Source: Bacillota bacterium
GTDB lineage: Bacteria; Bacillota; Clostridia; Christensenellales; CAG-138
Length of the DNA stretch: 44,721 nt
Reading direction: 5' to 3'
Assembly: GCA_016286445.1 (NCBI GenBank)
Contig: JAEESS010000013.1
Coordinates: forward strand, 1 to 44,721
The position numbers and the translations under genes were made by a program. The notes under the pieces were generated by a model. It had not been told where the DNA came from. It worked only from the letters and a program-made list of their open reading frames with translations, and made no database searches. Each line of letters begins with the position of its first letter. Position 1 is the stretch's first letter. Shown here one piece after another: positions 1 to 44,721 of the stretch.

Positions 1-84
1 TTGCAAACTTTTTTCAAGTTTTTTCGGTCCCCGTTCCCGGTTCCCTCTCCGGCGCTGCTCGCTTCCGTGCCGCGAACGTCGCCT

Positions 85-113
85 ATATTACTCCTTCTTC
101 CTTCAATTGTCAA
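85..113 (-). promoter_or_regulatory. Divergent promoter leaving the window on the left
   Basis: On the minus strand there is a perfect -35 TTGACA (108-113), a 17-base spacer and a -10-like TAATAT (85-90). Transcription would run leftwards out of the window. Further left (about 1-30) the minus strand carries an A-rich segment reading CTTGAAAAAAGTTTGCAA, which resembles the UP-element/-35 region of clostridial stable-RNA promoters. The gene served lies outside the window. The match is seen directly; the function is inferred. Confidence 0.5.
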
Positions 114-173
114 TACCCTTTTTTGACTTTTTTCGTATATCTTTTCGGTTTTTTGCCGCATCCGGAATGCAGG

Positions 174-202
174 TTGAAAAAGCGGCGGCGGTATGCTATA
201 AT
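174..202 (+). promoter_or_regulatory. Promoter of the plus-strand housekeeping group
   Basis: TTGAAA (174-179), a 17-base spacer and TATAAT (197-202) preceded by TGC, giving an extended -10. It lies 44 bases upstream of the start codon at 246. The gene has a GGAGG ribosome site at 234-238, seven bases before the ATG. This is a near-consensus housekeeping sigma promoter. The rest of positions 1-245 is T-rich non-coding sequence in which I see no gene. Confidence 0.75.
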
Positions 203-245
203 ACCTGCATCCCTTATATGATATGAAGGAAACGGAGGTTATGTT

Positions 246-905
246 ATGGCAGCGACCCGAAAGGCTTCGGAGATCCGCGCAGCGCGGAAGCAGCTTCGCG
301 CGGTCACCTCTGTGCGCCGTTCCGTTTTCTATTTTATGCGTACGATCCTGACGCTGATCGTGATCGGTGCGCTGTGCATTCTTTCCTTTATATCTGCCGC
401 CCGGGTCAGCAACGCCTATATCCTCGTCAACGAAGGGATGTCCCTGCGCGCAGCATGTATTCTGAAGAACAGCTCCGAAAACGATCTGACTTCCTACTTC
501 AGCTTCGGCTGTATCCAAAGCGACGCCGACGCGCGAAAGAACGACGCCGCACCGTATGCGGCAATGACCGTTTCTTCCTATGAATATAGTTTGAAGATCC
601 ATAACCTGCATATTCTGCCGTGGCAGATCGGCACCTATGTGGACGTCGTGGAGCAGATCCGCGGCATCAGAGGGTCTTTCGCCGCGGAATCCGGCGCCGG
701 CGTCTCCGTTCCGGAATGGACGCCGCGCAAATACCGTCTGCATCTTGCCAAAGCGGAAGGACACTGGATGATCGAATCGATCGAGCTTTTGGAACTGAAT
801 CCGAAGATGGACGTCCCTGCAACGCCGGATCCGGATGCGGAACCGCTCCCGATCGTGACGCCCACTCCCGTTCCCACGGACACGCCCGCTCCCGCAAATG
901 ATTGA
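246..905 (+). CDS. Single-pass membrane protein of unknown function
   Basis: A 219-residue protein that I do not recognise. It has a basic N-terminus (about 1-28) with many Arg/Lys residues, one hydrophobic helix (about 32-52), an ectodomain of about 130 residues, and a Pro/Thr/Asp-rich tail (about 188-219) of the kind that crosses or sits in a cell wall. The positive-inside rule places the C-terminus outside. The start is supported by GGAGG seven bases upstream and by the strong promoter at 174-202. Its 3' end overlaps the start of the dihydrouridine synthase gene by eight bases, so the two are probably translationally coupled. No catalytic motif is visible. Confidence 0.75.
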   Translation: MAATRKASEIRAARKQLRAVTSVRRSVFYFMRTILTLIVIGALCILSFISAARVSNAYILVNEGMSLRAACILKNSSENDLTSYFSFGCIQSDADARKNDAAPYAAMTVSSYEYSLKIHNLHILPWQIGTYVDVVEQIRGIRGSFAAESGAGVSVPEWTPRKYRLHLAKAEGHWMIESIELLELNPKMDVPATPDPDAEPLPIVTPTPVPTDTPAPAND

Positions 906-1860
906 GCCGTATTCCCCTGCACATCCTGTTTTGCTTGCACCGATGGCCGGTTACACGGACGTCGTATTTCGTACGCTCTGCACCTCGTTCGGCTGCGATC
1001 TCTGCTGCACGGAAATGATCAGCGCAAAGGGGCTGACCTTCGGCAACGAAAAGACCGGCGGCTATCTCGCGGTCGGTGAAGAGGAGGATCGGATCGCGGT
1101 ACAGCTGTTCGGGCACGAACCGGAGATTCTGGCGAAAGCAGTCTGCGTCACAGCCGACCGTCTCGGTCCGTATCTTGCCGCCGTCGATCTCAACATGGGC
1201 TGTCCCGCGCAAAAGATCGTATCGAACGGCGACGGCAGCGCGCTGATGCGCACGCCTGCGCTCGCGGGAGCGATCGTCGAAGCGGTCAAACGGGTCTCCC
1301 CCGTTCCCGTCACGGTGAAATTCCGCAAGGGCTGGGACGACGACACCTGCGTCTCCTTTGCAAAGGTCCTGGAATCCGCCGGCGCCGATGCGATCTGCCT
1401 GCATCCGCGAACGCGCGTGCAGCAGTACCGAGGCACTGCAGACCGGTCCGCCATCGCGGCGGTCAAGGCGGCTGTCCGCATCCCCGTGATCGGCAACGGC
1501 GACATCACCGACGGCGAAAGCGCCGTTTCCATGCTGCGTGAGACCGGCTGCGACGGCGTGATGGTCGGACGCGCGGCGCTTGGGCAGCCGTGGATCTTTC
1601 GTGAGATCAAAGCGGCGATCGCCGGAACGCCCTATGCCCCGCCGACAGCTGCCGAGCGGCTGGAGGTTGCGATCCTGCACGCCGAACGCATCGAAGCGAG
1701 CAAGGGTCCGCACGGGCTTGTGGAGCTTCGCAAGCATCTTCCGCGTTATCTGCACGGGATGCGCGGCTCGGCTGCGCTGCGCACGCGGCTGAACGAAGCA
1801 AAAAACGCGGCGGAAATCCGTGAGTTTTTGCTTGACAGTCTCAACGACATAACTATATAA
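898..1860 (+). CDS. dusB: tRNA-dihydrouridine synthase (DusB-like)
   Basis: A 320-residue FMN-dependent TIM-barrel enzyme that reduces uridine to dihydrouridine in tRNA D-loops, using NAD(P)H. The N-terminus has the family signature LAPMAGYTD (about 13-21). The catalytic cysteine is C102 in NMGCPAQKI. KFRKGWDD (about 141-148) and GNGDI (about 199-203) fit the FMN- and tRNA-binding loops, and LHPRTR (about 168-173) is also typical. Length is normal for bacterial DusB. There is no clear ribosome site; the ATG lies inside the end of the preceding gene, suggesting coupling. The order dus-greA-lysS recurs in Firmicutes. The greA promoter sits within this gene's last codons. Confidence 0.93.
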   Translation: MIEPYSPAHPVLLAPMAGYTDVVFRTLCTSFGCDLCCTEMISAKGLTFGNEKTGGYLAVGEEEDRIAVQLFGHEPEILAKAVCVTADRLGPYLAAVDLNMGCPAQKIVSNGDGSALMRTPALAGAIVEAVKRVSPVPVTVKFRKGWDDDTCVSFAKVLESAGADAICLHPRTRVQQYRGTADRSAIAAVKAAVRIPVIGNGDITDGESAVSMLRETGCDGVMVGRAALGQPWIFREIKAAIAGTPYAPPTAAERLEVAILHAERIEASKGPHGLVELRKHLPRYLHGMRGSAALRTRLNEAKNAAEIREFLLDSLNDITI

Positions 1861-1861
1861 T
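1832..1861 (+). promoter_or_regulatory. Internal promoter for greA-lysS
   Basis: Perfect TTGACA (1832-1837), an 18-base spacer and perfect TATAAT (1856-1861). It lies inside the final codons of the dus gene and extends just past its stop. The greA start follows 37 bases downstream, with an AAAGGAG ribosome site at 1885-1891. GreA and LysS can therefore be expressed independently of the upstream promoter. Confidence 0.75.
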
Positions 1862-1898
1862 GATATGATTCCCAATACGGAGAAAAAGGAGAAACACT

Positions 1899-2366
1899 AT
1901 GGCTGGCATTTTGATGACTCGCGAAGATTACGAAAAGCGCAAGGAACATCTGCAATATCTGAAATCGACCCGCACCCTTGAGATCGCGGAAATGCTGAAG
2001 ATCGCACGCGGCTTCGGCGATCTTTCCGAAAACGCGGAATATGACGCCGCTAAGGACGAGCAGGCGAAAAACGAACACGACATCGCGGTCCTCGAAGAGG
2101 AGCTTCGCACCGCGCAGATCATTGAGCATTCGGCGCAGTCCGGCGATAAGATCACGATCGGTTCCAAGGTGACCGTCCGCAATGCGGCGCTCGGTTCGGA
2201 AATGCAGCTGGAGATCGTCGGCTCGATGGCGGCGGATCCCGCGCTCGGCAAGATCAGCAACGAATCCCCGATCGGCGAGGCGCTGCTCGGCCGTCAGGTC
2301 GGCGACACCGTTCCCGTCGTCACCCCCGGCGGAACCATTCACCTTACGGTCGTAACCATTCATTGA
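1899..2366 (+). CDS. greA: Transcription elongation factor GreA
   Basis: A 155-residue factor that rescues backtracked RNA polymerase by stimulating cleavage of the 3' end of the transcript in the secondary channel. The N-terminal coiled coil (about 5-75) carries the hallmark tip GDLSENAEYDAAK (about 40-52), with the acidic residues that position the catalytic metal. The C-terminal FKBP-like domain (about 80-155) contains GSKVTV, SNESPIGEALLG and a hydrophobic end. Length is normal. AAAGGAG seven bases upstream fixes the start. It is expressed from its own internal promoter and probably co-transcribed with lysS, which starts 16 bases downstream. Confidence 0.97.
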   Translation: MAGILMTREDYEKRKEHLQYLKSTRTLEIAEMLKIARGFGDLSENAEYDAAKDEQAKNEHDIAVLEEELRTAQIIEHSAQSGDKITIGSKVTVRNAALGSEMQLEIVGSMAADPALGKISNESPIGEALLGRQVGDTVPVVTPGGTIHLTVVTIH

Positions 2367-2382
2367 ATCGGAGTATAATATA

Positions 2383-4392
2383 ATGGAAGAAACACGCATC
2401 CCGCAGGAATCGCAGGAGTTCAGCGAGGAACAGCTCTCCGAGCTTCTTCAGATCCGCAGAGATAAGCTTTCCGCACTGCGCGAGGCGGGCAAGGATCCGT
2501 TCTCGGTCATTACATTCCCGCAGTCGCATCACAGCGCTGAGATCGCAGCAGATTTTGACGCGCTCGAAGGCAAGGAAGTCAGCATTGCCGGACGTATGAT
2601 GTCCAAGCGCATCATGGGCAAGGCGAGCTTTGCGCACGTTCTGGACGCCGCAGGCGATATCCAGATCTACGTTCGCCGCGACGACGTCGGCGAAGACGCG
2701 TATGCCGATTTCAAGGCGTACGACATCGGCGACATCATCGGCGTTAAGGGCTTTGTGTTCAAGACGAAGACCGGCGAGGTTTCCGTGCATGCGCAGGAAG
2801 TCACGCTGCTTTCGAAGTCACTGCGTCCGCTGCCCGAGAAGTTCCACGGCCTCCGGGATCCGGAGCTTCGGTACCGTCAGCGCTTTGTCGATCTGTTCAT
2901 GAATGCAGGCGTACGCGAAACGTTCAAAAAGCGCAGCGCGATCATTGCGGAGATCCGCCGCTACCTCGACAGCGAAGGCTTTATGGAGGTCGAAACGCCC
3001 GTGCTGAACACGGTCGCCTCCGGCGCGTCCGCGCGTCCGTTCGTGACGCATCACAACACGCTCGACATCGACATGTATATGCGCATTGCGACCGAGCTGC
3101 ATCTCAAGATGTGCATCGTCGGCGGTCTCGAACGCGTGTATGAGATCGGCCGATTGTTCCGCAACGAGGGCATGGACGCCACGCACAATCCCGAGTTTAC
3201 AACGATCGAGATCTACCAGGCGTACACAGACCTTCGCGGCATGATGGAGCTTTGCGAACAGATCATGTCCCGCTGCTGCAGGCTCGTCAACGGTACGACA
3301 AAGATCAGCTATCAGGGACAGGACGTCGACCTCACGCCGCCGTTCCGCCGTATGACCATGAACGACGCGGTCAAAGAGTATACCGGCAAGGACATCTATG
3401 CCTGCAAAACCGACGAAGAAGCCCGCGCGATCGCGAAGGAGCTCGGCATCGAACTGAAGGATCCCGAATCGACCAAGGGCAAGGTGCTTGCCGAAGCGTT
3501 CGACGCGTTCGTCGAGGATAAGCTGATCCAGCCGACGTTCATTACCGATTACCCGATCGAAAATTCCCCGCTGACCAAGCTGAAGACTGGCAGCAAGGAC
3601 ATCGTCGACCGCTTCGAGGTATTCATCTGCGGGCACGAATACGGCAACGCGTATACCGAGCTGAACGACCCGATCGACCAGCGCGCGCGCTTTGTGCAGC
3701 AGGCAAAGGAACGTCAGAAGGGCGACGACGAGGCGATGCAGATCGACGAGGACTTCATGCTCGCGATGGAATACGGCATGCCCCCGACGGGCGGCATCGG
3801 CATCGGCATCGACCGTCTGTGCATGCTTCTGACCGACGCGCCGACGATCCGCGACATCCTTCTGTTCCCGACGATGAAGCCGATCGGCCAGCAGAAGAAA
3901 GAAAAGGCGCAGGAGGCGCCCGCCGATTTCGAATGCGCCTGCTTTACCTGTCCCTCTCAGGAGGCATGCAAGGCTGCGCAGGAAACCGAAAAAGCGGCGC
4001 CCGTTGAAGAAAAGATCGACTTCAGCAACGTGGAGATCGAACCTCTGTTCAAGGATTTCGTCGACTTTGAGACCTTCAGTAAGTCCGATTTCCGCGCGGT
4101 CAAGGTGCTTGCCTGCGAAGCGGTCCCGAAGAGCAAGAAGCTGCTGAAGTTCACGCTGGACGACGGCACGGGCGAACCGCGCACGATCCTGTCCGGCATC
4201 CATGCGTTCTATGAGCCGGAAAGCCTCATCGGCAAGACCTGCGTGGCGATCACCAATCTCCCGCCGCGTCCCATGATGGGCATCGAATCCTGCGGCATGC
4301 TGCTTTCCGCGATCCACAGTGAAAACGGAGAAGAACGGCTGAACCTTTTGCAGCTCGATCCGCACATCCCGGCAGGCGCAAAGCTGTATTAA
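2383..4392 (+). CDS. lysS: Lysyl-tRNA synthetase fused to a C-terminal tRNA-binding OB domain
   Basis: A class II LysRS that charges tRNA-Lys. The anticodon-binding OB fold spans about 60-145 and the catalytic domain about 160-500, with motif 1 (MEVETPVLN, about 201-209), motif 2 (RVYEIGRLFRNEG, 251-263) and motif 3 (GIGIGIDRL, 471-479). A normal bacterial LysRS ends near residue 500. This one is 669 residues. A linker with a cysteine cluster (C518, C520, C523, C529) leads to an EMAPII/MetRS-beta-type tRNA-binding domain (about 560-669), recognisable by DFRAVKV, ILSGI and PPRPMMGIES. The extension probably raises tRNA affinity; the cysteine cluster may bind metal. The gene follows greA and ends at a strong terminator. 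Confidence 0.95.
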   Translation: MEETRIPQESQEFSEEQLSELLQIRRDKLSALREAGKDPFSVITFPQSHHSAEIAADFDALEGKEVSIAGRMMSKRIMGKASFAHVLDAAGDIQIYVRRDDVGEDAYADFKAYDIGDIIGVKGFVFKTKTGEVSVHAQEVTLLSKSLRPLPEKFHGLRDPELRYRQRFVDLFMNAGVRETFKKRSAIIAEIRRYLDSEGFMEVETPVLNTVASGASARPFVTHHNTLDIDMYMRIATELHLKMCIVGGLERVYEIGRLFRNEGMDATHNPEFTTIEIYQAYTDLRGMMELCEQIMSRCCRLVNGTTKISYQGQDVDLTPPFRRMTMNDAVKEYTGKDIYACKTDEEARAIAKELGIELKDPESTKGKVLAEAFDAFVEDKLIQPTFITDYPIENSPLTKLKTGSKDIVDRFEVFICGHEYGNAYTELNDPIDQRARFVQQAKERQKGDDEAMQIDEDFMLAMEYGMPPTGGIGIGIDRLCMLLTDAPTIRDILLFPTMKPIGQQKKEKAQEAPADFECACFTCPSQEACKAAQETEKAAPVEEKIDFSNVEIEPLFKDFVDFETFSKSDFRAVKVLACEAVPKSKKLLKFTLDDGTGEPRTILSGIHAFYEPESLIGKTCVAITNLPPRPMMGIESCGMLLSAIHSENGEERLNLLQLDPHIPAGAKLY

Positions 4393-4407
4393 ACCGTCAC
4401 AACATAG

Positions 4408-4433
4408 CACCTCGGATTCGTCCGAGGTGTTTT
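4408..4433 (+). terminator. Intrinsic terminator after lysS
   Basis: A perfect 9-bp stem (4408-4416 pairing with 4421-4429) closed by the stable tetraloop TTCG, followed by TTTT and further T-rich sequence. It lies 16 bases after the lysS stop. The same hairpin read on the minus strand lacks a U tract, so it mainly serves the plus-strand group. Confidence 0.88.
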
Positions 4434-4489
4434 ATTGTATCCGGAATCCCCGCCAAAGCGGCGTTAGTTTCGGGATACAAACGGCGACA

Positions 4490-4508
4490 GCCGCCCTGCG
4501 CGGGCGGC
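4490..4508. terminator. GC-rich hairpin between the convergent transcription units
   Basis: GCCGCCC (4490-4496) pairs perfectly with GGGCGGC (4502-4508) around a 5-base loop. It is 65 bases beyond the stop of the last minus-strand gene and could end or stabilise that long transcript. It has no U tract directly after it in that direction, so calling it a terminator is weak. The rest of 4434-4572 shows no gene. Confidence 0.35.
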
Positions 4509-4572
4509 AGTCGAACTTTTTGCCTTGATATCTGCATGCCGGTCCGAACGCGATTCCGGATCGTCGCGTCTG

Positions 4573-5040
4573 TCATTTATGCCCCGATATGCGCACTGCT
4601 TCAGGGTAGACACGAGAGATGACGGAATAGCAGCGACCGATCAGGTAATAGGCCTCCTCCGCAAGCTCCTCGGATGGCAGGGCGACCGGGAACGGGAACG
4701 TGTATCTGTGGCAGAACTGCCGGTCCGGGCGAACGATCCCGAACACGCCGATCGGGCTGTCGAGGTTCCAGTCCAACAAGGTCTCCTTCAACGTCTCATA
4801 GCCGGGTCCGATCTCCATGATGATGGCGGTGTAGATATGCAGCAGATGCATGTTCTCATCGAACGGAGTCACCATCAGCTCCATCAGAACGCAGTCCCCT
4901 GCGTCCGTCACCGGCAGCAGCGCGCGCAGCGCATCCCCGATCTGATCGTCCTCGCCTTTCAGCCATGCAGTCTCCACGTTCAGCGTTTTCAGCCGCTGTT
5001 CGATATCCTCCCACGCGGTTTTTATCTGCTTCGCATCCAC
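4573..5040 (-). CDS. Partner protein of the first DUF4157 cargo (chaperone or immunity candidate)
   Basis: A 155-residue acidic alpha/beta protein, co-linear without gaps and roughly 60% identical by eye to the protein at 7087-7554. The conserved core reads LDWNLDSPIG, followed by an aromatic FPFP segment and the end PEAVRISGH. Its pattern recalls YbjN / type III secretion chaperone-like folds (inference). It has no signal peptide or membrane helix, so it is cytoplasmic. The start is GTG, supported by GGAGG eight bases upstream. It is the last gene of the CIS locus and sits 15 bases after its cargo gene. The order cargo then partner also fits toxin-immunity pairs. The function is not established. 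Confidence 0.75.
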   Translation of the reverse strand: MDAKQIKTAWEDIEQRLKTLNVETAWLKGEDDQIGDALRALLPVTDAGDCVLMELMVTPFDENMHLLHIYTAIIMEIGPGYETLKETLLDWNLDSPIGVFGIVRPDRQFCHRYTFPFPVALPSEELAEEAYYLIGRCYSVISRVYPEAVRISGHK

Positions 5041-5055
5041 GTTATGATCCTCCCG

Positions 5056-7020
5056 TTATCCCAGTTTTTCTGTCAGGATATCCAATGCGCCTTCGGCGTA
5101 ATCTCCGTCTTGCATCGGGTTGACTCCCATTGCGTGTATGAATGCTCTTGCCATTATCTTATCACCGTCGCTGCCGTTTTTCGCCATCTTAAGCATATGC
5201 GCAGCACGTTTTCTTCGGATCTGCGCGTACAGCGCCTTCTCGTCCGAGTACCCTCTGCTCTGCAGGTATATCTTCCATGCGCGGTCGTCGGTGATATGGG
5301 CTTTGGTCTCTTTTCCGACCGTCTGCTTCACATCCGCCACCACATTTTTGAAATCAACGCCCAATTCTTCCGCCAATACATCCCTGCGAATGCTGCGGCT
5401 CTTCACCATATTGTAGATGCCGCCGCCGGCTCCGACCGCGGCACCCGCAGCGCCCAGCGCGATGCCGACCGGAGCGGTTACACCGCCCAACGTGGTTGCA
5501 CCGCCTATGCCGGACAGTAAGCCGCCCAGCGACTTCAAAAAGCCGCTTCTTCTGTTGCGCTTCTGGATTTGACTGCCCTGGACCATCGTGCGTCGCATCT
5601 TCTTCTGATCCGAGGTAAGACCCTGTTCATTGTTGAATTCGATAGCAGAGAGTTCGCCGATTTGTTGATCAATGGTGTGTTTCCTCTTTGCGCCGCGGAT
5701 TCCCTGGTAAAGCCCGGCGCCGAAATTGGCTGCGCCCGAGATCAGGGAAAGACCGGGCATCATTGTTCCGCCCGCAACTTTTTTTGCGATCGCCCCTGCT
5801 GCCTTTGTGACATGGATGCCGGGTATCTTGGTCATATTGGCGATAAGGGACATCGTTCCGGAGGTAGCGGAGGCGAGCGCGCTGCCGGTCAGAGCCGAGT
5901 TTGCGACCATGTCCCCCCTGCTGCCGCCGGCAAACACGTTTTTCATGTCCCGCAGCGTCGCGGCACCTGTGCTCAAAAAACTCGCGGTTCCGGTGAGCAT
6001 GCCCAGACCGCCGAGAATTCCCGCCGCGCCGGGCGAGATGCCCGCGCCCCATACGCCGTGCTTCGCGTACCAGCCATCGCCCAGCGACGCAATAAAGTTG
6101 CCGGCGCCGGTAAGCGCTCCGCCGATTCCCTGACCGGCCTTCGCAAGCCCGTTCGCCTTGTTTACATGCTTCCAGATCCCTGCGGGTTTTGCCGCCGTGG
6201 GGGTGAGCCTGTGGTGATTTGATTCATAAGGATTATTGATTTCGTTTTCCATTTCAGGATCGGCGTCAGCCGCTCCGTCGTTAACGTCGATAGCAAGCGG
6301 TGCTCGCGGATTGGCGTCAGTCGCTCCGTCGTCAGCGTCGACAGCAAGCGGTGCTCGCGGATTGGTGTCAGTCGCTCCGTCGTCAGCGTCGACAGCAAGC
6401 GGTACTCGCGGATCCGCATCTGCATCCGCATCATCGGCGTCCATCTGCCCTGTGGATTTTTTCGTATTGTAAGACGCCGCCAGCTGTGCGTTGCTCTTCT
6501 TCTTTGCCTGCATGGGACCGGATGCTCCTGCTGCGGTGGTCGTCGACAGGGCTGCGGTCGGCGCGGTGATCTGTTGACCTGCCGCTGCCATGGCGCCCTC
6601 CCGGTCCGCCCTCGCCTCCAGCGCCGGATCGTTCAAAAAGCCCGAGCCGGTAACTTCGCCCCGCTGCTGTGAAACAACATGGCTCAGTTCGTGCCCGAGA
6701 AGCGTCTGCCCGGAGCGGCTTGAAAAATCGAGCATGCCCGGTGCGAAAACAATCTTTTCTCCCATGGTCACGGCCTGCGCGCCGGCGTCGGCAACCGCCT
6801 GACTCCGATAAAATCTGACCGTGGAAAGATCCGTACCGAACGCGTTTTCGAATTTTGCCCGGATCGCGCCGGGAAGATCCACCGGATGACCGGACGCGCC
6901 CGAAGACGACAGATCTGCGCCGAACGCCGTCGGAGATCCCTGCGCTGGATCGAGCTCCGATCTCTGTTTCGGCGCTTCCTGCCTTTGGGCGGGTTTTCGC
7001 TGTTCGTAAGAATAGGTCAT
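5056..7020 (-). CDS. DUF4157-domain CIS cargo protein 1
   Basis: A 654-residue protein. A flexible N-terminus (1-42) is followed by a DUF4157 domain (about 46-145) with an intact HELSH metalloprotease-type motif (110-114); this domain is a known marker of extracellular CIS loci and their payloads. Then come an Asp/Ala-rich linker with three 17-residue repeats (about 200-255) and long Gly/Ala-rich hydrophobic stretches (about 295-440 and 495-540) resembling membrane-inserting hairpins. A basic, helical C-terminus ends in EGALDILTEKLG. GAGGG lies seven bases before the inner ATG at 7020; another ATG two codons upstream is almost on top of it. The first 171 residues nearly match the protein at 7570-9324. 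A membrane-active payload is inferred. Confidence 0.85.
   Translation of the reverse strand: MTYSYEQRKPAQRQEAPKQRSELDPAQGSPTAFGADLSSSGASGHPVDLPGAIRAKFENAFGTDLSTVRFYRSQAVADAGAQAVTMGEKIVFAPGMLDFSSRSGQTLLGHELSHVVSQQRGEVTGSGFLNDPALEARADREGAMAAAGQQITAPTAALSTTTAAGASGPMQAKKKSNAQLAASYNTKKSTGQMDADDADADADPRVPLAVDADDGATDTNPRAPLAVDADDGATDANPRAPLAIDVNDGAADADPEMENEINNPYESNHHRLTPTAAKPAGIWKHVNKANGLAKAGQGIGGALTGAGNFIASLGDGWYAKHGVWGAGISPGAAGILGGLGMLTGTASFLSTGAATLRDMKNVFAGGSRGDMVANSALTGSALASATSGTMSLIANMTKIPGIHVTKAAGAIAKKVAGGTMMPGLSLISGAANFGAGLYQGIRGAKRKHTIDQQIGELSAIEFNNEQGLTSDQKKMRRTMVQGSQIQKRNRRSGFLKSLGGLLSGIGGATTLGGVTAPVGIALGAAGAAVGAGGGIYNMVKSRSIRRDVLAEELGVDFKNVVADVKQTVGKETKAHITDDRAWKIYLQSRGYSDEKALYAQIRRKRAAHMLKMAKNGSDGDKIMARAFIHAMGVNPMQDGDYAEGALDILTEKLG
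6262..6414. repeat. Three tandem 51-bp coding repeats in cargo gene 1
   Basis: The phrase ggYgtcag recurs at 6262, 6313 and 6364, a period of exactly 51 bp, with few differences between units. Each unit encodes 17 residues of the type PRAPLAVDADDGATD plus two. It forms the acidic linker between the DUF4157 domain and the hydrophobic payload region. The paralogous gene at 7570-9324 has no such repeat. Copy number is likely to vary between strains. Confidence 0.8.
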
Positions 7021-7047
7021 TGTCATTCCCTCGGTCGTCGGCGATCA
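6503..7047. repeat. Direct repeat, copy 1: shared cargo leader
   Basis: This segment matches 8807-9351 without net insertion or deletion: three widely spaced landmarks all show an offset of exactly 2304 bases. In the 120 bases I compared closely (6841-6960) there are about six mismatches. It covers the untranslated leader, the ribosome site and about the first 173 codons. Similarity collapses abruptly after the codons for MQAKK. A recent duplication or gene conversion of a delivery leader is the simplest explanation. Confidence 0.85.
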
Positions 7048-7086
7048 GCGTGTATCCGTTGCGGAAGATAAACCTCGTTTTATCGA

Positions 7087-7554
7087 TCAGTCATGTCCCG
7101 AAATGCGTACCGCTTCGGGGAAGACGCTTGCAGCCACTTCGTAACAACGGTCGATCAGGTATGCCGCCTGCGTCGCCAGCTCCTCCGGTAATGCGCCGCA
7201 TGGAAACGGGAAGGTGCAGCGGTGGAAGAACGTCCTGCTCGGACGATAGATGCCGAAAGCGCCGATGGGGCTGTCCAGATTCCAGTCCAGCATGACCTCC
7301 TTCAGTTCCTCATACCCCGGACCGACCTCCATGATAAGACTGGTGAACAGATCCAAAAGATCCATATCTTCATCGAGATGCGTCACCATAACCTCAAGCA
7401 GCATGTGGTCGCCCGTTTTCGTCACGGGCAGCAGCGCGCGCAGCGTCTCCCCGATCTGGTTTTCCTCGCCATCCAGCCAGGCGGTCTCGATGTTCAGTTT
7501 GTGAAAACGTGCCTCCAACTCCTCCATCATGGTTTTGACCTGTTCTGCTTTCAT
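7087..7554 (-). CDS. Partner protein of the second DUF4157 cargo (chaperone or immunity candidate)
   Basis: A 155-residue paralogue of the protein at 4573-5040, of identical length and alignable without gaps. Conserved blocks include QIGETLRALLPVT, GPGYEELKE, LDWNLDSPIG and PEAVRISGH. No membrane helix or signal is visible. The start ATG has GGGAGGA eight bases upstream. It lies 15 bases downstream of its cargo gene. The two partners differ more from each other than the cargo N-termini do, suggesting that they track the variable C-terminal part of the cargo. A role as cargo chaperone/loader or as immunity protein is possible; the sequence alone does not decide. Confidence 0.75.
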   Translation of the reverse strand: MKAEQVKTMMEELEARFHKLNIETAWLDGEENQIGETLRALLPVTKTGDHMLLEVMVTHLDEDMDLLDLFTSLIMEVGPGYEELKEVMLDWNLDSPIGAFGIYRPSRTFFHRCTFPFPCGALPEELATQAAYLIDRCYEVAASVFPEAVRISGHD

Positions 7555-7569
7555 GTTTACGTCCTCCCG

Positions 7570-9324
7570 TTATTTCAGTTTATCGGCCAGAAGATCCAGC
7601 GCGCCTTCGGCGAAGGTCGGGCTGCCGCTGGCGGTCTGTGCGGACTGCTTAACGCCCATGGATTCTATGAAAGCCGTTGCAGTGCCGTCTCCGGCTGCAG
7701 CCAAATGCAGCATATGCGCGGCGCGGCGTTTGCGGATATCCGCATACACATCGTCCTCTTTGGTATCTCCCAATCCCTGGCTTCTCAGGAAGATCTCCCA
7801 TGCTTTGCTTCTGCTGATATGTTTGTCTCCGAGACTTTCCCTGACGTCCTTCAGCACTTCCGAATAACTCTTGCCGCCGTACTCCTCCGCGATCGCGTTC
7901 TTGCGAAGCCGACGGTTTTTGAAAATATTGTAGATGGAGCCGATGCCGTTGACAAGCGAACCGGCAGCGGAAAAACCGAGTCCCGCAGCCGACGTTACCC
8001 CGCCCAAAGAGAGAATTCCGCCTAAGGTGGTAAGCCCGCCGCCAAGCACCTTGGTTCCTCCGAGGATCGCGTTTCTCTTCTGGATCTCTCTGCCGTGGCG
8101 CATCGTGCGCAGCATCATTTTCTGATCATTGGTAAGGGTTCCCTGAGGACCTTCCGGAACAATGCTTGCTATCTGCTCATCGATTTCATCCTTCCGATTA
8201 CTGGCCCGCTGCAGCTGTGAAACCCCGAGGATAGCGTTGACGCCGCCTGTTGCGATGGACAGCCCGGGCACCAGATCCTGCAAGCCGCCCCCTGCTTTCA
8301 ACGCGGTCGCAGCCGTGGAAGAAACGACCTTTGCGATGGAAGCGCCGCCGGAACCGATGCCTCCGAGACCGGCGAGCATCTGCAAGCCGCCCTCCGCCGC
8401 GTCCATTTTGCTTGCGCCGGCTTTTAGGTTTCGCAGATTCCGAATCATCGAGGTGAAGCCGGTATAGGCATTCATGCCGCCGGTGATCACTCCGAGTCCG
8501 CCGGAAATGGCGGACGCCGCAGGCGACGCACCCCAGGTTTCTCCGCTTACCACCTTGTCCACATCGGAACGGGCAACATGTGTGTCCGTAAACTTCGACG
8601 CCGTGTTCAGCCCGTGCTGCACTGCAGCGATATGTGGGGTACCGTTCTTCATCACTTTGGAGAACCCGCTGGCGGAGTGCGCTTTATCACCGCTGTTTTC
8701 ATACGCGTTATCGGTATCGACCGGACTGTTCAGGATCGAGCTTGCCGGCGTATCGGTATTGCCGAGTCTCCTGTAGCGGCTCACCATGGAGTCGGTACTC
8801 TCCTTTTTTGCCTGCATGGGACCGGATGCTCCGGCTGCGGTGGCCGACGACAGGGCTGCCGTCGGCGCGGCGATCTGTTGCCCTGCCGCTGCCATGGCGC
8901 CCTCCCGGTCCGCCCTCGCCTCCAGTGCCGGATCGTTCAAAAAGCCCGCGCCGGTGACTTCGCCCCGCTGCCGGGAAACAACATGGCTCAGTTCGTGTCC
9001 GAGAAGGGTCTGCCCGGAGCGGCTTGAAAAATCGAGCATACCCGGTGCGAAAACAACCTTTTCCCCCATGGTCACGGCCTGCGCGCCGGCGTCGGCAACC
9101 GCCTGACTCCGGTAGAATTTGACCGCGGAAAGATCCGCACCGAATGCGTTTTCGAATTTTTCCCGGATCGCGCCGGGAAGATCCACCGGATGACCGGACG
9201 CGCCTGAAGACGACAGATCTGCGCCGAACGCCGTCGGAGATCCCTGCACGGGATTGAGCTCCGATCTCTGTTTCGGCGCTCCCTGCCTTTGGGCGGGTTT
9301 TCGCTGTTCGTAAGAATAATTCAC
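7570..9324 (-). CDS. DUF4157-domain CIS cargo protein 2
   Basis: A 584-residue paralogue of the protein at 5056-7020. The DUF4157 domain (about 46-145) keeps HELSH (110-114). After residue 173 the sequence diverges: a short Ser/Asp-rich linker, then Gly/Ala-rich hydrophobic segments (about 255-300, 330-365 and 445-490) and a basic helical C-terminus ending in EGALDLLADKLK. The distant similarity of the two C-terminal halves shows they are old paralogues, while the near-identical leaders look recently homogenised. I place the start at the GTG at 9324, because GAGGG sits seven bases upstream exactly as in the paralogue; ATG codons at 9330 and 9348 are alternatives. The gene has its own upstream control region. 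Confidence 0.83.
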   Translation of the reverse strand: MNYSYEQRKPAQRQGAPKQRSELNPVQGSPTAFGADLSSSGASGHPVDLPGAIREKFENAFGADLSAVKFYRSQAVADAGAQAVTMGEKVVFAPGMLDFSSRSGQTLLGHELSHVVSRQRGEVTGAGFLNDPALEARADREGAMAAAGQQIAAPTAALSSATAAGASGPMQAKKESTDSMVSRYRRLGNTDTPASSILNSPVDTDNAYENSGDKAHSASGFSKVMKNGTPHIAAVQHGLNTASKFTDTHVARSDVDKVVSGETWGASPAASAISGGLGVITGGMNAYTGFTSMIRNLRNLKAGASKMDAAEGGLQMLAGLGGIGSGGASIAKVVSSTAATALKAGGGLQDLVPGLSIATGGVNAILGVSQLQRASNRKDEIDEQIASIVPEGPQGTLTNDQKMMLRTMRHGREIQKRNAILGGTKVLGGGLTTLGGILSLGGVTSAAGLGFSAAGSLVNGIGSIYNIFKNRRLRKNAIAEEYGGKSYSEVLKDVRESLGDKHISRSKAWEIFLRSQGLGDTKEDDVYADIRKRRAAHMLHLAAAGDGTATAFIESMGVKQSAQTASGSPTFAEGALDLLADKLK

Positions 9325-9351
9325 GGTCATTCCCTCGGTCGTCGGCAATCA
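8807..9351. repeat. Direct repeat, copy 2: shared cargo leader
   Basis: The partner of 6503-7047, offset by 2304 bases with no net gap. It contains the leader, the GAGGG ribosome site and the first codons through MQAKK. The sharp end of similarity inside the reading frame marks the border between the common delivery part and the individual payload. Confidence 0.85.
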
Positions 9352-9394
9352 AAACGCATCTGACATGGGAGACAAATAGGAAAAATCTATCTGT

Positions 9395-9422
9395 TATCCC
9401 ATATCATAATATATCATATGAT
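9395..9422 (-). promoter_or_regulatory. Control region before the cargo genes, sharing a motif with the operon promoter
   Basis: The 158-base gap between the PP2C gene and cargo 2 is the widest inside the locus except for the one at the operon head. It contains AT-rich sequence with the perfect palindrome ATCATATGAT (9413-9422) and a core reading CCATATCATAATATATCAT on the plus strand. Nearly the same core lies upstream of the first gene of the locus (43867-43892). A TATATT-like -10 on the minus strand could make this an internal promoter. Shared control of cargo and machine is inferred. Confidence 0.45.
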
Positions 9423-9482
9423 CCGATGCAGTTCAAGCAGATATTGAGAACAAGGACAAAGCAGGCGTTTCCGCCGCTTTCT

Positions 9483-11153
9483 TCAGTCCTCATCGTCGAA
9501 CACAGATCGGATCAGCTCCGTCCTTTTGCTCTCGTTAGCTCCGTAATACTTCAGGGAGAGCATGGTGCAGTCGTCGGGCTGCGGCTCGTCCGCAGAAAAG
9601 CGATCCACTGCCTGCTTCACGGTCTGGATCAGCACGCTGGGCGTCGCTTCCGGTTCGTGGTTCAAAAGCTCGAGTACGCGCCGATCTCCGAAACGCTCGC
9701 CCTTTTTGTTGCGCGCATTCCGAATGCCGTCGGAGAATATGAACACGCTGTCCCCCGGACAGAGCTGGAAGCCGTGGTCGCGGTAGCGGGAGCTCTCCGC
9801 CGCGCCGACCTCCGGGAAGCCCTCATACTCCAACTGTTCGAACTGCTTCCCCGCGCGGTGCAAAAGCGGCGATTCATACCCGGCATTGATGGCAATGCCC
9901 TTGCCGGAGGACAGTTCGAGGACGGCGAGCCATACCGCGGAGGACAGTCCGGTCTTGTACGAGATCATCTGTTCGCTGACGCTCTGCAGCACATCCGCGG
10001 GCGTAAAGCTCTGCATGGCGCGGCTCTTGATCAGCGTTTCGAGGATGACCATGTTGAGAGCGGCGGGAATGCCCTGTGCAGATACGCTGCCGACTACCAT
10101 AGCCAGATGGTCGTCGTCGATGAGGAAGAAGTCGTAGAAGTCGCCGCCGATCTGCTCGCTGGGGGAAAGCAGCGCATAGATATCAAAATCATTTCTCTCC
10201 GGGAACGCCGGATAATCGTTGGGAAGTATCTTGGCCTGGATGCGTTTTGCGAGACCGAGCTCCGCGCTGATACGCTCGCGGTCAGCCGTTACGGCAGTAA
10301 GCTGTCCGATGTAATCGTGGAGATCGTTGTCCATCTTTCGGAAGGAATTGGCAAGCTCTTCGAGCTCGTCGCCGGTGTGGATCTCCGGATCGAAGCGGGT
10401 TTTGCTCCGCAGCGAGCCGACTTCGCTTCCGAACGCGTTGTTGAGTTTTTCGATCGGATCAATGACCACCCGCCGCATGACCTTAAACAGCAGCAGAACG
10501 CCTATCCCGGTCACGACAAGGATCGAAATAAAGATGAGTCCCAAATAGTTGGTGAATTTCATGACCATCTTGTTAATCGAAAGGTCTGTTCCGACCAATG
10601 CGACGGGCTCGCCGCTGCTGTCGAATATGGGGGAGTACGCCGTGAGCAGGTTGCCCCAGGTTTTATCCGAGACCCTCACGTATTTTTCCTCCGGCGTGCG
10701 GCTGAACGCAAGCTCCGCCGCTTTCCTTTCCTTGGGTTGAATGTTCTCAATATGCCCCTGCGGCAGCGGGTGCTCCGAAGTCGTGGCGTCCCAGATATAG
10801 AGCAGACCTTCATCAACCGGTACGCAGACGTAATAGTACAAAACGAAATCGTTCTCATCCTGAATGGCGTTCAGGAAGGTTATGACCTCGTTATAGTACT
10901 GATCGCTGTAATAGAGTTTATCCCCGTTCTCTTTGGTACCGACAACGTTCAAATACTTCCGGACCTGGTCGCCGTCGATCATGCGGGCGCCGGAACGGGA
11001 TAGCGCAAACGCGTTTGCGGTTATTTCGTTGATTTCAACGCTGGAAGAATAGATCCCCACGGCTGCCGAGGTGCAGATCATGATAAACAATGCGAAAAGC
11101 AGCATGCCGATCATCAGCTTCGTGCTCAGCTTCTTTTTCTTCGTGCTCTTCAT
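9483..11153 (-). CDS. Membrane sensor with extracellular Cache-like domain, HAMP and PP2C/SpoIIE phosphatase domain
   Basis: A 556-residue protein with TM1 (about 13-34), an ectodomain of Cache type (about 36-200), TM2 (about 203-224), HAMP (about 225-285) and an SpoIIE/RsbU-type PP2C domain (about 295-540). RsbU-like enzymes dephosphorylate anti-anti-sigma factors. The metal-binding motif GGDFYDFF (336-343) is intact, as are SDG (474-476) and DD (527-528). The motif normally read GDVSG is GSVSA here, with Ser356 replacing a metal-binding Asp, so activity may be reduced or absent. The start at 11153 has AAAGGAG nine bases upstream; an in-frame start at 11246 lacks this and would overlap the previous gene. 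No anti-sigma or STAS partner gene is present nearby. Confidence 0.85.
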   Translation of the reverse strand: MKSTKKKKLSTKLMIGMLLFALFIMICTSAAVGIYSSSVEINEITANAFALSRSGARMIDGDQVRKYLNVVGTKENGDKLYYSDQYYNEVITFLNAIQDENDFVLYYYVCVPVDEGLLYIWDATTSEHPLPQGHIENIQPKERKAAELAFSRTPEEKYVRVSDKTWGNLLTAYSPIFDSSGEPVALVGTDLSINKMVMKFTNYLGLIFISILVVTGIGVLLLFKVMRRVVIDPIEKLNNAFGSEVGSLRSKTRFDPEIHTGDELEELANSFRKMDNDLHDYIGQLTAVTADRERISAELGLAKRIQAKILPNDYPAFPERNDFDIYALLSPSEQIGGDFYDFFLIDDDHLAMVVGSVSAQGIPAALNMVILETLIKSRAMQSFTPADVLQSVSEQMISYKTGLSSAVWLAVLELSSGKGIAINAGYESPLLHRAGKQFEQLEYEGFPEVGAAESSRYRDHGFQLCPGDSVFIFSDGIRNARNKKGERFGDRRVLELLNHEPEATPSVLIQTVKQAVDRFSADEPQPDDCTMLSLKYYGANESKRTELIRSVFDDED

Positions 11154-11193
11154 CCGAAAGAACTCCTTTCCTCCGTCAATACCGCCGCAGCGC

Positions 11194-12588
11194 TTATGAA
11201 AGCTCGGAGATGATCTCGAGCATATCCCTGCCGACGCCTGCCTCAAACGTCGCCCGCTTCGTGTGGGAACGGATATAGTTCGCAGCTATGCCGCCCGAGG
11301 CATCTCCGCCGATATCAAGTGGATCCTTTCCGCCCATCGGCGCGAGCATTTTCAGGTGCAGAATGTTTTCCTCGGGCTTGATCGCGCATTCGATCTTGAC
11401 GTCCGCATCCGCTCCGCAGACGCGGCAGCAGAGCGTAAACATCTCGTCCGCGAGCAAAATGTGCTTGGCCCGATCCTTCGGATCGATCCTGCCTTCTTCA
11501 AGGGTCTTGCGCATGAACTCGGTCACAAGCGGCGCATCCTCCGGAACGGAACGCACGAGCGTAAAGACAAAGTCCCGATTGCCCTTGACGTATTCGATCG
11601 CGATCGCTGCATAGCTCAGAATATCGTCGTCACTCTCGCAGAAAGCGGATGCCTCGTTCTGCACGAAACCCAAAAGCTCCTCCGTGCTCCGGCACCGGCT
11701 CCGGCTTCGGTTGAGCACGGAAAGAAGCTCCATGTCGCGGAAAAGTTCGCCGCTGCTGTTCTTCATCTCTCCAAGATCGGAGGTGCAGAGGAACAGAAGG
11801 TCGCCCTGATCCAGCCGCAGGATCTCGGAGCGATAGCTGACGCTCTCATTCGCGCCGAGAGGATCGTAGACAGGGGTGTTGAGCCATTCATAGCGCTCGT
11901 CGCTTCGCATCAGCAGCGGCAGCTCGCTGCCTGCGTTGACGAAGCTGAAACGGCCGTTCAGGGTGTTCATCACGCAGACAAGCGCGTTCACGCGGTTGCG
12001 TCCTCCCAGATCGTAAAGTTGCGCGTTTACGTCGGACATCGTCTCGGTAAGAGACCTTCCCAGGCGGAGCTGGCTGCGAATCGTGGTCTGCGCGACTACG
12101 GCGAACAGCGCCTCCGCGATATCGCTGCCGGGAACCTGTCCGACCGAAAAGCAAACCGTGTTCTCGTCAAGAAAGAAGTGATCGTAGAACACGCAGCTCG
12201 ATCGCTTCCCGGGCTGAATGCCGCCGGCAAGCGAAAAGGTCATGCTTGCCAGACGGTTTTTCAAAGCCTGCGGAAGAAGCGAAGCGCAGATCCCATCAAC
12301 CACCGCAGACTTGTAGCGCTCCTCCGCGGCCGGGTCCCCGCCGGTTCCTGCGCTTGTCTGCATCCGGGCTTCTTCACACGTCTCGATCAGCGCTTTCGCC
12401 GTCTTTCCGGGCGCGCCGCCGATCCGTTCCGCCTCTGCGCGCAGCGCTTCCGGGGTACGGTTTTCGGTCGCTTCGGTGAGCTTTTTCAATCTTCTCATCG
12501 GGATCAGGACCAGAAACAGTATGAGAAGGAGGGCGACGACGGCGCACAGCAAAAGCGTCGCAAGCACCGGGATCATGATCGTTTGCAT
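11194..12588 (-). CDS. Membrane-anchored degenerate PP2C-HATPase protein
   Basis: A 464-residue protein. One N-terminal membrane helix (about 5-30) is followed by a short linker, a PP2C/SpoIIE-like domain (about 95-335) and an RsbW-like HATPase domain (about 340-464). The fold pattern is clear, but key residues are lost. GGD of the first PP2C motif reads SSC (Cys132), and the Asp of GDVSG is Gln151; D271 and D320-322 remain. In the HATPase part the Glu of the N-box is present (DEMF, 381-384) but the usual Asn is missing, and the DxGxG box is not recognisable. A scaffolding or binding role is more likely than catalysis (inference). AAGGAG lies upstream of the ATG. The gene is five bases after the AAA+ gene. 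Confidence 0.8.
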   Translation of the reverse strand: MQTIMIPVLATLLLCAVVALLLILFLVLIPMRRLKKLTEATENRTPEALRAEAERIGGAPGKTAKALIETCEEARMQTSAGTGGDPAAEERYKSAVVDGICASLLPQALKNRLASMTFSLAGGIQPGKRSSCVFYDHFFLDENTVCFSVGQVPGSDIAEALFAVVAQTTIRSQLRLGRSLTETMSDVNAQLYDLGGRNRVNALVCVMNTLNGRFSFVNAGSELPLLMRSDERYEWLNTPVYDPLGANESVSYRSEILRLDQGDLLFLCTSDLGEMKNSSGELFRDMELLSVLNRSRSRCRSTEELLGFVQNEASAFCESDDDILSYAAIAIEYVKGNRDFVFTLVRSVPEDAPLVTEFMRKTLEEGRIDPKDRAKHILLADEMFTLCCRVCGADADVKIECAIKPEENILHLKMLAPMGGKDPLDIGGDASGGIAANYIRSHTKRATFEAGVGRDMLEIISELS

Positions 12589-12593
12589 TCGTC

Positions 12594-14735
12594 TCAGTCT
12601 CCTTCCAAAAGATCGGCGTATTCGCGCAGCTGTTCACGCACGACGACGATCTCGTTCTTTTTCATTTCGGTAACGGCGGCTCGCAGCAAGTGACGCATTG
12701 CGATCGGCTTGTCTTCTCCCGCCGCCATGAATGCCGCGGACATGACGATGTTCTTGATATGACCGCCGGAAAGCTCGAATTTTTCTCCGAGGAACCTCCA
12801 GTCGATCTGCGGGTCCAGCGGCGCGTCCTTCGGGATCATGACGCGGTAGATCGCCTCCCTCGCACGCGCGTCGGGGAACGGGAAGTGCACGACGTAGGTG
12901 ATGCGTCTCATAAACGCAGCGTCGATATTGCCGATCAGGTTGGTGGCGAGGATGCAAACGCCGTCGAAATCTTCGATCTGCTGCAGAAGATACGCCACCT
13001 CGACGTTCGCGTTGCGGTCGTGCGCGTCTTTGACTTCGCTGCGCTTTCCGAACAGCGCATCGCACTCATCGAAAAACAGGATACAGCTTGCGTTCTTTGC
13101 CTCCGCAAACAAGGCGCGGAGGTTTTTCTCCGTCTCGCCGATGTATTTGCTCACGATCTGCGACAGGTTGATCTTGTAGAGCTCCATGTTCAGCTCATGC
13201 GCGATCACCTGTGCGCACATGGTTTTTCCCGTTCCGGGAGAGCCCGCAAACAGGATCGACAGTCCCCAGCCATAACCGATCTTTTTTTGAAAGCCCCAGC
13301 GGACGGCGACCCTGTGCCGGTAGCGGATATGTCCGCAGGCGCGGCGCATCAGATTCTTCTGCGTCTCGGGCAGGATGACGTCGTCCCAGGTATACGCGGG
13401 CGTGACCTGCGTTGCGAGCTCGCCGAGTTTATGAACGGCCTGACGGTAGCAGCAGCGGTGGATCAGCTCCCCGGAGACTTCGCCCCTCCGATCCAGTCTT
13501 GCGAGACCGACTGCCTGCTCGCAGGCAATGCGGATCTGCCTCGGACTGAAACAGAATTTTGCCGCAAGCTCTTCGGTCGTGCAGCCGATCAGCCGCACAT
13601 TGCGAAGGAAGCTGTTGAACAGCGTCAGCCGTTCCGACTCGCTCACCCGCGGGATCTCAAGATCCACAGTAAGCGTTCTGAGCCGCATAGGCGCGGAGAG
13701 CCGGGAAAGAAAAATGCGTGTGTTTCTGCGCAGCTCAAGCTTTTCGAGCTCCTCGAGCATGGATTGCGGCGGCGGAACGAGCTGCCCCGCCTCGTCCCTG
13801 CGGTCGAGATGGTAAAGGCAGAGGTAAGCATCGGTCAGGTCGGCCGCAAGCGCCGCGCTCGCAGCTGTTTCGAGCCAGTCGTTTCCCTCAAGGTCTGCGA
13901 ACACGCACTTTTCGCGCTGCCGCGCGAACAGATGCTCGATCTGGAACCGCTTGCCGCCGCCCTCCGGTCCGCAAAGACGTATGCAGCAGCGTTCGGGATA
14001 CGAGAACGCCGCGTCGAGCTGTCTGGCAACCGTGTCATGGACGGCGAGCGGATCAAGCCGGCACGATGCGCCGTCGAACAGGCGAAACACGTCGCTGTCC
14101 CCGAGCGACCCGTTTGCAAGGAACTCTACGACTTCGCGCCGCAGCACAAGCAAACCTTTGTCCAGCTCCGCACGTTCGAAGAGTCTCACAAAGCGTCTGC
14201 TTTTGAAGCGCGAAACGCATGCCGTCAGCTCTGCGCCGTCCGGCAGGAACAGTTCGCAGCAGAGGGAGATGCCGGGCGCCTTCAGGGTCATATCATCCTG
14301 GAGATAGGCAAAAAGCTTTGTATATTTCAAGTCGATCTCGGCGGCATAAGCGAGAACAACGCTTTTGATCTCAAATTCATCGAGCGCGAAGCGTTCGAAG
14401 AGATCGACCAGCGGCAGCACCGCCTCGGTCTTTTCCAGCCGCAGCTTGATCGCGGACGTTGCAAGCACGATCTGTTCGCGCTCCTCCTCCGTCAGTTCCG
14501 CGGGCAGACCGCGCTGGGCTGCCTTCGTAAGGTTGTGTTCGAACTCCTCCCGCGTTACCACGAGACCGAGCAGGTTCCTCATCTCGGCTGAAGGTCCGAG
14601 CCACCGATGATGCGAATAGTAGTAAAACAGCTGCAGATCGAGCCACGCGACGAGATCGCGCAAAAGCTCCTCCTGACCTGCGTAGCCGCAGTCCAGGCGC
14701 GATACGTTGACACTGTTCAGATCGTTTGCTTTCAT
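12594..14735 (-). CDS. CIS-associated AAA+ ATPase (Afp15/Pvc15-like)
   Basis: A 713-residue ATPase of the kind found in nearly all extracellular CIS loci, thought to help assemble the particle or load its cargo. The N-terminal region (1-240) is helical and specific to this group. A first P-loop domain (about 245-415) has a degenerate Walker A, GPEGGGKR (256-263), without Ser/Thr and without a clear Walker B. The second AAA+ domain (about 445-695) is intact: Walker A GSPGTGKT (498-505), Walker B ILFFDE (552-557), sensor 1 Asn599 and RR at 610-611. The ribosome site GAGGAG lies five bases before the ATG. The PAAR-like tip gene lies nine bases upstream, consistent with a late-assembly role. Confidence 0.92.
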   Translation of the reverse strand: MKANDLNSVNVSRLDCGYAGQEELLRDLVAWLDLQLFYYYSHHRWLGPSAEMRNLLGLVVTREEFEHNLTKAAQRGLPAELTEEEREQIVLATSAIKLRLEKTEAVLPLVDLFERFALDEFEIKSVVLAYAAEIDLKYTKLFAYLQDDMTLKAPGISLCCELFLPDGAELTACVSRFKSRRFVRLFERAELDKGLLVLRREVVEFLANGSLGDSDVFRLFDGASCRLDPLAVHDTVARQLDAAFSYPERCCIRLCGPEGGGKRFQIEHLFARQREKCVFADLEGNDWLETAASAALAADLTDAYLCLYHLDRRDEAGQLVPPPQSMLEELEKLELRRNTRIFLSRLSAPMRLRTLTVDLEIPRVSESERLTLFNSFLRNVRLIGCTTEELAAKFCFSPRQIRIACEQAVGLARLDRRGEVSGELIHRCCYRQAVHKLGELATQVTPAYTWDDVILPETQKNLMRRACGHIRYRHRVAVRWGFQKKIGYGWGLSILFAGSPGTGKTMCAQVIAHELNMELYKINLSQIVSKYIGETEKNLRALFAEAKNASCILFFDECDALFGKRSEVKDAHDRNANVEVAYLLQQIEDFDGVCILATNLIGNIDAAFMRRITYVVHFPFPDARAREAIYRVMIPKDAPLDPQIDWRFLGEKFELSGGHIKNIVMSAAFMAAGEDKPIAMRHLLRAAVTEMKKNEIVVVREQLREYADLLEGD

Positions 14736-14744
14736 AGCAGCTCC

Positions 14745-15122
14745 TCAAGGGGTCTTGACTGTCATTGCCGGCGTCGAAGTGACTTGGATCACGCCGCCGT
14801 AAGTGCACATGAGCTTGGACGTGCTATTCAGCAGCGGCTTTCCGCATACCAATACGGTCGGCACGCCGGGCGCCCACGGCGCAATGATCGCCGGAACGCA
14901 CGGCGCAGGCGAAAACACGCCGAGCTTTGCCGCGGTAGCCGCGATGACCGCCGGATTGCTCGGACAGCTGCACATACCGAAGGGCGGGAACTTGTTGTCC
15001 ATGATGGTCGCCACGTTCAGGTTCATGCACTTGACCGTCTGCTGAGACGAAACCATCAGCGGCAGCGGCACGGCGCCGAAGGTGCAGGTGCAGACCGAAG
15101 ACATCACCGCGGGATTTGCCAT
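14745..15122 (-). CDS. PAAR-like tip protein (DUF4280 family)
   Basis: A 125-residue protein of the DUF4280 PAAR-like family, which forms the sharpened cone on the spike of contractile injection systems. The family pattern is complete: an N-terminal CTFGA, the block IMDNKFPPFGMC (about 40-51), the PCVPAIIAPW segment (about 83-92) and the C-terminal LMCTYGGVI (about 108-116). Cys and His-rich positions could bind a metal ion at the tip. Small size and absence of a toxin extension mean it is a plain tip. The ribosome site GGAGGA is eight bases before the ATG. Its spike partner is encoded about 16 kb upstream in the same transcript. Confidence 0.9.
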   Translation of the reverse strand: MANPAVMSSVCTCTFGAVPLPLMVSSQQTVKCMNLNVATIMDNKFPPFGMCSCPSNPAVIAATAAKLGVFSPAPCVPAIIAPWAPGVPTVLVCGKPLLNSTSKLMCTYGGVIQVTSTPAMTVKTP

Positions 15123-15126
15123 TTTC

Positions 15127-15867
15127 TCATTCCTCCGATCCCCATGCCAGCGTCTGCCGTCCGGCGTTCAGCTGCGCGGTAAATAACCTGCCGTCAAAAA
15201 AACCGATGAGCGTTCCCGGTTCCTTCAGCAGCACACAAACGTTCCCGTCCCCATCCGATTCGTAAGACTGTACGGGGATAAGCTCCGTTCCGCGCGGATG
15301 TTCCGAACAAAGCGGCGTCAAAAACGCCCCCTCCTCGTCCCGCAGATGGCGCAGATATACGATCTCCGGCGCGGTCTTGTCTGTGAACAGGAAATACCCC
15401 GGTATGGGCAGCAGCCCCGCATTGCCCTCGCAGAACAGCCTTGCCAGGGTCTCCCCGGCTTCCGCCCGCTCCTGCGCAAGGACCAGCCGCGTATGCGGCT
15501 GCTGACCGAGCCAGAGCCTCTCGTCGGAAGCGGCGTCTTTTCTGCGGTGAAGCGAAAGCGAAACGCGTACCGTTTCGGGCGGGAAGCGGTAGCCCGCTCC
15601 GGGTTTCAAAGAAATCGTATCCTCAATCGCGGCGTCTTCGCGGACGTCCATCTTCACATGCTCGTCGATATAACCGCTGCGCATCACGATCAGCTCGTGT
15701 TCACCCGGTTCGACGTCCGTCAGCACGAGGTATCCTTCTTTCTTCCAGATCGGCCGCACGAGCGGTCTGCCGTCAAGCAGACAGCGCGTACCCGAAAAGC
15801 CGGTCAGCGTCCGGCCTGTAAAGCCGTCGCGCAACAGAAATGCCGCGCTTACCGTCCTGCGGATCAC
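15127..15867 (-). CDS. CIS locus protein with N-terminal beta-sandwich-like domain, unknown function
   Basis: A 246-residue soluble protein that I do not recognise with confidence. Residues about 10-90 resemble a PEGA/carboxypeptidase-regulatory-like beta domain: a G-rich turn, VEPGEHELIV (about 52-61) and DTISL (about 88-92). The C-terminal half (about 95-246) is rich in beta-strand-like segments without a known motif. There is no signal peptide. The GTG start overlaps the stop of the DUF4255 gene (GTGA) and has AGGAGG upstream, so it is translationally coupled to it. Its position between the tail terminator and the PAAR tip suggests a structural or assembly role. Confidence 0.75.
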   Translation of the reverse strand: MIRRTVSAAFLLRDGFTGRTLTGFSGTRCLLDGRPLVRPIWKKEGYLVLTDVEPGEHELIVMRSGYIDEHVKMDVREDAAIEDTISLKPGAGYRFPPETVRVSLSLHRRKDAASDERLWLGQQPHTRLVLAQERAEAGETLARLFCEGNAGLLPIPGYFLFTDKTAPEIVYLRHLRDEEGAFLTPLCSEHPRGTELIPVQSYESDGDGNVCVLLKEPGTLIGFFDGRLFTAQLNAGRQTLAWGSEE

Positions 15868-16451
15868 AGGTCATCCTCCTTCTTTGCCTTCGTACCGATA
15901 ACGACTTCTTTGACGCGCGTCACATGTCTGGTGACGCCGGAATCAATGGTCACGCCCGTTACCGTCAGCACGGCCGAAAGCTTGTAGTCCTTCGACGTGT
16001 TATTCCAGATCTTGAGCATTTGTTCCATGCTTGTTCGATCGATCATGACGTGCAGCTTTGCGTTTTCCGCAGCAATGGATCCACTGAGAAACCGCTGCGG
16101 GATGACCGGATTGTCGCGGATCGTCTGCAGTGCCGCCCCCATGATCCGGTAGCAGTCCGCCTCCTTCATCTGCGTCGGCGCCTTGGAATGAGGCGTCATC
16201 AGAAAGTGCAGTATGTATTGCGCGGGGCGAATGCGTTCCGTTTCGCTGTCCACGCTGTAATACCCCGAGGTCATGCTCTGCGCTTCTTCCTCGATGTGGT
16301 AGAGAAAGAGCGTCAGCTGATTGTTTTCGCTTTCATGGGGAGAGCAGAGACTGATAAGCTCCCGGTTTCCCAATGGTTCCGGGGTCAGATTCTCGCGCAA
16401 AAGCTCAATGAGCGCGGCGCCTGCCTCCGTCAAAGCTGTATAATCCGCCAT
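15864..16451 (-). CDS. Tail terminator / DUF4255 protein (Afp16/Pvc16-like)
   Basis: A 195-residue DUF4255 family protein. In extracellular CIS this family forms the terminator or cap ring that ends tube and sheath polymerisation. Family features seen: an N-terminal helix with LRENL (about 18-22), the strand block LTLFLYHIEE (about 46-55), PAQYILHFLMTPHS (about 76-89), and the RIMGAALQTI helix (about 102-111). The C-terminal beta segment TRHVTRVKEVVIG is typical. Length is normal. AAGGGAG lies seven bases before the ATG. It directly follows the MORN-repeat membrane protein gene. Confidence 0.9.
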   Translation of the reverse strand: MADYTALTEAGAALIELLRENLTPEPLGNRELISLCSPHESENNQLTLFLYHIEEEAQSMTSGYYSVDSETERIRPAQYILHFLMTPHSKAPTQMKEADCYRIMGAALQTIRDNPVIPQRFLSGSIAAENAKLHVMIDRTSMEQMLKIWNNTSKDYKLSAVLTVTGVTIDSGVTRHVTRVKEVVIGTKAKKEDDL

Positions 16452-16466
16452 AGCGTAACTCCCTTC

Positions 16467-19403
16467 TCAACCATTGCTTGTTTTGTCCGGATCATCGGAT
16501 CCCGATCCGTCCGGATCGGACGTGGGGTCGGACGTGGGATCCGGCGTCGATGTCGGTTCCTCTGTGGGGTCGGGTGTCGGCGTCGGTTCCTCTGTGGGTT
16601 TGGGCGTCGGCGTCGGTTCCTCTGTGGGTTCGGGCGTCGGCGTCGGTTCCTGCGTCGGTTCCGGCGTCGGTGTCGGTTCCTGCGTCGGTTCCGGCGTCGG
16701 TGTCGGTTCCTGCGTGGGTTCGGGCGTCAGTGTCGGTTCCTGCGTAGGTTCGGGCGTCGGGTCCTGCGTGGGTTCCGGCGTCGGCTCCTGCGTCGGTTCA
16801 GGCGTCGGCGTCGGGTCCGGCTGTCTCTCTGCTTCAAGAAGCGGCTCGAACACGTCCTTGTGCCAATCGAAGGTCCGGCAGACCCAGCCGCCTGTCAGCT
16901 GGTTGAAATGGTTCGCGTATGATGAGAACTCCGCCATCGCGGTATAGAGATCGACCCGTGAAAGCACTTCGTCGTCCAGAGCGGCGAACCAGTCGGCCTT
17001 GGTTGCGGTGCCCATCGAGTAGTCGTAAAGAAGATCGTCTGCGGTTTTGTCCAGCAGCTTGTGTCGCTGCAACGCAAGTTCCGCCGCGGTGTGGGCGTCG
17101 GAGAGGTTCAGAAGACCTTCCTTGACCATATCCTTGATCTCCGATTCGGTCTTTTTGCTTCCGATCGCATTCATATACGCAATGGCAAATACCTCCAGCC
17201 CGCTGATATCCTGATTGCCCGGATCGAAAATGAGGAGCATCTCTTCCAACGCATAATCAGACAGGTTGTCAATGCCGTATTTTTGTGCTTGCAGCGCCGC
17301 GCGCTTGATCGCGGTCCGCGTCGTCTCGCTCTGTGCTTTGAGCTCAAGCTGCCGCTTTTCAAGCTCTTTGACTTTGGCTGCGGAGCCGAGACCTTTCGCG
17401 ACCGCCGCCTTCTCGTCGGAGAGCAGCATGTCGTTTCGTTCCGTCATCTCGTCCAGCGCGGACAGCCGCTGTTTCTGCACCCAGTATTCGATCATGGCGT
17501 CTGCGAGCGCGATGGCGTCGTCTGCGGTCTCCGCATTCTCAAGCGCCTCGTCCGTCGGCTTGCCGCCGAACTTGGCTCCCTTGCTGCCCGCCGTTCCGTC
17601 ATAGCGGATCATCTTATCGAGCGCGCTCAGCAGTTTTTTCACCTTGCTGCTTTTGCCGTTCCCCTTGGCGGGGATCGCTGTCGGTTCGGCGTCGGAGCGC
17701 TCCCAGATCAGCAGCAGCGCAAGTGAAAGGGTTTCGTCCGAATAAAGCACCGTAATGTCGTTCTTGTCGGTTTCGGCATGCTCGGAGTCGTATATGCCCG
17801 ATTTGAGCTGCACGCCCGTTCTTTCGGTATACGCTCTCCGACAGCATTCGGCCTCGGTGTCCTCGGGCCATTGCATCGACAGTGTATGCTCCATGCCGGG
17901 CAGGATCTTTACCCAGTCGTCTTTCGCCGGAGCGCTTAAAAACAGCTTCAGGATCAGCGGATCGTCCTTTTCGGTCCGGAAACTGCAAAGTGCGGTGAGC
18001 CCCAGCTCTTCCGCGATCATCAGAAAGCCCTTGTCCGCCGTTTCGTTTCTGACGCTTCCTTTGCCCAGAAATCCGAGAAATTCGTCCGTCGTTTTTCCGA
18101 GGATCTGCAGTCCGTCAATGGTGCCGCCGAGGAACGGTCCTTCATAAATGGCCTTTCCCGCCTTGTTGTAAAGCGTGCCGAAGCCGTTCGGCGCGTCATT
18201 CGCCCACTCTCCCTGATAGTACAGGAAGCCGTTTTTCATCCATTTCACGATGCCCGTGGGAACGCCTTCCGAGAAGTTTGCAAGCAGCAGGTTCGAGCCG
18301 TCGAAGTGAAGCGTGCCGTCGCCGCTGTAAACATCCTCCTCAAAGCCGCCCTCGTAGAGTTTTGAACCGTCCTCGTTGTACGCGATGCCGTCGCCGTCCC
18401 GCAGCCCCGCAAGGAACGTTCCCTGATAGGAGATCTTTCCGGAGGGATAGTAGTAGGCGGCGCCGCTGCCCTCCTCTTTTCCGGCGTGAAATGCGCCGTC
18501 ATAGATCAGTACCTTGTCCCGGTACAGTTGCCCGCGGCCTTCATAGATGCCGCTCTGAAACTGACCGTCATATAATAGGGTTCCGTCCTTGTACTGTTTG
18601 CCGCGGTCTTCATATAGATTGTTGCGGAACTGACCGTCATAGATAAGCGCTCCGTCTTTGTACTGCTTGCCGTGCCCCTCATATAAGTCGCTCTGGAACT
18701 GACCGTCGTAAATCAGCTCTCCGTTTTGATACTCTTTTCCGTTTCCGTTCCGTTTTCCTTTATCGTACTGCCCGCTGTATCGGATCTGTCCGTCCTCGTA
18801 CAGCGTCCCGAACCCGTCATAAATACCGTCGGTAAACCGGCCGTCATATTGAAGTACACCGTCTTCATACGCTTTTCCGCTTCCGTTGCGGATGCCGTCC
18901 GTTACCTGTCCCTCATAGATCAGGACTCCGTTTTCATCATACAGCTTGCAATCCCCCTGCAGAACGCCGTCCTCAAGGCGACCCGAATACAGCGGGACGG
19001 TTTTCTTCTGGTCCGAATAAACGATCACGCGCCCGCTCCAGTCCTCGACGCGTTTGTCCTTTACATAAAACCTTGCGGTCAGAAAATGGCTGAGCACAAA
19101 CGGCCATACCACGAAGTAGCCGATCAGAGCAAGCGCGATGATGATCAACACGATCCGTATGATCAGCGATTTTGAGATCAGAAGTTTTTTTGTTTCCACA
19201 TAGTCCGAAGGCTTGCTCGGATTCTGTGTGGCGGAGGCCATGCCCTGCAGGGACGCGGAGGCAGCTTTCGTCGCGTGACGCGAAAAATTCGTCAGTCGAC
19301 GCAGCCCGGACACGAAACTCATGAGCTTTCTGGAGAAGAAAGCACGCAGTGTCCGGAAAAACACGCCTATTGAACGTCCAAGTCTTCGAAAGAAGTATTT
19401 CAA
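16467..19403 (-). CDS. Membrane protein with MORN repeats, TolC-like helical domain and Pro/Thr-rich tail
   Basis: A 978-residue protein. A strongly basic amphipathic N-terminus (1-75) and one membrane helix (about 78-106) predict N-in, C-out topology. About 12 MORN-type repeats of the form YDGQF...GxGxxY follow (about 130-440). After an uncharacterised region, residues about 610-850 form long coiled-coil helices with a pattern like TolC-family proteins ([15 protein letters not shown] and a following A/Y-rich helix). The last 120 residues are PTPEPTQE-type repeats, typical of wall-spanning stretches. The start codon is TTG with GGAGGTG about seven bases upstream. No similar gene belongs to the known CIS core. 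A membrane or envelope anchor for the particle is plausible (inference). Confidence 0.8.
16547..16815. repeat. Pro/Thr coding repeats (about 30-bp units)
   Basis: Near-perfect 30-bp units encode [10 protein letters not shown] and variants with Glu, Lys or Asp at some positions, ending in a Ser/Asp-rich tail. They form the C-terminal tail of the MORN-repeat membrane protein. Such tracts are prone to copy-number change. Confidence 0.8.
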
Positions 19404-19453
19404 GCTGTTACACCTCCAAACCGGATCCCGGCGTCATGCCGAAGGTCCTTCCG

Positions 19454-19792
19454 TCAGCTCCATCGGATCAGATCGCTCTTAAACAGCGCAAGAACCAACA
19501 GAGCGAATAGAATCAGAACGATCACCGCCTGCACCGCCCTGCCGATACGTCTTCTTTTATAATCCGGTGCGGTCGCGTATTTCTGTACCGGCGAGCGGCG
19601 TACATATCCGTCGGGCAGCGGCGCGGGAGCTTCCTCCGCGTCGGTCTTCGGCGCGGTCCTGCGGTCCGCTCCGCCCATATTGTCACAGATCTGACGAATC
19701 AGGGTCTCCCTTTCCTGCGGCGATGCGCCGTCCTGCTTCGTCCTTCCGGGTTCTTTTCCCGTCTGCTGTTTCAGCAATTCTTCCCAGGGCAT
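19454..19792 (-). CDS. Small tail-anchored membrane protein
   Basis: A 112-residue protein with a charged, probably disordered N-terminal part (1-80), a basic patch KRRRIGR (about 79-85) and one C-terminal membrane helix (about 88-105) ending close to the C-terminus. This is the layout of a cytosolic tail-anchored protein. No known domain is visible. It lies one base after the cyclase-like gene and 50 bases before the MORN gene, whose product is also a membrane protein. A linker or adaptor in the same membrane assembly is a reasonable guess but is not shown. Confidence 0.7.
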   Translation of the reverse strand: MPWEELLKQQTGKEPGRTKQDGASPQERETLIRQICDNMGGADRRTAPKTDAEEAPAPLPDGYVRRSPVQKYATAPDYKRRRIGRAVQAVIVLILFALLVLALFKSDLIRWS

Positions 19793-19793
19793 G

Positions 19794-22376
19794 TTACATC
19801 TCGCCTCCTTCGGTGTAATCGAAGTTCAGCACGCAGGGCAAGGACGGATTGTGTTCCAGACGATCCGTCAGATGCAGATAGTATCGTGCGCCGCCGTCGT
19901 TCGGATAATTGTGCGCAAGCTGCAGGAACGTATGCTTTGCTCCTGCCGTATCTCCGCTGTACAGATCGTAGACGCCCCTTGCAAAAATGTCGATCGATCC
20001 GGCTTTGCCGCGCCGTGTGTTGAAGTCGTCTCCGTCAAATACCTCGTAAACCCTCACGGGCTGTCCGCCGACCAGGCACTTTCCCATATAGCGGCTGCCG
20101 TAGTCCTGATGCGCGGAAAGAATGACCTCGGTGCACAGGATGCCCGCCTTGAGTTTGCCGCAAAGCCGGGTCAGCTCCTGCACGACGGCCAGACTGGAGG
20201 AGATGGTCGTAGGCGTCATCGTCGAAGCGTCGCCTACGATACCGAGCATGAAGTTGCCCCTGTCGATCGCGATCCGCAACGTAACGCCGGGAAGAAGCTC
20301 CTGCGCGCGGGACTCGTTAAACGACAGCACCTCCTGCTGGATCGCAATTGCCGTGCTGACCGCTTCTCCGCTGTCGTCCATCACAAATTCAAATCCGTTG
20401 TACGCAAAGTGGAACGCGATCCCGTTCTTCCTCGCAACGATGGCGGACGTGCGCTCTATGATCTCGTTTACACTGTCAAACAGGAAACGGCTGTCGGTCA
20501 TATCCGTATAAAGGGCGTCCGGAAACGTAAAGCAAACGGAACCGATCGCCATGCGCCGCGCCGCGAAATCGCTTTTATCCACGTCCAAGATCGACGGCTT
20601 GTCCAGAAGCGCCAGGACCTTTTCCGGCACGAAGCGGCGATATGCCTTTTCCATGTTTTCACGGTCCGCTTCCTGCTTCTTTATGGCTGCGCCGAACGAG
20701 TTTACGACGCTCGCCATGCTCTCCAGCTCATCGCCCGTGCGGAGCTTGAGCGGTTTGGATCCGTTTCCCTGCGAAATGCGCTCGATGGTCTTTGAGATCT
20801 TCCGCAGATCCACGCTTAAAAATGCGAGTATGATCAGCGCAAGAAGTGTCAGCAACCCGAACCCGCCGAGTATGAAGATCCAAAGCGTCTTATTCTCGAT
20901 CTTATCGGGCGAGTTCATGCGGATGCTCAGACTGTGCGTATCGTGCGTCACAATGAAGCGGAACACGTCGCCGCGCAGCTGATCGTAAAATCCGCCCGCC
21001 CGGGAGGCGTTTGCCAGAATGGAGGAGAATCCTTCCAGCGTGACGGCGTTTCTGCCGTCCGCGGTACGCCAGATATCTTCGGTCAGCTCCGTTCGAACGA
21101 CACACACATTCTCGCCGCATCCCGCACCTTCCAGCATACGGGCTACGTCCGCCGCCAGATTATTGTCATTCCATCGCTGTTCCGCATCCTCCGCCTTCAA
21201 TACCGCCTGAACAGCCGCCTCCTGTTCACGCTTTGCGGCGTTTTTCTCGGCGGGTTCCAGCACGATGAGACGCAGAACGGTAATACACAGCAGCGCGCCT
21301 GCCACGATCAGGCTTCCGCGCAGGATCGCCAAAGGCGCGTATCCGCGCCGCAGACCGCAGAACAGCAGCCAAAGCAGTATCGCGCCTGCCAGCGCGATCC
21401 CGGCAAAGCCGACGAGCGAAAGATACTGGCGAACGGTGCTTGCTCGCAGGACGCCTTCGAGTTCTCTCGTACCCGCGGCGTCCGAAACGCAGAGCGTCGT
21501 CCCGTCGAACAGCATCAGAACGCTCTCTTCTCTTGTGATCGCAACGGAGGTAAGGACCCTGCCTTTTCCGTTCAGCACCGCGCGCAGCGGGAGGATGCGG
21601 AAGTTCTCGTCCAGATCCGCGTCCACAAAATACAGTTCAAAATCGACGGCATCAATGTAATACCAGCCGCCCGTTCCCTGCGCCAGGTGCGTCACCGTCT
21701 GGCCGTCAAGCGGCGCCGTTGCGGCTTTGTTGTTCAGAATGATGCTTTCCGCGCCGCCCCGCAGGACCGAGCCGTCGTCAAATGTGAGAACGCTGAGCAC
21801 GCCGTCTTCCATGGTCGTTTCTTTTCCGACCGGTTCAAGGCCTCCGCTTTCGCGGCAGATATAACACTTCAGCGTTTGGTCGGTCCAGAACGCAAAGCAC
21901 ATCACGCCGTTTCCGAACGACAGCTCGGAAAATCTCGTCCGCGCGGTCCGCTCCATGAAGGAGTCCCCTTCGCAGTCCACGTCGAGCAGACAATCGACGT
22001 TTCCGCCCGTGATACGGAACAGATAAAGCTTATCCGCGTTCTTTCCGTACAGGGCGAGAAATGTCAGGTCGTCGCTTACGGGCAGCAGTCGGCAGATCAT
22101 GCCGTCCATACAGCTTTCGGGCAGATTCAGATGCTGAATGTCCTTTTTCGTGCCGTCCGTGCTGAACCGGCAGAGCACGAGCTCGTCGTCCTGCCAGCCC
22201 GCAGCCGCGGCGAACTTACCGTTCCCCGCTCCGACGCACTGCCAGTCACAGCCGTCCGGCTGCCCCCGCAGCGCATCGATGCTTTTCAAGATCGGTTTTT
22301 TCGCCGCCAGCATTACGATGCAGCCGGCGATCACCAGCATGATGAAAAAATACAACCAGCTTCTTCTGACGTTCAT
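19794..22376 (-). CDS. Four-pass membrane receptor with degenerate class III cyclase domain
   Basis: An 860-residue protein. TM1 (about 8-25) is followed by an ectodomain of about 290 residues with repeating beta-strand blocks like a beta-propeller, TM2 (about 318-340), TM3 (about 352-373), a second ectodomain (about 375-497), TM4 (about 499-521), HAMP (about 521-572), a class III nucleotide cyclase-like domain (about 605-780) and a TPR-like tail. The catalytic domain lacks both metal-binding Asp residues: no Asp occurs in 609-619, and the usual GDG reads YNG with Asn660. It probably cannot make cAMP or cGMP. The start at 22376 has AAGGAGG about six bases upstream and lies one base from the previous stop. 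The likely role is sensing and signal transfer by conformation. Confidence 0.85.
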   Translation of the reverse strand: MNVRRSWLYFFIMLVIAGCIVMLAAKKPILKSIDALRGQPDGCDWQCVGAGNGKFAAAAGWQDDELVLCRFSTDGTKKDIQHLNLPESCMDGMICRLLPVSDDLTFLALYGKNADKLYLFRITGGNVDCLLDVDCEGDSFMERTARTRFSELSFGNGVMCFAFWTDQTLKCYICRESGGLEPVGKETTMEDGVLSVLTFDDGSVLRGGAESIILNNKAATAPLDGQTVTHLAQGTGGWYYIDAVDFELYFVDADLDENFRILPLRAVLNGKGRVLTSVAITREESVLMLFDGTTLCVSDAAGTRELEGVLRASTVRQYLSLVGFAGIALAGAILLWLLFCGLRRGYAPLAILRGSLIVAGALLCITVLRLIVLEPAEKNAAKREQEAAVQAVLKAEDAEQRWNDNNLAADVARMLEGAGCGENVCVVRTELTEDIWRTADGRNAVTLEGFSSILANASRAGGFYDQLRGDVFRFIVTHDTHSLSIRMNSPDKIENKTLWIFILGGFGLLTLLALIILAFLSVDLRKISKTIERISQGNGSKPLKLRTGDELESMASVVNSFGAAIKKQEADRENMEKAYRRFVPEKVLALLDKPSILDVDKSDFAARRMAIGSVCFTFPDALYTDMTDSRFLFDSVNEIIERTSAIVARKNGIAFHFAYNGFEFVMDDSGEAVSTAIAIQQEVLSFNESRAQELLPGVTLRIAIDRGNFMLGIVGDASTMTPTTISSSLAVVQELTRLCGKLKAGILCTEVILSAHQDYGSRYMGKCLVGGQPVRVYEVFDGDDFNTRRGKAGSIDIFARGVYDLYSGDTAGAKHTFLQLAHNYPNDGGARYYLHLTDRLEHNPSLPCVLNFDYTEGGEM

Positions 22377-22377
22377 C

Positions 22378-23106
22378 TCAATCCTCCTTGCGTTTGCGGC
22401 GGAACACACGACCGAGCATGATCAGCCCGCGCCTTACAATGCTCTTGTGCTGAAATTCTTTCCGTTCTTCGCGAATGGCTGGTTCCGCCTCGCGCCAGCG
22501 GCTGTACAGCGAGACCACGTTCCGGAACGATCCGGATTCCAGTTCGTCGAGGAAGCGCCGTTCCTCCTTGCCTGCCCGAAGCGTCCTCGGCAGGATCTTC
22601 CGGACCTGATCCGTCGCTAAAAGCGCCGTCTCCCGCTGGTTCATTTCCTCCATCGGCGCCAGCATCCAGCGGATATTGACGCGCTGCTCCTTCGGATCGA
22701 TGAGCACATTGTCGCTCAGCAGCGCCGCACAGCTCATCTCCGGAGGCATGTTCGCAAAACTGAGCGCAAGATGGAGCAGCTTTTCCGTGTAAAGCAGCCG
22801 ATCCTCATCGCTCCATGAATCCCCGCGGCAGAACAGTGTGTCTATGGGTTCGCCTTTGCTCAGATCAAATGCCGCGATAAGCGTTCCGCGTTCCAGAAAC
22901 ATCCCGCGAAATGCCGGGCATTCCTCCTTCCGGATCCCGGAACATATCCGGGCGTATCTGCGCAGAAGCGGTCCTTCATAGAGATTGAGCAGGCAGGAGG
23001 GCGTCTCCCGATCGGAAATATCCACTGCCTCCAGAAGCGCATAATCGGACTGCTGGGCAATGACGCGCACGACCTTATAACACTCGCGAATCAGCATTGT
23101 TTCCAT
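22378..23106 (-). CDS. Pseudokinase-like cytoplasmic protein
   Basis: A 242-residue protein whose layout suggests a Ser/Thr kinase fold. The N-lobe-like start YKVVRVIAQQSDYALLEAVD (10-29) is followed by a C-lobe segment SDNVLIDPKEQRVNI (131-145) that matches the catalytic loop pattern xxNxLIDxxxxVxI. The active-site residues are missing: no Lys in the expected VAIK strand (CLLNLYE, 38-44), no HRD before SDN, and Arg-Trp in place of DFG. The C-terminus is strongly basic. I favour the ATG at 23106; the ATG at 23148 is possible but lacks a good ribosome site. The stop is one base from the cyclase-like gene, suggesting the two proteins work together. The kinase assignment is moderate. Confidence 0.6.
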   Translation of the reverse strand: METMLIRECYKVVRVIAQQSDYALLEAVDISDRETPSCLLNLYEGPLLRRYARICSGIRKEECPAFRGMFLERGTLIAAFDLSKGEPIDTLFCRGDSWSDEDRLLYTEKLLHLALSFANMPPEMSCAALLSDNVLIDPKEQRVNIRWMLAPMEEMNQRETALLATDQVRKILPRTLRAGKEERRFLDELESGSFRNVVSLYSRWREAEPAIREERKEFQHKSIVRRGLIMLGRVFRRKRKED

Positions 23107-23153
23107 TGCGTTCCGATCTCCTTCCTTGCCTTGGGTATGAATCATCATTCTGT

Positions 23154-24935
23154 TTACTCAACGATCACGAATGCACTTGCGGTGATGCTCTCATCCGCAG
23201 TGCTGATCGCAAGAATCTCATAGGTGCCGGGAAGCTCCGGCGCCTGATAAATACCGTTATGGTCGATGACACCGCCGTTGGATTCCTTGACGGTCCAGCG
23301 CACGCCCTTGTCCTCGCTGCCGGTCACCTCCGCCTGGAAGACAAGATTGCCGCGGGGTGCGACGTGGGAGAACTCCGGCGTGACGGTCAGTCCGACGCGG
23401 CGCTTCGCCATGATGCGGCTGGTATCGCGCTCGGGTTTCTGCGCGAAGTAATGCACGGTCAGGCGGTTGCCCTCTACCATGTCGTGCAGCCAAAGGCCGA
23501 TGCGCATCGTGCCGCGGCGGGGATAGACGACGGCAGCGGCTTCCACCCAGGGAACGTCTTCCTTCTGCTTGCCCTTGATGAAGACCTCGCTGTTGCCGAA
23601 GAAGAGGGCTGTTTCGTCGCCCTGCGCGTGATCGGTGAACTCGATGCTCAGCCGCACGTCGACCATGCCCTGTCCAAGCCCGTGCGGGATCTCTTCGGAA
23701 AAGACCTTCCTGTTCACGCGAACGCCTCCCGGAAGCGTCAAATCCACGGTGCCGTGGCTGACCGCATAATCGTACTGTTCGGGAGAAGGAATGCCGAAAT
23801 CAAAGTGAAGCGCGCCCGTGGAGGGCTGGAAGTTGGCTTTCACGTCGGGCTTCTGCCAGTATTCGAGCGAGCGGACCGAGGTCGTCACGGTGCGCGGACC
23901 TCCGTCGGAAACCTGCGCGGTCTCCTTTGCGATGCGCTGCGCAAACGGCAAGTTCGTCACGGAGACGAGGAACATACTGCCCGCGGAATGCAAAAGCTCC
24001 AGTTTGGCAAGATAGATCGGGATATCTCTGCCCCTGAGTCTGCGTTCCAGATTGTCGGCCAGACGTCTGCGTTCCGCAAGCTGATACGTATCCTTGCAGA
24101 GATAGCATTTTGCGCCGACCTCCATGTAGTTCTTGCGCCGATGGCTCCCCAGTTCGAGGTCGATCTCGCCGCCGGAGGGCAGGAACATGCTTTCGATCTC
24201 GCTCATCTGTCTTGCTTTCAGACGGAAGCTCACCTGATATACGCGACGGGTCTCCGACGGATCCTCGCGGAATTGCAGATGGATGCGCCCGTCCTCGCTC
24301 TCGGTGAAGCCGCTTGCGCCGCTCAGTTCAAAATAGACCGGCGGCGTTTTCTCGTTCTTGACGACCAGCATGTCGACCGTGAACTCTCTGCCCGCGCAGA
24401 CCAATTCGGGAACCGCGAGCACGAGCGAAAGCTTGTCGCTCGAATAAATGACCGAAACGTTCTCCTTGCCGGATGCTTCCAGCAGCGCGCGGTAGTCCGG
24501 CTCCTCCGCCGTAAGGAACAGCTTTGCACCTTCGCGGGTGATGTTGAACTGCCGGCTTTCGCCCGAGGACGCACCGACCGCATTGACCGGCTCTGCCTGC
24601 GTCTCATGATAACGCATGCACAGATACGCGCTGTCCTTGCCTTTGATCGTCTCCTGCCCGTCTATCATCTGCAGTTTTCGCAGAAGGGGCTCCTCAATGA
24701 CGACCATCCGTCCGAGATAGTCGATCGCCATGCCGCTTTCGATCAGAAGCGTGGAATCGTCGCTCACGCTGACGCCGAGACCGCATACAACGCCCGCGCC
24801 GAACGCGAGCCGGCGCATCAGCTGAGCCGTGCTCCTCGTATACCGCTGCTCGTTGTCAAAATCCCGGACTGTCAGCAGCTTGCCGTAGAAATACCGGTTT
24901 CGCTCCAGCGGGAAGAAGTCCTTATTGCCGCTCAT
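23154..24935 (-). CDS. CIS baseplate-associated protein with C-terminal Ig-like domain
   Basis: A 593-residue protein. The start region FFPLERNRYFYGKLLTVRDF (about 8-27) and AGVVCGLGVSV (about 48-58) are typical of a protein family I associate with CIS baseplate loci of Gram-positive and cyanobacterial type. The middle is beta-rich. The last 85 residues form a bacterial Ig-like (Big-type) domain with the pattern RWTVKE...GGVIDHNGIYQAP. Ig domains often sit at the end of fibres that bind surfaces, so a receptor-binding or fibre role is plausible (inference). The ATG at 24935 has AGGAGG eight bases upstream and lies within the end of the gpI-like gene. Confidence 0.75.
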   Translation of the reverse strand: MSGNKDFFPLERNRYFYGKLLTVRDFDNEQRYTRSTAQLMRRLAFGAGVVCGLGVSVSDDSTLLIESGMAIDYLGRMVVIEEPLLRKLQMIDGQETIKGKDSAYLCMRYHETQAEPVNAVGASSGESRQFNITREGAKLFLTAEEPDYRALLEASGKENVSVIYSSDKLSLVLAVPELVCAGREFTVDMLVVKNEKTPPVYFELSGASGFTESEDGRIHLQFREDPSETRRVYQVSFRLKARQMSEIESMFLPSGGEIDLELGSHRRKNYMEVGAKCYLCKDTYQLAERRRLADNLERRLRGRDIPIYLAKLELLHSAGSMFLVSVTNLPFAQRIAKETAQVSDGGPRTVTTSVRSLEYWQKPDVKANFQPSTGALHFDFGIPSPEQYDYAVSHGTVDLTLPGGVRVNRKVFSEEIPHGLGQGMVDVRLSIEFTDHAQGDETALFFGNSEVFIKGKQKEDVPWVEAAAVVYPRRGTMRIGLWLHDMVEGNRLTVHYFAQKPERDTSRIMAKRRVGLTVTPEFSHVAPRGNLVFQAEVTGSEDKGVRWTVKESNGGVIDHNGIYQAPELPGTYEILAISTADESITASAFVIVE

Positions 24936-26022
24936 GGTCAATTCCTCCTATTGTCGTGTCGTTATGGATGGTCACCGTCTCGTCGATGATGGCGGCGACG
25001 TATTCTTCTATGCTTGTGTTGAGACCGAGGTAGGTGTGCCTGTCAAGCTGAACGCCCGGCTTCAGCAGCACCAGTTCGGGCGTCGTCTCCGCCGGAACGT
25101 ACTCTTTGAGCTGCTCCAGAAATCGTTCCATCTGCTGCTGGTTGGAGAAGGTCCCCTGCGGCAGCAGCAGGAAGAATCGGTATGGATCGTCCCCGAACAG
25201 TTTGCGGCAGAGCTCCGGATCGCTGCAGGACGGGTCGTTCGGGTCGACCATGAAATGCTCTATGATGGTCGGCGTCTGCCCGGTCAGCTGCCGTACGGTG
25301 CGCTGGATGCCGCTGACCGTATACATCGTTTCGTATTCTTCGATGATGTGCGGAAGTACGCTGCGAAGCTCTTCCTCGGACAGACTCTCGTCCGCGCAAA
25401 GCCAGTGCGCCAGATACCGCAGCATATCCGGGTCCGCGGAGGACGTCGCAAACTGCTTGCGCGACAGCCGGATCCGCTCCTCCATGTCATGAAACATCGC
25501 GGTAAAGACGGACAGGAAGCGGTAGGTAAAGTCCTGTTTCTGATAGATCGACGGCAGGTAGTCCGTCATATGATCGCTCTCCGCCAGAATGCTTACCTCG
25601 TCCAGCCGCGGCTTTTCGGTCCCGCCGCTGGCGAAGCAGACCGCGATCCAAAGCCAGCGTCCCGTGTCGGAAAGCCAGGCGTCGTCTGAGGATGCCTTCG
25701 GAGGACCGAACAGCGTGCGGACCGCTTCCGAAACGCGCCCGTCCCCTTTGAAGCGCCGCCATGCGTCCCATTCCGGATCGTCCGACGCGCGTGCAAATAT
25801 CTGTACCGAGGCGTCCCTCGGCAGAGACGTCGTCAGGCGGACTCTCCCCCAGCGGAAGTCCGATTCCCCGCTGTCCAGAGGCGGCAGCAGTACCGCGCCT
25901 TCAAACGCGTTGTCCGCGAGCAGCAGACTGTCCCCGCGCCTGTCCATCGACAGACAGACGCTGTCTTTCCATCGCTCCGCGACGCTGAAATGCCAATAGG
26001 TCTGGGCATCCAATTCCCTCAC
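24922..26022 (-). CDS. Phage tail protein I-like baseplate protein
   Basis: A 366-residue protein. The C-terminal 220 residues match the P2 gpI-like tail protein family of CIS: DYLPSIYQKQDFTYRFLSVF (about 153-172), the LRYLAHWLCAD helix (about 199-209) and the block TVSGIQRTVRQLTGQ (about 235-249). Residues 1-145 form an extra N-terminal beta-rich domain. It links the baseplate to fibre-type proteins in related machines. The GTG start overlaps the preceding stop (GTGA) and has AAAGGA six bases upstream, so translation is coupled to the wedge gene upstream. Confidence 0.85.
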   Translation of the reverse strand: MRELDAQTYWHFSVAERWKDSVCLSMDRRGDSLLLADNAFEGAVLLPPLDSGESDFRWGRVRLTTSLPRDASVQIFARASDDPEWDAWRRFKGDGRVSEAVRTLFGPPKASSDDAWLSDTGRWLWIAVCFASGGTEKPRLDEVSILAESDHMTDYLPSIYQKQDFTYRFLSVFTAMFHDMEERIRLSRKQFATSSADPDMLRYLAHWLCADESLSEEELRSVLPHIIEEYETMYTVSGIQRTVRQLTGQTPTIIEHFMVDPNDPSCSDPELCRKLFGDDPYRFFLLLPQGTFSNQQQMERFLEQLKEYVPAETTPELVLLKPGVQLDRHTYLGLNTSIEEYVAAIIDETVTIHNDTTIGGIDHERQ

Positions 26023-28088
26023 CTTCTATCCTTTGTCAAACTGACCTCGGCCCGTACGAGATACAGGATCGTATCCGGCATCACCGTCAGGTCTCCGGCT
26101 GTGGTTTGATAGCTGTTCTGGTCCAGTCCCCGCAGCTCGACCGAATCGACCTGAAGAACGTCCGGCAGCTTCTGCAGCATCGCAGACAGCTCGTCCTTGT
26201 CGGCGGGTGCGCCGATCCGCGCGCCGCTCGGCGCGAAATAGTTCCGGAGCGCTTCCTCCACGATCTCCTTCCGAAATCCCTGTCCGCCCCGCAGACAGAC
26301 GTCGGCGCTCATTTTTGCGTAACGCACGGGGATCGCTTCCGTCCGGATACAAATCGTCCGGCAGCGCTGCAGCTGCCGCGAGACCGCATCGAGAAAACGG
26401 CGGTCGGGAACCGGCATTTCGTCATCTCCGGCAGGCAGCACTGCGACCGACACGCATGCCTGGGTCTTTTGGTGCCGCTTGCGGACGTCAAAGTCGGGGA
26501 TCGCCCGCGCGCCTGCCACGCGAAGGCCCGGAGTATGCAGCGCGTGGTATTCGTAATCCTTTTCCGAGACACACTTGCGCGTCTCCTTCAATCTGCGCAG
26601 GAGACGTCCTCTCCCCTCGGCAACGGTTTCCGCTTCGCAGCCGCCGTGCGCCGCTGCGTTGTATACAGGCGAACCGTCGTCGGTGAAGCTCATCTGCGCG
26701 TTTGCGGGAATATTGCCCTCCCCGCACAGGGAAACAAGCTCCTCTGTGATCATCACCGCGCCGCTGCCGGGAACGATCAACGCGCCGTGTGCACCGTCGC
26801 CGACCGAGATCATCTCGCGCTTTCGGTCGAGCACGAACACGCAGTCCCTGGGACCGCACACCGACAGATCATCCACACAGTGCCAGAGCGCGGGACGGAC
26901 GACGCCGTCTTCACACAGCGTCTGACACATCAGCGTAAGATGCTCCGTAAGCACGCGCATCCCGCCGAGGTTCAGCCAGAAGCTTTCGCCCGGTCGCCCG
27001 GTCGCATCGAACAGCAGATCATGCAGCCGAACGGGATCCAAACAGGCAATGAGCAGGTTTTCATTTCCGTCGTTCGCTGCGGACGAGGCATCCAGCGTGA
27101 CACGCACCCCGTCCTTTCCGCGCTGCAGCCGGTAATCCTGCACCTGCTCCCAGCCCTTCTCCGTCCGCAGGAATACGGCGATCTCGGCGCCGCGCGCCTG
27201 CGCGCTGCGCACGTCTTCGGTGTGCGTTTTTTCACGCTTTGCCGTGAACCGGTATGCCCGAGCGCGGCTTTCCGTCTGAACGGCATGATAGCGGCTCACG
27301 CTCAGGGTGTTGATTCTTACGCGCTCCTCGCATCCCCCTTCCTCCTGCGAAAGCTTCACCCGGAACGATCCGTCGGCTTCCGGCTTCCATGACTTCGGTG
27401 AAGGAAGCGTAACGCTGCCGCTTCGGCTCAGCGCGAACGTCTCGTCCGAAAGCGGCGTCACCCTTCCCGCGCCGGGAAGCTCCCAGACCAGAGTCCTGGG
27501 CAGCTCGGTATCCGCGTCCGGCTCGTTGCGCGGCACGCCTTCCGGCTTCTCGATCCGAAACCAGATGCGCAGAGTATCCTTCGGACGGTCGGAAAGGTCC
27601 AGCAGCAGCGCGCTGTTGCGCCCGCCGCCGAACTCAAACGGCTGTATGACGGAATCGTCATAGAGCATGCCGGTCACATCGACGGTTTCCTTTCCTCCCG
27701 GTCTGGCGATCAGCGCGCGAACGAGTGAGCTGCGCTTGTCCGGGATCTCCTCCGCAAGCTCGAGCACCACGCCTTCCGGCGTTTCGAGCTTTGCGTACAG
27801 CGCGCGTCCGGGCGCGTCTTCCGGGATTTCGATCGCGCACTGCGCGGCGCTTTCGGGACGCAGACGAATCCCTGTCAGTTCCAGAAGCTTCCGCGCCGTC
27901 TCCGGTCCGACTCTGTTGATCTCATACTGCTGCGTTTCCTTGAACCATGCCATCAGCTCAAGGATCGTGATTCCCGGATCATGGGAATTGTGATCTGTCC
28001 AGACAGGGCAGATCCAGGGCAAACGGCTCTCCGCCTCCCTCACGATCTCCTCGAATTTCTGATCGTCCAGATTGCGAGATAACAGCAT
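26019..28088 (-). CDS. Baseplate wedge protein (Afp12-like putative baseplate assembly protein)
   Basis: A 689-residue baseplate J-like protein. The N-terminus has the family pattern of these wedge proteins: EAESRLPWICPVWTDHN (about 19-35), then DPGITILELMAW (about 38-49) and a helix with ETARKLLELTGI (about 64-75). The C-terminal J-like part contains SEKDYEYHALHTPG (about 509-522) and a domain with the strand/helix pattern seen in gpJ. It should pair with the product of the next gene upstream (28132-31035) to form the baseplate wedge. The ATG at 28088 has AAAGGG eight bases upstream; a TTG two codons earlier is less likely. Assignment is by pattern and position. Confidence 0.87.
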   Translation of the reverse strand: MLLSRNLDDQKFEEIVREAESRLPWICPVWTDHNSHDPGITILELMAWFKETQQYEINRVGPETARKLLELTGIRLRPESAAQCAIEIPEDAPGRALYAKLETPEGVVLELAEEIPDKRSSLVRALIARPGGKETVDVTGMLYDDSVIQPFEFGGGRNSALLLDLSDRPKDTLRIWFRIEKPEGVPRNEPDADTELPRTLVWELPGAGRVTPLSDETFALSRSGSVTLPSPKSWKPEADGSFRVKLSQEEGGCEERVRINTLSVSRYHAVQTESRARAYRFTAKREKTHTEDVRSAQARGAEIAVFLRTEKGWEQVQDYRLQRGKDGVRVTLDASSAANDGNENLLIACLDPVRLHDLLFDATGRPGESFWLNLGGMRVLTEHLTLMCQTLCEDGVVRPALWHCVDDLSVCGPRDCVFVLDRKREMISVGDGAHGALIVPGSGAVMITEELVSLCGEGNIPANAQMSFTDDGSPVYNAAAHGGCEAETVAEGRGRLLRRLKETRKCVSEKDYEYHALHTPGLRVAGARAIPDFDVRKRHQKTQACVSVAVLPAGDDEMPVPDRRFLDAVSRQLQRCRTICIRTEAIPVRYAKMSADVCLRGGQGFRKEIVEEALRNYFAPSGARIGAPADKDELSAMLQKLPDVLQVDSVELRGLDQNSYQTTAGDLTVMPDTILYLVRAEVSLTKDRR

Positions 28089-28131
28089 AATCAATACCCT
28101 TTCTTCAGGATAGTTTCAAACAATACGATCG

Positions 28132-31035
28132 TCAGCTCAGGCGCACCAGGTGCATCCCGCTCTCCGCCACACCGAAGGGGAAATCCAAATCCGCTTCCAG
28201 CGCGACCAGCTTCTGCTGCCCTTCCTGATCATAGGAGGCCTCGATCAGGATCCGCTTGATCGTGCGGACGTTGGGTGTATCACGGACGACGCTCCAGATC
28301 TCGCTCAGGCGTATCTGTTCGCCGATGGGACGTTTTTTCCACGTCTGACCGATCAGCGTCCCGATGCGCCGCACGATATTCTGCTGCGTTTCGGCCGCTA
28401 AATCAGGCTGTTCCGTCTCCACGGTGACGGAAGTGTTGACGGAAAGCACCGTTGCCGGGCAAACGTGCAGTCGTTTCTCCGCGACCAGACAGCAGGAGCT
28501 TCGCTTCGCCAGAAAGCGGTAGACCTCGCCGCAGAGCGTCTCGGTCCCCTCGCCGCGTGTGCCGTATCCGGCGATGACAACGGTCACATGACCCGGCGCA
28601 TACTCGCCCCGTTCGTTACACTCGGAGAAGCAGCGGACGTGATTCACCTGCGGGAACGCCTCCCGCACGAGTTCCTCATAATCGCTTCGGCCGGAAGCGC
28701 GTCCCCGATTGTGCAGGAAGCGGCTGCCCCGCTCCTGGATATCGTCGATGGGGAGCCTGCCGGTGCCTCCGCTCATTGCGGTCAGATTGACAACGTCGCT
28801 GATCAGCGGCATTGCGGTCAGCATGGACCGGATCGCGCCGGCGGGGACGTTGCCTCTTTCGCCGCCGCCGCTGGAATACTCCACACGGATGTTGCGGTCT
28901 CCCGCAGGCGGCACGCGGCCCTGCCGCCCGTCGCCGAATGCGATCTCACCCGTGAACGGATCCAGCGTGTAGACGCGGGCGTCCGGCTCGGCAAGCGCGA
29001 GGTCTTTTATCTGCTCCCACGCGATCCAGCAGCGGACGAGGGCGTGCCCGTCCCACTCCTGCCGTACCTTGTCGGGCATTTCGCGTTGGACCCGCGCAAT
29101 ATCCGCATCCGAGAGCGAGGATCGCTCGTCCACCCAAACCCTGCAGGTCTGAACGGGCAGATTGAGCAGGAAGATCCGCTTGCCGGCTTCGTAAATCTCC
29201 GTATCGAAATACTGATCGGTCTCGCGCTGTCTCTGAATCGCGGAGACCGCGTTCACCGTCACCGAAACGACGGTCGGCATCGTCCCGGTTTCGACGGCGC
29301 TGCGGCTCATGCGGAGCCAGCATCCTTCGATGCCGAACTGTTCCGATACCGGCAGCTGTTCCGGCAGGAACAGGAAAAACTCGCCGCTGTGCCGAAGGCG
29401 CTCCGTCTGATCCACGGTGCGGACCGGCTCGAACGCCTTTCCGTTCCAATACTCCCAAAGAAGCTGTCCAGAAAGATGCGCGCGCCCCTGTACCTGAAAA
29501 CGAAGGGACAACGGCATCGCGTGCGGCGATCGGTCGAATCGGAAATACATCGCGGCGCGCTCGTCCGCCATCGGCGTGAGCGCAGGAAACATCATCTGCG
29601 CGTACCGGTCCGCTTCGTCAAGAACATGCCGCCGTCCGTTGTTTTCCGAACAACACCAGGTCGGACGCCGCGCCTCGGTGTACTGCCACTGCATGGACGC
29701 ACTCTTGAGGAAGGGTATGATCCAGCGCTGAAGCGGCGCGTACTGATTGGTCACGTCCACGATGCGGGCGCGGATGAAATAGCCGACATCGGCGTTGACT
29801 TCCGCCTCGTCAATGTCTTCCGGTACGGTGAAGCGAAGTTCGAGCATGCCTTCCTTCTTGCCTGAAAAGGGATTCTTGTCGCCTTTGACCGGCAGATGCT
29901 TCCAGCCGATACCGTTGAAATACTCCCATATGACCTCGCTTACCGCCACGTCGTCGAGCTTGCGAACGACATCGTTCTGCTTGTTGATGATGTGGCGATT
30001 GTAGTCGTATCGCTCCAGCTCCGGCTGCTTCGGTTCGTCCACAAGGAAAGCGAGCTCAAGCCGCAGCATCGCCTCCGCGCCGCGTTTTGAAAGCGCGGTG
30101 TCGCAGCGGAGAAAAAACATATCATATACGGAAGGCCTGCGCCCGAAGCAGCAGCCGCCCTCCGAAAGCGGGATCGGAAGATCTCCGCTGTACAAAGCCT
30201 GCGGGGGACACGGCGACAACGGTGCGCTCGACATCGACATTTCGATGACGAACACCTCGCGGGCGGGATGTCCCGCACAGCAGACGGAAACATGTCCTTC
30301 CTCGTCCGCCTCCGGCGCAAGGTTGTTCCTCTTTTCCAGAACCAGCGTGCCGTTCTCTTCCCGTACCTCATCAAAGGGGATCGCCTTTCCGTTGTGCAGG
30401 AAGGTCCATGCAAGACTCTTGTCCGCAAGCGTCCGCAAGGTCTCCTGCTCCTGTCCGACTCTCGGGTGGATGCGCAGATCCACGCGTGCCGGGCAGTCGA
30501 GCCGCAGCACGTCGTTCTCTGCCGCCATGAATATGTGACGCTGCAGTTCCTCTCCCGACGGTTCGAAAAAGCTCCTGGGCCGTTCGGACAGATCCAGCTT
30601 TCGGATCGTGTCGTTCTGCGCGTCGACAAAGTAGATATCCCCGATCGCGGCGGAAGTGACCTGGATCGTCCGTTCCGTCTCATAGACGATGTTCTCACCG
30701 TCCGCGTCGGGTGTAAACAGCTGGGTTCCGGTCGCGACCGTGAAGGGTGTCTGCGAATTGTCCTGAGTTTCAAAGCAGACCGTTCCTTTCGCCGGCATAG
30801 GACCCGGCTCCCGGTAGCCGATCATATTCAAAAATTCGATGAACAGTTTTTCCGGCAGCGCGTTCAGGCGGTTCACGCTCTGTCCGTACATTTCGAGAAA
30901 CAGCTCCGCAAGCGCTGCGCCGGGATCGTTCTCGGTCCCCTCGTAGCGCCACTCCGGCGTATAGCTCCTTGCGAGCGTATGCAGCTGTTCCCGAAGCGCT
31001 TCCGGCGTTCTCGGGTCGAGCGGCGGACGGTTCAT
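28132..31035 (-). CDS. Baseplate wedge protein (Afp11-like, baseplate J family)
   Basis: A 967-residue protein, the largest baseplate component here. N-terminal pattern: YTPEWRYEGTENDPGAALAE (about 26-45), LPEKLFIEFLNMIGY (about 60-74) and a GTQLF beta segment (about 103-107). The C-terminal gpJ-like domain has SRFLHNRGRASGRSDYEELV (about 788-807), where the helix before DYE is a hallmark of the family. Such proteins form the wedge ring around the hub and connect it to the sheath. The ATG overlaps the gp25 stop (ATGA), with GGAGGAG upstream. The neighbours (hub, spike, gp25 upstream; second wedge downstream) give the canonical CIS order. Confidence 0.9.
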   Translation of the reverse strand: MNRPPLDPRTPEALREQLHTLARSYTPEWRYEGTENDPGAALAELFLEMYGQSVNRLNALPEKLFIEFLNMIGYREPGPMPAKGTVCFETQDNSQTPFTVATGTQLFTPDADGENIVYETERTIQVTSAAIGDIYFVDAQNDTIRKLDLSERPRSFFEPSGEELQRHIFMAAENDVLRLDCPARVDLRIHPRVGQEQETLRTLADKSLAWTFLHNGKAIPFDEVREENGTLVLEKRNNLAPEADEEGHVSVCCAGHPAREVFVIEMSMSSAPLSPCPPQALYSGDLPIPLSEGGCCFGRRPSVYDMFFLRCDTALSKRGAEAMLRLELAFLVDEPKQPELERYDYNRHIINKQNDVVRKLDDVAVSEVIWEYFNGIGWKHLPVKGDKNPFSGKKEGMLELRFTVPEDIDEAEVNADVGYFIRARIVDVTNQYAPLQRWIIPFLKSASMQWQYTEARRPTWCCSENNGRRHVLDEADRYAQMMFPALTPMADERAAMYFRFDRSPHAMPLSLRFQVQGRAHLSGQLLWEYWNGKAFEPVRTVDQTERLRHSGEFFLFLPEQLPVSEQFGIEGCWLRMSRSAVETGTMPTVVSVTVNAVSAIQRQRETDQYFDTEIYEAGKRIFLLNLPVQTCRVWVDERSSLSDADIARVQREMPDKVRQEWDGHALVRCWIAWEQIKDLALAEPDARVYTLDPFTGEIAFGDGRQGRVPPAGDRNIRVEYSSGGGERGNVPAGAIRSMLTAMPLISDVVNLTAMSGGTGRLPIDDIQERGSRFLHNRGRASGRSDYEELVREAFPQVNHVRCFSECNERGEYAPGHVTVVIAGYGTRGEGTETLCGEVYRFLAKRSSCCLVAEKRLHVCPATVLSVNTSVTVETEQPDLAAETQQNIVRRIGTLIGQTWKKRPIGEQIRLSEIWSVVRDTPNVRTIKRILIEASYDQEGQQKLVALEADLDFPFGVAESGMHLVRLS

Positions 31036-31451
31036 ATCTCGTCTCCTCCCTCCGAGCCTTCCGTACGGTAGAACGGGTAGACGCGGTTATAACGGTTGTT
31101 GGTGCTGCGTACCCGGTAGCTGAGCTCGATCACGATCGCGCCTTCAAGCTCGTCGGTATCCTTGCAGCGGACCTCAATATCGTCAATGCGCGGTTCAAGA
31201 TAACCGAGCTGTTCTCTCAGGTCATAAGCAAGACTCTGGCGCAGGGAATCGGAAGCTGCGGAAAAGGTATAGTCCAGAACGTTCGAGCCGAAATCCGGCC
31301 GCATGACGCGCTCGCCCTGCACCGTATGAATGATGATCCCGATGGCCTCGGCGATATCCTCTTCCTCGCTCACCATGGCGATCTTGCCCGTCTTCGGGTC
31401 GATCTGGATCGGGAACTTCAGTCCCCGCCCCATAAATTCTTTCCCGTTCAA
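31032..31451 (-). CDS. Baseplate wedge protein gp25 (Afp9-like)
   Basis: A 139-residue gp25/IraD-family protein, the smallest and best conserved baseplate wedge part. Features seen: FMGRGLKFPIQID (6-18), the helix EDIAEAIGIIIHTVQGERVM (about 31-50), the core motif RPDFGSNVLDYTF (about 51-63) and a C-terminal strand IVIELSYRV (about 111-119). The start is TTG, well supported by AGAGGAGG eight bases upstream; an ATG six codons later has only a weak site. Its stop overlaps the start of the next wedge gene. The identification is firm. Confidence 0.94.
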   Translation of the reverse strand: MNGKEFMGRGLKFPIQIDPKTGKIAMVSEEEDIAEAIGIIIHTVQGERVMRPDFGSNVLDYTFSAASDSLRQSLAYDLREQLGYLEPRIDDIEVRCKDTDELEGAIVIELSYRVRSTNNRYNRVYPFYRTEGSEGGDEI

Positions 31452-31489
31452 TGCGCTTGCCTCCTCTGCCGTATCGTTTCGCTCCCGGC

Positions 31490-32281
31490 TCAGTTGAGCT
31501 TGAGGAGCGTCCCCTTTACGCTTGCCGTGCCTGTGGATTTCAGATCGAGATCCTTGTTCGCCTTGATGTTCACGTCCATACCCTGCATCACCGCAGTGCC
31601 CTTTGACTTCGAAATAACGCTCTTTCCGTCAAGGAGGATATTGCCTGTCCCTTTGGCCGTGATCTTTCCGGCTTTTTCCAATATGACGGAAGCGTTTCCG
31701 GCGCTCAGCGTCAGCTTGGACTTTGCCTTGAGCTCGATCTCTCCTTCCTTCATCTTCATCGTCAGCGCGGTGTCGTTCGACTTGTTCTTCGCCGTCACCG
31801 TCTGCGCCTTATCGTCGATCTCCACCACGATCCCCGACGGCATCGTGATCGTGATCTTCTGCTTTTTGTCCTCGTCGTGCAGCGCGAGTTCGACCTTGTT
31901 CGGCGTTTTCAGGCAGTAATCCTCTGCCTTTCCCTTCTCCACCTTGACCGGCGCGGGCGATTCCGTCGTCCAGAAACTGCCCAGCACGATCGGTCGGTGC
32001 GGATCGTTTTCCAGATATCCCAGCACCACGAGATCGCCGACCTGCGGGAACAGAAACAGTCCGCGTTCCTTGCCGCCCATGGGCGTCATCACGTAGCACC
32101 AGTCGGTCAGCTCTTCATCCGGCGCGCCGATCGGAAGACATCTGACCCGATTCAGATTCTGATCGTCCTTGATGTTCTTTACAGTCGCCAGCGTCAGACT
32201 GAACACGCTTCCCTGAGCCCCCGGCGTGTCGCCGTACCCGAAGAGTGCCTTCAGATGATCGCTGATTCCCGAAGAGCTCAT
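31490..32281 (-). CDS. Central spike protein (VgrG C-terminal/gp5-like)
   Basis: A 263-residue spike. Residues about 20-110 form the gp5/VgrG-type OB fold: RVRCLPIGAPDEELTDWCYV (about 44-63), QVGDLVVLGYLENDPHRPIV (about 79-98) and GSFW (101-104). Residues about 140-263 are short repeating beta-strands rich in Lys/Gly/Thr, as in the spike beta-helix of Afp8-like proteins. There is no lysozyme or effector extension. The ATG overlaps the hub stop by four bases (ATGA), with AGGAG upstream, so hub and spike are made together as two polypeptides. The PAAR-like tip should cap this spike. Confidence 0.92.
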   Translation of the reverse strand: MSSSGISDHLKALFGYGDTPGAQGSVFSLTLATVKNIKDDQNLNRVRCLPIGAPDEELTDWCYVMTPMGGKERGLFLFPQVGDLVVLGYLENDPHRPIVLGSFWTTESPAPVKVEKGKAEDYCLKTPNKVELALHDEDKKQKITITMPSGIVVEIDDKAQTVTAKNKSNDTALTMKMKEGEIELKAKSKLTLSAGNASVILEKAGKITAKGTGNILLDGKSVISKSKGTAVMQGMDVNIKANKDLDLKSTGTASVKGTLLKLN

Positions 32282-33375
32282 GCTTTCGCTCCTTTCACTT
32301 CAAACCTGGTCGTGTATTCGCTGGCGGTAAACCTGTGAAACACCTTCGTAATAAAATACGTGCCGTTCGTAAGATCGTCTCCGCCGTCGATCTTCAGATA
32401 ACGGCCGGGGATCAGTTCGGGGATCCCGACACATTCTCCTTCTCCGGAGACGAAGCCCATCGCAATGCTGTTGAGCCGGTTTTGCGCAAGGATCTCGCAT
32501 TCCTTCTGCGTGCGCACGTATTCGTTGCGTTCGCGGAGCACGGCGTCCTTGAGCCCCGTAACCCACTCCGCCGCGGTTTTCCCTTCCCCGCCTGCGGTCA
32601 CGGTCGACGCCGATCCCTGTATCGCCTTCTGATTGACGTCGCGGCCGAATATCTCCACCTTGCCGATCTGATGTGCAAGCGAAACCCGCCTTGTGAAGCT
32701 GCGCAGACTTTTGTTCATGGTCAGCGTCAGGATCGGGGAGGTTTTGGTCAGCACGTTGTCGAAGATCAGCTCGCCGTCGATTGCGAACAGCGACGACCCA
32801 TAGCGTTCCGCCATCATCTGCAGGAACTTCCAGTCGTCCATCTGCTCCTTGATGATCGGCGTTTCAAAGCCCGTGAGCTGCCCCACATGGATCTTCTTTG
32901 CGTACCCTGCCGCCTGACACTTCTGCAGCACGGATTCCACGATCTGCTTCGGCTGCTTTTCCCCCGCATAGAATGGCTGACACATATTCATCAGATAACC
33001 GAGCCCGTCAAGCCCGTTCACCTTAATGCTCGGCGTTCCTTCCTGATCGAACTGGAGCGAGTAATCGTCGACGTATCCGTAAAACAGTTCCGTACGGGAC
33101 TTGCTGTATCCTCCTAAGACCGTAATCTTCACGCCGGGCTTAATGATCGTCGACGCGTCGTTGAGCCATTTCTTGTTCTGATAATCGTATTGTCCTGCGA
33201 TCGAGAAGGTACAGCCGCCCACCGTGCCGGATGCGCTGATTTCCACTTCAACACCCGGGATATGGTACTTGCCCTGCGGAAGCTCTTTCCCGTTGACCTG
33301 TATCTCAAAGCTCGGAGCGAGAAAGTTGTCGTGTTTCTTTGCCAGCGAATCGAACGTGTATGAACCCTGATCCAT
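32278..33375 (-). CDS. Baseplate hub protein (VgrG N-terminal / gpD-like)
   Basis: A 365-residue protein of the phage late-control D/gp27 hub family. The N-terminus contains the beta-barrel segment SFEIQVNGKELPQGKYHIPG (about 22-41) and the motif TELFYGYVDD (about 95-104). The block QPFYAGEKQPKQIVESVLQK (about 131-150) and DDWKFLQMMAERYGSSLFAI (about 178-197) are classical gpD features. It is the adaptor between the six-fold tube and the trimeric spike. In Afp-like systems hub and spike are usually one protein; here they are separate genes. GGGAGGA lies about seven bases before the ATG. Confidence 0.9.
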   Translation of the reverse strand: MDQGSYTFDSLAKKHDNFLAPSFEIQVNGKELPQGKYHIPGVEVEISASGTVGGCTFSIAGQYDYQNKKWLNDASTIIKPGVKITVLGGYSKSRTELFYGYVDDYSLQFDQEGTPSIKVNGLDGLGYLMNMCQPFYAGEKQPKQIVESVLQKCQAAGYAKKIHVGQLTGFETPIIKEQMDDWKFLQMMAERYGSSLFAIDGELIFDNVLTKTSPILTLTMNKSLRSFTRRVSLAHQIGKVEIFGRDVNQKAIQGSASTVTAGGEGKTAAEWVTGLKDAVLRERNEYVRTQKECEILAQNRLNSIAMGFVSGEGECVGIPELIPGRYLKIDGGDDLTNGTYFITKVFHRFTASEYTTRFEVKGAKA

Positions 33376-33394
33376 TCTGCGTCCTCCCGTTCCG

Positions 33395-34123
33395 TTACAG
33401 CAGCGCCGGAATGATCAGCATCTCGCCGTTTCGCAGCACACGCGGATCGGACAGCCCGTTGGCCTCCGCGATCACGCGCCACTGACCCGCGTCGCCGTAT
33501 TCCTGCGCGGCAAGCGCCCAGAGAGAATCTCCCTGGCGAACCGTGTGATACTTGGTCGTATCGGGCGAGTTCAGCGGATTCGCCACGTAAAGCTCCTTGT
33601 TTTCGCGAAACTCCACAAAGGCACAATCCAGATACGCGCGCACGGGCTGGCCCTTCTCGTCAAAGCGGATGAATCGCTCTCTGCACGAGGAGAGAAAGCC
33701 CTTGAACTGCAGAGACGACCACTCCACCTTCAAAATCGGCGGACGGTGCAGATCCGAATCGACGTACATGAGATTCGTGATCTTTCTGGTATAGTCCCTG
33801 ACGTCGATCCCTCCGACGATGGTCGGGGCCATGCTGTTCAGCGCAAATTTCGCACGGTCGGCAAAGTTTCCTCCGACCTCGGAACCGGCAGACACGCTGT
33901 CGAAGAACAACTCGAACGTGAGCTGTTCCGCTCCGCCGCTGTGGAACTGCACGACCGGCGCGTCTGCGCCGAGCGACGGGATCGGTCTGTAACTCACGGT
34001 CTTCTGACGGGTATAGGACTGGGGATTGTAGAGCACCTCAAAGGATTCCCGGTTGTCAAGATCGGTGATGCGCATCTTTTCCACGGGAATCAGAATATTG
34101 GGGTTCGGCAGCCCGACAAACAC
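33395..34123 (-). CDS. CIS tube-initiating LysM protein (Afp7-like)
   Basis: A 242-residue protein. Residues about 10-185 match the CIS tube/baseplate domain: FEVLYNPQSYTRQKTVSYRP (about 28-47), LTFELFFDSVS (about 68-78) and PPILKVEWSSLQFKGFLSSC (about 128-147). A LysM domain follows (about 190-242): YHTVRQGDSLWALAAQEYGD. Afp7-like proteins connect the tube to the hub; the LysM part is thought to grip neighbouring subunits rather than peptidoglycan. The start is GTG, with AGGAGG about ten bases upstream. It lies between the large repeat protein and the hub gene, the canonical place. Confidence 0.93.
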   Translation of the reverse strand: MFVGLPNPNILIPVEKMRITDLDNRESFEVLYNPQSYTRQKTVSYRPIPSLGADAPVVQFHSGGAEQLTFELFFDSVSAGSEVGGNFADRAKFALNSMAPTIVGGIDVRDYTRKITNLMYVDSDLHRPPILKVEWSSLQFKGFLSSCRERFIRFDEKGQPVRAYLDCAFVEFRENKELYVANPLNSPDTTKYHTVRQGDSLWALAAQEYGDAGQWRVIAEANGLSDPRVLRNGEMLIIPALL

Positions 34124-34140
34124 GCCCTTTCCACCTCCTC

Positions 34141-37100
34141 TTATCTTCCGCTCCGACGCAGCTCGCGTCTGATTCTTTCTTCAATGATCTTATAAACTCT
34201 GTCCGCCGTGCGCTGGATCTCGGCGTCGCCGATCGGCTGACGTGCCGGAAGCTCCTCCGTTTCACGGGATTTTTTGAACGACAGCTCCGTTCTGTCGGTC
34301 GGAACGCTCTGCTGCGCCGCCGCAGGAGCGGTCCAGCTGATCTGATGTGCGCCCGGTGCGCCGGATTTCCAGTTGAGCGCAGCGGAGCGTTGCTCGGTCG
34401 GACTGACGCCCGACTTTTCCAGCAATTCCCTTGCCCACGTCGGAAGCTCGTTCGTTCCGTCGCTCTGCGGCGGCGTCGCCGGTCTTGCTTTCATCGAACT
34501 CTCGGGCGGCTGCTCGGCAGAAGAAGGCGCCGCAAAGAACAGCTCCGGCGGTCTCAAAGCATCCGTCTCCTCCCCAACCGGGAGTGCAACGCGATCCGCG
34601 TCCTGCCCCTTTTGTACGACTTGCTTTCCCTGCTCTGCGTTCCGTCTTTCGCCGCGGACGGCGTCGGGACGGCGACGTCCCTGCTCCGAAGCGACTCGGA
34701 TATCGCGTACGGTCTGCCCCGCCGTCTTCCATGCGCGAGGCGTGTCTCCGGTCTGCGGCTGCGCGCGGTGCGCTTCCCCGTGCTGCATAACCGCAGGAAT
34801 AAACTGCTGTGCCGGAGTTTGTCTCCCCATCGTACCATCTTGCCGCAATCCGCTTTGCTCCGCGTTCCGTTCCGTATCCTTGCGATAGGTCAGCTCGGCG
34901 TATGCGTTCGTCTCTCCTCGCGCCGTTGGAATCGCCGTCCGGATCTCGCTCTCCGGTCCCTCATACGCGGTCAGTTCCGTTTCCGTACGGATCGGGGACT
35001 GCGGCGCGGACGCTTTCGTCTCGCGCCTCTCCGCGTTCTGCCGTATGCTTTCCTCCGTTCGCTCACGGTAGGTCAGCTCGGCGGGGGGCTCCGTTTCCAA
35101 AGCATCAGACGGTATCGCGGCGTCCGGTCTCGCCGTTATCTGTGTCCGGACGTCGGTTCCGCGTTCTGCCGGTCCATCGCCCGGTGCACTCGCCTGTACC
35201 GCGCTTTGCCCCGTGATCTGTTCTGCATCTTCCCGATAGATCAGTTCCGCAGATGCTTCTTTCAAAAAAGCCTCCCGGCTTTCGATCGGCAGCGCGGTCT
35301 CCGGCTTGCCCTGTACAGCGCTTGACGCTTCTGTTCTGTCCGCAATCTGCGGCGCGAGCGCTTTCCCGCCCTCCCGCTTTGCGGCGGAAATCGGTTCCCT
35401 GTCCGTGCGATAGGTCAGCTCTGCAGGTGCTTCTTTCGGAAGCTCCGTCCGGCTTTCGGTCGGCAGCGCGGTCTCCGGCTTGCCCTGTACAGCGCTTGAC
35501 GCTTCCGTTCTGTCCGCAATCTGCGGCGCGGGTGCTTTCCCGCTCTCCCGCTTTGCGGCGGAAATCGGTTCCCCGTCCGTGCGATAGGTCAGCTCTGCAG
35601 GCGCTTCTTCCGGAAGCTCCGCCCGGCTTTCGATCGGCAGCGCGGTCTCCGGCTTGCCCTGTACAGCGCTTGACGCTTCCGTTCTGTCCGCAGTCTGCGG
35701 CGCGGGCGTTTTTCCGTCCTCCCGCCTTGCGGCGGAAATCGGTTCCCCGTCCGTGCGATAGGTCAGCTTTGCAGGCGCTTCTTTCGGAAGCTCCGTCCGG
35801 CTTTCGGTCGGCAGCGCGGTCTCCGGCTTGCCCTGTACAGCGTTTGACGCTTCCGTTCCGACAGCAGTCTGCGGCGCGGGCGTTTTTCCGCCCTCCCGCC
35901 TTGCGGCGGAAATCGGTTCCCCGTCCGTGCGATAGGTCAGCTCTGCAGGTGCTTCTTTCGGAAGCTCCGTCCGGCTTTCGGTCGGCAGCGCGGTCTCCGG
36001 CTTGCCCTGTGCAGCGCTTGACGCTTCCGTTCTGTCCGCAATCTGCGGCGCGGGCGTTTTCCCGCCCTCCCGCCTTGCGGCGGAAATCGATTCCCCGTCC
36101 GTGCGATAGGTCAGCTCTGCAGGCGCTTCTTTCGGAAGCTCCGTCCGGCTTTCGATCGGCAGCGCGGTCTCCTGCTTGCCCTGTACAACTATTGACGCTT
36201 CCGTTCTGTCCGCAGCCTGCGGCGCAGGCGTTTTCCCGTCCTCCCGCTTTGCGGCGGAACGCATATCCTCCTTTGCATCCTCCCGAAAGATCAGCTCCGG
36301 GGACACGTCCGTCCCCTCTCCTTCTGGAAATGCCGCAAAGGGTATTCTCTCTTCCGGCTCGGTCATATCCACCGATAAAGCCGGTCGGTTGTAAACCTGT
36401 TCGTGCGCGGCGGGCTGTTCCGACGACCCCGCAATCGTATCACGGGACGCTGCGGCAGTTCCGCGGTTTTGAGATGCAAAACGCCCGTCAGCGCTCTGCG
36501 CGGAAGCAGCATGCTCCGCCGTCCGTTCCGTCTCCGAATTCGACGTCTCAAACGTCTGCGTGTCTGGGACGGATCCCGCTTCATGCCCGGGTCCTTTCCG
36601 CTGCGCGCCGGTCGCATGCGCACGCGCGCGCGTATAGGAATCGTCTCTTTCCTGCTCTGATCCGGCGGCGTATGATCGGGTTTCCCTGTGTTCTCCGCGC
36701 TTTTCGGACTGCGTCGGCGTTTCGTCGCCGCGCGACGCATTGCGGCGCAGCGTTTTGTCCACTGCGCGATATACCTCTCGCAAGATGCGATCGGTTTCAA
36801 AATTCTTTTCGGCGCCTTCCGTGCTCCATTCGAGCATGTCATTTGCCGCGTCATATGCTTCCGAGATGTCCGCGGACGCACGCCGGATCTCGCTCTGCGC
36901 GATCGCCTCCTCACGGCGGCGGCGCAGTACGTCCGGCAGCAGTATGCTGCCCGCAGGAATCCCTCCCGCCCGCTTTGTTTCCGAACGGACCGGATAGCCG
37001 GGATGCAGCTCGCGCTGCTGCGGCGTCCAGCCGCCGGTTGCAGGCGCGCTCAGCATCTGGCTGGCAAGCGGCAGCATCCGATCCGAGCGCTTATGCTCTG

Positions 37101-37698
37101 CGGTCGTGTGCACGCGGACGAGCTTTGCCGTGCCGACGGCGGACAGCAGCTTTGACGTCGAACCGGCGCGTTTCTGCATGTCGGCTGCTGTCAGGCTGCT
37201 CTCTTTTGGGCTTTGCGCTTCTCGGTCGGCGCGTATGCTTCTGCTGATGCCGCTCCGTTTCGTGTATTCCGGATCCTGCGTCGAAGCCTTTACGGGCATA
37301 TGCGCGGTGTATCTTTCTCCGCCGGTCTCAATCACGACCCGGCGCGTCTCGGCGTAGGCGGTACGAAGCTCACGTTCCCGCACGACGACACGTTCCAGAA
37401 TGCGCTCCGGCGGCGTTTGTGGCTTTTTTTCGTTCTTTTCCTTCTCCCTCGCGTCCTTCAGCAGGCGGTTCAGGAGCAGATCGATGTTCAGTTCGATGCG
37501 TACCTCCGGAGGAGGAGGCAGCACTTCGCGTTCCGATTCCTCCAGATATGCCAGCGGCATCGCCCGGTAAAAGCCGGTCGAACGGCTGTTGCGTCGGGCG
37601 ATTTCTTCGGTGAACAGCGCCGTCAGCAAACCGAACGGAGACAGGACGTCCTGTCTCGTGACCGACATATCCGGTTTTGTCACGGCGATCGATTCCAT
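34141..37698 (-). CDS. Large disordered 58-residue-repeat protein (candidate ruler)
   Basis: A 1185-residue protein, rich in Glu, Arg, Ala, Pro and Thr. The N-terminus (1-75) and a helical, basic C-terminus (about 1150-1185, ending RRELRRSGR) look conserved and folded. In between lie six tandem 58-residue repeats of the form KPETALPTESRTELPKEAPA plus ELTYRTDGEPISA, with weaker copies on both sides. No other long candidate for the tape measure exists in the locus, and the position after the tube genes fits one, but classic rulers are more helical. A scaffold or cargo-adaptor role is the alternative. The ATG overlaps the tube stop (TGATG); an in-frame GTG at 37707 is possible. Confidence 0.75.
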   Translation of the reverse strand: MESIAVTKPDMSVTRQDVLSPFGLLTALFTEEIARRNSRSTGFYRAMPLAYLEESEREVLPPPPEVRIELNIDLLLNRLLKDAREKEKNEKKPQTPPERILERVVVRERELRTAYAETRRVVIETGGERYTAHMPVKASTQDPEYTKRSGISRSIRADREAQSPKESSLTAADMQKRAGSTSKLLSAVGTAKLVRVHTTAEHKRSDRMLPLASQMLSAPATGGWTPQQRELHPGYPVRSETKRAGGIPAGSILLPDVLRRRREEAIAQSEIRRASADISEAYDAANDMLEWSTEGAEKNFETDRILREVYRAVDKTLRRNASRGDETPTQSEKRGEHRETRSYAAGSEQERDDSYTRARAHATGAQRKGPGHEAGSVPDTQTFETSNSETERTAEHAASAQSADGRFASQNRGTAAASRDTIAGSSEQPAAHEQVYNRPALSVDMTEPEERIPFAAFPEGEGTDVSPELIFREDAKEDMRSAAKREDGKTPAPQAADRTEASIVVQGKQETALPIESRTELPKEAPAELTYRTDGESISAARREGGKTPAPQIADRTEASSAAQGKPETALPTESRTELPKEAPAELTYRTDGEPISAARREGGKTPAPQTAVGTEASNAVQGKPETALPTESRTELPKEAPAKLTYRTDGEPISAARREDGKTPAPQTADRTEASSAVQGKPETALPIESRAELPEEAPAELTYRTDGEPISAAKRESGKAPAPQIADRTEASSAVQGKPETALPTESRTELPKEAPAELTYRTDREPISAAKREGGKALAPQIADRTEASSAVQGKPETALPIESREAFLKEASAELIYREDAEQITGQSAVQASAPGDGPAERGTDVRTQITARPDAAIPSDALETEPPAELTYRERTEESIRQNAERRETKASAPQSPIRTETELTAYEGPESEIRTAIPTARGETNAYAELTYRKDTERNAEQSGLRQDGTMGRQTPAQQFIPAVMQHGEAHRAQPQTGDTPRAWKTAGQTVRDIRVASEQGRRRPDAVRGERRNAEQGKQVVQKGQDADRVALPVGEETDALRPPELFFAAPSSAEQPPESSMKARPATPPQSDGTNELPTWARELLEKSGVSPTEQRSAALNWKSGAPGAHQISWTAPAAAQQSVPTDRTELSFKKSRETEELPARQPIGDAEIQRTADRVYKIIEERIRRELRRSGR
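35182..36225. repeat. Six tandem 174-bp coding repeats
   Basis: The plus-strand phrase gtccgtgcga recurs at 35401, 35575, 35749, 35923 and 36097, always exactly 174 bp apart. The unit encodes 58 residues. Units are highly similar in nucleotides, with only scattered substitutions, which points to recent expansion or homogenisation. The flanking units are more diverged. All units keep the reading frame. Repeat number could change easily by unequal recombination. Confidence 0.9.
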
Positions 37699-38126
37699 CA
37701 GTAACACCCGTTATAGATCAACTCGATACGGCTGACCGCGAGCGCAGGCTGGTTGCTGTTCAGATCGGGTCCGACGTATTTCCTGAGGTACGCGCCCACG
37801 ATGGTCCAGGTCCGCTGCGGCTTTCCGAAGCTGTCCATAAGGATCACGGTCCCCGCAAGCGGGATCGACATGCCCGAGGCGGTCATTGCCATCAACAGGG
37901 AAACGGAATCCAGCGTTGTGACGACGCCCTGCTCCAGCACCAGCACCTGCGGCCTGCTCTCTTTGAAAAAGAAGCGCGGGTAATTCAGACCGCCTTCGTT
38001 ATACACTTCGTATTCGATCTCCATATTGAGACCGCTTACGGCGGTGAATCTCCCCATGATCGCGGCGCCGGGACCGATCAATGCGACCTGAAAAAAAGAA
38101 CCCGAAAGGTAATCGCTTGTCAGCAT
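37698..38126 (-). CDS. Tail tube protein (gp19-like), third copy
   Basis: A 142-residue tube-fold protein. Pattern: SGSFFQVALIGPGAAIMGRF (about 8-27), TAVSGLNMEIEYEVYNEGG (about 28-46) and the C-terminal strand LAVSRIELIYNG (about 129-140). Tube proteins stack as hexamers to make the inner tube. It is the shortest of three tube paralogues here and, being next to the LysM gene, may form the first ring near the baseplate (Afp5-like). GGAGGG lies about ten bases before the ATG. The stop overlaps the next start. Confidence 0.88.
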   Translation of the reverse strand: MLTSDYLSGSFFQVALIGPGAAIMGRFTAVSGLNMEIEYEVYNEGGLNYPRFFFKESRPQVLVLEQGVVTTLDSVSLLMAMTASGMSIPLAGTVILMDSFGKPQRTWTIVGAYLRKYVGPDLNSNQPALAVSRIELIYNGCY

Positions 38127-38132
38127 ACGGCA

Positions 38133-38645
38133 TCATCCCTCCAACATCGTCAGAAAACTGAGCGGGCTGACGGTGCGCTCCATACCGTGAACGGCAAACG
38201 TGACGCTTTCGGACAGCACCTCGCTGCGGGAGCTGTCCATCGGCGACAGTTCGTAACGGATGGGCATGGCATCCTTCAGCGACCAGATCACGCCGCGGCG
38301 TCCGGCGTCGTCCAGCGCGATCACGTTGATCGTGCGGAACAGGTTGACGCCGGTCGGTCCGGTGTGGGTCGACGCGGCAGCCGCAAAGATCCAGTCGAGA
38401 AACGCGTTATCCCCGATCACGCCTTTGGTGAGCGTGACGGGGTCAAAGCGAGTCATCACCGGCACGATTTCCTGTACGCCTCGAAGATCGCTCCCGGAAC
38501 GGACCTGAATGGTCTGTACCTCCATCCGGATCCCGGAAAACTGCGTGAAAGCGCCGACTGCGTCGCCGTCCACCTCCACAAGGAAGCGGAAGGATTTGAG
38601 CGGACCGATATATTTTTTTAAGGAGCCGGGCAGATTGATCAGCAT
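38133..38645 (-). CDS. Tail tube protein (gp19-like), second copy
   Basis: A 170-residue tube-fold protein. Pattern: LKSFRFLVEVDGDAVGAFTQ (about 17-36), SGIRMEVQTIQVRSG (about 38-52), VTLTKGVIGDNAFLDWIFAA (about 70-89) and a C-terminal strand ESVTFAVHGMERT. It is more elaborate than the third copy and comparable in length to the first. It may form an initiation ring or an alternative tube segment. The ribosome site AAGGA is eight bases before the ATG. It follows the 60-residue assembly protein by 12 bases. Confidence 0.9.
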   Translation of the reverse strand: MLINLPGSLKKYIGPLKSFRFLVEVDGDAVGAFTQFSGIRMEVQTIQVRSGSDLRGVQEIVPVMTRFDPVTLTKGVIGDNAFLDWIFAAAASTHTGPTGVNLFRTINVIALDDAGRRGVIWSLKDAMPIRYELSPMDSSRSEVLSESVTFAVHGMERTVSPLSFLTMLEG

Positions 38646-38657
38646 ACCTGCTTTTCC

Positions 38658-38840
38658 TTACCGAAACTCGAATGTTTTGCTCTTGTCGTTCCCGCTGAGC
38701 TTTTTGTTCACCGAAGAAACCTCCGCGCACCAGCGGCGGCGTTCCTGATGGCTCAGCGCCATGACTTCATCCCGGGACCAGTGCAGATAATATGACAGGA
38801 AGGTCATCTCCTGGTAAAGCTGTTCCTGCGGATACAGCAC
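38658..38840 (-). CDS. Small CIS protein (DUF6760-like)
   Basis: A 60-residue protein resembling the DUF6760 small proteins of CIS loci: LYQEMTFLSYYLHWSRDEVM followed by LSHQERRRWCAEVSSVNKKL. The tryptophan-flanked helix pair is the family signature. It may act with the preceding protein as a tail assembly chaperone, like the paired small genes between tube and tape-measure genes in phages (inference). The start is GTG, five bases after the preceding stop, with only a weak ribosome site, so translation is probably coupled. Confidence 0.8.
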   Translation of the reverse strand: MLYPQEQLYQEMTFLSYYLHWSRDEVMALSHQERRRWCAEVSSVNKKLSGNDKSKTFEFR

Positions 38841-38845
38841 CAGTC

Positions 38846-39205
38846 CTAGGCCAATAAAAAATCCAGCGGTACCTCGATCTGCTGATTGCAGTGCGGACAG
38901 ACGACCTTATAGGTCGGCATGTCGGACATGTTGATGCGCTGATAGAGGTCCTGCAGGTACGCAAGGTCCATTGTGAACAGCCCTTCGATCACATGTGTGT
39001 TGATGCTGTTCAGGGTTCCCAGCCGCGTGATGACTCTGGAGAGCAGGATGATCGTGAGGTATCCCGCGTTCTGCTGGACGCGCGGATCGCGCATCGGCAG
39101 GATCTCGTCCGCGGCGGTCGCAAGGCGCATAGTGCCGCGCTTGTGAACGTCCCCGTTTTTATCGACATAGCCCTTCGGCAATTCAAATTCGAATTCAGTT
39201 TCCAT
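38846..39205 (-). CDS. Tail assembly chaperone-like CIS protein
   Basis: A 119-residue protein. It begins ETEFEFELPKGYVDKNGDVH (2-21), continues RGTMRLATAADEILPMRDPR (about 23-42) and has a helix with AYLTIILLSRVITRLG (about 48-63). The C-terminal end has one CPHC pair (about 103-106), half of a typical zinc ribbon. This pattern is common in CIS loci next to the tube genes. A role in tube or ruler assembly is inferred from position and from the resemblance to phage tail chaperones. GAGGGG lies five bases before the ATG. The 82-base gap upstream contains a hairpin. Confidence 0.8.
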   Translation of the reverse strand: METEFEFELPKGYVDKNGDVHKRGTMRLATAADEILPMRDPRVQQNAGYLTIILLSRVITRLGTLNSINTHVIEGLFTMDLAYLQDLYQRINMSDMPTYKVVCPHCNQQIEVPLDFLLA

Positions 39206-39237
39206 AGTTCCCCTCTTATTTTACAGAGCCCTCCGTA

Positions 39238-39262
39238 CCGCCGGATGATGTTCACCCGGCGG
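39238..39262 (-). other. Intercistronic hairpin after the first tube gene
   Basis: CCGCCGG (39238-39244) pairs perfectly with CCGGCGG (39256-39262) around an 11-base loop, with two more possible pairs inside. It sits 25 bases after the tube stop and about 30 bases before the next start. No U tract follows, so it is not a simple terminator. It could protect the abundant tube mRNA or reduce downstream translation. Confidence 0.55.
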
Positions 39263-39287
39263 CAGGAAGGTCGCAGTCATATGATCA

Positions 39288-39767
39288 TCAGATGGGAGAC
39301 GGCTCACCGGAAGCGGCGCCGGGCGTATGCTCGAGACCTTCGTGGCAGAGTTCCAGCGACTGGATCGCCACTTCTCCGCCCATACCGTTGAGATCCGGTA
39401 CGGTGTAGCCGACAGGCCATGCATTGATGAGGTTCCAGGACGGACCGGGGCTTCCGGCGTCGTCGATGAGGGTGATCGTCACATTATGACGCAGAATGCC
39501 GGTAGGCGGCGCGGTATTCGTCGGCGCGACGGAGTAGACCCAATCAAGGAAGTCTGCGTCGTCCGAAACGCCCCAGCGGAGGGTGACGTTTCCGAATTTT
39601 GTGAGACCCGCCAGTTTACGCGGCGTGTTGCGCAGATCGTCGCCTTCGCGATACTCAACGGCGTCCGTGGAGGAGCTCATACCGGATACTTCCGAAAAGC
39701 CCGCACGGCTGATACCGTCGATTTCGACCTGATATCGAAATACTCTGTATGGATAATTGATAGCCAT
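39288..39767 (-). CDS. Main tail tube protein (gp19-like), first copy
   Basis: A 159-residue tube-fold protein. Pattern: YPYRVFRYQVEIDGISRAGF (5-24), SEVSGMSSSTDAVEYREG (25-42), NTPRKLAGLTKFGNVTLRWG (47-66) and the C-terminal strand IQSLELCHEGLE (about 135-146). It matches Afp1-type tube proteins most closely. As the first tube gene after the sheath it is probably the major inner-tube subunit. An AAAGGA site lies 11 bases before the ATG. The sheath gene ends 41 bases upstream. Confidence 0.93.
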   Translation of the reverse strand: MAINYPYRVFRYQVEIDGISRAGFSEVSGMSSSTDAVEYREGDDLRNTPRKLAGLTKFGNVTLRWGVSDDADFLDWVYSVAPTNTAPPTGILRHNVTITLIDDAGSPGPSWNLINAWPVGYTVPDLNGMGGEVAIQSLELCHEGLEHTPGAASGEPSPI

Positions 39768-39808
39768 CTATTCTGTCATCCTTTCTGTCGATAATGAAGC
39801 CGCGTGGC

Positions 39809-41560
39809 TTATTCGGATGCGGCGGTCTTCTGCGTGATGCGGAAGATCACAAATTCAGCGGGCTTGACGGGCGCGATGCCGATCTCGCAGATCAGACGGC
39901 CGTTGTCAATATCGTCCTGCGTCATCGTGGTGGGACCGCATTCTACATAGAACGCCTGATCCGGGCTGGAGCCGGCGAGAGCGCCGTCTCTCCAACAGGT
40001 TGCGAGGAAGGTTTCGATGGTGCGCTTTACGCGGCCCCAGAGCGTCTCGCTGTTGGGTTCGAAGACGACCCAGTTCGTGTTGGCGCGAATGGACTCCTCG
40101 ATGTAGATGAACAGACGGCGGACGTTGAGGTACTTCCACAGTCCGTTGGAGCTGATGGTGCGTGCGCCCCATACGCGGATGCCGCGACCGGGGAAGGCAC
40201 GGATCAGGTTGACGCCGATGGGATTCAGGATATCCTGCTCTCCGGTGTTGTAGTTGCAGCTCAAGCCGGTGCAGCCGCGAACGACCTCATTGGCGGGAGC
40301 TTTGTGAACGCCGCGATCGTTGTCGCTTCTCGCGAAAATGCCGGCCATCGCGCCGGAAGGCGGGAAGAAATCGGGGCGCTTTGCGCCTGCGTCGTACATC
40401 TGGATCCAGGGATGATACATTGCGGCGTAGGTGGAATCATACATATCACGGAATGTCGCTACGTCGTTCGTCTTCTTGAGATCCACCGGAACGTCGAGGA
40501 TCGCAAAGCAGCTCTTCTTGCCCTCGCAGAAGCCGATCAGACCGGCCTGGACCTCGGGCATCGTAACACCGGGAACGGCCATGATGGATACGTTGGGATT
40601 CTCAAGGAACGCCTGCATGCCGGTACGCTTGCCGGGACCGCCGTCGGTGCCGAGATAGGCGTCCGCAGTCGGTGCGCCGCCGTTGGAGCCGCCGGCGGGC
40701 GTCAGCACGAGAATGCCCTCGGTGCCGCCGCAAAGCTCATACGGCGTAATGCCGGCGGGCGCGGGTTCTGCCGCCGCTTCGTCCTTGTTTTCCTTCTTGC
40801 CCTTTGAAGCGCTCTTCGCCGCGGGAACGACTTCGACCTTAATGAGGTCGCTCTTCTCGGTGCGGATCGGCGCGAAGTTCAATGCTTCGGGCTTCAGGCA
40901 GAGGTTCGGGAAGGTTTCGATCGAGTCATCGAGACGCGCGGTGATCGTGATCTCGCAGGTCCGGATGAACTTCGTCGTGCCGACCTTGGTGTCGGCAACA
41001 TCCAGCGTGCAGGGGGCGTCAAGGGTAACGACCTTGTCCAGCACGCTCTTGACAGTCGCGAATGCGCTTTGGTTGCCGTCGAACAGTTCAACGACATCGC
41101 CGGCATTGAAGCCGTCGGCATTCTTCAATGTGAGATCGGCGCCGTTCACGGCAAAGACCTGGGTCTTAGCCTTGGAGGACGGCTCAACGGTGACGCGCAT
41201 GTTGTCCGCCCATGCGCCGGGGCTCGCTGCCGTGACTTTCAGCACGCCGGAGGTCACGCTGCCTGCCTTTGCGTCGTCGGGAATGACACGCATGATATAG
41301 GCGCGGGAACCGCCGTTCATGAAGAACTGTTCCACGGCATAGGGAAGGAACCTGGCGGCATGATACCCTGCTTCGCTGAGGTAGCCGCCGTACATACGTT
41401 TGTAATCGGCGAAGCTTGTGACAAGCTGTGGTTCGCCGATTACGGGACCGCGTTCCGCAAGGCCGATAAAGCCCGCGGTGCTGGTGCTGACGCCTTGCAT
41501 TGGAGTTGCACCGGAGTCAAACTCCTCTACATACACGCCCGGTGACAAATACTCTGCCAT
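39809..41560 (-). CDS. Tail sheath protein
   Basis: A 583-residue contractile sheath subunit, the hallmark of the system. The N-terminus has the signature YLSPGVYVEEFDSGATPMQG (4-23) and STAGFIGLAERGP (about 27-39). The C-terminal domain has the conserved GRGIRVWGARTIS (about 454-466), WKYLNVRRLFIYIEESI (about 472-488) and WVVFEPNSETLWGRVKR (about 497-513). Between them lies a surface-exposed insertion with an Ala/Lys-rich segment (about 245-275). Only one sheath gene is present, unlike the three of Afp. The ATG has only a weak GA-rich site (AGCGAG); a stronger AAAGGAGGGG lies about 42 bases further upstream next to a tiny open frame. Confidence 0.97.
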   Translation of the reverse strand: MAEYLSPGVYVEEFDSGATPMQGVSTSTAGFIGLAERGPVIGEPQLVTSFADYKRMYGGYLSEAGYHAARFLPYAVEQFFMNGGSRAYIMRVIPDDAKAGSVTSGVLKVTAASPGAWADNMRVTVEPSSKAKTQVFAVNGADLTLKNADGFNAGDVVELFDGNQSAFATVKSVLDKVVTLDAPCTLDVADTKVGTTKFIRTCEITITARLDDSIETFPNLCLKPEALNFAPIRTEKSDLIKVEVVPAAKSASKGKKENKDEAAAEPAPAGITPYELCGGTEGILVLTPAGGSNGGAPTADAYLGTDGGPGKRTGMQAFLENPNVSIMAVPGVTMPEVQAGLIGFCEGKKSCFAILDVPVDLKKTNDVATFRDMYDSTYAAMYHPWIQMYDAGAKRPDFFPPSGAMAGIFARSDNDRGVHKAPANEVVRGCTGLSCNYNTGEQDILNPIGVNLIRAFPGRGIRVWGARTISSNGLWKYLNVRRLFIYIEESIRANTNWVVFEPNSETLWGRVKRTIETFLATCWRDGALAGSSPDQAFYVECGPTTMTQDDIDNGRLICEIGIAPVKPAEFVIFRITQKTAASE

Positions 41561-41666
41561 GTTCTCGCTTCACGCCATGTTATTGATCTCACGGAGTGAA
41601 GCCCCTCCTTTCATTTTTGTTTTTTTGTTTTATTCAGCGAATTTGTGTTCGCTTTGGGTTACTGAT

Positions 41667-42071
41667 TCAACAGCCGGAGAGCGTTCCCCAGCAGTATGCG
41701 ATCACCTGCGCACTGTAGGAAATCGCTTCTGTGATCCGCTGCTCCGCGCCGTAAACGTCGTCCGTTTCCGCGGTGCACCGGTAAACGGGAGCTCCTTCCT
41801 CCGTCACGTACAGAGCGCCGCGGATGAGCCTGCGGTTCATCTCGTTGCAAAACCCGCGCGCTTTGTCCGGGTCGGCACAGCGGAACGGAAACCGTCCGTA
41901 AAACAGCATCGCACCGTCTGAAGTCCTGCAGGAGGTCTCCCACAGCATCGCGCCGTGCTTCGACCGAAACCGCAGCCACCCGTTCTCCTCGCGCCACTCG
42001 ACGCCTTCTCTTTCGAGCAGCGCAAGCAGCACCTGCCGTGCTTTCATTTCTTCCATCGGTCCCACCTGCAT
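41667..42071 (-). CDS. YbjN-like small protein
   Basis: A 134-residue soluble protein. The pattern of an N-terminal helix LLALLEREGVEW, a strand with FRFR-type residues, a helix NEMNRRLIRGALYV (about 76-89) and a final long helix resembles YbjN / type III secretion chaperone-like folds (moderate to low certainty). The 106-base gap downstream separates it from the sheath gene. The start at 42071 lacks a good ribosome site; ATG codons at 42056 and 42047 are alternatives, and the first of these has GGTGGG just upstream. It could be a chaperone for a nearby component. Confidence 0.65.
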   Translation of the reverse strand: MQVGPMEEMKARQVLLALLEREGVEWREENGWLRFRSKHGAMLWETSCRTSDGAMLFYGRFPFRCADPDKARGFCNEMNRRLIRGALYVTEEGAPVYRCTAETDDVYGAEQRITEAISYSAQVIAYCWGTLSGC

Positions 42072-42075
42072 GTCG

Positions 42076-42447
42076 TTACACTGTCAGCGGCTGCGCATTC
42101 CCGAGCGGAGCAGCCGACTGTCCGTCCGATGGAGAAACGAGTGAGGGTTCTCCCCAAACGTCAAACTCCGCGGGAGCGGTCATACATTCTCCCTGCGGCA
42201 GATCCATCTCCGAAAACTGCGGACCTGCCTTCCGCATCGCGAAGAGTTCCGCAAGCGCGGAATTTCCCATCACGCCCGATAACCCGCGTATGCGTTCGGC
42301 GGGAAGCTGTTCCCTGCTCCCGCCCGCAAGGATCGCATTCAGGGTCAGCGCCCATTCCGACGCCGCTTCAGAGCTTTTCTTTCTCTGCTCGTGCTGCTCC
42401 CGTTCGGGCAGCTTTTTCTGATCCGTTTTTGTTTCCGTTCGGTGCAT
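42076..42447 (-). CDS. Small CIS locus protein with GNxAL-type motif
   Basis: A 123-residue protein with a strongly charged, disordered N-terminus (1-30), then a helix ASEWALTLNAILAG (about 29-42) and the segment LSGVMGNSALAELFAMR (about 58-74). A motif of the kind LQxxxGNxAxxxL is frequent near the start of proteins in CIS and DUF4157 loci; this is the nearest match here. The rest is acidic and without known motifs. The ATG at 42447 has GAAGGAG nine bases upstream and lies inside the end of the preceding gene, in another frame. An ATG at 42516 has no such support. The function is unknown. Confidence 0.7.
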   Translation of the reverse strand: MHRTETKTDQKKLPEREQHEQRKKSSEAASEWALTLNAILAGGSREQLPAERIRGLSGVMGNSALAELFAMRKAGPQFSEMDLPQGECMTAPAEFDVWGEPSLVSPSDGQSAAPLGNAQPLTV

Positions 42448-43444
42448 CGCCGTCCGCTCCTTCGTCCGGATTCTCCGGAAGCTCGTCCGATCCTTCTCCG
42501 AATGCTGCTGCGACAAGCTCGTCCTCGATCCCCGCCGCCTCCAGCTCCGACAGTGTTTCCGTCGCGCGGTCCGAGATGAAACGAAGCTTGTTGATGAATT
42601 CGTTCTTCATCTGGGCCTTTTTCGCTCTGAGCGAGAGCGTCCTGACCAGAGCGTTCTGGAGCACCGGTTTCATCCGCTCGTCGGTGCAGTCGGCAAGCTT
42701 TGCACGATACTCCGCCTCCAGCGCCGCGTCCCTGCTGTCGTCCAGAAAGGGATAGATCCTGTACAATGCGGCGCGGTCCGACTGTGTTGCCTCGTCTGCG
42801 CTGCAGGCGACCTGTGTCATCGACTCGACGACGCGCCTCGCGTCCCGCAGCGTGTCCACGATGATGCCCAACGCGCTGTGGGCAAAGCCCTGATTGACCA
42901 GAAGCTGATCCGGCGAATGTCCCGGGATCGGTCTGATCCTTGCTTCCTTGACCGATAGGGTCCGCTGCTGAAGTCTCCTCGGCTCGTGTTGATACGCCGT
43001 TCTTTTCAGGCAGGAGACCAGCATCATCTTGCCCGTTCCGTTGAGTACCGCCGATGACATTGCGCCGCGACGGAACGCGATCTCGGAAAACTTTGTCAGC
43101 CGGGGCGTCTCTTCCTGCCGATCACCGGTCCGCTCTTTCCCGGGAGCGACAGCCCGCGTACCGTCTTCGGTCGTTTTCCCGTTCTCCTGCCCCCGTTCGT
43201 TTTCCGGTTGGTCCTTCTCCTCCTGCGATGCGTCCTCAGCTTTCGATTCGAACCCCGCCGCCGCAGCCGCGTGCGAGCGTCCGATGCGGTCAAAGCTTTG
43301 CTGAAAGCTCTCCGTCACATGGTACAGCGGATCGTGCTGCTCCAGCCACGTCGCGCCGACCGCCCACGCAAACTTCGCCTCCGTGCTTTTTTTCGTTTCC
43401 GCCTCGGGCAGGGGAAGCGCTTTTCTGTTCTTCTTGATCTGCAT
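42368..43444 (-). CDS. Uncharacterised CIS locus protein with disordered and helical parts
   Basis: A 358-residue soluble protein that I do not recognise. Residues 1-60 are helical (KFAWAVGATWLEQHDPLYHV at about 24-43). A Glu/Lys-rich disordered linker follows (about 64-112). Residues about 115-300 are mostly helical and contain SPDQLLVNQGFAHSALGIIV (about 177-196). The C-terminus (about 305-358) is again disordered and charged. It starts one base after the pseudo-receiver stop and overlaps the next gene by 80 bases. A position before the sheath gene suggests an assembly or control role; nothing in the sequence proves it. Confidence 0.75.
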   Translation of the reverse strand: MQIKKNRKALPLPEAETKKSTEAKFAWAVGATWLEQHDPLYHVTESFQQSFDRIGRSHAAAAAGFESKAEDASQEEKDQPENERGQENGKTTEDGTRAVAPGKERTGDRQEETPRLTKFSEIAFRRGAMSSAVLNGTGKMMLVSCLKRTAYQHEPRRLQQRTLSVKEARIRPIPGHSPDQLLVNQGFAHSALGIIVDTLRDARRVVESMTQVACSADEATQSDRAALYRIYPFLDDSRDAALEAEYRAKLADCTDERMKPVLQNALVRTLSLRAKKAQMKNEFINKLRFISDRATETLSELEAAGIEDELVAAAFGEGSDELPENPDEGADGDAPNGNKNGSEKAARTGAARAEKEKL

Positions 43445-43445
43445 A

Positions 43446-43808
43446 TTATTCCCCGAGCAGTCTCCTGAGCGTCGCGCGAAGCTGATCGCTGCCGACCGGA
43501 CGTATCAGAAAATCGTTCAGATGGATCCTCAGCCCGCGGATCGCGTATCGATCCGTATCGTCGAGCAATACGACGCGGCAGCCGCTGTCTTCCTCGCGCA
43601 CCCTTCGCGCAAGCAGGAATCCCTTCACGTCTCCGTAGCACACCACAACGCCATAGAAGCATCCCGGTCGAAAAGCATCCCAAAAGAGTTCTTCCGAAGG
43701 AAAAACCTTCACCGTCGCCTGCCTGCGAACGGCAACGGAACATTCGCTTAGAAGAGAACAGATCCGCCCGATCTCGTTTTCATCCGAACTGCAAACAGCA
43801 ATCTGCAT
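43446..43808 (-). CDS. Pseudo-receiver protein, first gene of the CIS locus
   Basis: A 120-residue stand-alone receiver domain without an output domain. The layout is that of AgrA/LytR-type receivers: IAVCSSDENEIGRICSLL (3-20), a strand VVVCYG (54-59), the helix GFLLARRVREED (63-74) and the end DFLIRPV (99-105). Critical residues are changed: the phospho-acceptor Asp position is Tyr58, the Ser/Thr switch position is Asp83 (LLDD) and the conserved Lys is Arg103. It therefore cannot be phosphorylated in the usual way. The start at 43808 has AAAGGA eight bases upstream; an in-frame ATG at 43883 would run through the promoter. It may be a protein-protein switch for the locus. Confidence 0.75.
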   Translation of the reverse strand: MQIAVCSSDENEIGRICSLLSECSVAVRRQATVKVFPSEELFWDAFRPGCFYGVVVCYGDVKGFLLARRVREEDSGCRVVLLDDTDRYAIRGLRIHLNDFLIRPVGSDQLRATLRRLLGE

Positions 43809-43866
43809 TTCCGTTTCCTTTGCAACGCCTCCCGCGGCGCGTGAATCTCTCTGGTTTTCGCTGACG

Positions 43867-43908
43867 ATAGTATACCATATCAAATATATGATTGTTGAAA
43901 TTTGTCAA
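43867..43908 (-). promoter_or_regulatory. Probable main promoter/operator of the CIS operon
   Basis: On the minus strand an extended -10, TGGTATACT (43869-43877), lies about 60 bases before the first start codon. A perfect TTGACA (43903-43908) is present but is 28 bases from that -10, too far for a normal spacer. A near-palindrome, ATCAAATATATGAT (plus strand, 43879-43892), sits between them. The core of this region recurs at 9395-9422 before the cargo genes. A repressor or activator site is plausible. The region 43809-44006 has no gene. Confidence 0.5.
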
Positions 43909-43957
43909 AAATAGGGTGAATTTGGCACGGACTGCGTTCCTGCACGCGCCGCTTCTG

Positions 43958-43966
43958 TGTTATAAT
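43958..43966 (+). promoter_or_regulatory. Extended -10 promoter for the divergent acetyltransferase-like gene
   Basis: TGTTATAATAC contains a perfect TATAAT (43961-43966) preceded by TGT, an extended -10. No good -35 lies at the proper distance. The start codon is 40 bases further at 44007, with AAAGGAG (43992-43998). Confidence 0.65.
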
Positions 43967-44006
43967 ACGATCGAAAATATATGAAAGCAGTAAAGGAGTC
44001 TCCGTC

Positions 44007-44721
44007 ATGGTAAATATCAGCTTCTGCCGTCTCGGGCGGATCCTCCCGGAATCCTTCGCGGGATACGTTCTGCCCTACGTGCGCAGAGATCTCGCCCGCG
44101 CGGAAAACGGCAGCGCTTATACGGTTCTCGGAGCTATCTGGAACGGTCTCGCCTGCGGCGCGGCTGTCGTCGAATGGAACGAATACGAAGGAAACGTTCG
44201 CAGCTTCTTCATCGATCCGAAAGCGCGGTCCCGCGGCGTAGCCGGTCATTTACTGGACCTTTTGCTGGAGGAAGGCGCGCGGCTGGGGAAGGAATCGCTG
44301 TACCTTGAATATATCCTGAAGGACGAGGAGCTTGCCGCCATGGACGCGCTCGTGCTCTCCCGCGGCGGAAGCATCGAGACGGACTCCCCGGTATGCGGAA
44401 TGAACAGCGAGGACTTTTTGGACTCTCCGCTCCTCGGTCCCGCGCTGCGTCCGGGTTGGAAGCGACCTGCGTCGGTAGCGCTGTTCTCCGAACTGACGCC
44501 GTCGCAGATCGACACGCTGGAATCCGGCACGGGGCTTCCGTCGTTTCTTCGCCCCTCCTATCTCGGCGACAGGGTCGACCCGAACCTCTCCGCGGCATGG
44601 ATCGCCGACGGAAAGCCGGTCGCCTTCGTCGCGGGCTTTCAAAGCGGCGACCGGGTGTTCTGCATGAGCTCCATCTGGCGCGGTCCCGAAGCGCCGCTCA
44701 CCAGCTTCCGCACCCTGATCC
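44007..44721 (+). CDS. GNAT-type acetyltransferase-like protein (truncated by the window edge)
   Basis: The first 238 codons are present; the gene continues past the window. The N-terminal half (about 1-135) has a GNAT-like pattern: a strand AVVEWNEY, then FFIDPKARSRGVAGHLLDLL (about 67-86), in which RSRGVAGHL fits the acetyl-CoA-binding motif RxxGxG/A. A second domain follows (from about 150), with AAWIADGKPVAFVAGF, perhaps another GNAT-like half. The AAAGGAG site is eight bases before the ATG. It is divergent from the CIS operon and shares the 198-base control region. The substrate is unknown, and a link to the CIS is not shown. Confidence 0.7.
   Translation, partial: MVNISFCRLGRILPESFAGYVLPYVRRDLARAENGSAYTVLGAIWNGLACGAAVVEWNEYEGNVRSFFIDPKARSRGVAGHLLDLLLEEGARLGKESLYLEYILKDEELAAMDALVLSRGGSIETDSPVCGMNSEDFLDSPLLGPALRPGWKRPASVALFSELTPSQIDTLESGTGLPSFLRPSYLGDRVDPNLSAAWIADGKPVAFVAGFQSGDRVFCMSSIWRGPEAPLTSFRTLI

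Follow-up and report, generated by a model that had tools for sequence, protein, structure and literature searches.

A block of genes encoding degenerate enzyme folds is embedded within the operon of a phage-tail-like contractile injection system (eCIS) of a Clostridia genome, and, at a probability of about one half, its products form a complex of pseudoenzymes at the membrane, where they dock the injection machine and convey to it, through conformational change, a signal from outside. By Pfam matches, the window (the whole 44,721-nucleotide stretch of DNA that was analysed) holds sheath, tube, baseplate, spike, AAA+ ATPase and eCIS core domain genes in one cluster, with eCIS baseplate genes on one side of the block and Pvc16, PAAR and AAA genes on the other (Table 1). 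A set of pseudoenzymes in this position suggests docking or triggering through a change of shape, not through chemistry; from the folds and their conservation, both of which were observed, we infer these two functions. A sequence-only reading had proposed a signalling switch working by binding and conformation. The kept and conserved degenerate domains, under purifying selection, fit that proposal, but the locus is not free-standing, being part of the eCIS.

Table 1. Features of the window.
Feature	Position	Strand	Match
Two eCIS-core-domain (DUF4157) proteins (5056-7026 and 7570-9348) with a small protein between	5056..9348	-	
PP1, two-helix sensor with PP2C domain	9483..11246	-	Pfam SpoIIE 4.4e-33
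PP2, one-helix SpoIIE-type PP2C pseudophosphatase with degenerate HATPase-like tail	11194..12588	-	Pfam SpoIIE 3.1e-23
AAA+ ATPase	12594..14735	-	Pfam AAA 1.2e-31; relatives found
PAAR-like DUF4280 protein	14745-15122	-	
PEGA-like protein	15127-15867	-	E 0.073, below cut-off
Pvc16	15864-16451	-	
MORN-repeat protein, hydrophobic helix 81-99, Pro-Thr-Glu-rich C-terminus	16467..19403	-	Pfam MORN 6.8e-12
g19454, small protein, hydrophobic helix 86-104 at C-terminus; position conserved across loci	19454..19792	-	
CYC, putative membrane receptor, four hydrophobic helices	19794..22409	-	
KIN, predicted soluble pseudokinase of 256 aa; ATG at 23106 is the likely start	22378..23148	-	
g23154, CIS13-like structural protein; marker for finding related loci	23154..24941	-	NCBIfam CIS13_fam 5.5e-24
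Injection-machine structural genes: baseplate, spike, gp25, tube cap, three tube proteins, sheath	24922..41560	-	
Pseudo-receiver at operon head	43446..43883	-	Pfam Response_reg 0.0016, below cut-off

In a hydropathy scan of 32 locus products, CYC, PP1, PP2, the MORN-repeat protein and g19454 alone had clear hydrophobic helices. These membrane proteins raise the possibility of an alternative to released extracellular particles. The match of g23154 to CIS13_fam lies below the cut-off (85 bits; cut-off 370). No tail-fibre gene was recognised at the locus among the families scanned, which is weak evidence for the membrane-module reading because several locus proteins match no family, and no STAS domain was matched among the window proteins scanned. 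NCBIfam and PHROGs added little for KIN, the MORN-repeat protein and the PEGA-like protein.

Residues were assigned with the established catalytic motifs of kinase, cyclase, PP2C, HATPase and receiver proteins. In a structure model, KIN adopts the fold of a two-lobed protein kinase, and it is a predicted kinase-fold pseudoenzyme with no membrane helix in the hydropathy scan. The window protein was aligned with 45 of 46 full-length orthologues (alignment A3; L078, a near copy of L084, was omitted). In all 46 rows, strand beta3 (residues 51-57) contains no Lys, and Asp is missing from position 142, where hhalign places the HRD Asp and the window has Ala. Hhalign sets the beta3 Lys at Leu53, not at the invariant Asn55; therefore, our claim is limited to the absence of Lys from strand beta3. 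The window has no DFG, and a scan of residues 150-190 for D-hydrophobic-G triplets, which did not use a tool-aligned column, found one in 1/46 rows (L066). In agreement, KIN had been described as lacking the VAIK Lys, HRD and DFG. The Gly-rich loop pattern is also absent, and the catalytic-loop Asn147 is kept in 46/46 rows. The kinase identity of KIN was not recovered by sequence search (no kinase in a PDB sequence-profile search, best E 0.23) and was weak by hhalign against control kinases (Prob 13.5, E 0.0021), which counts against a membrane module built on KIN.

CYC combines beta-propeller-like and Cache-like parts, which the hydropathy scan and model place, probably, outside the cell, with HAMP, a cyclase-fold domain (about residues 615-793) that models as a class III cyclase, and a helical tail. 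No Asp occurs at residues 624-630 in any of the 43 rows of alignment A4 (the window plus 42 rows, without L094, L107 and L078 and without fragments or sequences containing unknown residues). The column of the first metal Asp is Cys626 by mafft and Phe629 by eye, and the Asp is missing either way. The second metal position is Asn671 in the window and is split between Asp (21) and Asn (22) across the 43 rows. The loss of both metal Asp residues was thus called correctly for the window, the Asn660 of that reading being Asn671, since its count began at Met12. At Ser738, Ala741 and Glu745, base-specifying and transition-state residues are mostly missing (exceptions: Asn at 741 in 2/43 rows and Arg at 745 in 4/43). 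Compared with one active cyclase, CYC gave an hhalign Prob of 3.1 with the first motif not usably aligned, and a short hmmsearch match (1.7e-4). CYC differs from the class III adenylyl/guanylyl cyclases OaPAC, CyaB, Cya2 and CyaC in that the first metal Asp and the majority of the catalytic residues are absent. Some pseudokinases have gained other activities, and the domains of this block could still act as enzymes or sense nucleotides, using altered residues or a new chemistry, as the invariant Asn147 of KIN and the acidic or amide second metal position of CYC might indicate. We regard this as improbable, given the missing beta3 Lys and Gly-rich loop pattern of KIN, the absence of the first metal Asp from all 43 CYC rows and of base-specifying and transition-state residues from most, and the state of the PP2 metal site.

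All four metal Asp residues are kept in 0/41 members of the PP2 clade, compared with 26/26 control PP2C proteins (control sequences came from 26 of 29 loci; L004, L006 and L007, distant SpoIIE matches in the window's own genome, failed the profile). In the window, the first Asp is Val and the second Gln, and the other two columns are also altered; the Gln had been read correctly, but the Cys proposed for the first site is the residue immediately before that Val. The PP2 tail matches HATPase_c_2 in 9 of 27 relatives and not in the window's own copy. With the usual N-box spacing, the N-box Asn, whose loss had been noted, is replaced by Leu386 in the window, and by Leu in 26 and Val in one of the 27 rows. 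Shifted but equivalent catalytic residues were rejected as an explanation, as no gaps interrupt the alignment of the PP1 and PP2 motifs. In the receiver-like protein, the motif places Cys82 at the phospho-Asp position, and the loss of the Asp had been noted; it is absent at this position in 10/10 proteins, and an Asp lies three residues further on in the window and two others. In the RsbU/RsbW partner-switching scheme, a SpoIIE-type PP2C acts with an RsbW-type HATPase. PP2 resembles both in its SpoIIE-type PP2C domain and HATPase-like tail, and differs in lacking the metal site and N-box Asn and in having no STAS partner found at the locus.

We examined how widely the block is conserved. Genes are ordered g23154-KIN-CYC-MORN-Pvc16, between baseplate and spike genes, so that KIN is encoded beside both CYC and a baseplate gene, which favours the membrane-module reading. 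Among 50 named loci, KIN is present in 48 and CYC in 48, with both adjacent in 47; two of the exceptions are contig ends. Apparent duplicates were counted once among the 50 (L062, L065, L095, L105 and L106 duplicate L048, L050, L057, L053 and L051, respectively), and L102 and L107 come from a single genome, as separate contigs. Five divergent genomes also carry KIN and CYC side by side, with no PP1 or PP2 in the stretches read; therefore, the phosphatase part is not universal. In L094, CYC is retained and only a remnant of KIN is left beside it, so KIN is dispensable there; both points count against the membrane-module reading. Bacteria of the gut and rumen are among the carriers.

Between the window and its nearest relative, dN/dS was 0.093 for the CYC cyclase-fold domain, close to the 0.088 of the structural gene g23154, and 0.190 for KIN, 0.195 for PP2 and 0.132 for the PP2C part of PP1, indicating purifying selection on the degenerate domains. 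The losses in KIN, CYC, PP2 and the receiver are common to other genera, families or classes, and most catalytic losses are ancestral, not local decay. Five or six independent losses in one locus had been considered too many for chance; this argument fails because the losses are mostly a single ancient inheritance, only that of PP1 being recent. Decay of a formerly active locus in one strain would account for the PP1 Asp that is gone in the window's lineage and intact in most loci. It was rejected and has very little probability, as the degeneracy is old and common to relatives, the frames are open and dN/dS is far below 1, which contradicts it for KIN, CYC, PP2 and the receiver. The refuting condition set with the sequence-only reading, that orthologous loci retain active residues, gave a divided result: they do not for these four proteins and mostly do for PP1.

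PP1 in the window has Ser387 in place of the Asp of DVSG, confirming the substitution first noticed. By comparison with relatives, this loss is recent: of the 30 loci carrying both phosphatase-like genes, 25 keep all four metal Asp in PP1, as do 15 further PP1-like proteins outside the 30 (on other contigs, at the cluster's far end, or paralogues). The AAA+ ATPase has intact Walker A (GSPGTGKT) and Walker B (FFDEC) motifs in translation. Hence, the claim that every enzyme-like domain here is dead does not hold for the ATPase, nor for PP1 in most relatives. PP1 could be the sole working enzyme of a phosphatase pathway, with PP2 and KIN as allosteric regulators and a substrate that PrkC or another housekeeping kinase phosphorylates, activity having been lost secondarily in the window's lineage. 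The PP1 metal site, complete in most loci and in all 26 control PP2C proteins, is consistent with this, and one clear protein kinase is encoded elsewhere in G000. We nevertheless think this pathway unlikely. The window and G003 kept the operon and PP1, at the low dN/dS given above, after losing Asp387 (L212, taken for the upstream region of G003, has no homologue of the window); one Asp is gone in three more of the 30 loci; fused PP1/PP2-like proteins are degenerate in four genomes; no STAS-type substrate was found at the locus; and the divergent genomes, in the stretches read, have KIN and CYC without PP2C.

Known systems offer precedents for a kinase fold in a delivery machine and for a membrane protein needed for firing. 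EssB/YukC, the pseudokinase of the type VII secretion system b, is reported to act as scaffold and recruiter; like KIN, it is a Firmicutes kinase-fold protein with degenerate catalytic motifs in the operon of a protein-delivery machine (PMC12599244). EssB has its own membrane helix, whereas KIN has none and stands next to a receptor with a cyclase fold as its partner. The best 50 matches listed for KIN did not include EssB, which excludes nothing. The pseudokinase domain of MviN (Rv3910) differs in serving cell-wall synthesis as part of a transmembrane protein (PMC12599244). In Streptomyces contractile injection systems, CisA is reported to be a membrane protein encoded together with the system, required for firing and proposed to have an outer sensor domain (PMC12237407). 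CisA is one single-pass protein, described there without a pseudoenzyme domain; the locus of the window encodes several pseudoenzymes and no fewer than five membrane proteins. GerE, BTAD and RfaH, known eCIS regulators encoded by accessory genes next to eCIS loci, are transcriptional (PMC8213781), unlike the membrane-linked pseudoenzymes of the window. The EssB/YukC scaffold, and the position of the genes among structural genes, would also suit a purely structural membrane anchor without signalling, its folds recruited as rigid parts. This is rather unlikely, as CYC retains HAMP between its outer sensor-like parts and the cyclase-fold domain, and PP1 retains a sensor, in most loci together with a complete metal site.

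In the docking and relay model that we favour, CYC would use its outer propeller-like and Cache-like parts to detect a ligand or contact, and HAMP would carry the signal on to a cyclase-fold dimer without catalytic function. KIN would be the scaffold, binding CYC on one side and the baseplate (the CIS13-like protein or neighbouring proteins) on the other, with PP2 contacting a partner by way of its PP2C and HATPase domains, both dead. This complex would dock the assembled machine to the membrane from inside, and a conformational change would license firing. PP1, by its residues a real PP2C in most relatives, would supply phosphatase input, which in the window's lineage may have become binding-only too. 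A bolder version, which we offer tentatively and consider doubtful, is that a whole receptor/kinase/phosphatase/HATPase/receiver chain was turned into a mechanical relay, free of catalysis, which fires the eCIS from inside the membrane, and that the window's lineage lost the last catalytic member, leaving protein contacts and the AAA+ ATPase alone as the trigger.

To our knowledge, the anchoring and firing trigger of contractile injection systems are open questions in most lineages. The pseudoenzymes conserved inside this operon provide a concrete list of genes for removal, and the prediction is that firing or docking would depend on them despite their missing the usual catalytic residues. According to sequence records, cultured genera that carry the set include Flavonifractor, Agathobaculum, Pseudoflavonifractor, Oscillibacter and Faecalibacterium. 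Lastly, PP1, intact in most loci and with one Asp lost in a few, forms a dated series in which the cost of losing catalysis may be followed.

Pfam scans placed the block of interest within a contractile injection system gene cluster encoding a sheath, three tube proteins, a tube cap, a spike, gp25, baseplate J proteins, Pvc16, a PAAR-like DUF4280 protein, an AAA+ ATPase and two eCIS-core proteins. The genes of the pseudoenzyme module are flanked by baseplate and spike genes, and two gene pairs overlap. The sequence-only reading was largely right about the catalytic-residue losses but, in that finding, missed the injection-system context. The pseudoenzyme module in this operon is real, conserved and selected. 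The window covers positions 1-44721 of contig C46, from a genome assembled to 2.65 Mb (109 contigs, 81.69% complete). At the cluster border, on the opposite strand, lie housekeeping genes for a dihydrouridine synthase and a class II tRNA synthetase. The tandem eCIS-core (DUF4157) proteins, with a small protein between them, share sequence kinship across a large part of their length and are probably cargo or cargo carriers. Between the tube and tube-cap genes lies a gene for a 1188-aa protein without a match in Pfam or PHROGs, possibly a length ruler.

Features of the injection system locus in the window
Feature	Coordinates	Strand	Description
Cluster border	898-4392	plus	housekeeping genes
eCIS-core 1	5056-7026		DUF4157 protein
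eCIS-core 2	7570-9348		DUF4157 protein
Block of interest	9483-23106	minus	pseudoenzyme module
PP1	9483-11246	minus	sensor and PP2C
PP1/PP2 overlap	11194-11246
PP2	11194-12588	minus	PP2C and HATPase-like tail
AAA	12594-14735		AAA+ ATPase
MORN	16467-19403		MORN-repeat protein
g19454	19454-19792		small protein
CYC	19794-22409	minus	membrane receptor, cyclase-fold domain
KIN/CYC overlap	22378-22409
KIN	22378-23148	minus	kinase-fold pseudoenzyme
g23154	23154-24941	minus	CIS13-like structural protein
1188-aa protein	34141-37707
Receiver-like protein	43446

Using the CIS13-like neighbour as query, we found 50 named loci, nearly all titled Oscillospiraceae, Clostridia or genera of these; two of them (L063 and L102) stop at a contig end. 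KIN was present in 48/50, CYC in 48/50 and both in 47/50, the three exceptions being these two truncated loci and L094. In locus L094 (∼11763-14561), a short remnant of the first residues of KIN precedes CYC and the remaining operon is kept, while g19454 was not found there; the pseudokinase has thus been almost deleted naturally in this locus. The gene order CIS13-like, KIN, CYC, MORN is repeated in five divergent genomes (G536, G599, G605, G653 and G730), three of which fall outside the class of the window. Because these genomes show this order, and the portions of them that were read revealed neither PP1 nor PP2, KIN, CYC and MORN look like an old core, and PP1 and PP2 like additions to it. 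Counting the query or centre genome, KIN was found in 2/398 genomes drawn over the phylum, 7/396 over the order and 3/45 in the family of G536. CYC was found in 10/151 relatives, with several matches weak or partial.

In a tree of 116 PP2C domains, the PP2 clade (n = 41) split from PP1 and the controls with support of 1.0. None of its 41 members keeps all four metal Asp residues, compared with 26/26 control PP2C proteins examined. As KIN and CYC are also degenerate in all five divergent genomes, describing the losses as independent was an overstatement. The PP2 tail matched HATPase_c_2 in 9/27 relatives (the window's PP2 gave no match), and its N-box position is Leu in 26/27 and Val in 1/27. 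In four genomes (L052, L054, L056 and L138), PP1 and PP2 are replaced by a single ∼670-aa protein, comprising sensor, PP2C and HATPase-like tail and degenerate in each.

The earlier view that every enzyme-like domain has lost catalytic residues also went too far, since PP1 retains the four Asp residues in 25/30 loci with both PP1 and PP2, and the window's AAA+ ATPase has both Walker motifs. The PP1 exceptions are Asp387 to Ser (window and its nearest relative, G003), Asp387 to Asn (L186), Asp369 to Asn (L174) and Asp558 to Asn (L172). Since PP1 of the window, G003, L186 and L174 shares one part of the tree with intact L139, L140 and L141, at least two Asp losses occurred there. Among 32 AAA+ relatives, the Walker A pattern matched in 28 and Walker B in 26; non-matches were genes truncated at a stretch end or a GVPGTGK variant outside the search pattern. 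An orthologue of the receiver-like protein heads the operon in 9/10 stretches examined for it, and the motif-position Asp is absent from 10/10, window included; an Asp lies three residues further on in the window and two others, and two residues further in one more.

From Nei–Gojobori counts for one pair, window versus G003, dN/dS was 0.190 for KIN; CYC gave 0.239 overall and 0.093 in its cyclase-fold domain, PP2 gave 0.195, and PP1 gave 0.198 overall and 0.132 in its PP2C part. For comparison, the CIS13-like gene gave 0.088 and AAA 0.060. By this measure, the dead domains are under retention.

A scan of 32 products of the locus gave clear hydrophobic helices for CYC, PP1, PP2, MORN and g19454; the first eCIS-core and PAAR-like proteins, barely over threshold (1.64-1.66), were left out of this count. 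MORN has one helix and a long C-terminal repeat rich in Pro-Thr-Glu, as if suited to crossing the cell wall. An eCIS survey names GerE, BTAD and RfaH as regulators, and its searched portion mentions neither phosphatase, cyclase nor MORN (PMC8213781); the consulted part of a review holds no clear parallel to the module (PMC12961389). In the open-licence literature, we found no paper joining contractile injection systems with SpoIIE, pseudokinases or pseudoenzymes, with cyclase plus phosphatase plus MORN, or with Clostridia plus membrane-anchored. Parallels come from Streptomyces CisA, an injection system membrane protein on which firing depends and which may sense a signal (PMC12237407), and from the type VII secretion pseudokinase EssB/YukC, which acts as a scaffold (PMC12599244). 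Similarly, the membrane complex of pseudoenzymes that we infer here from these helices and the gene arrangement would dock the injection machine and may relay a signal to it through conformation.
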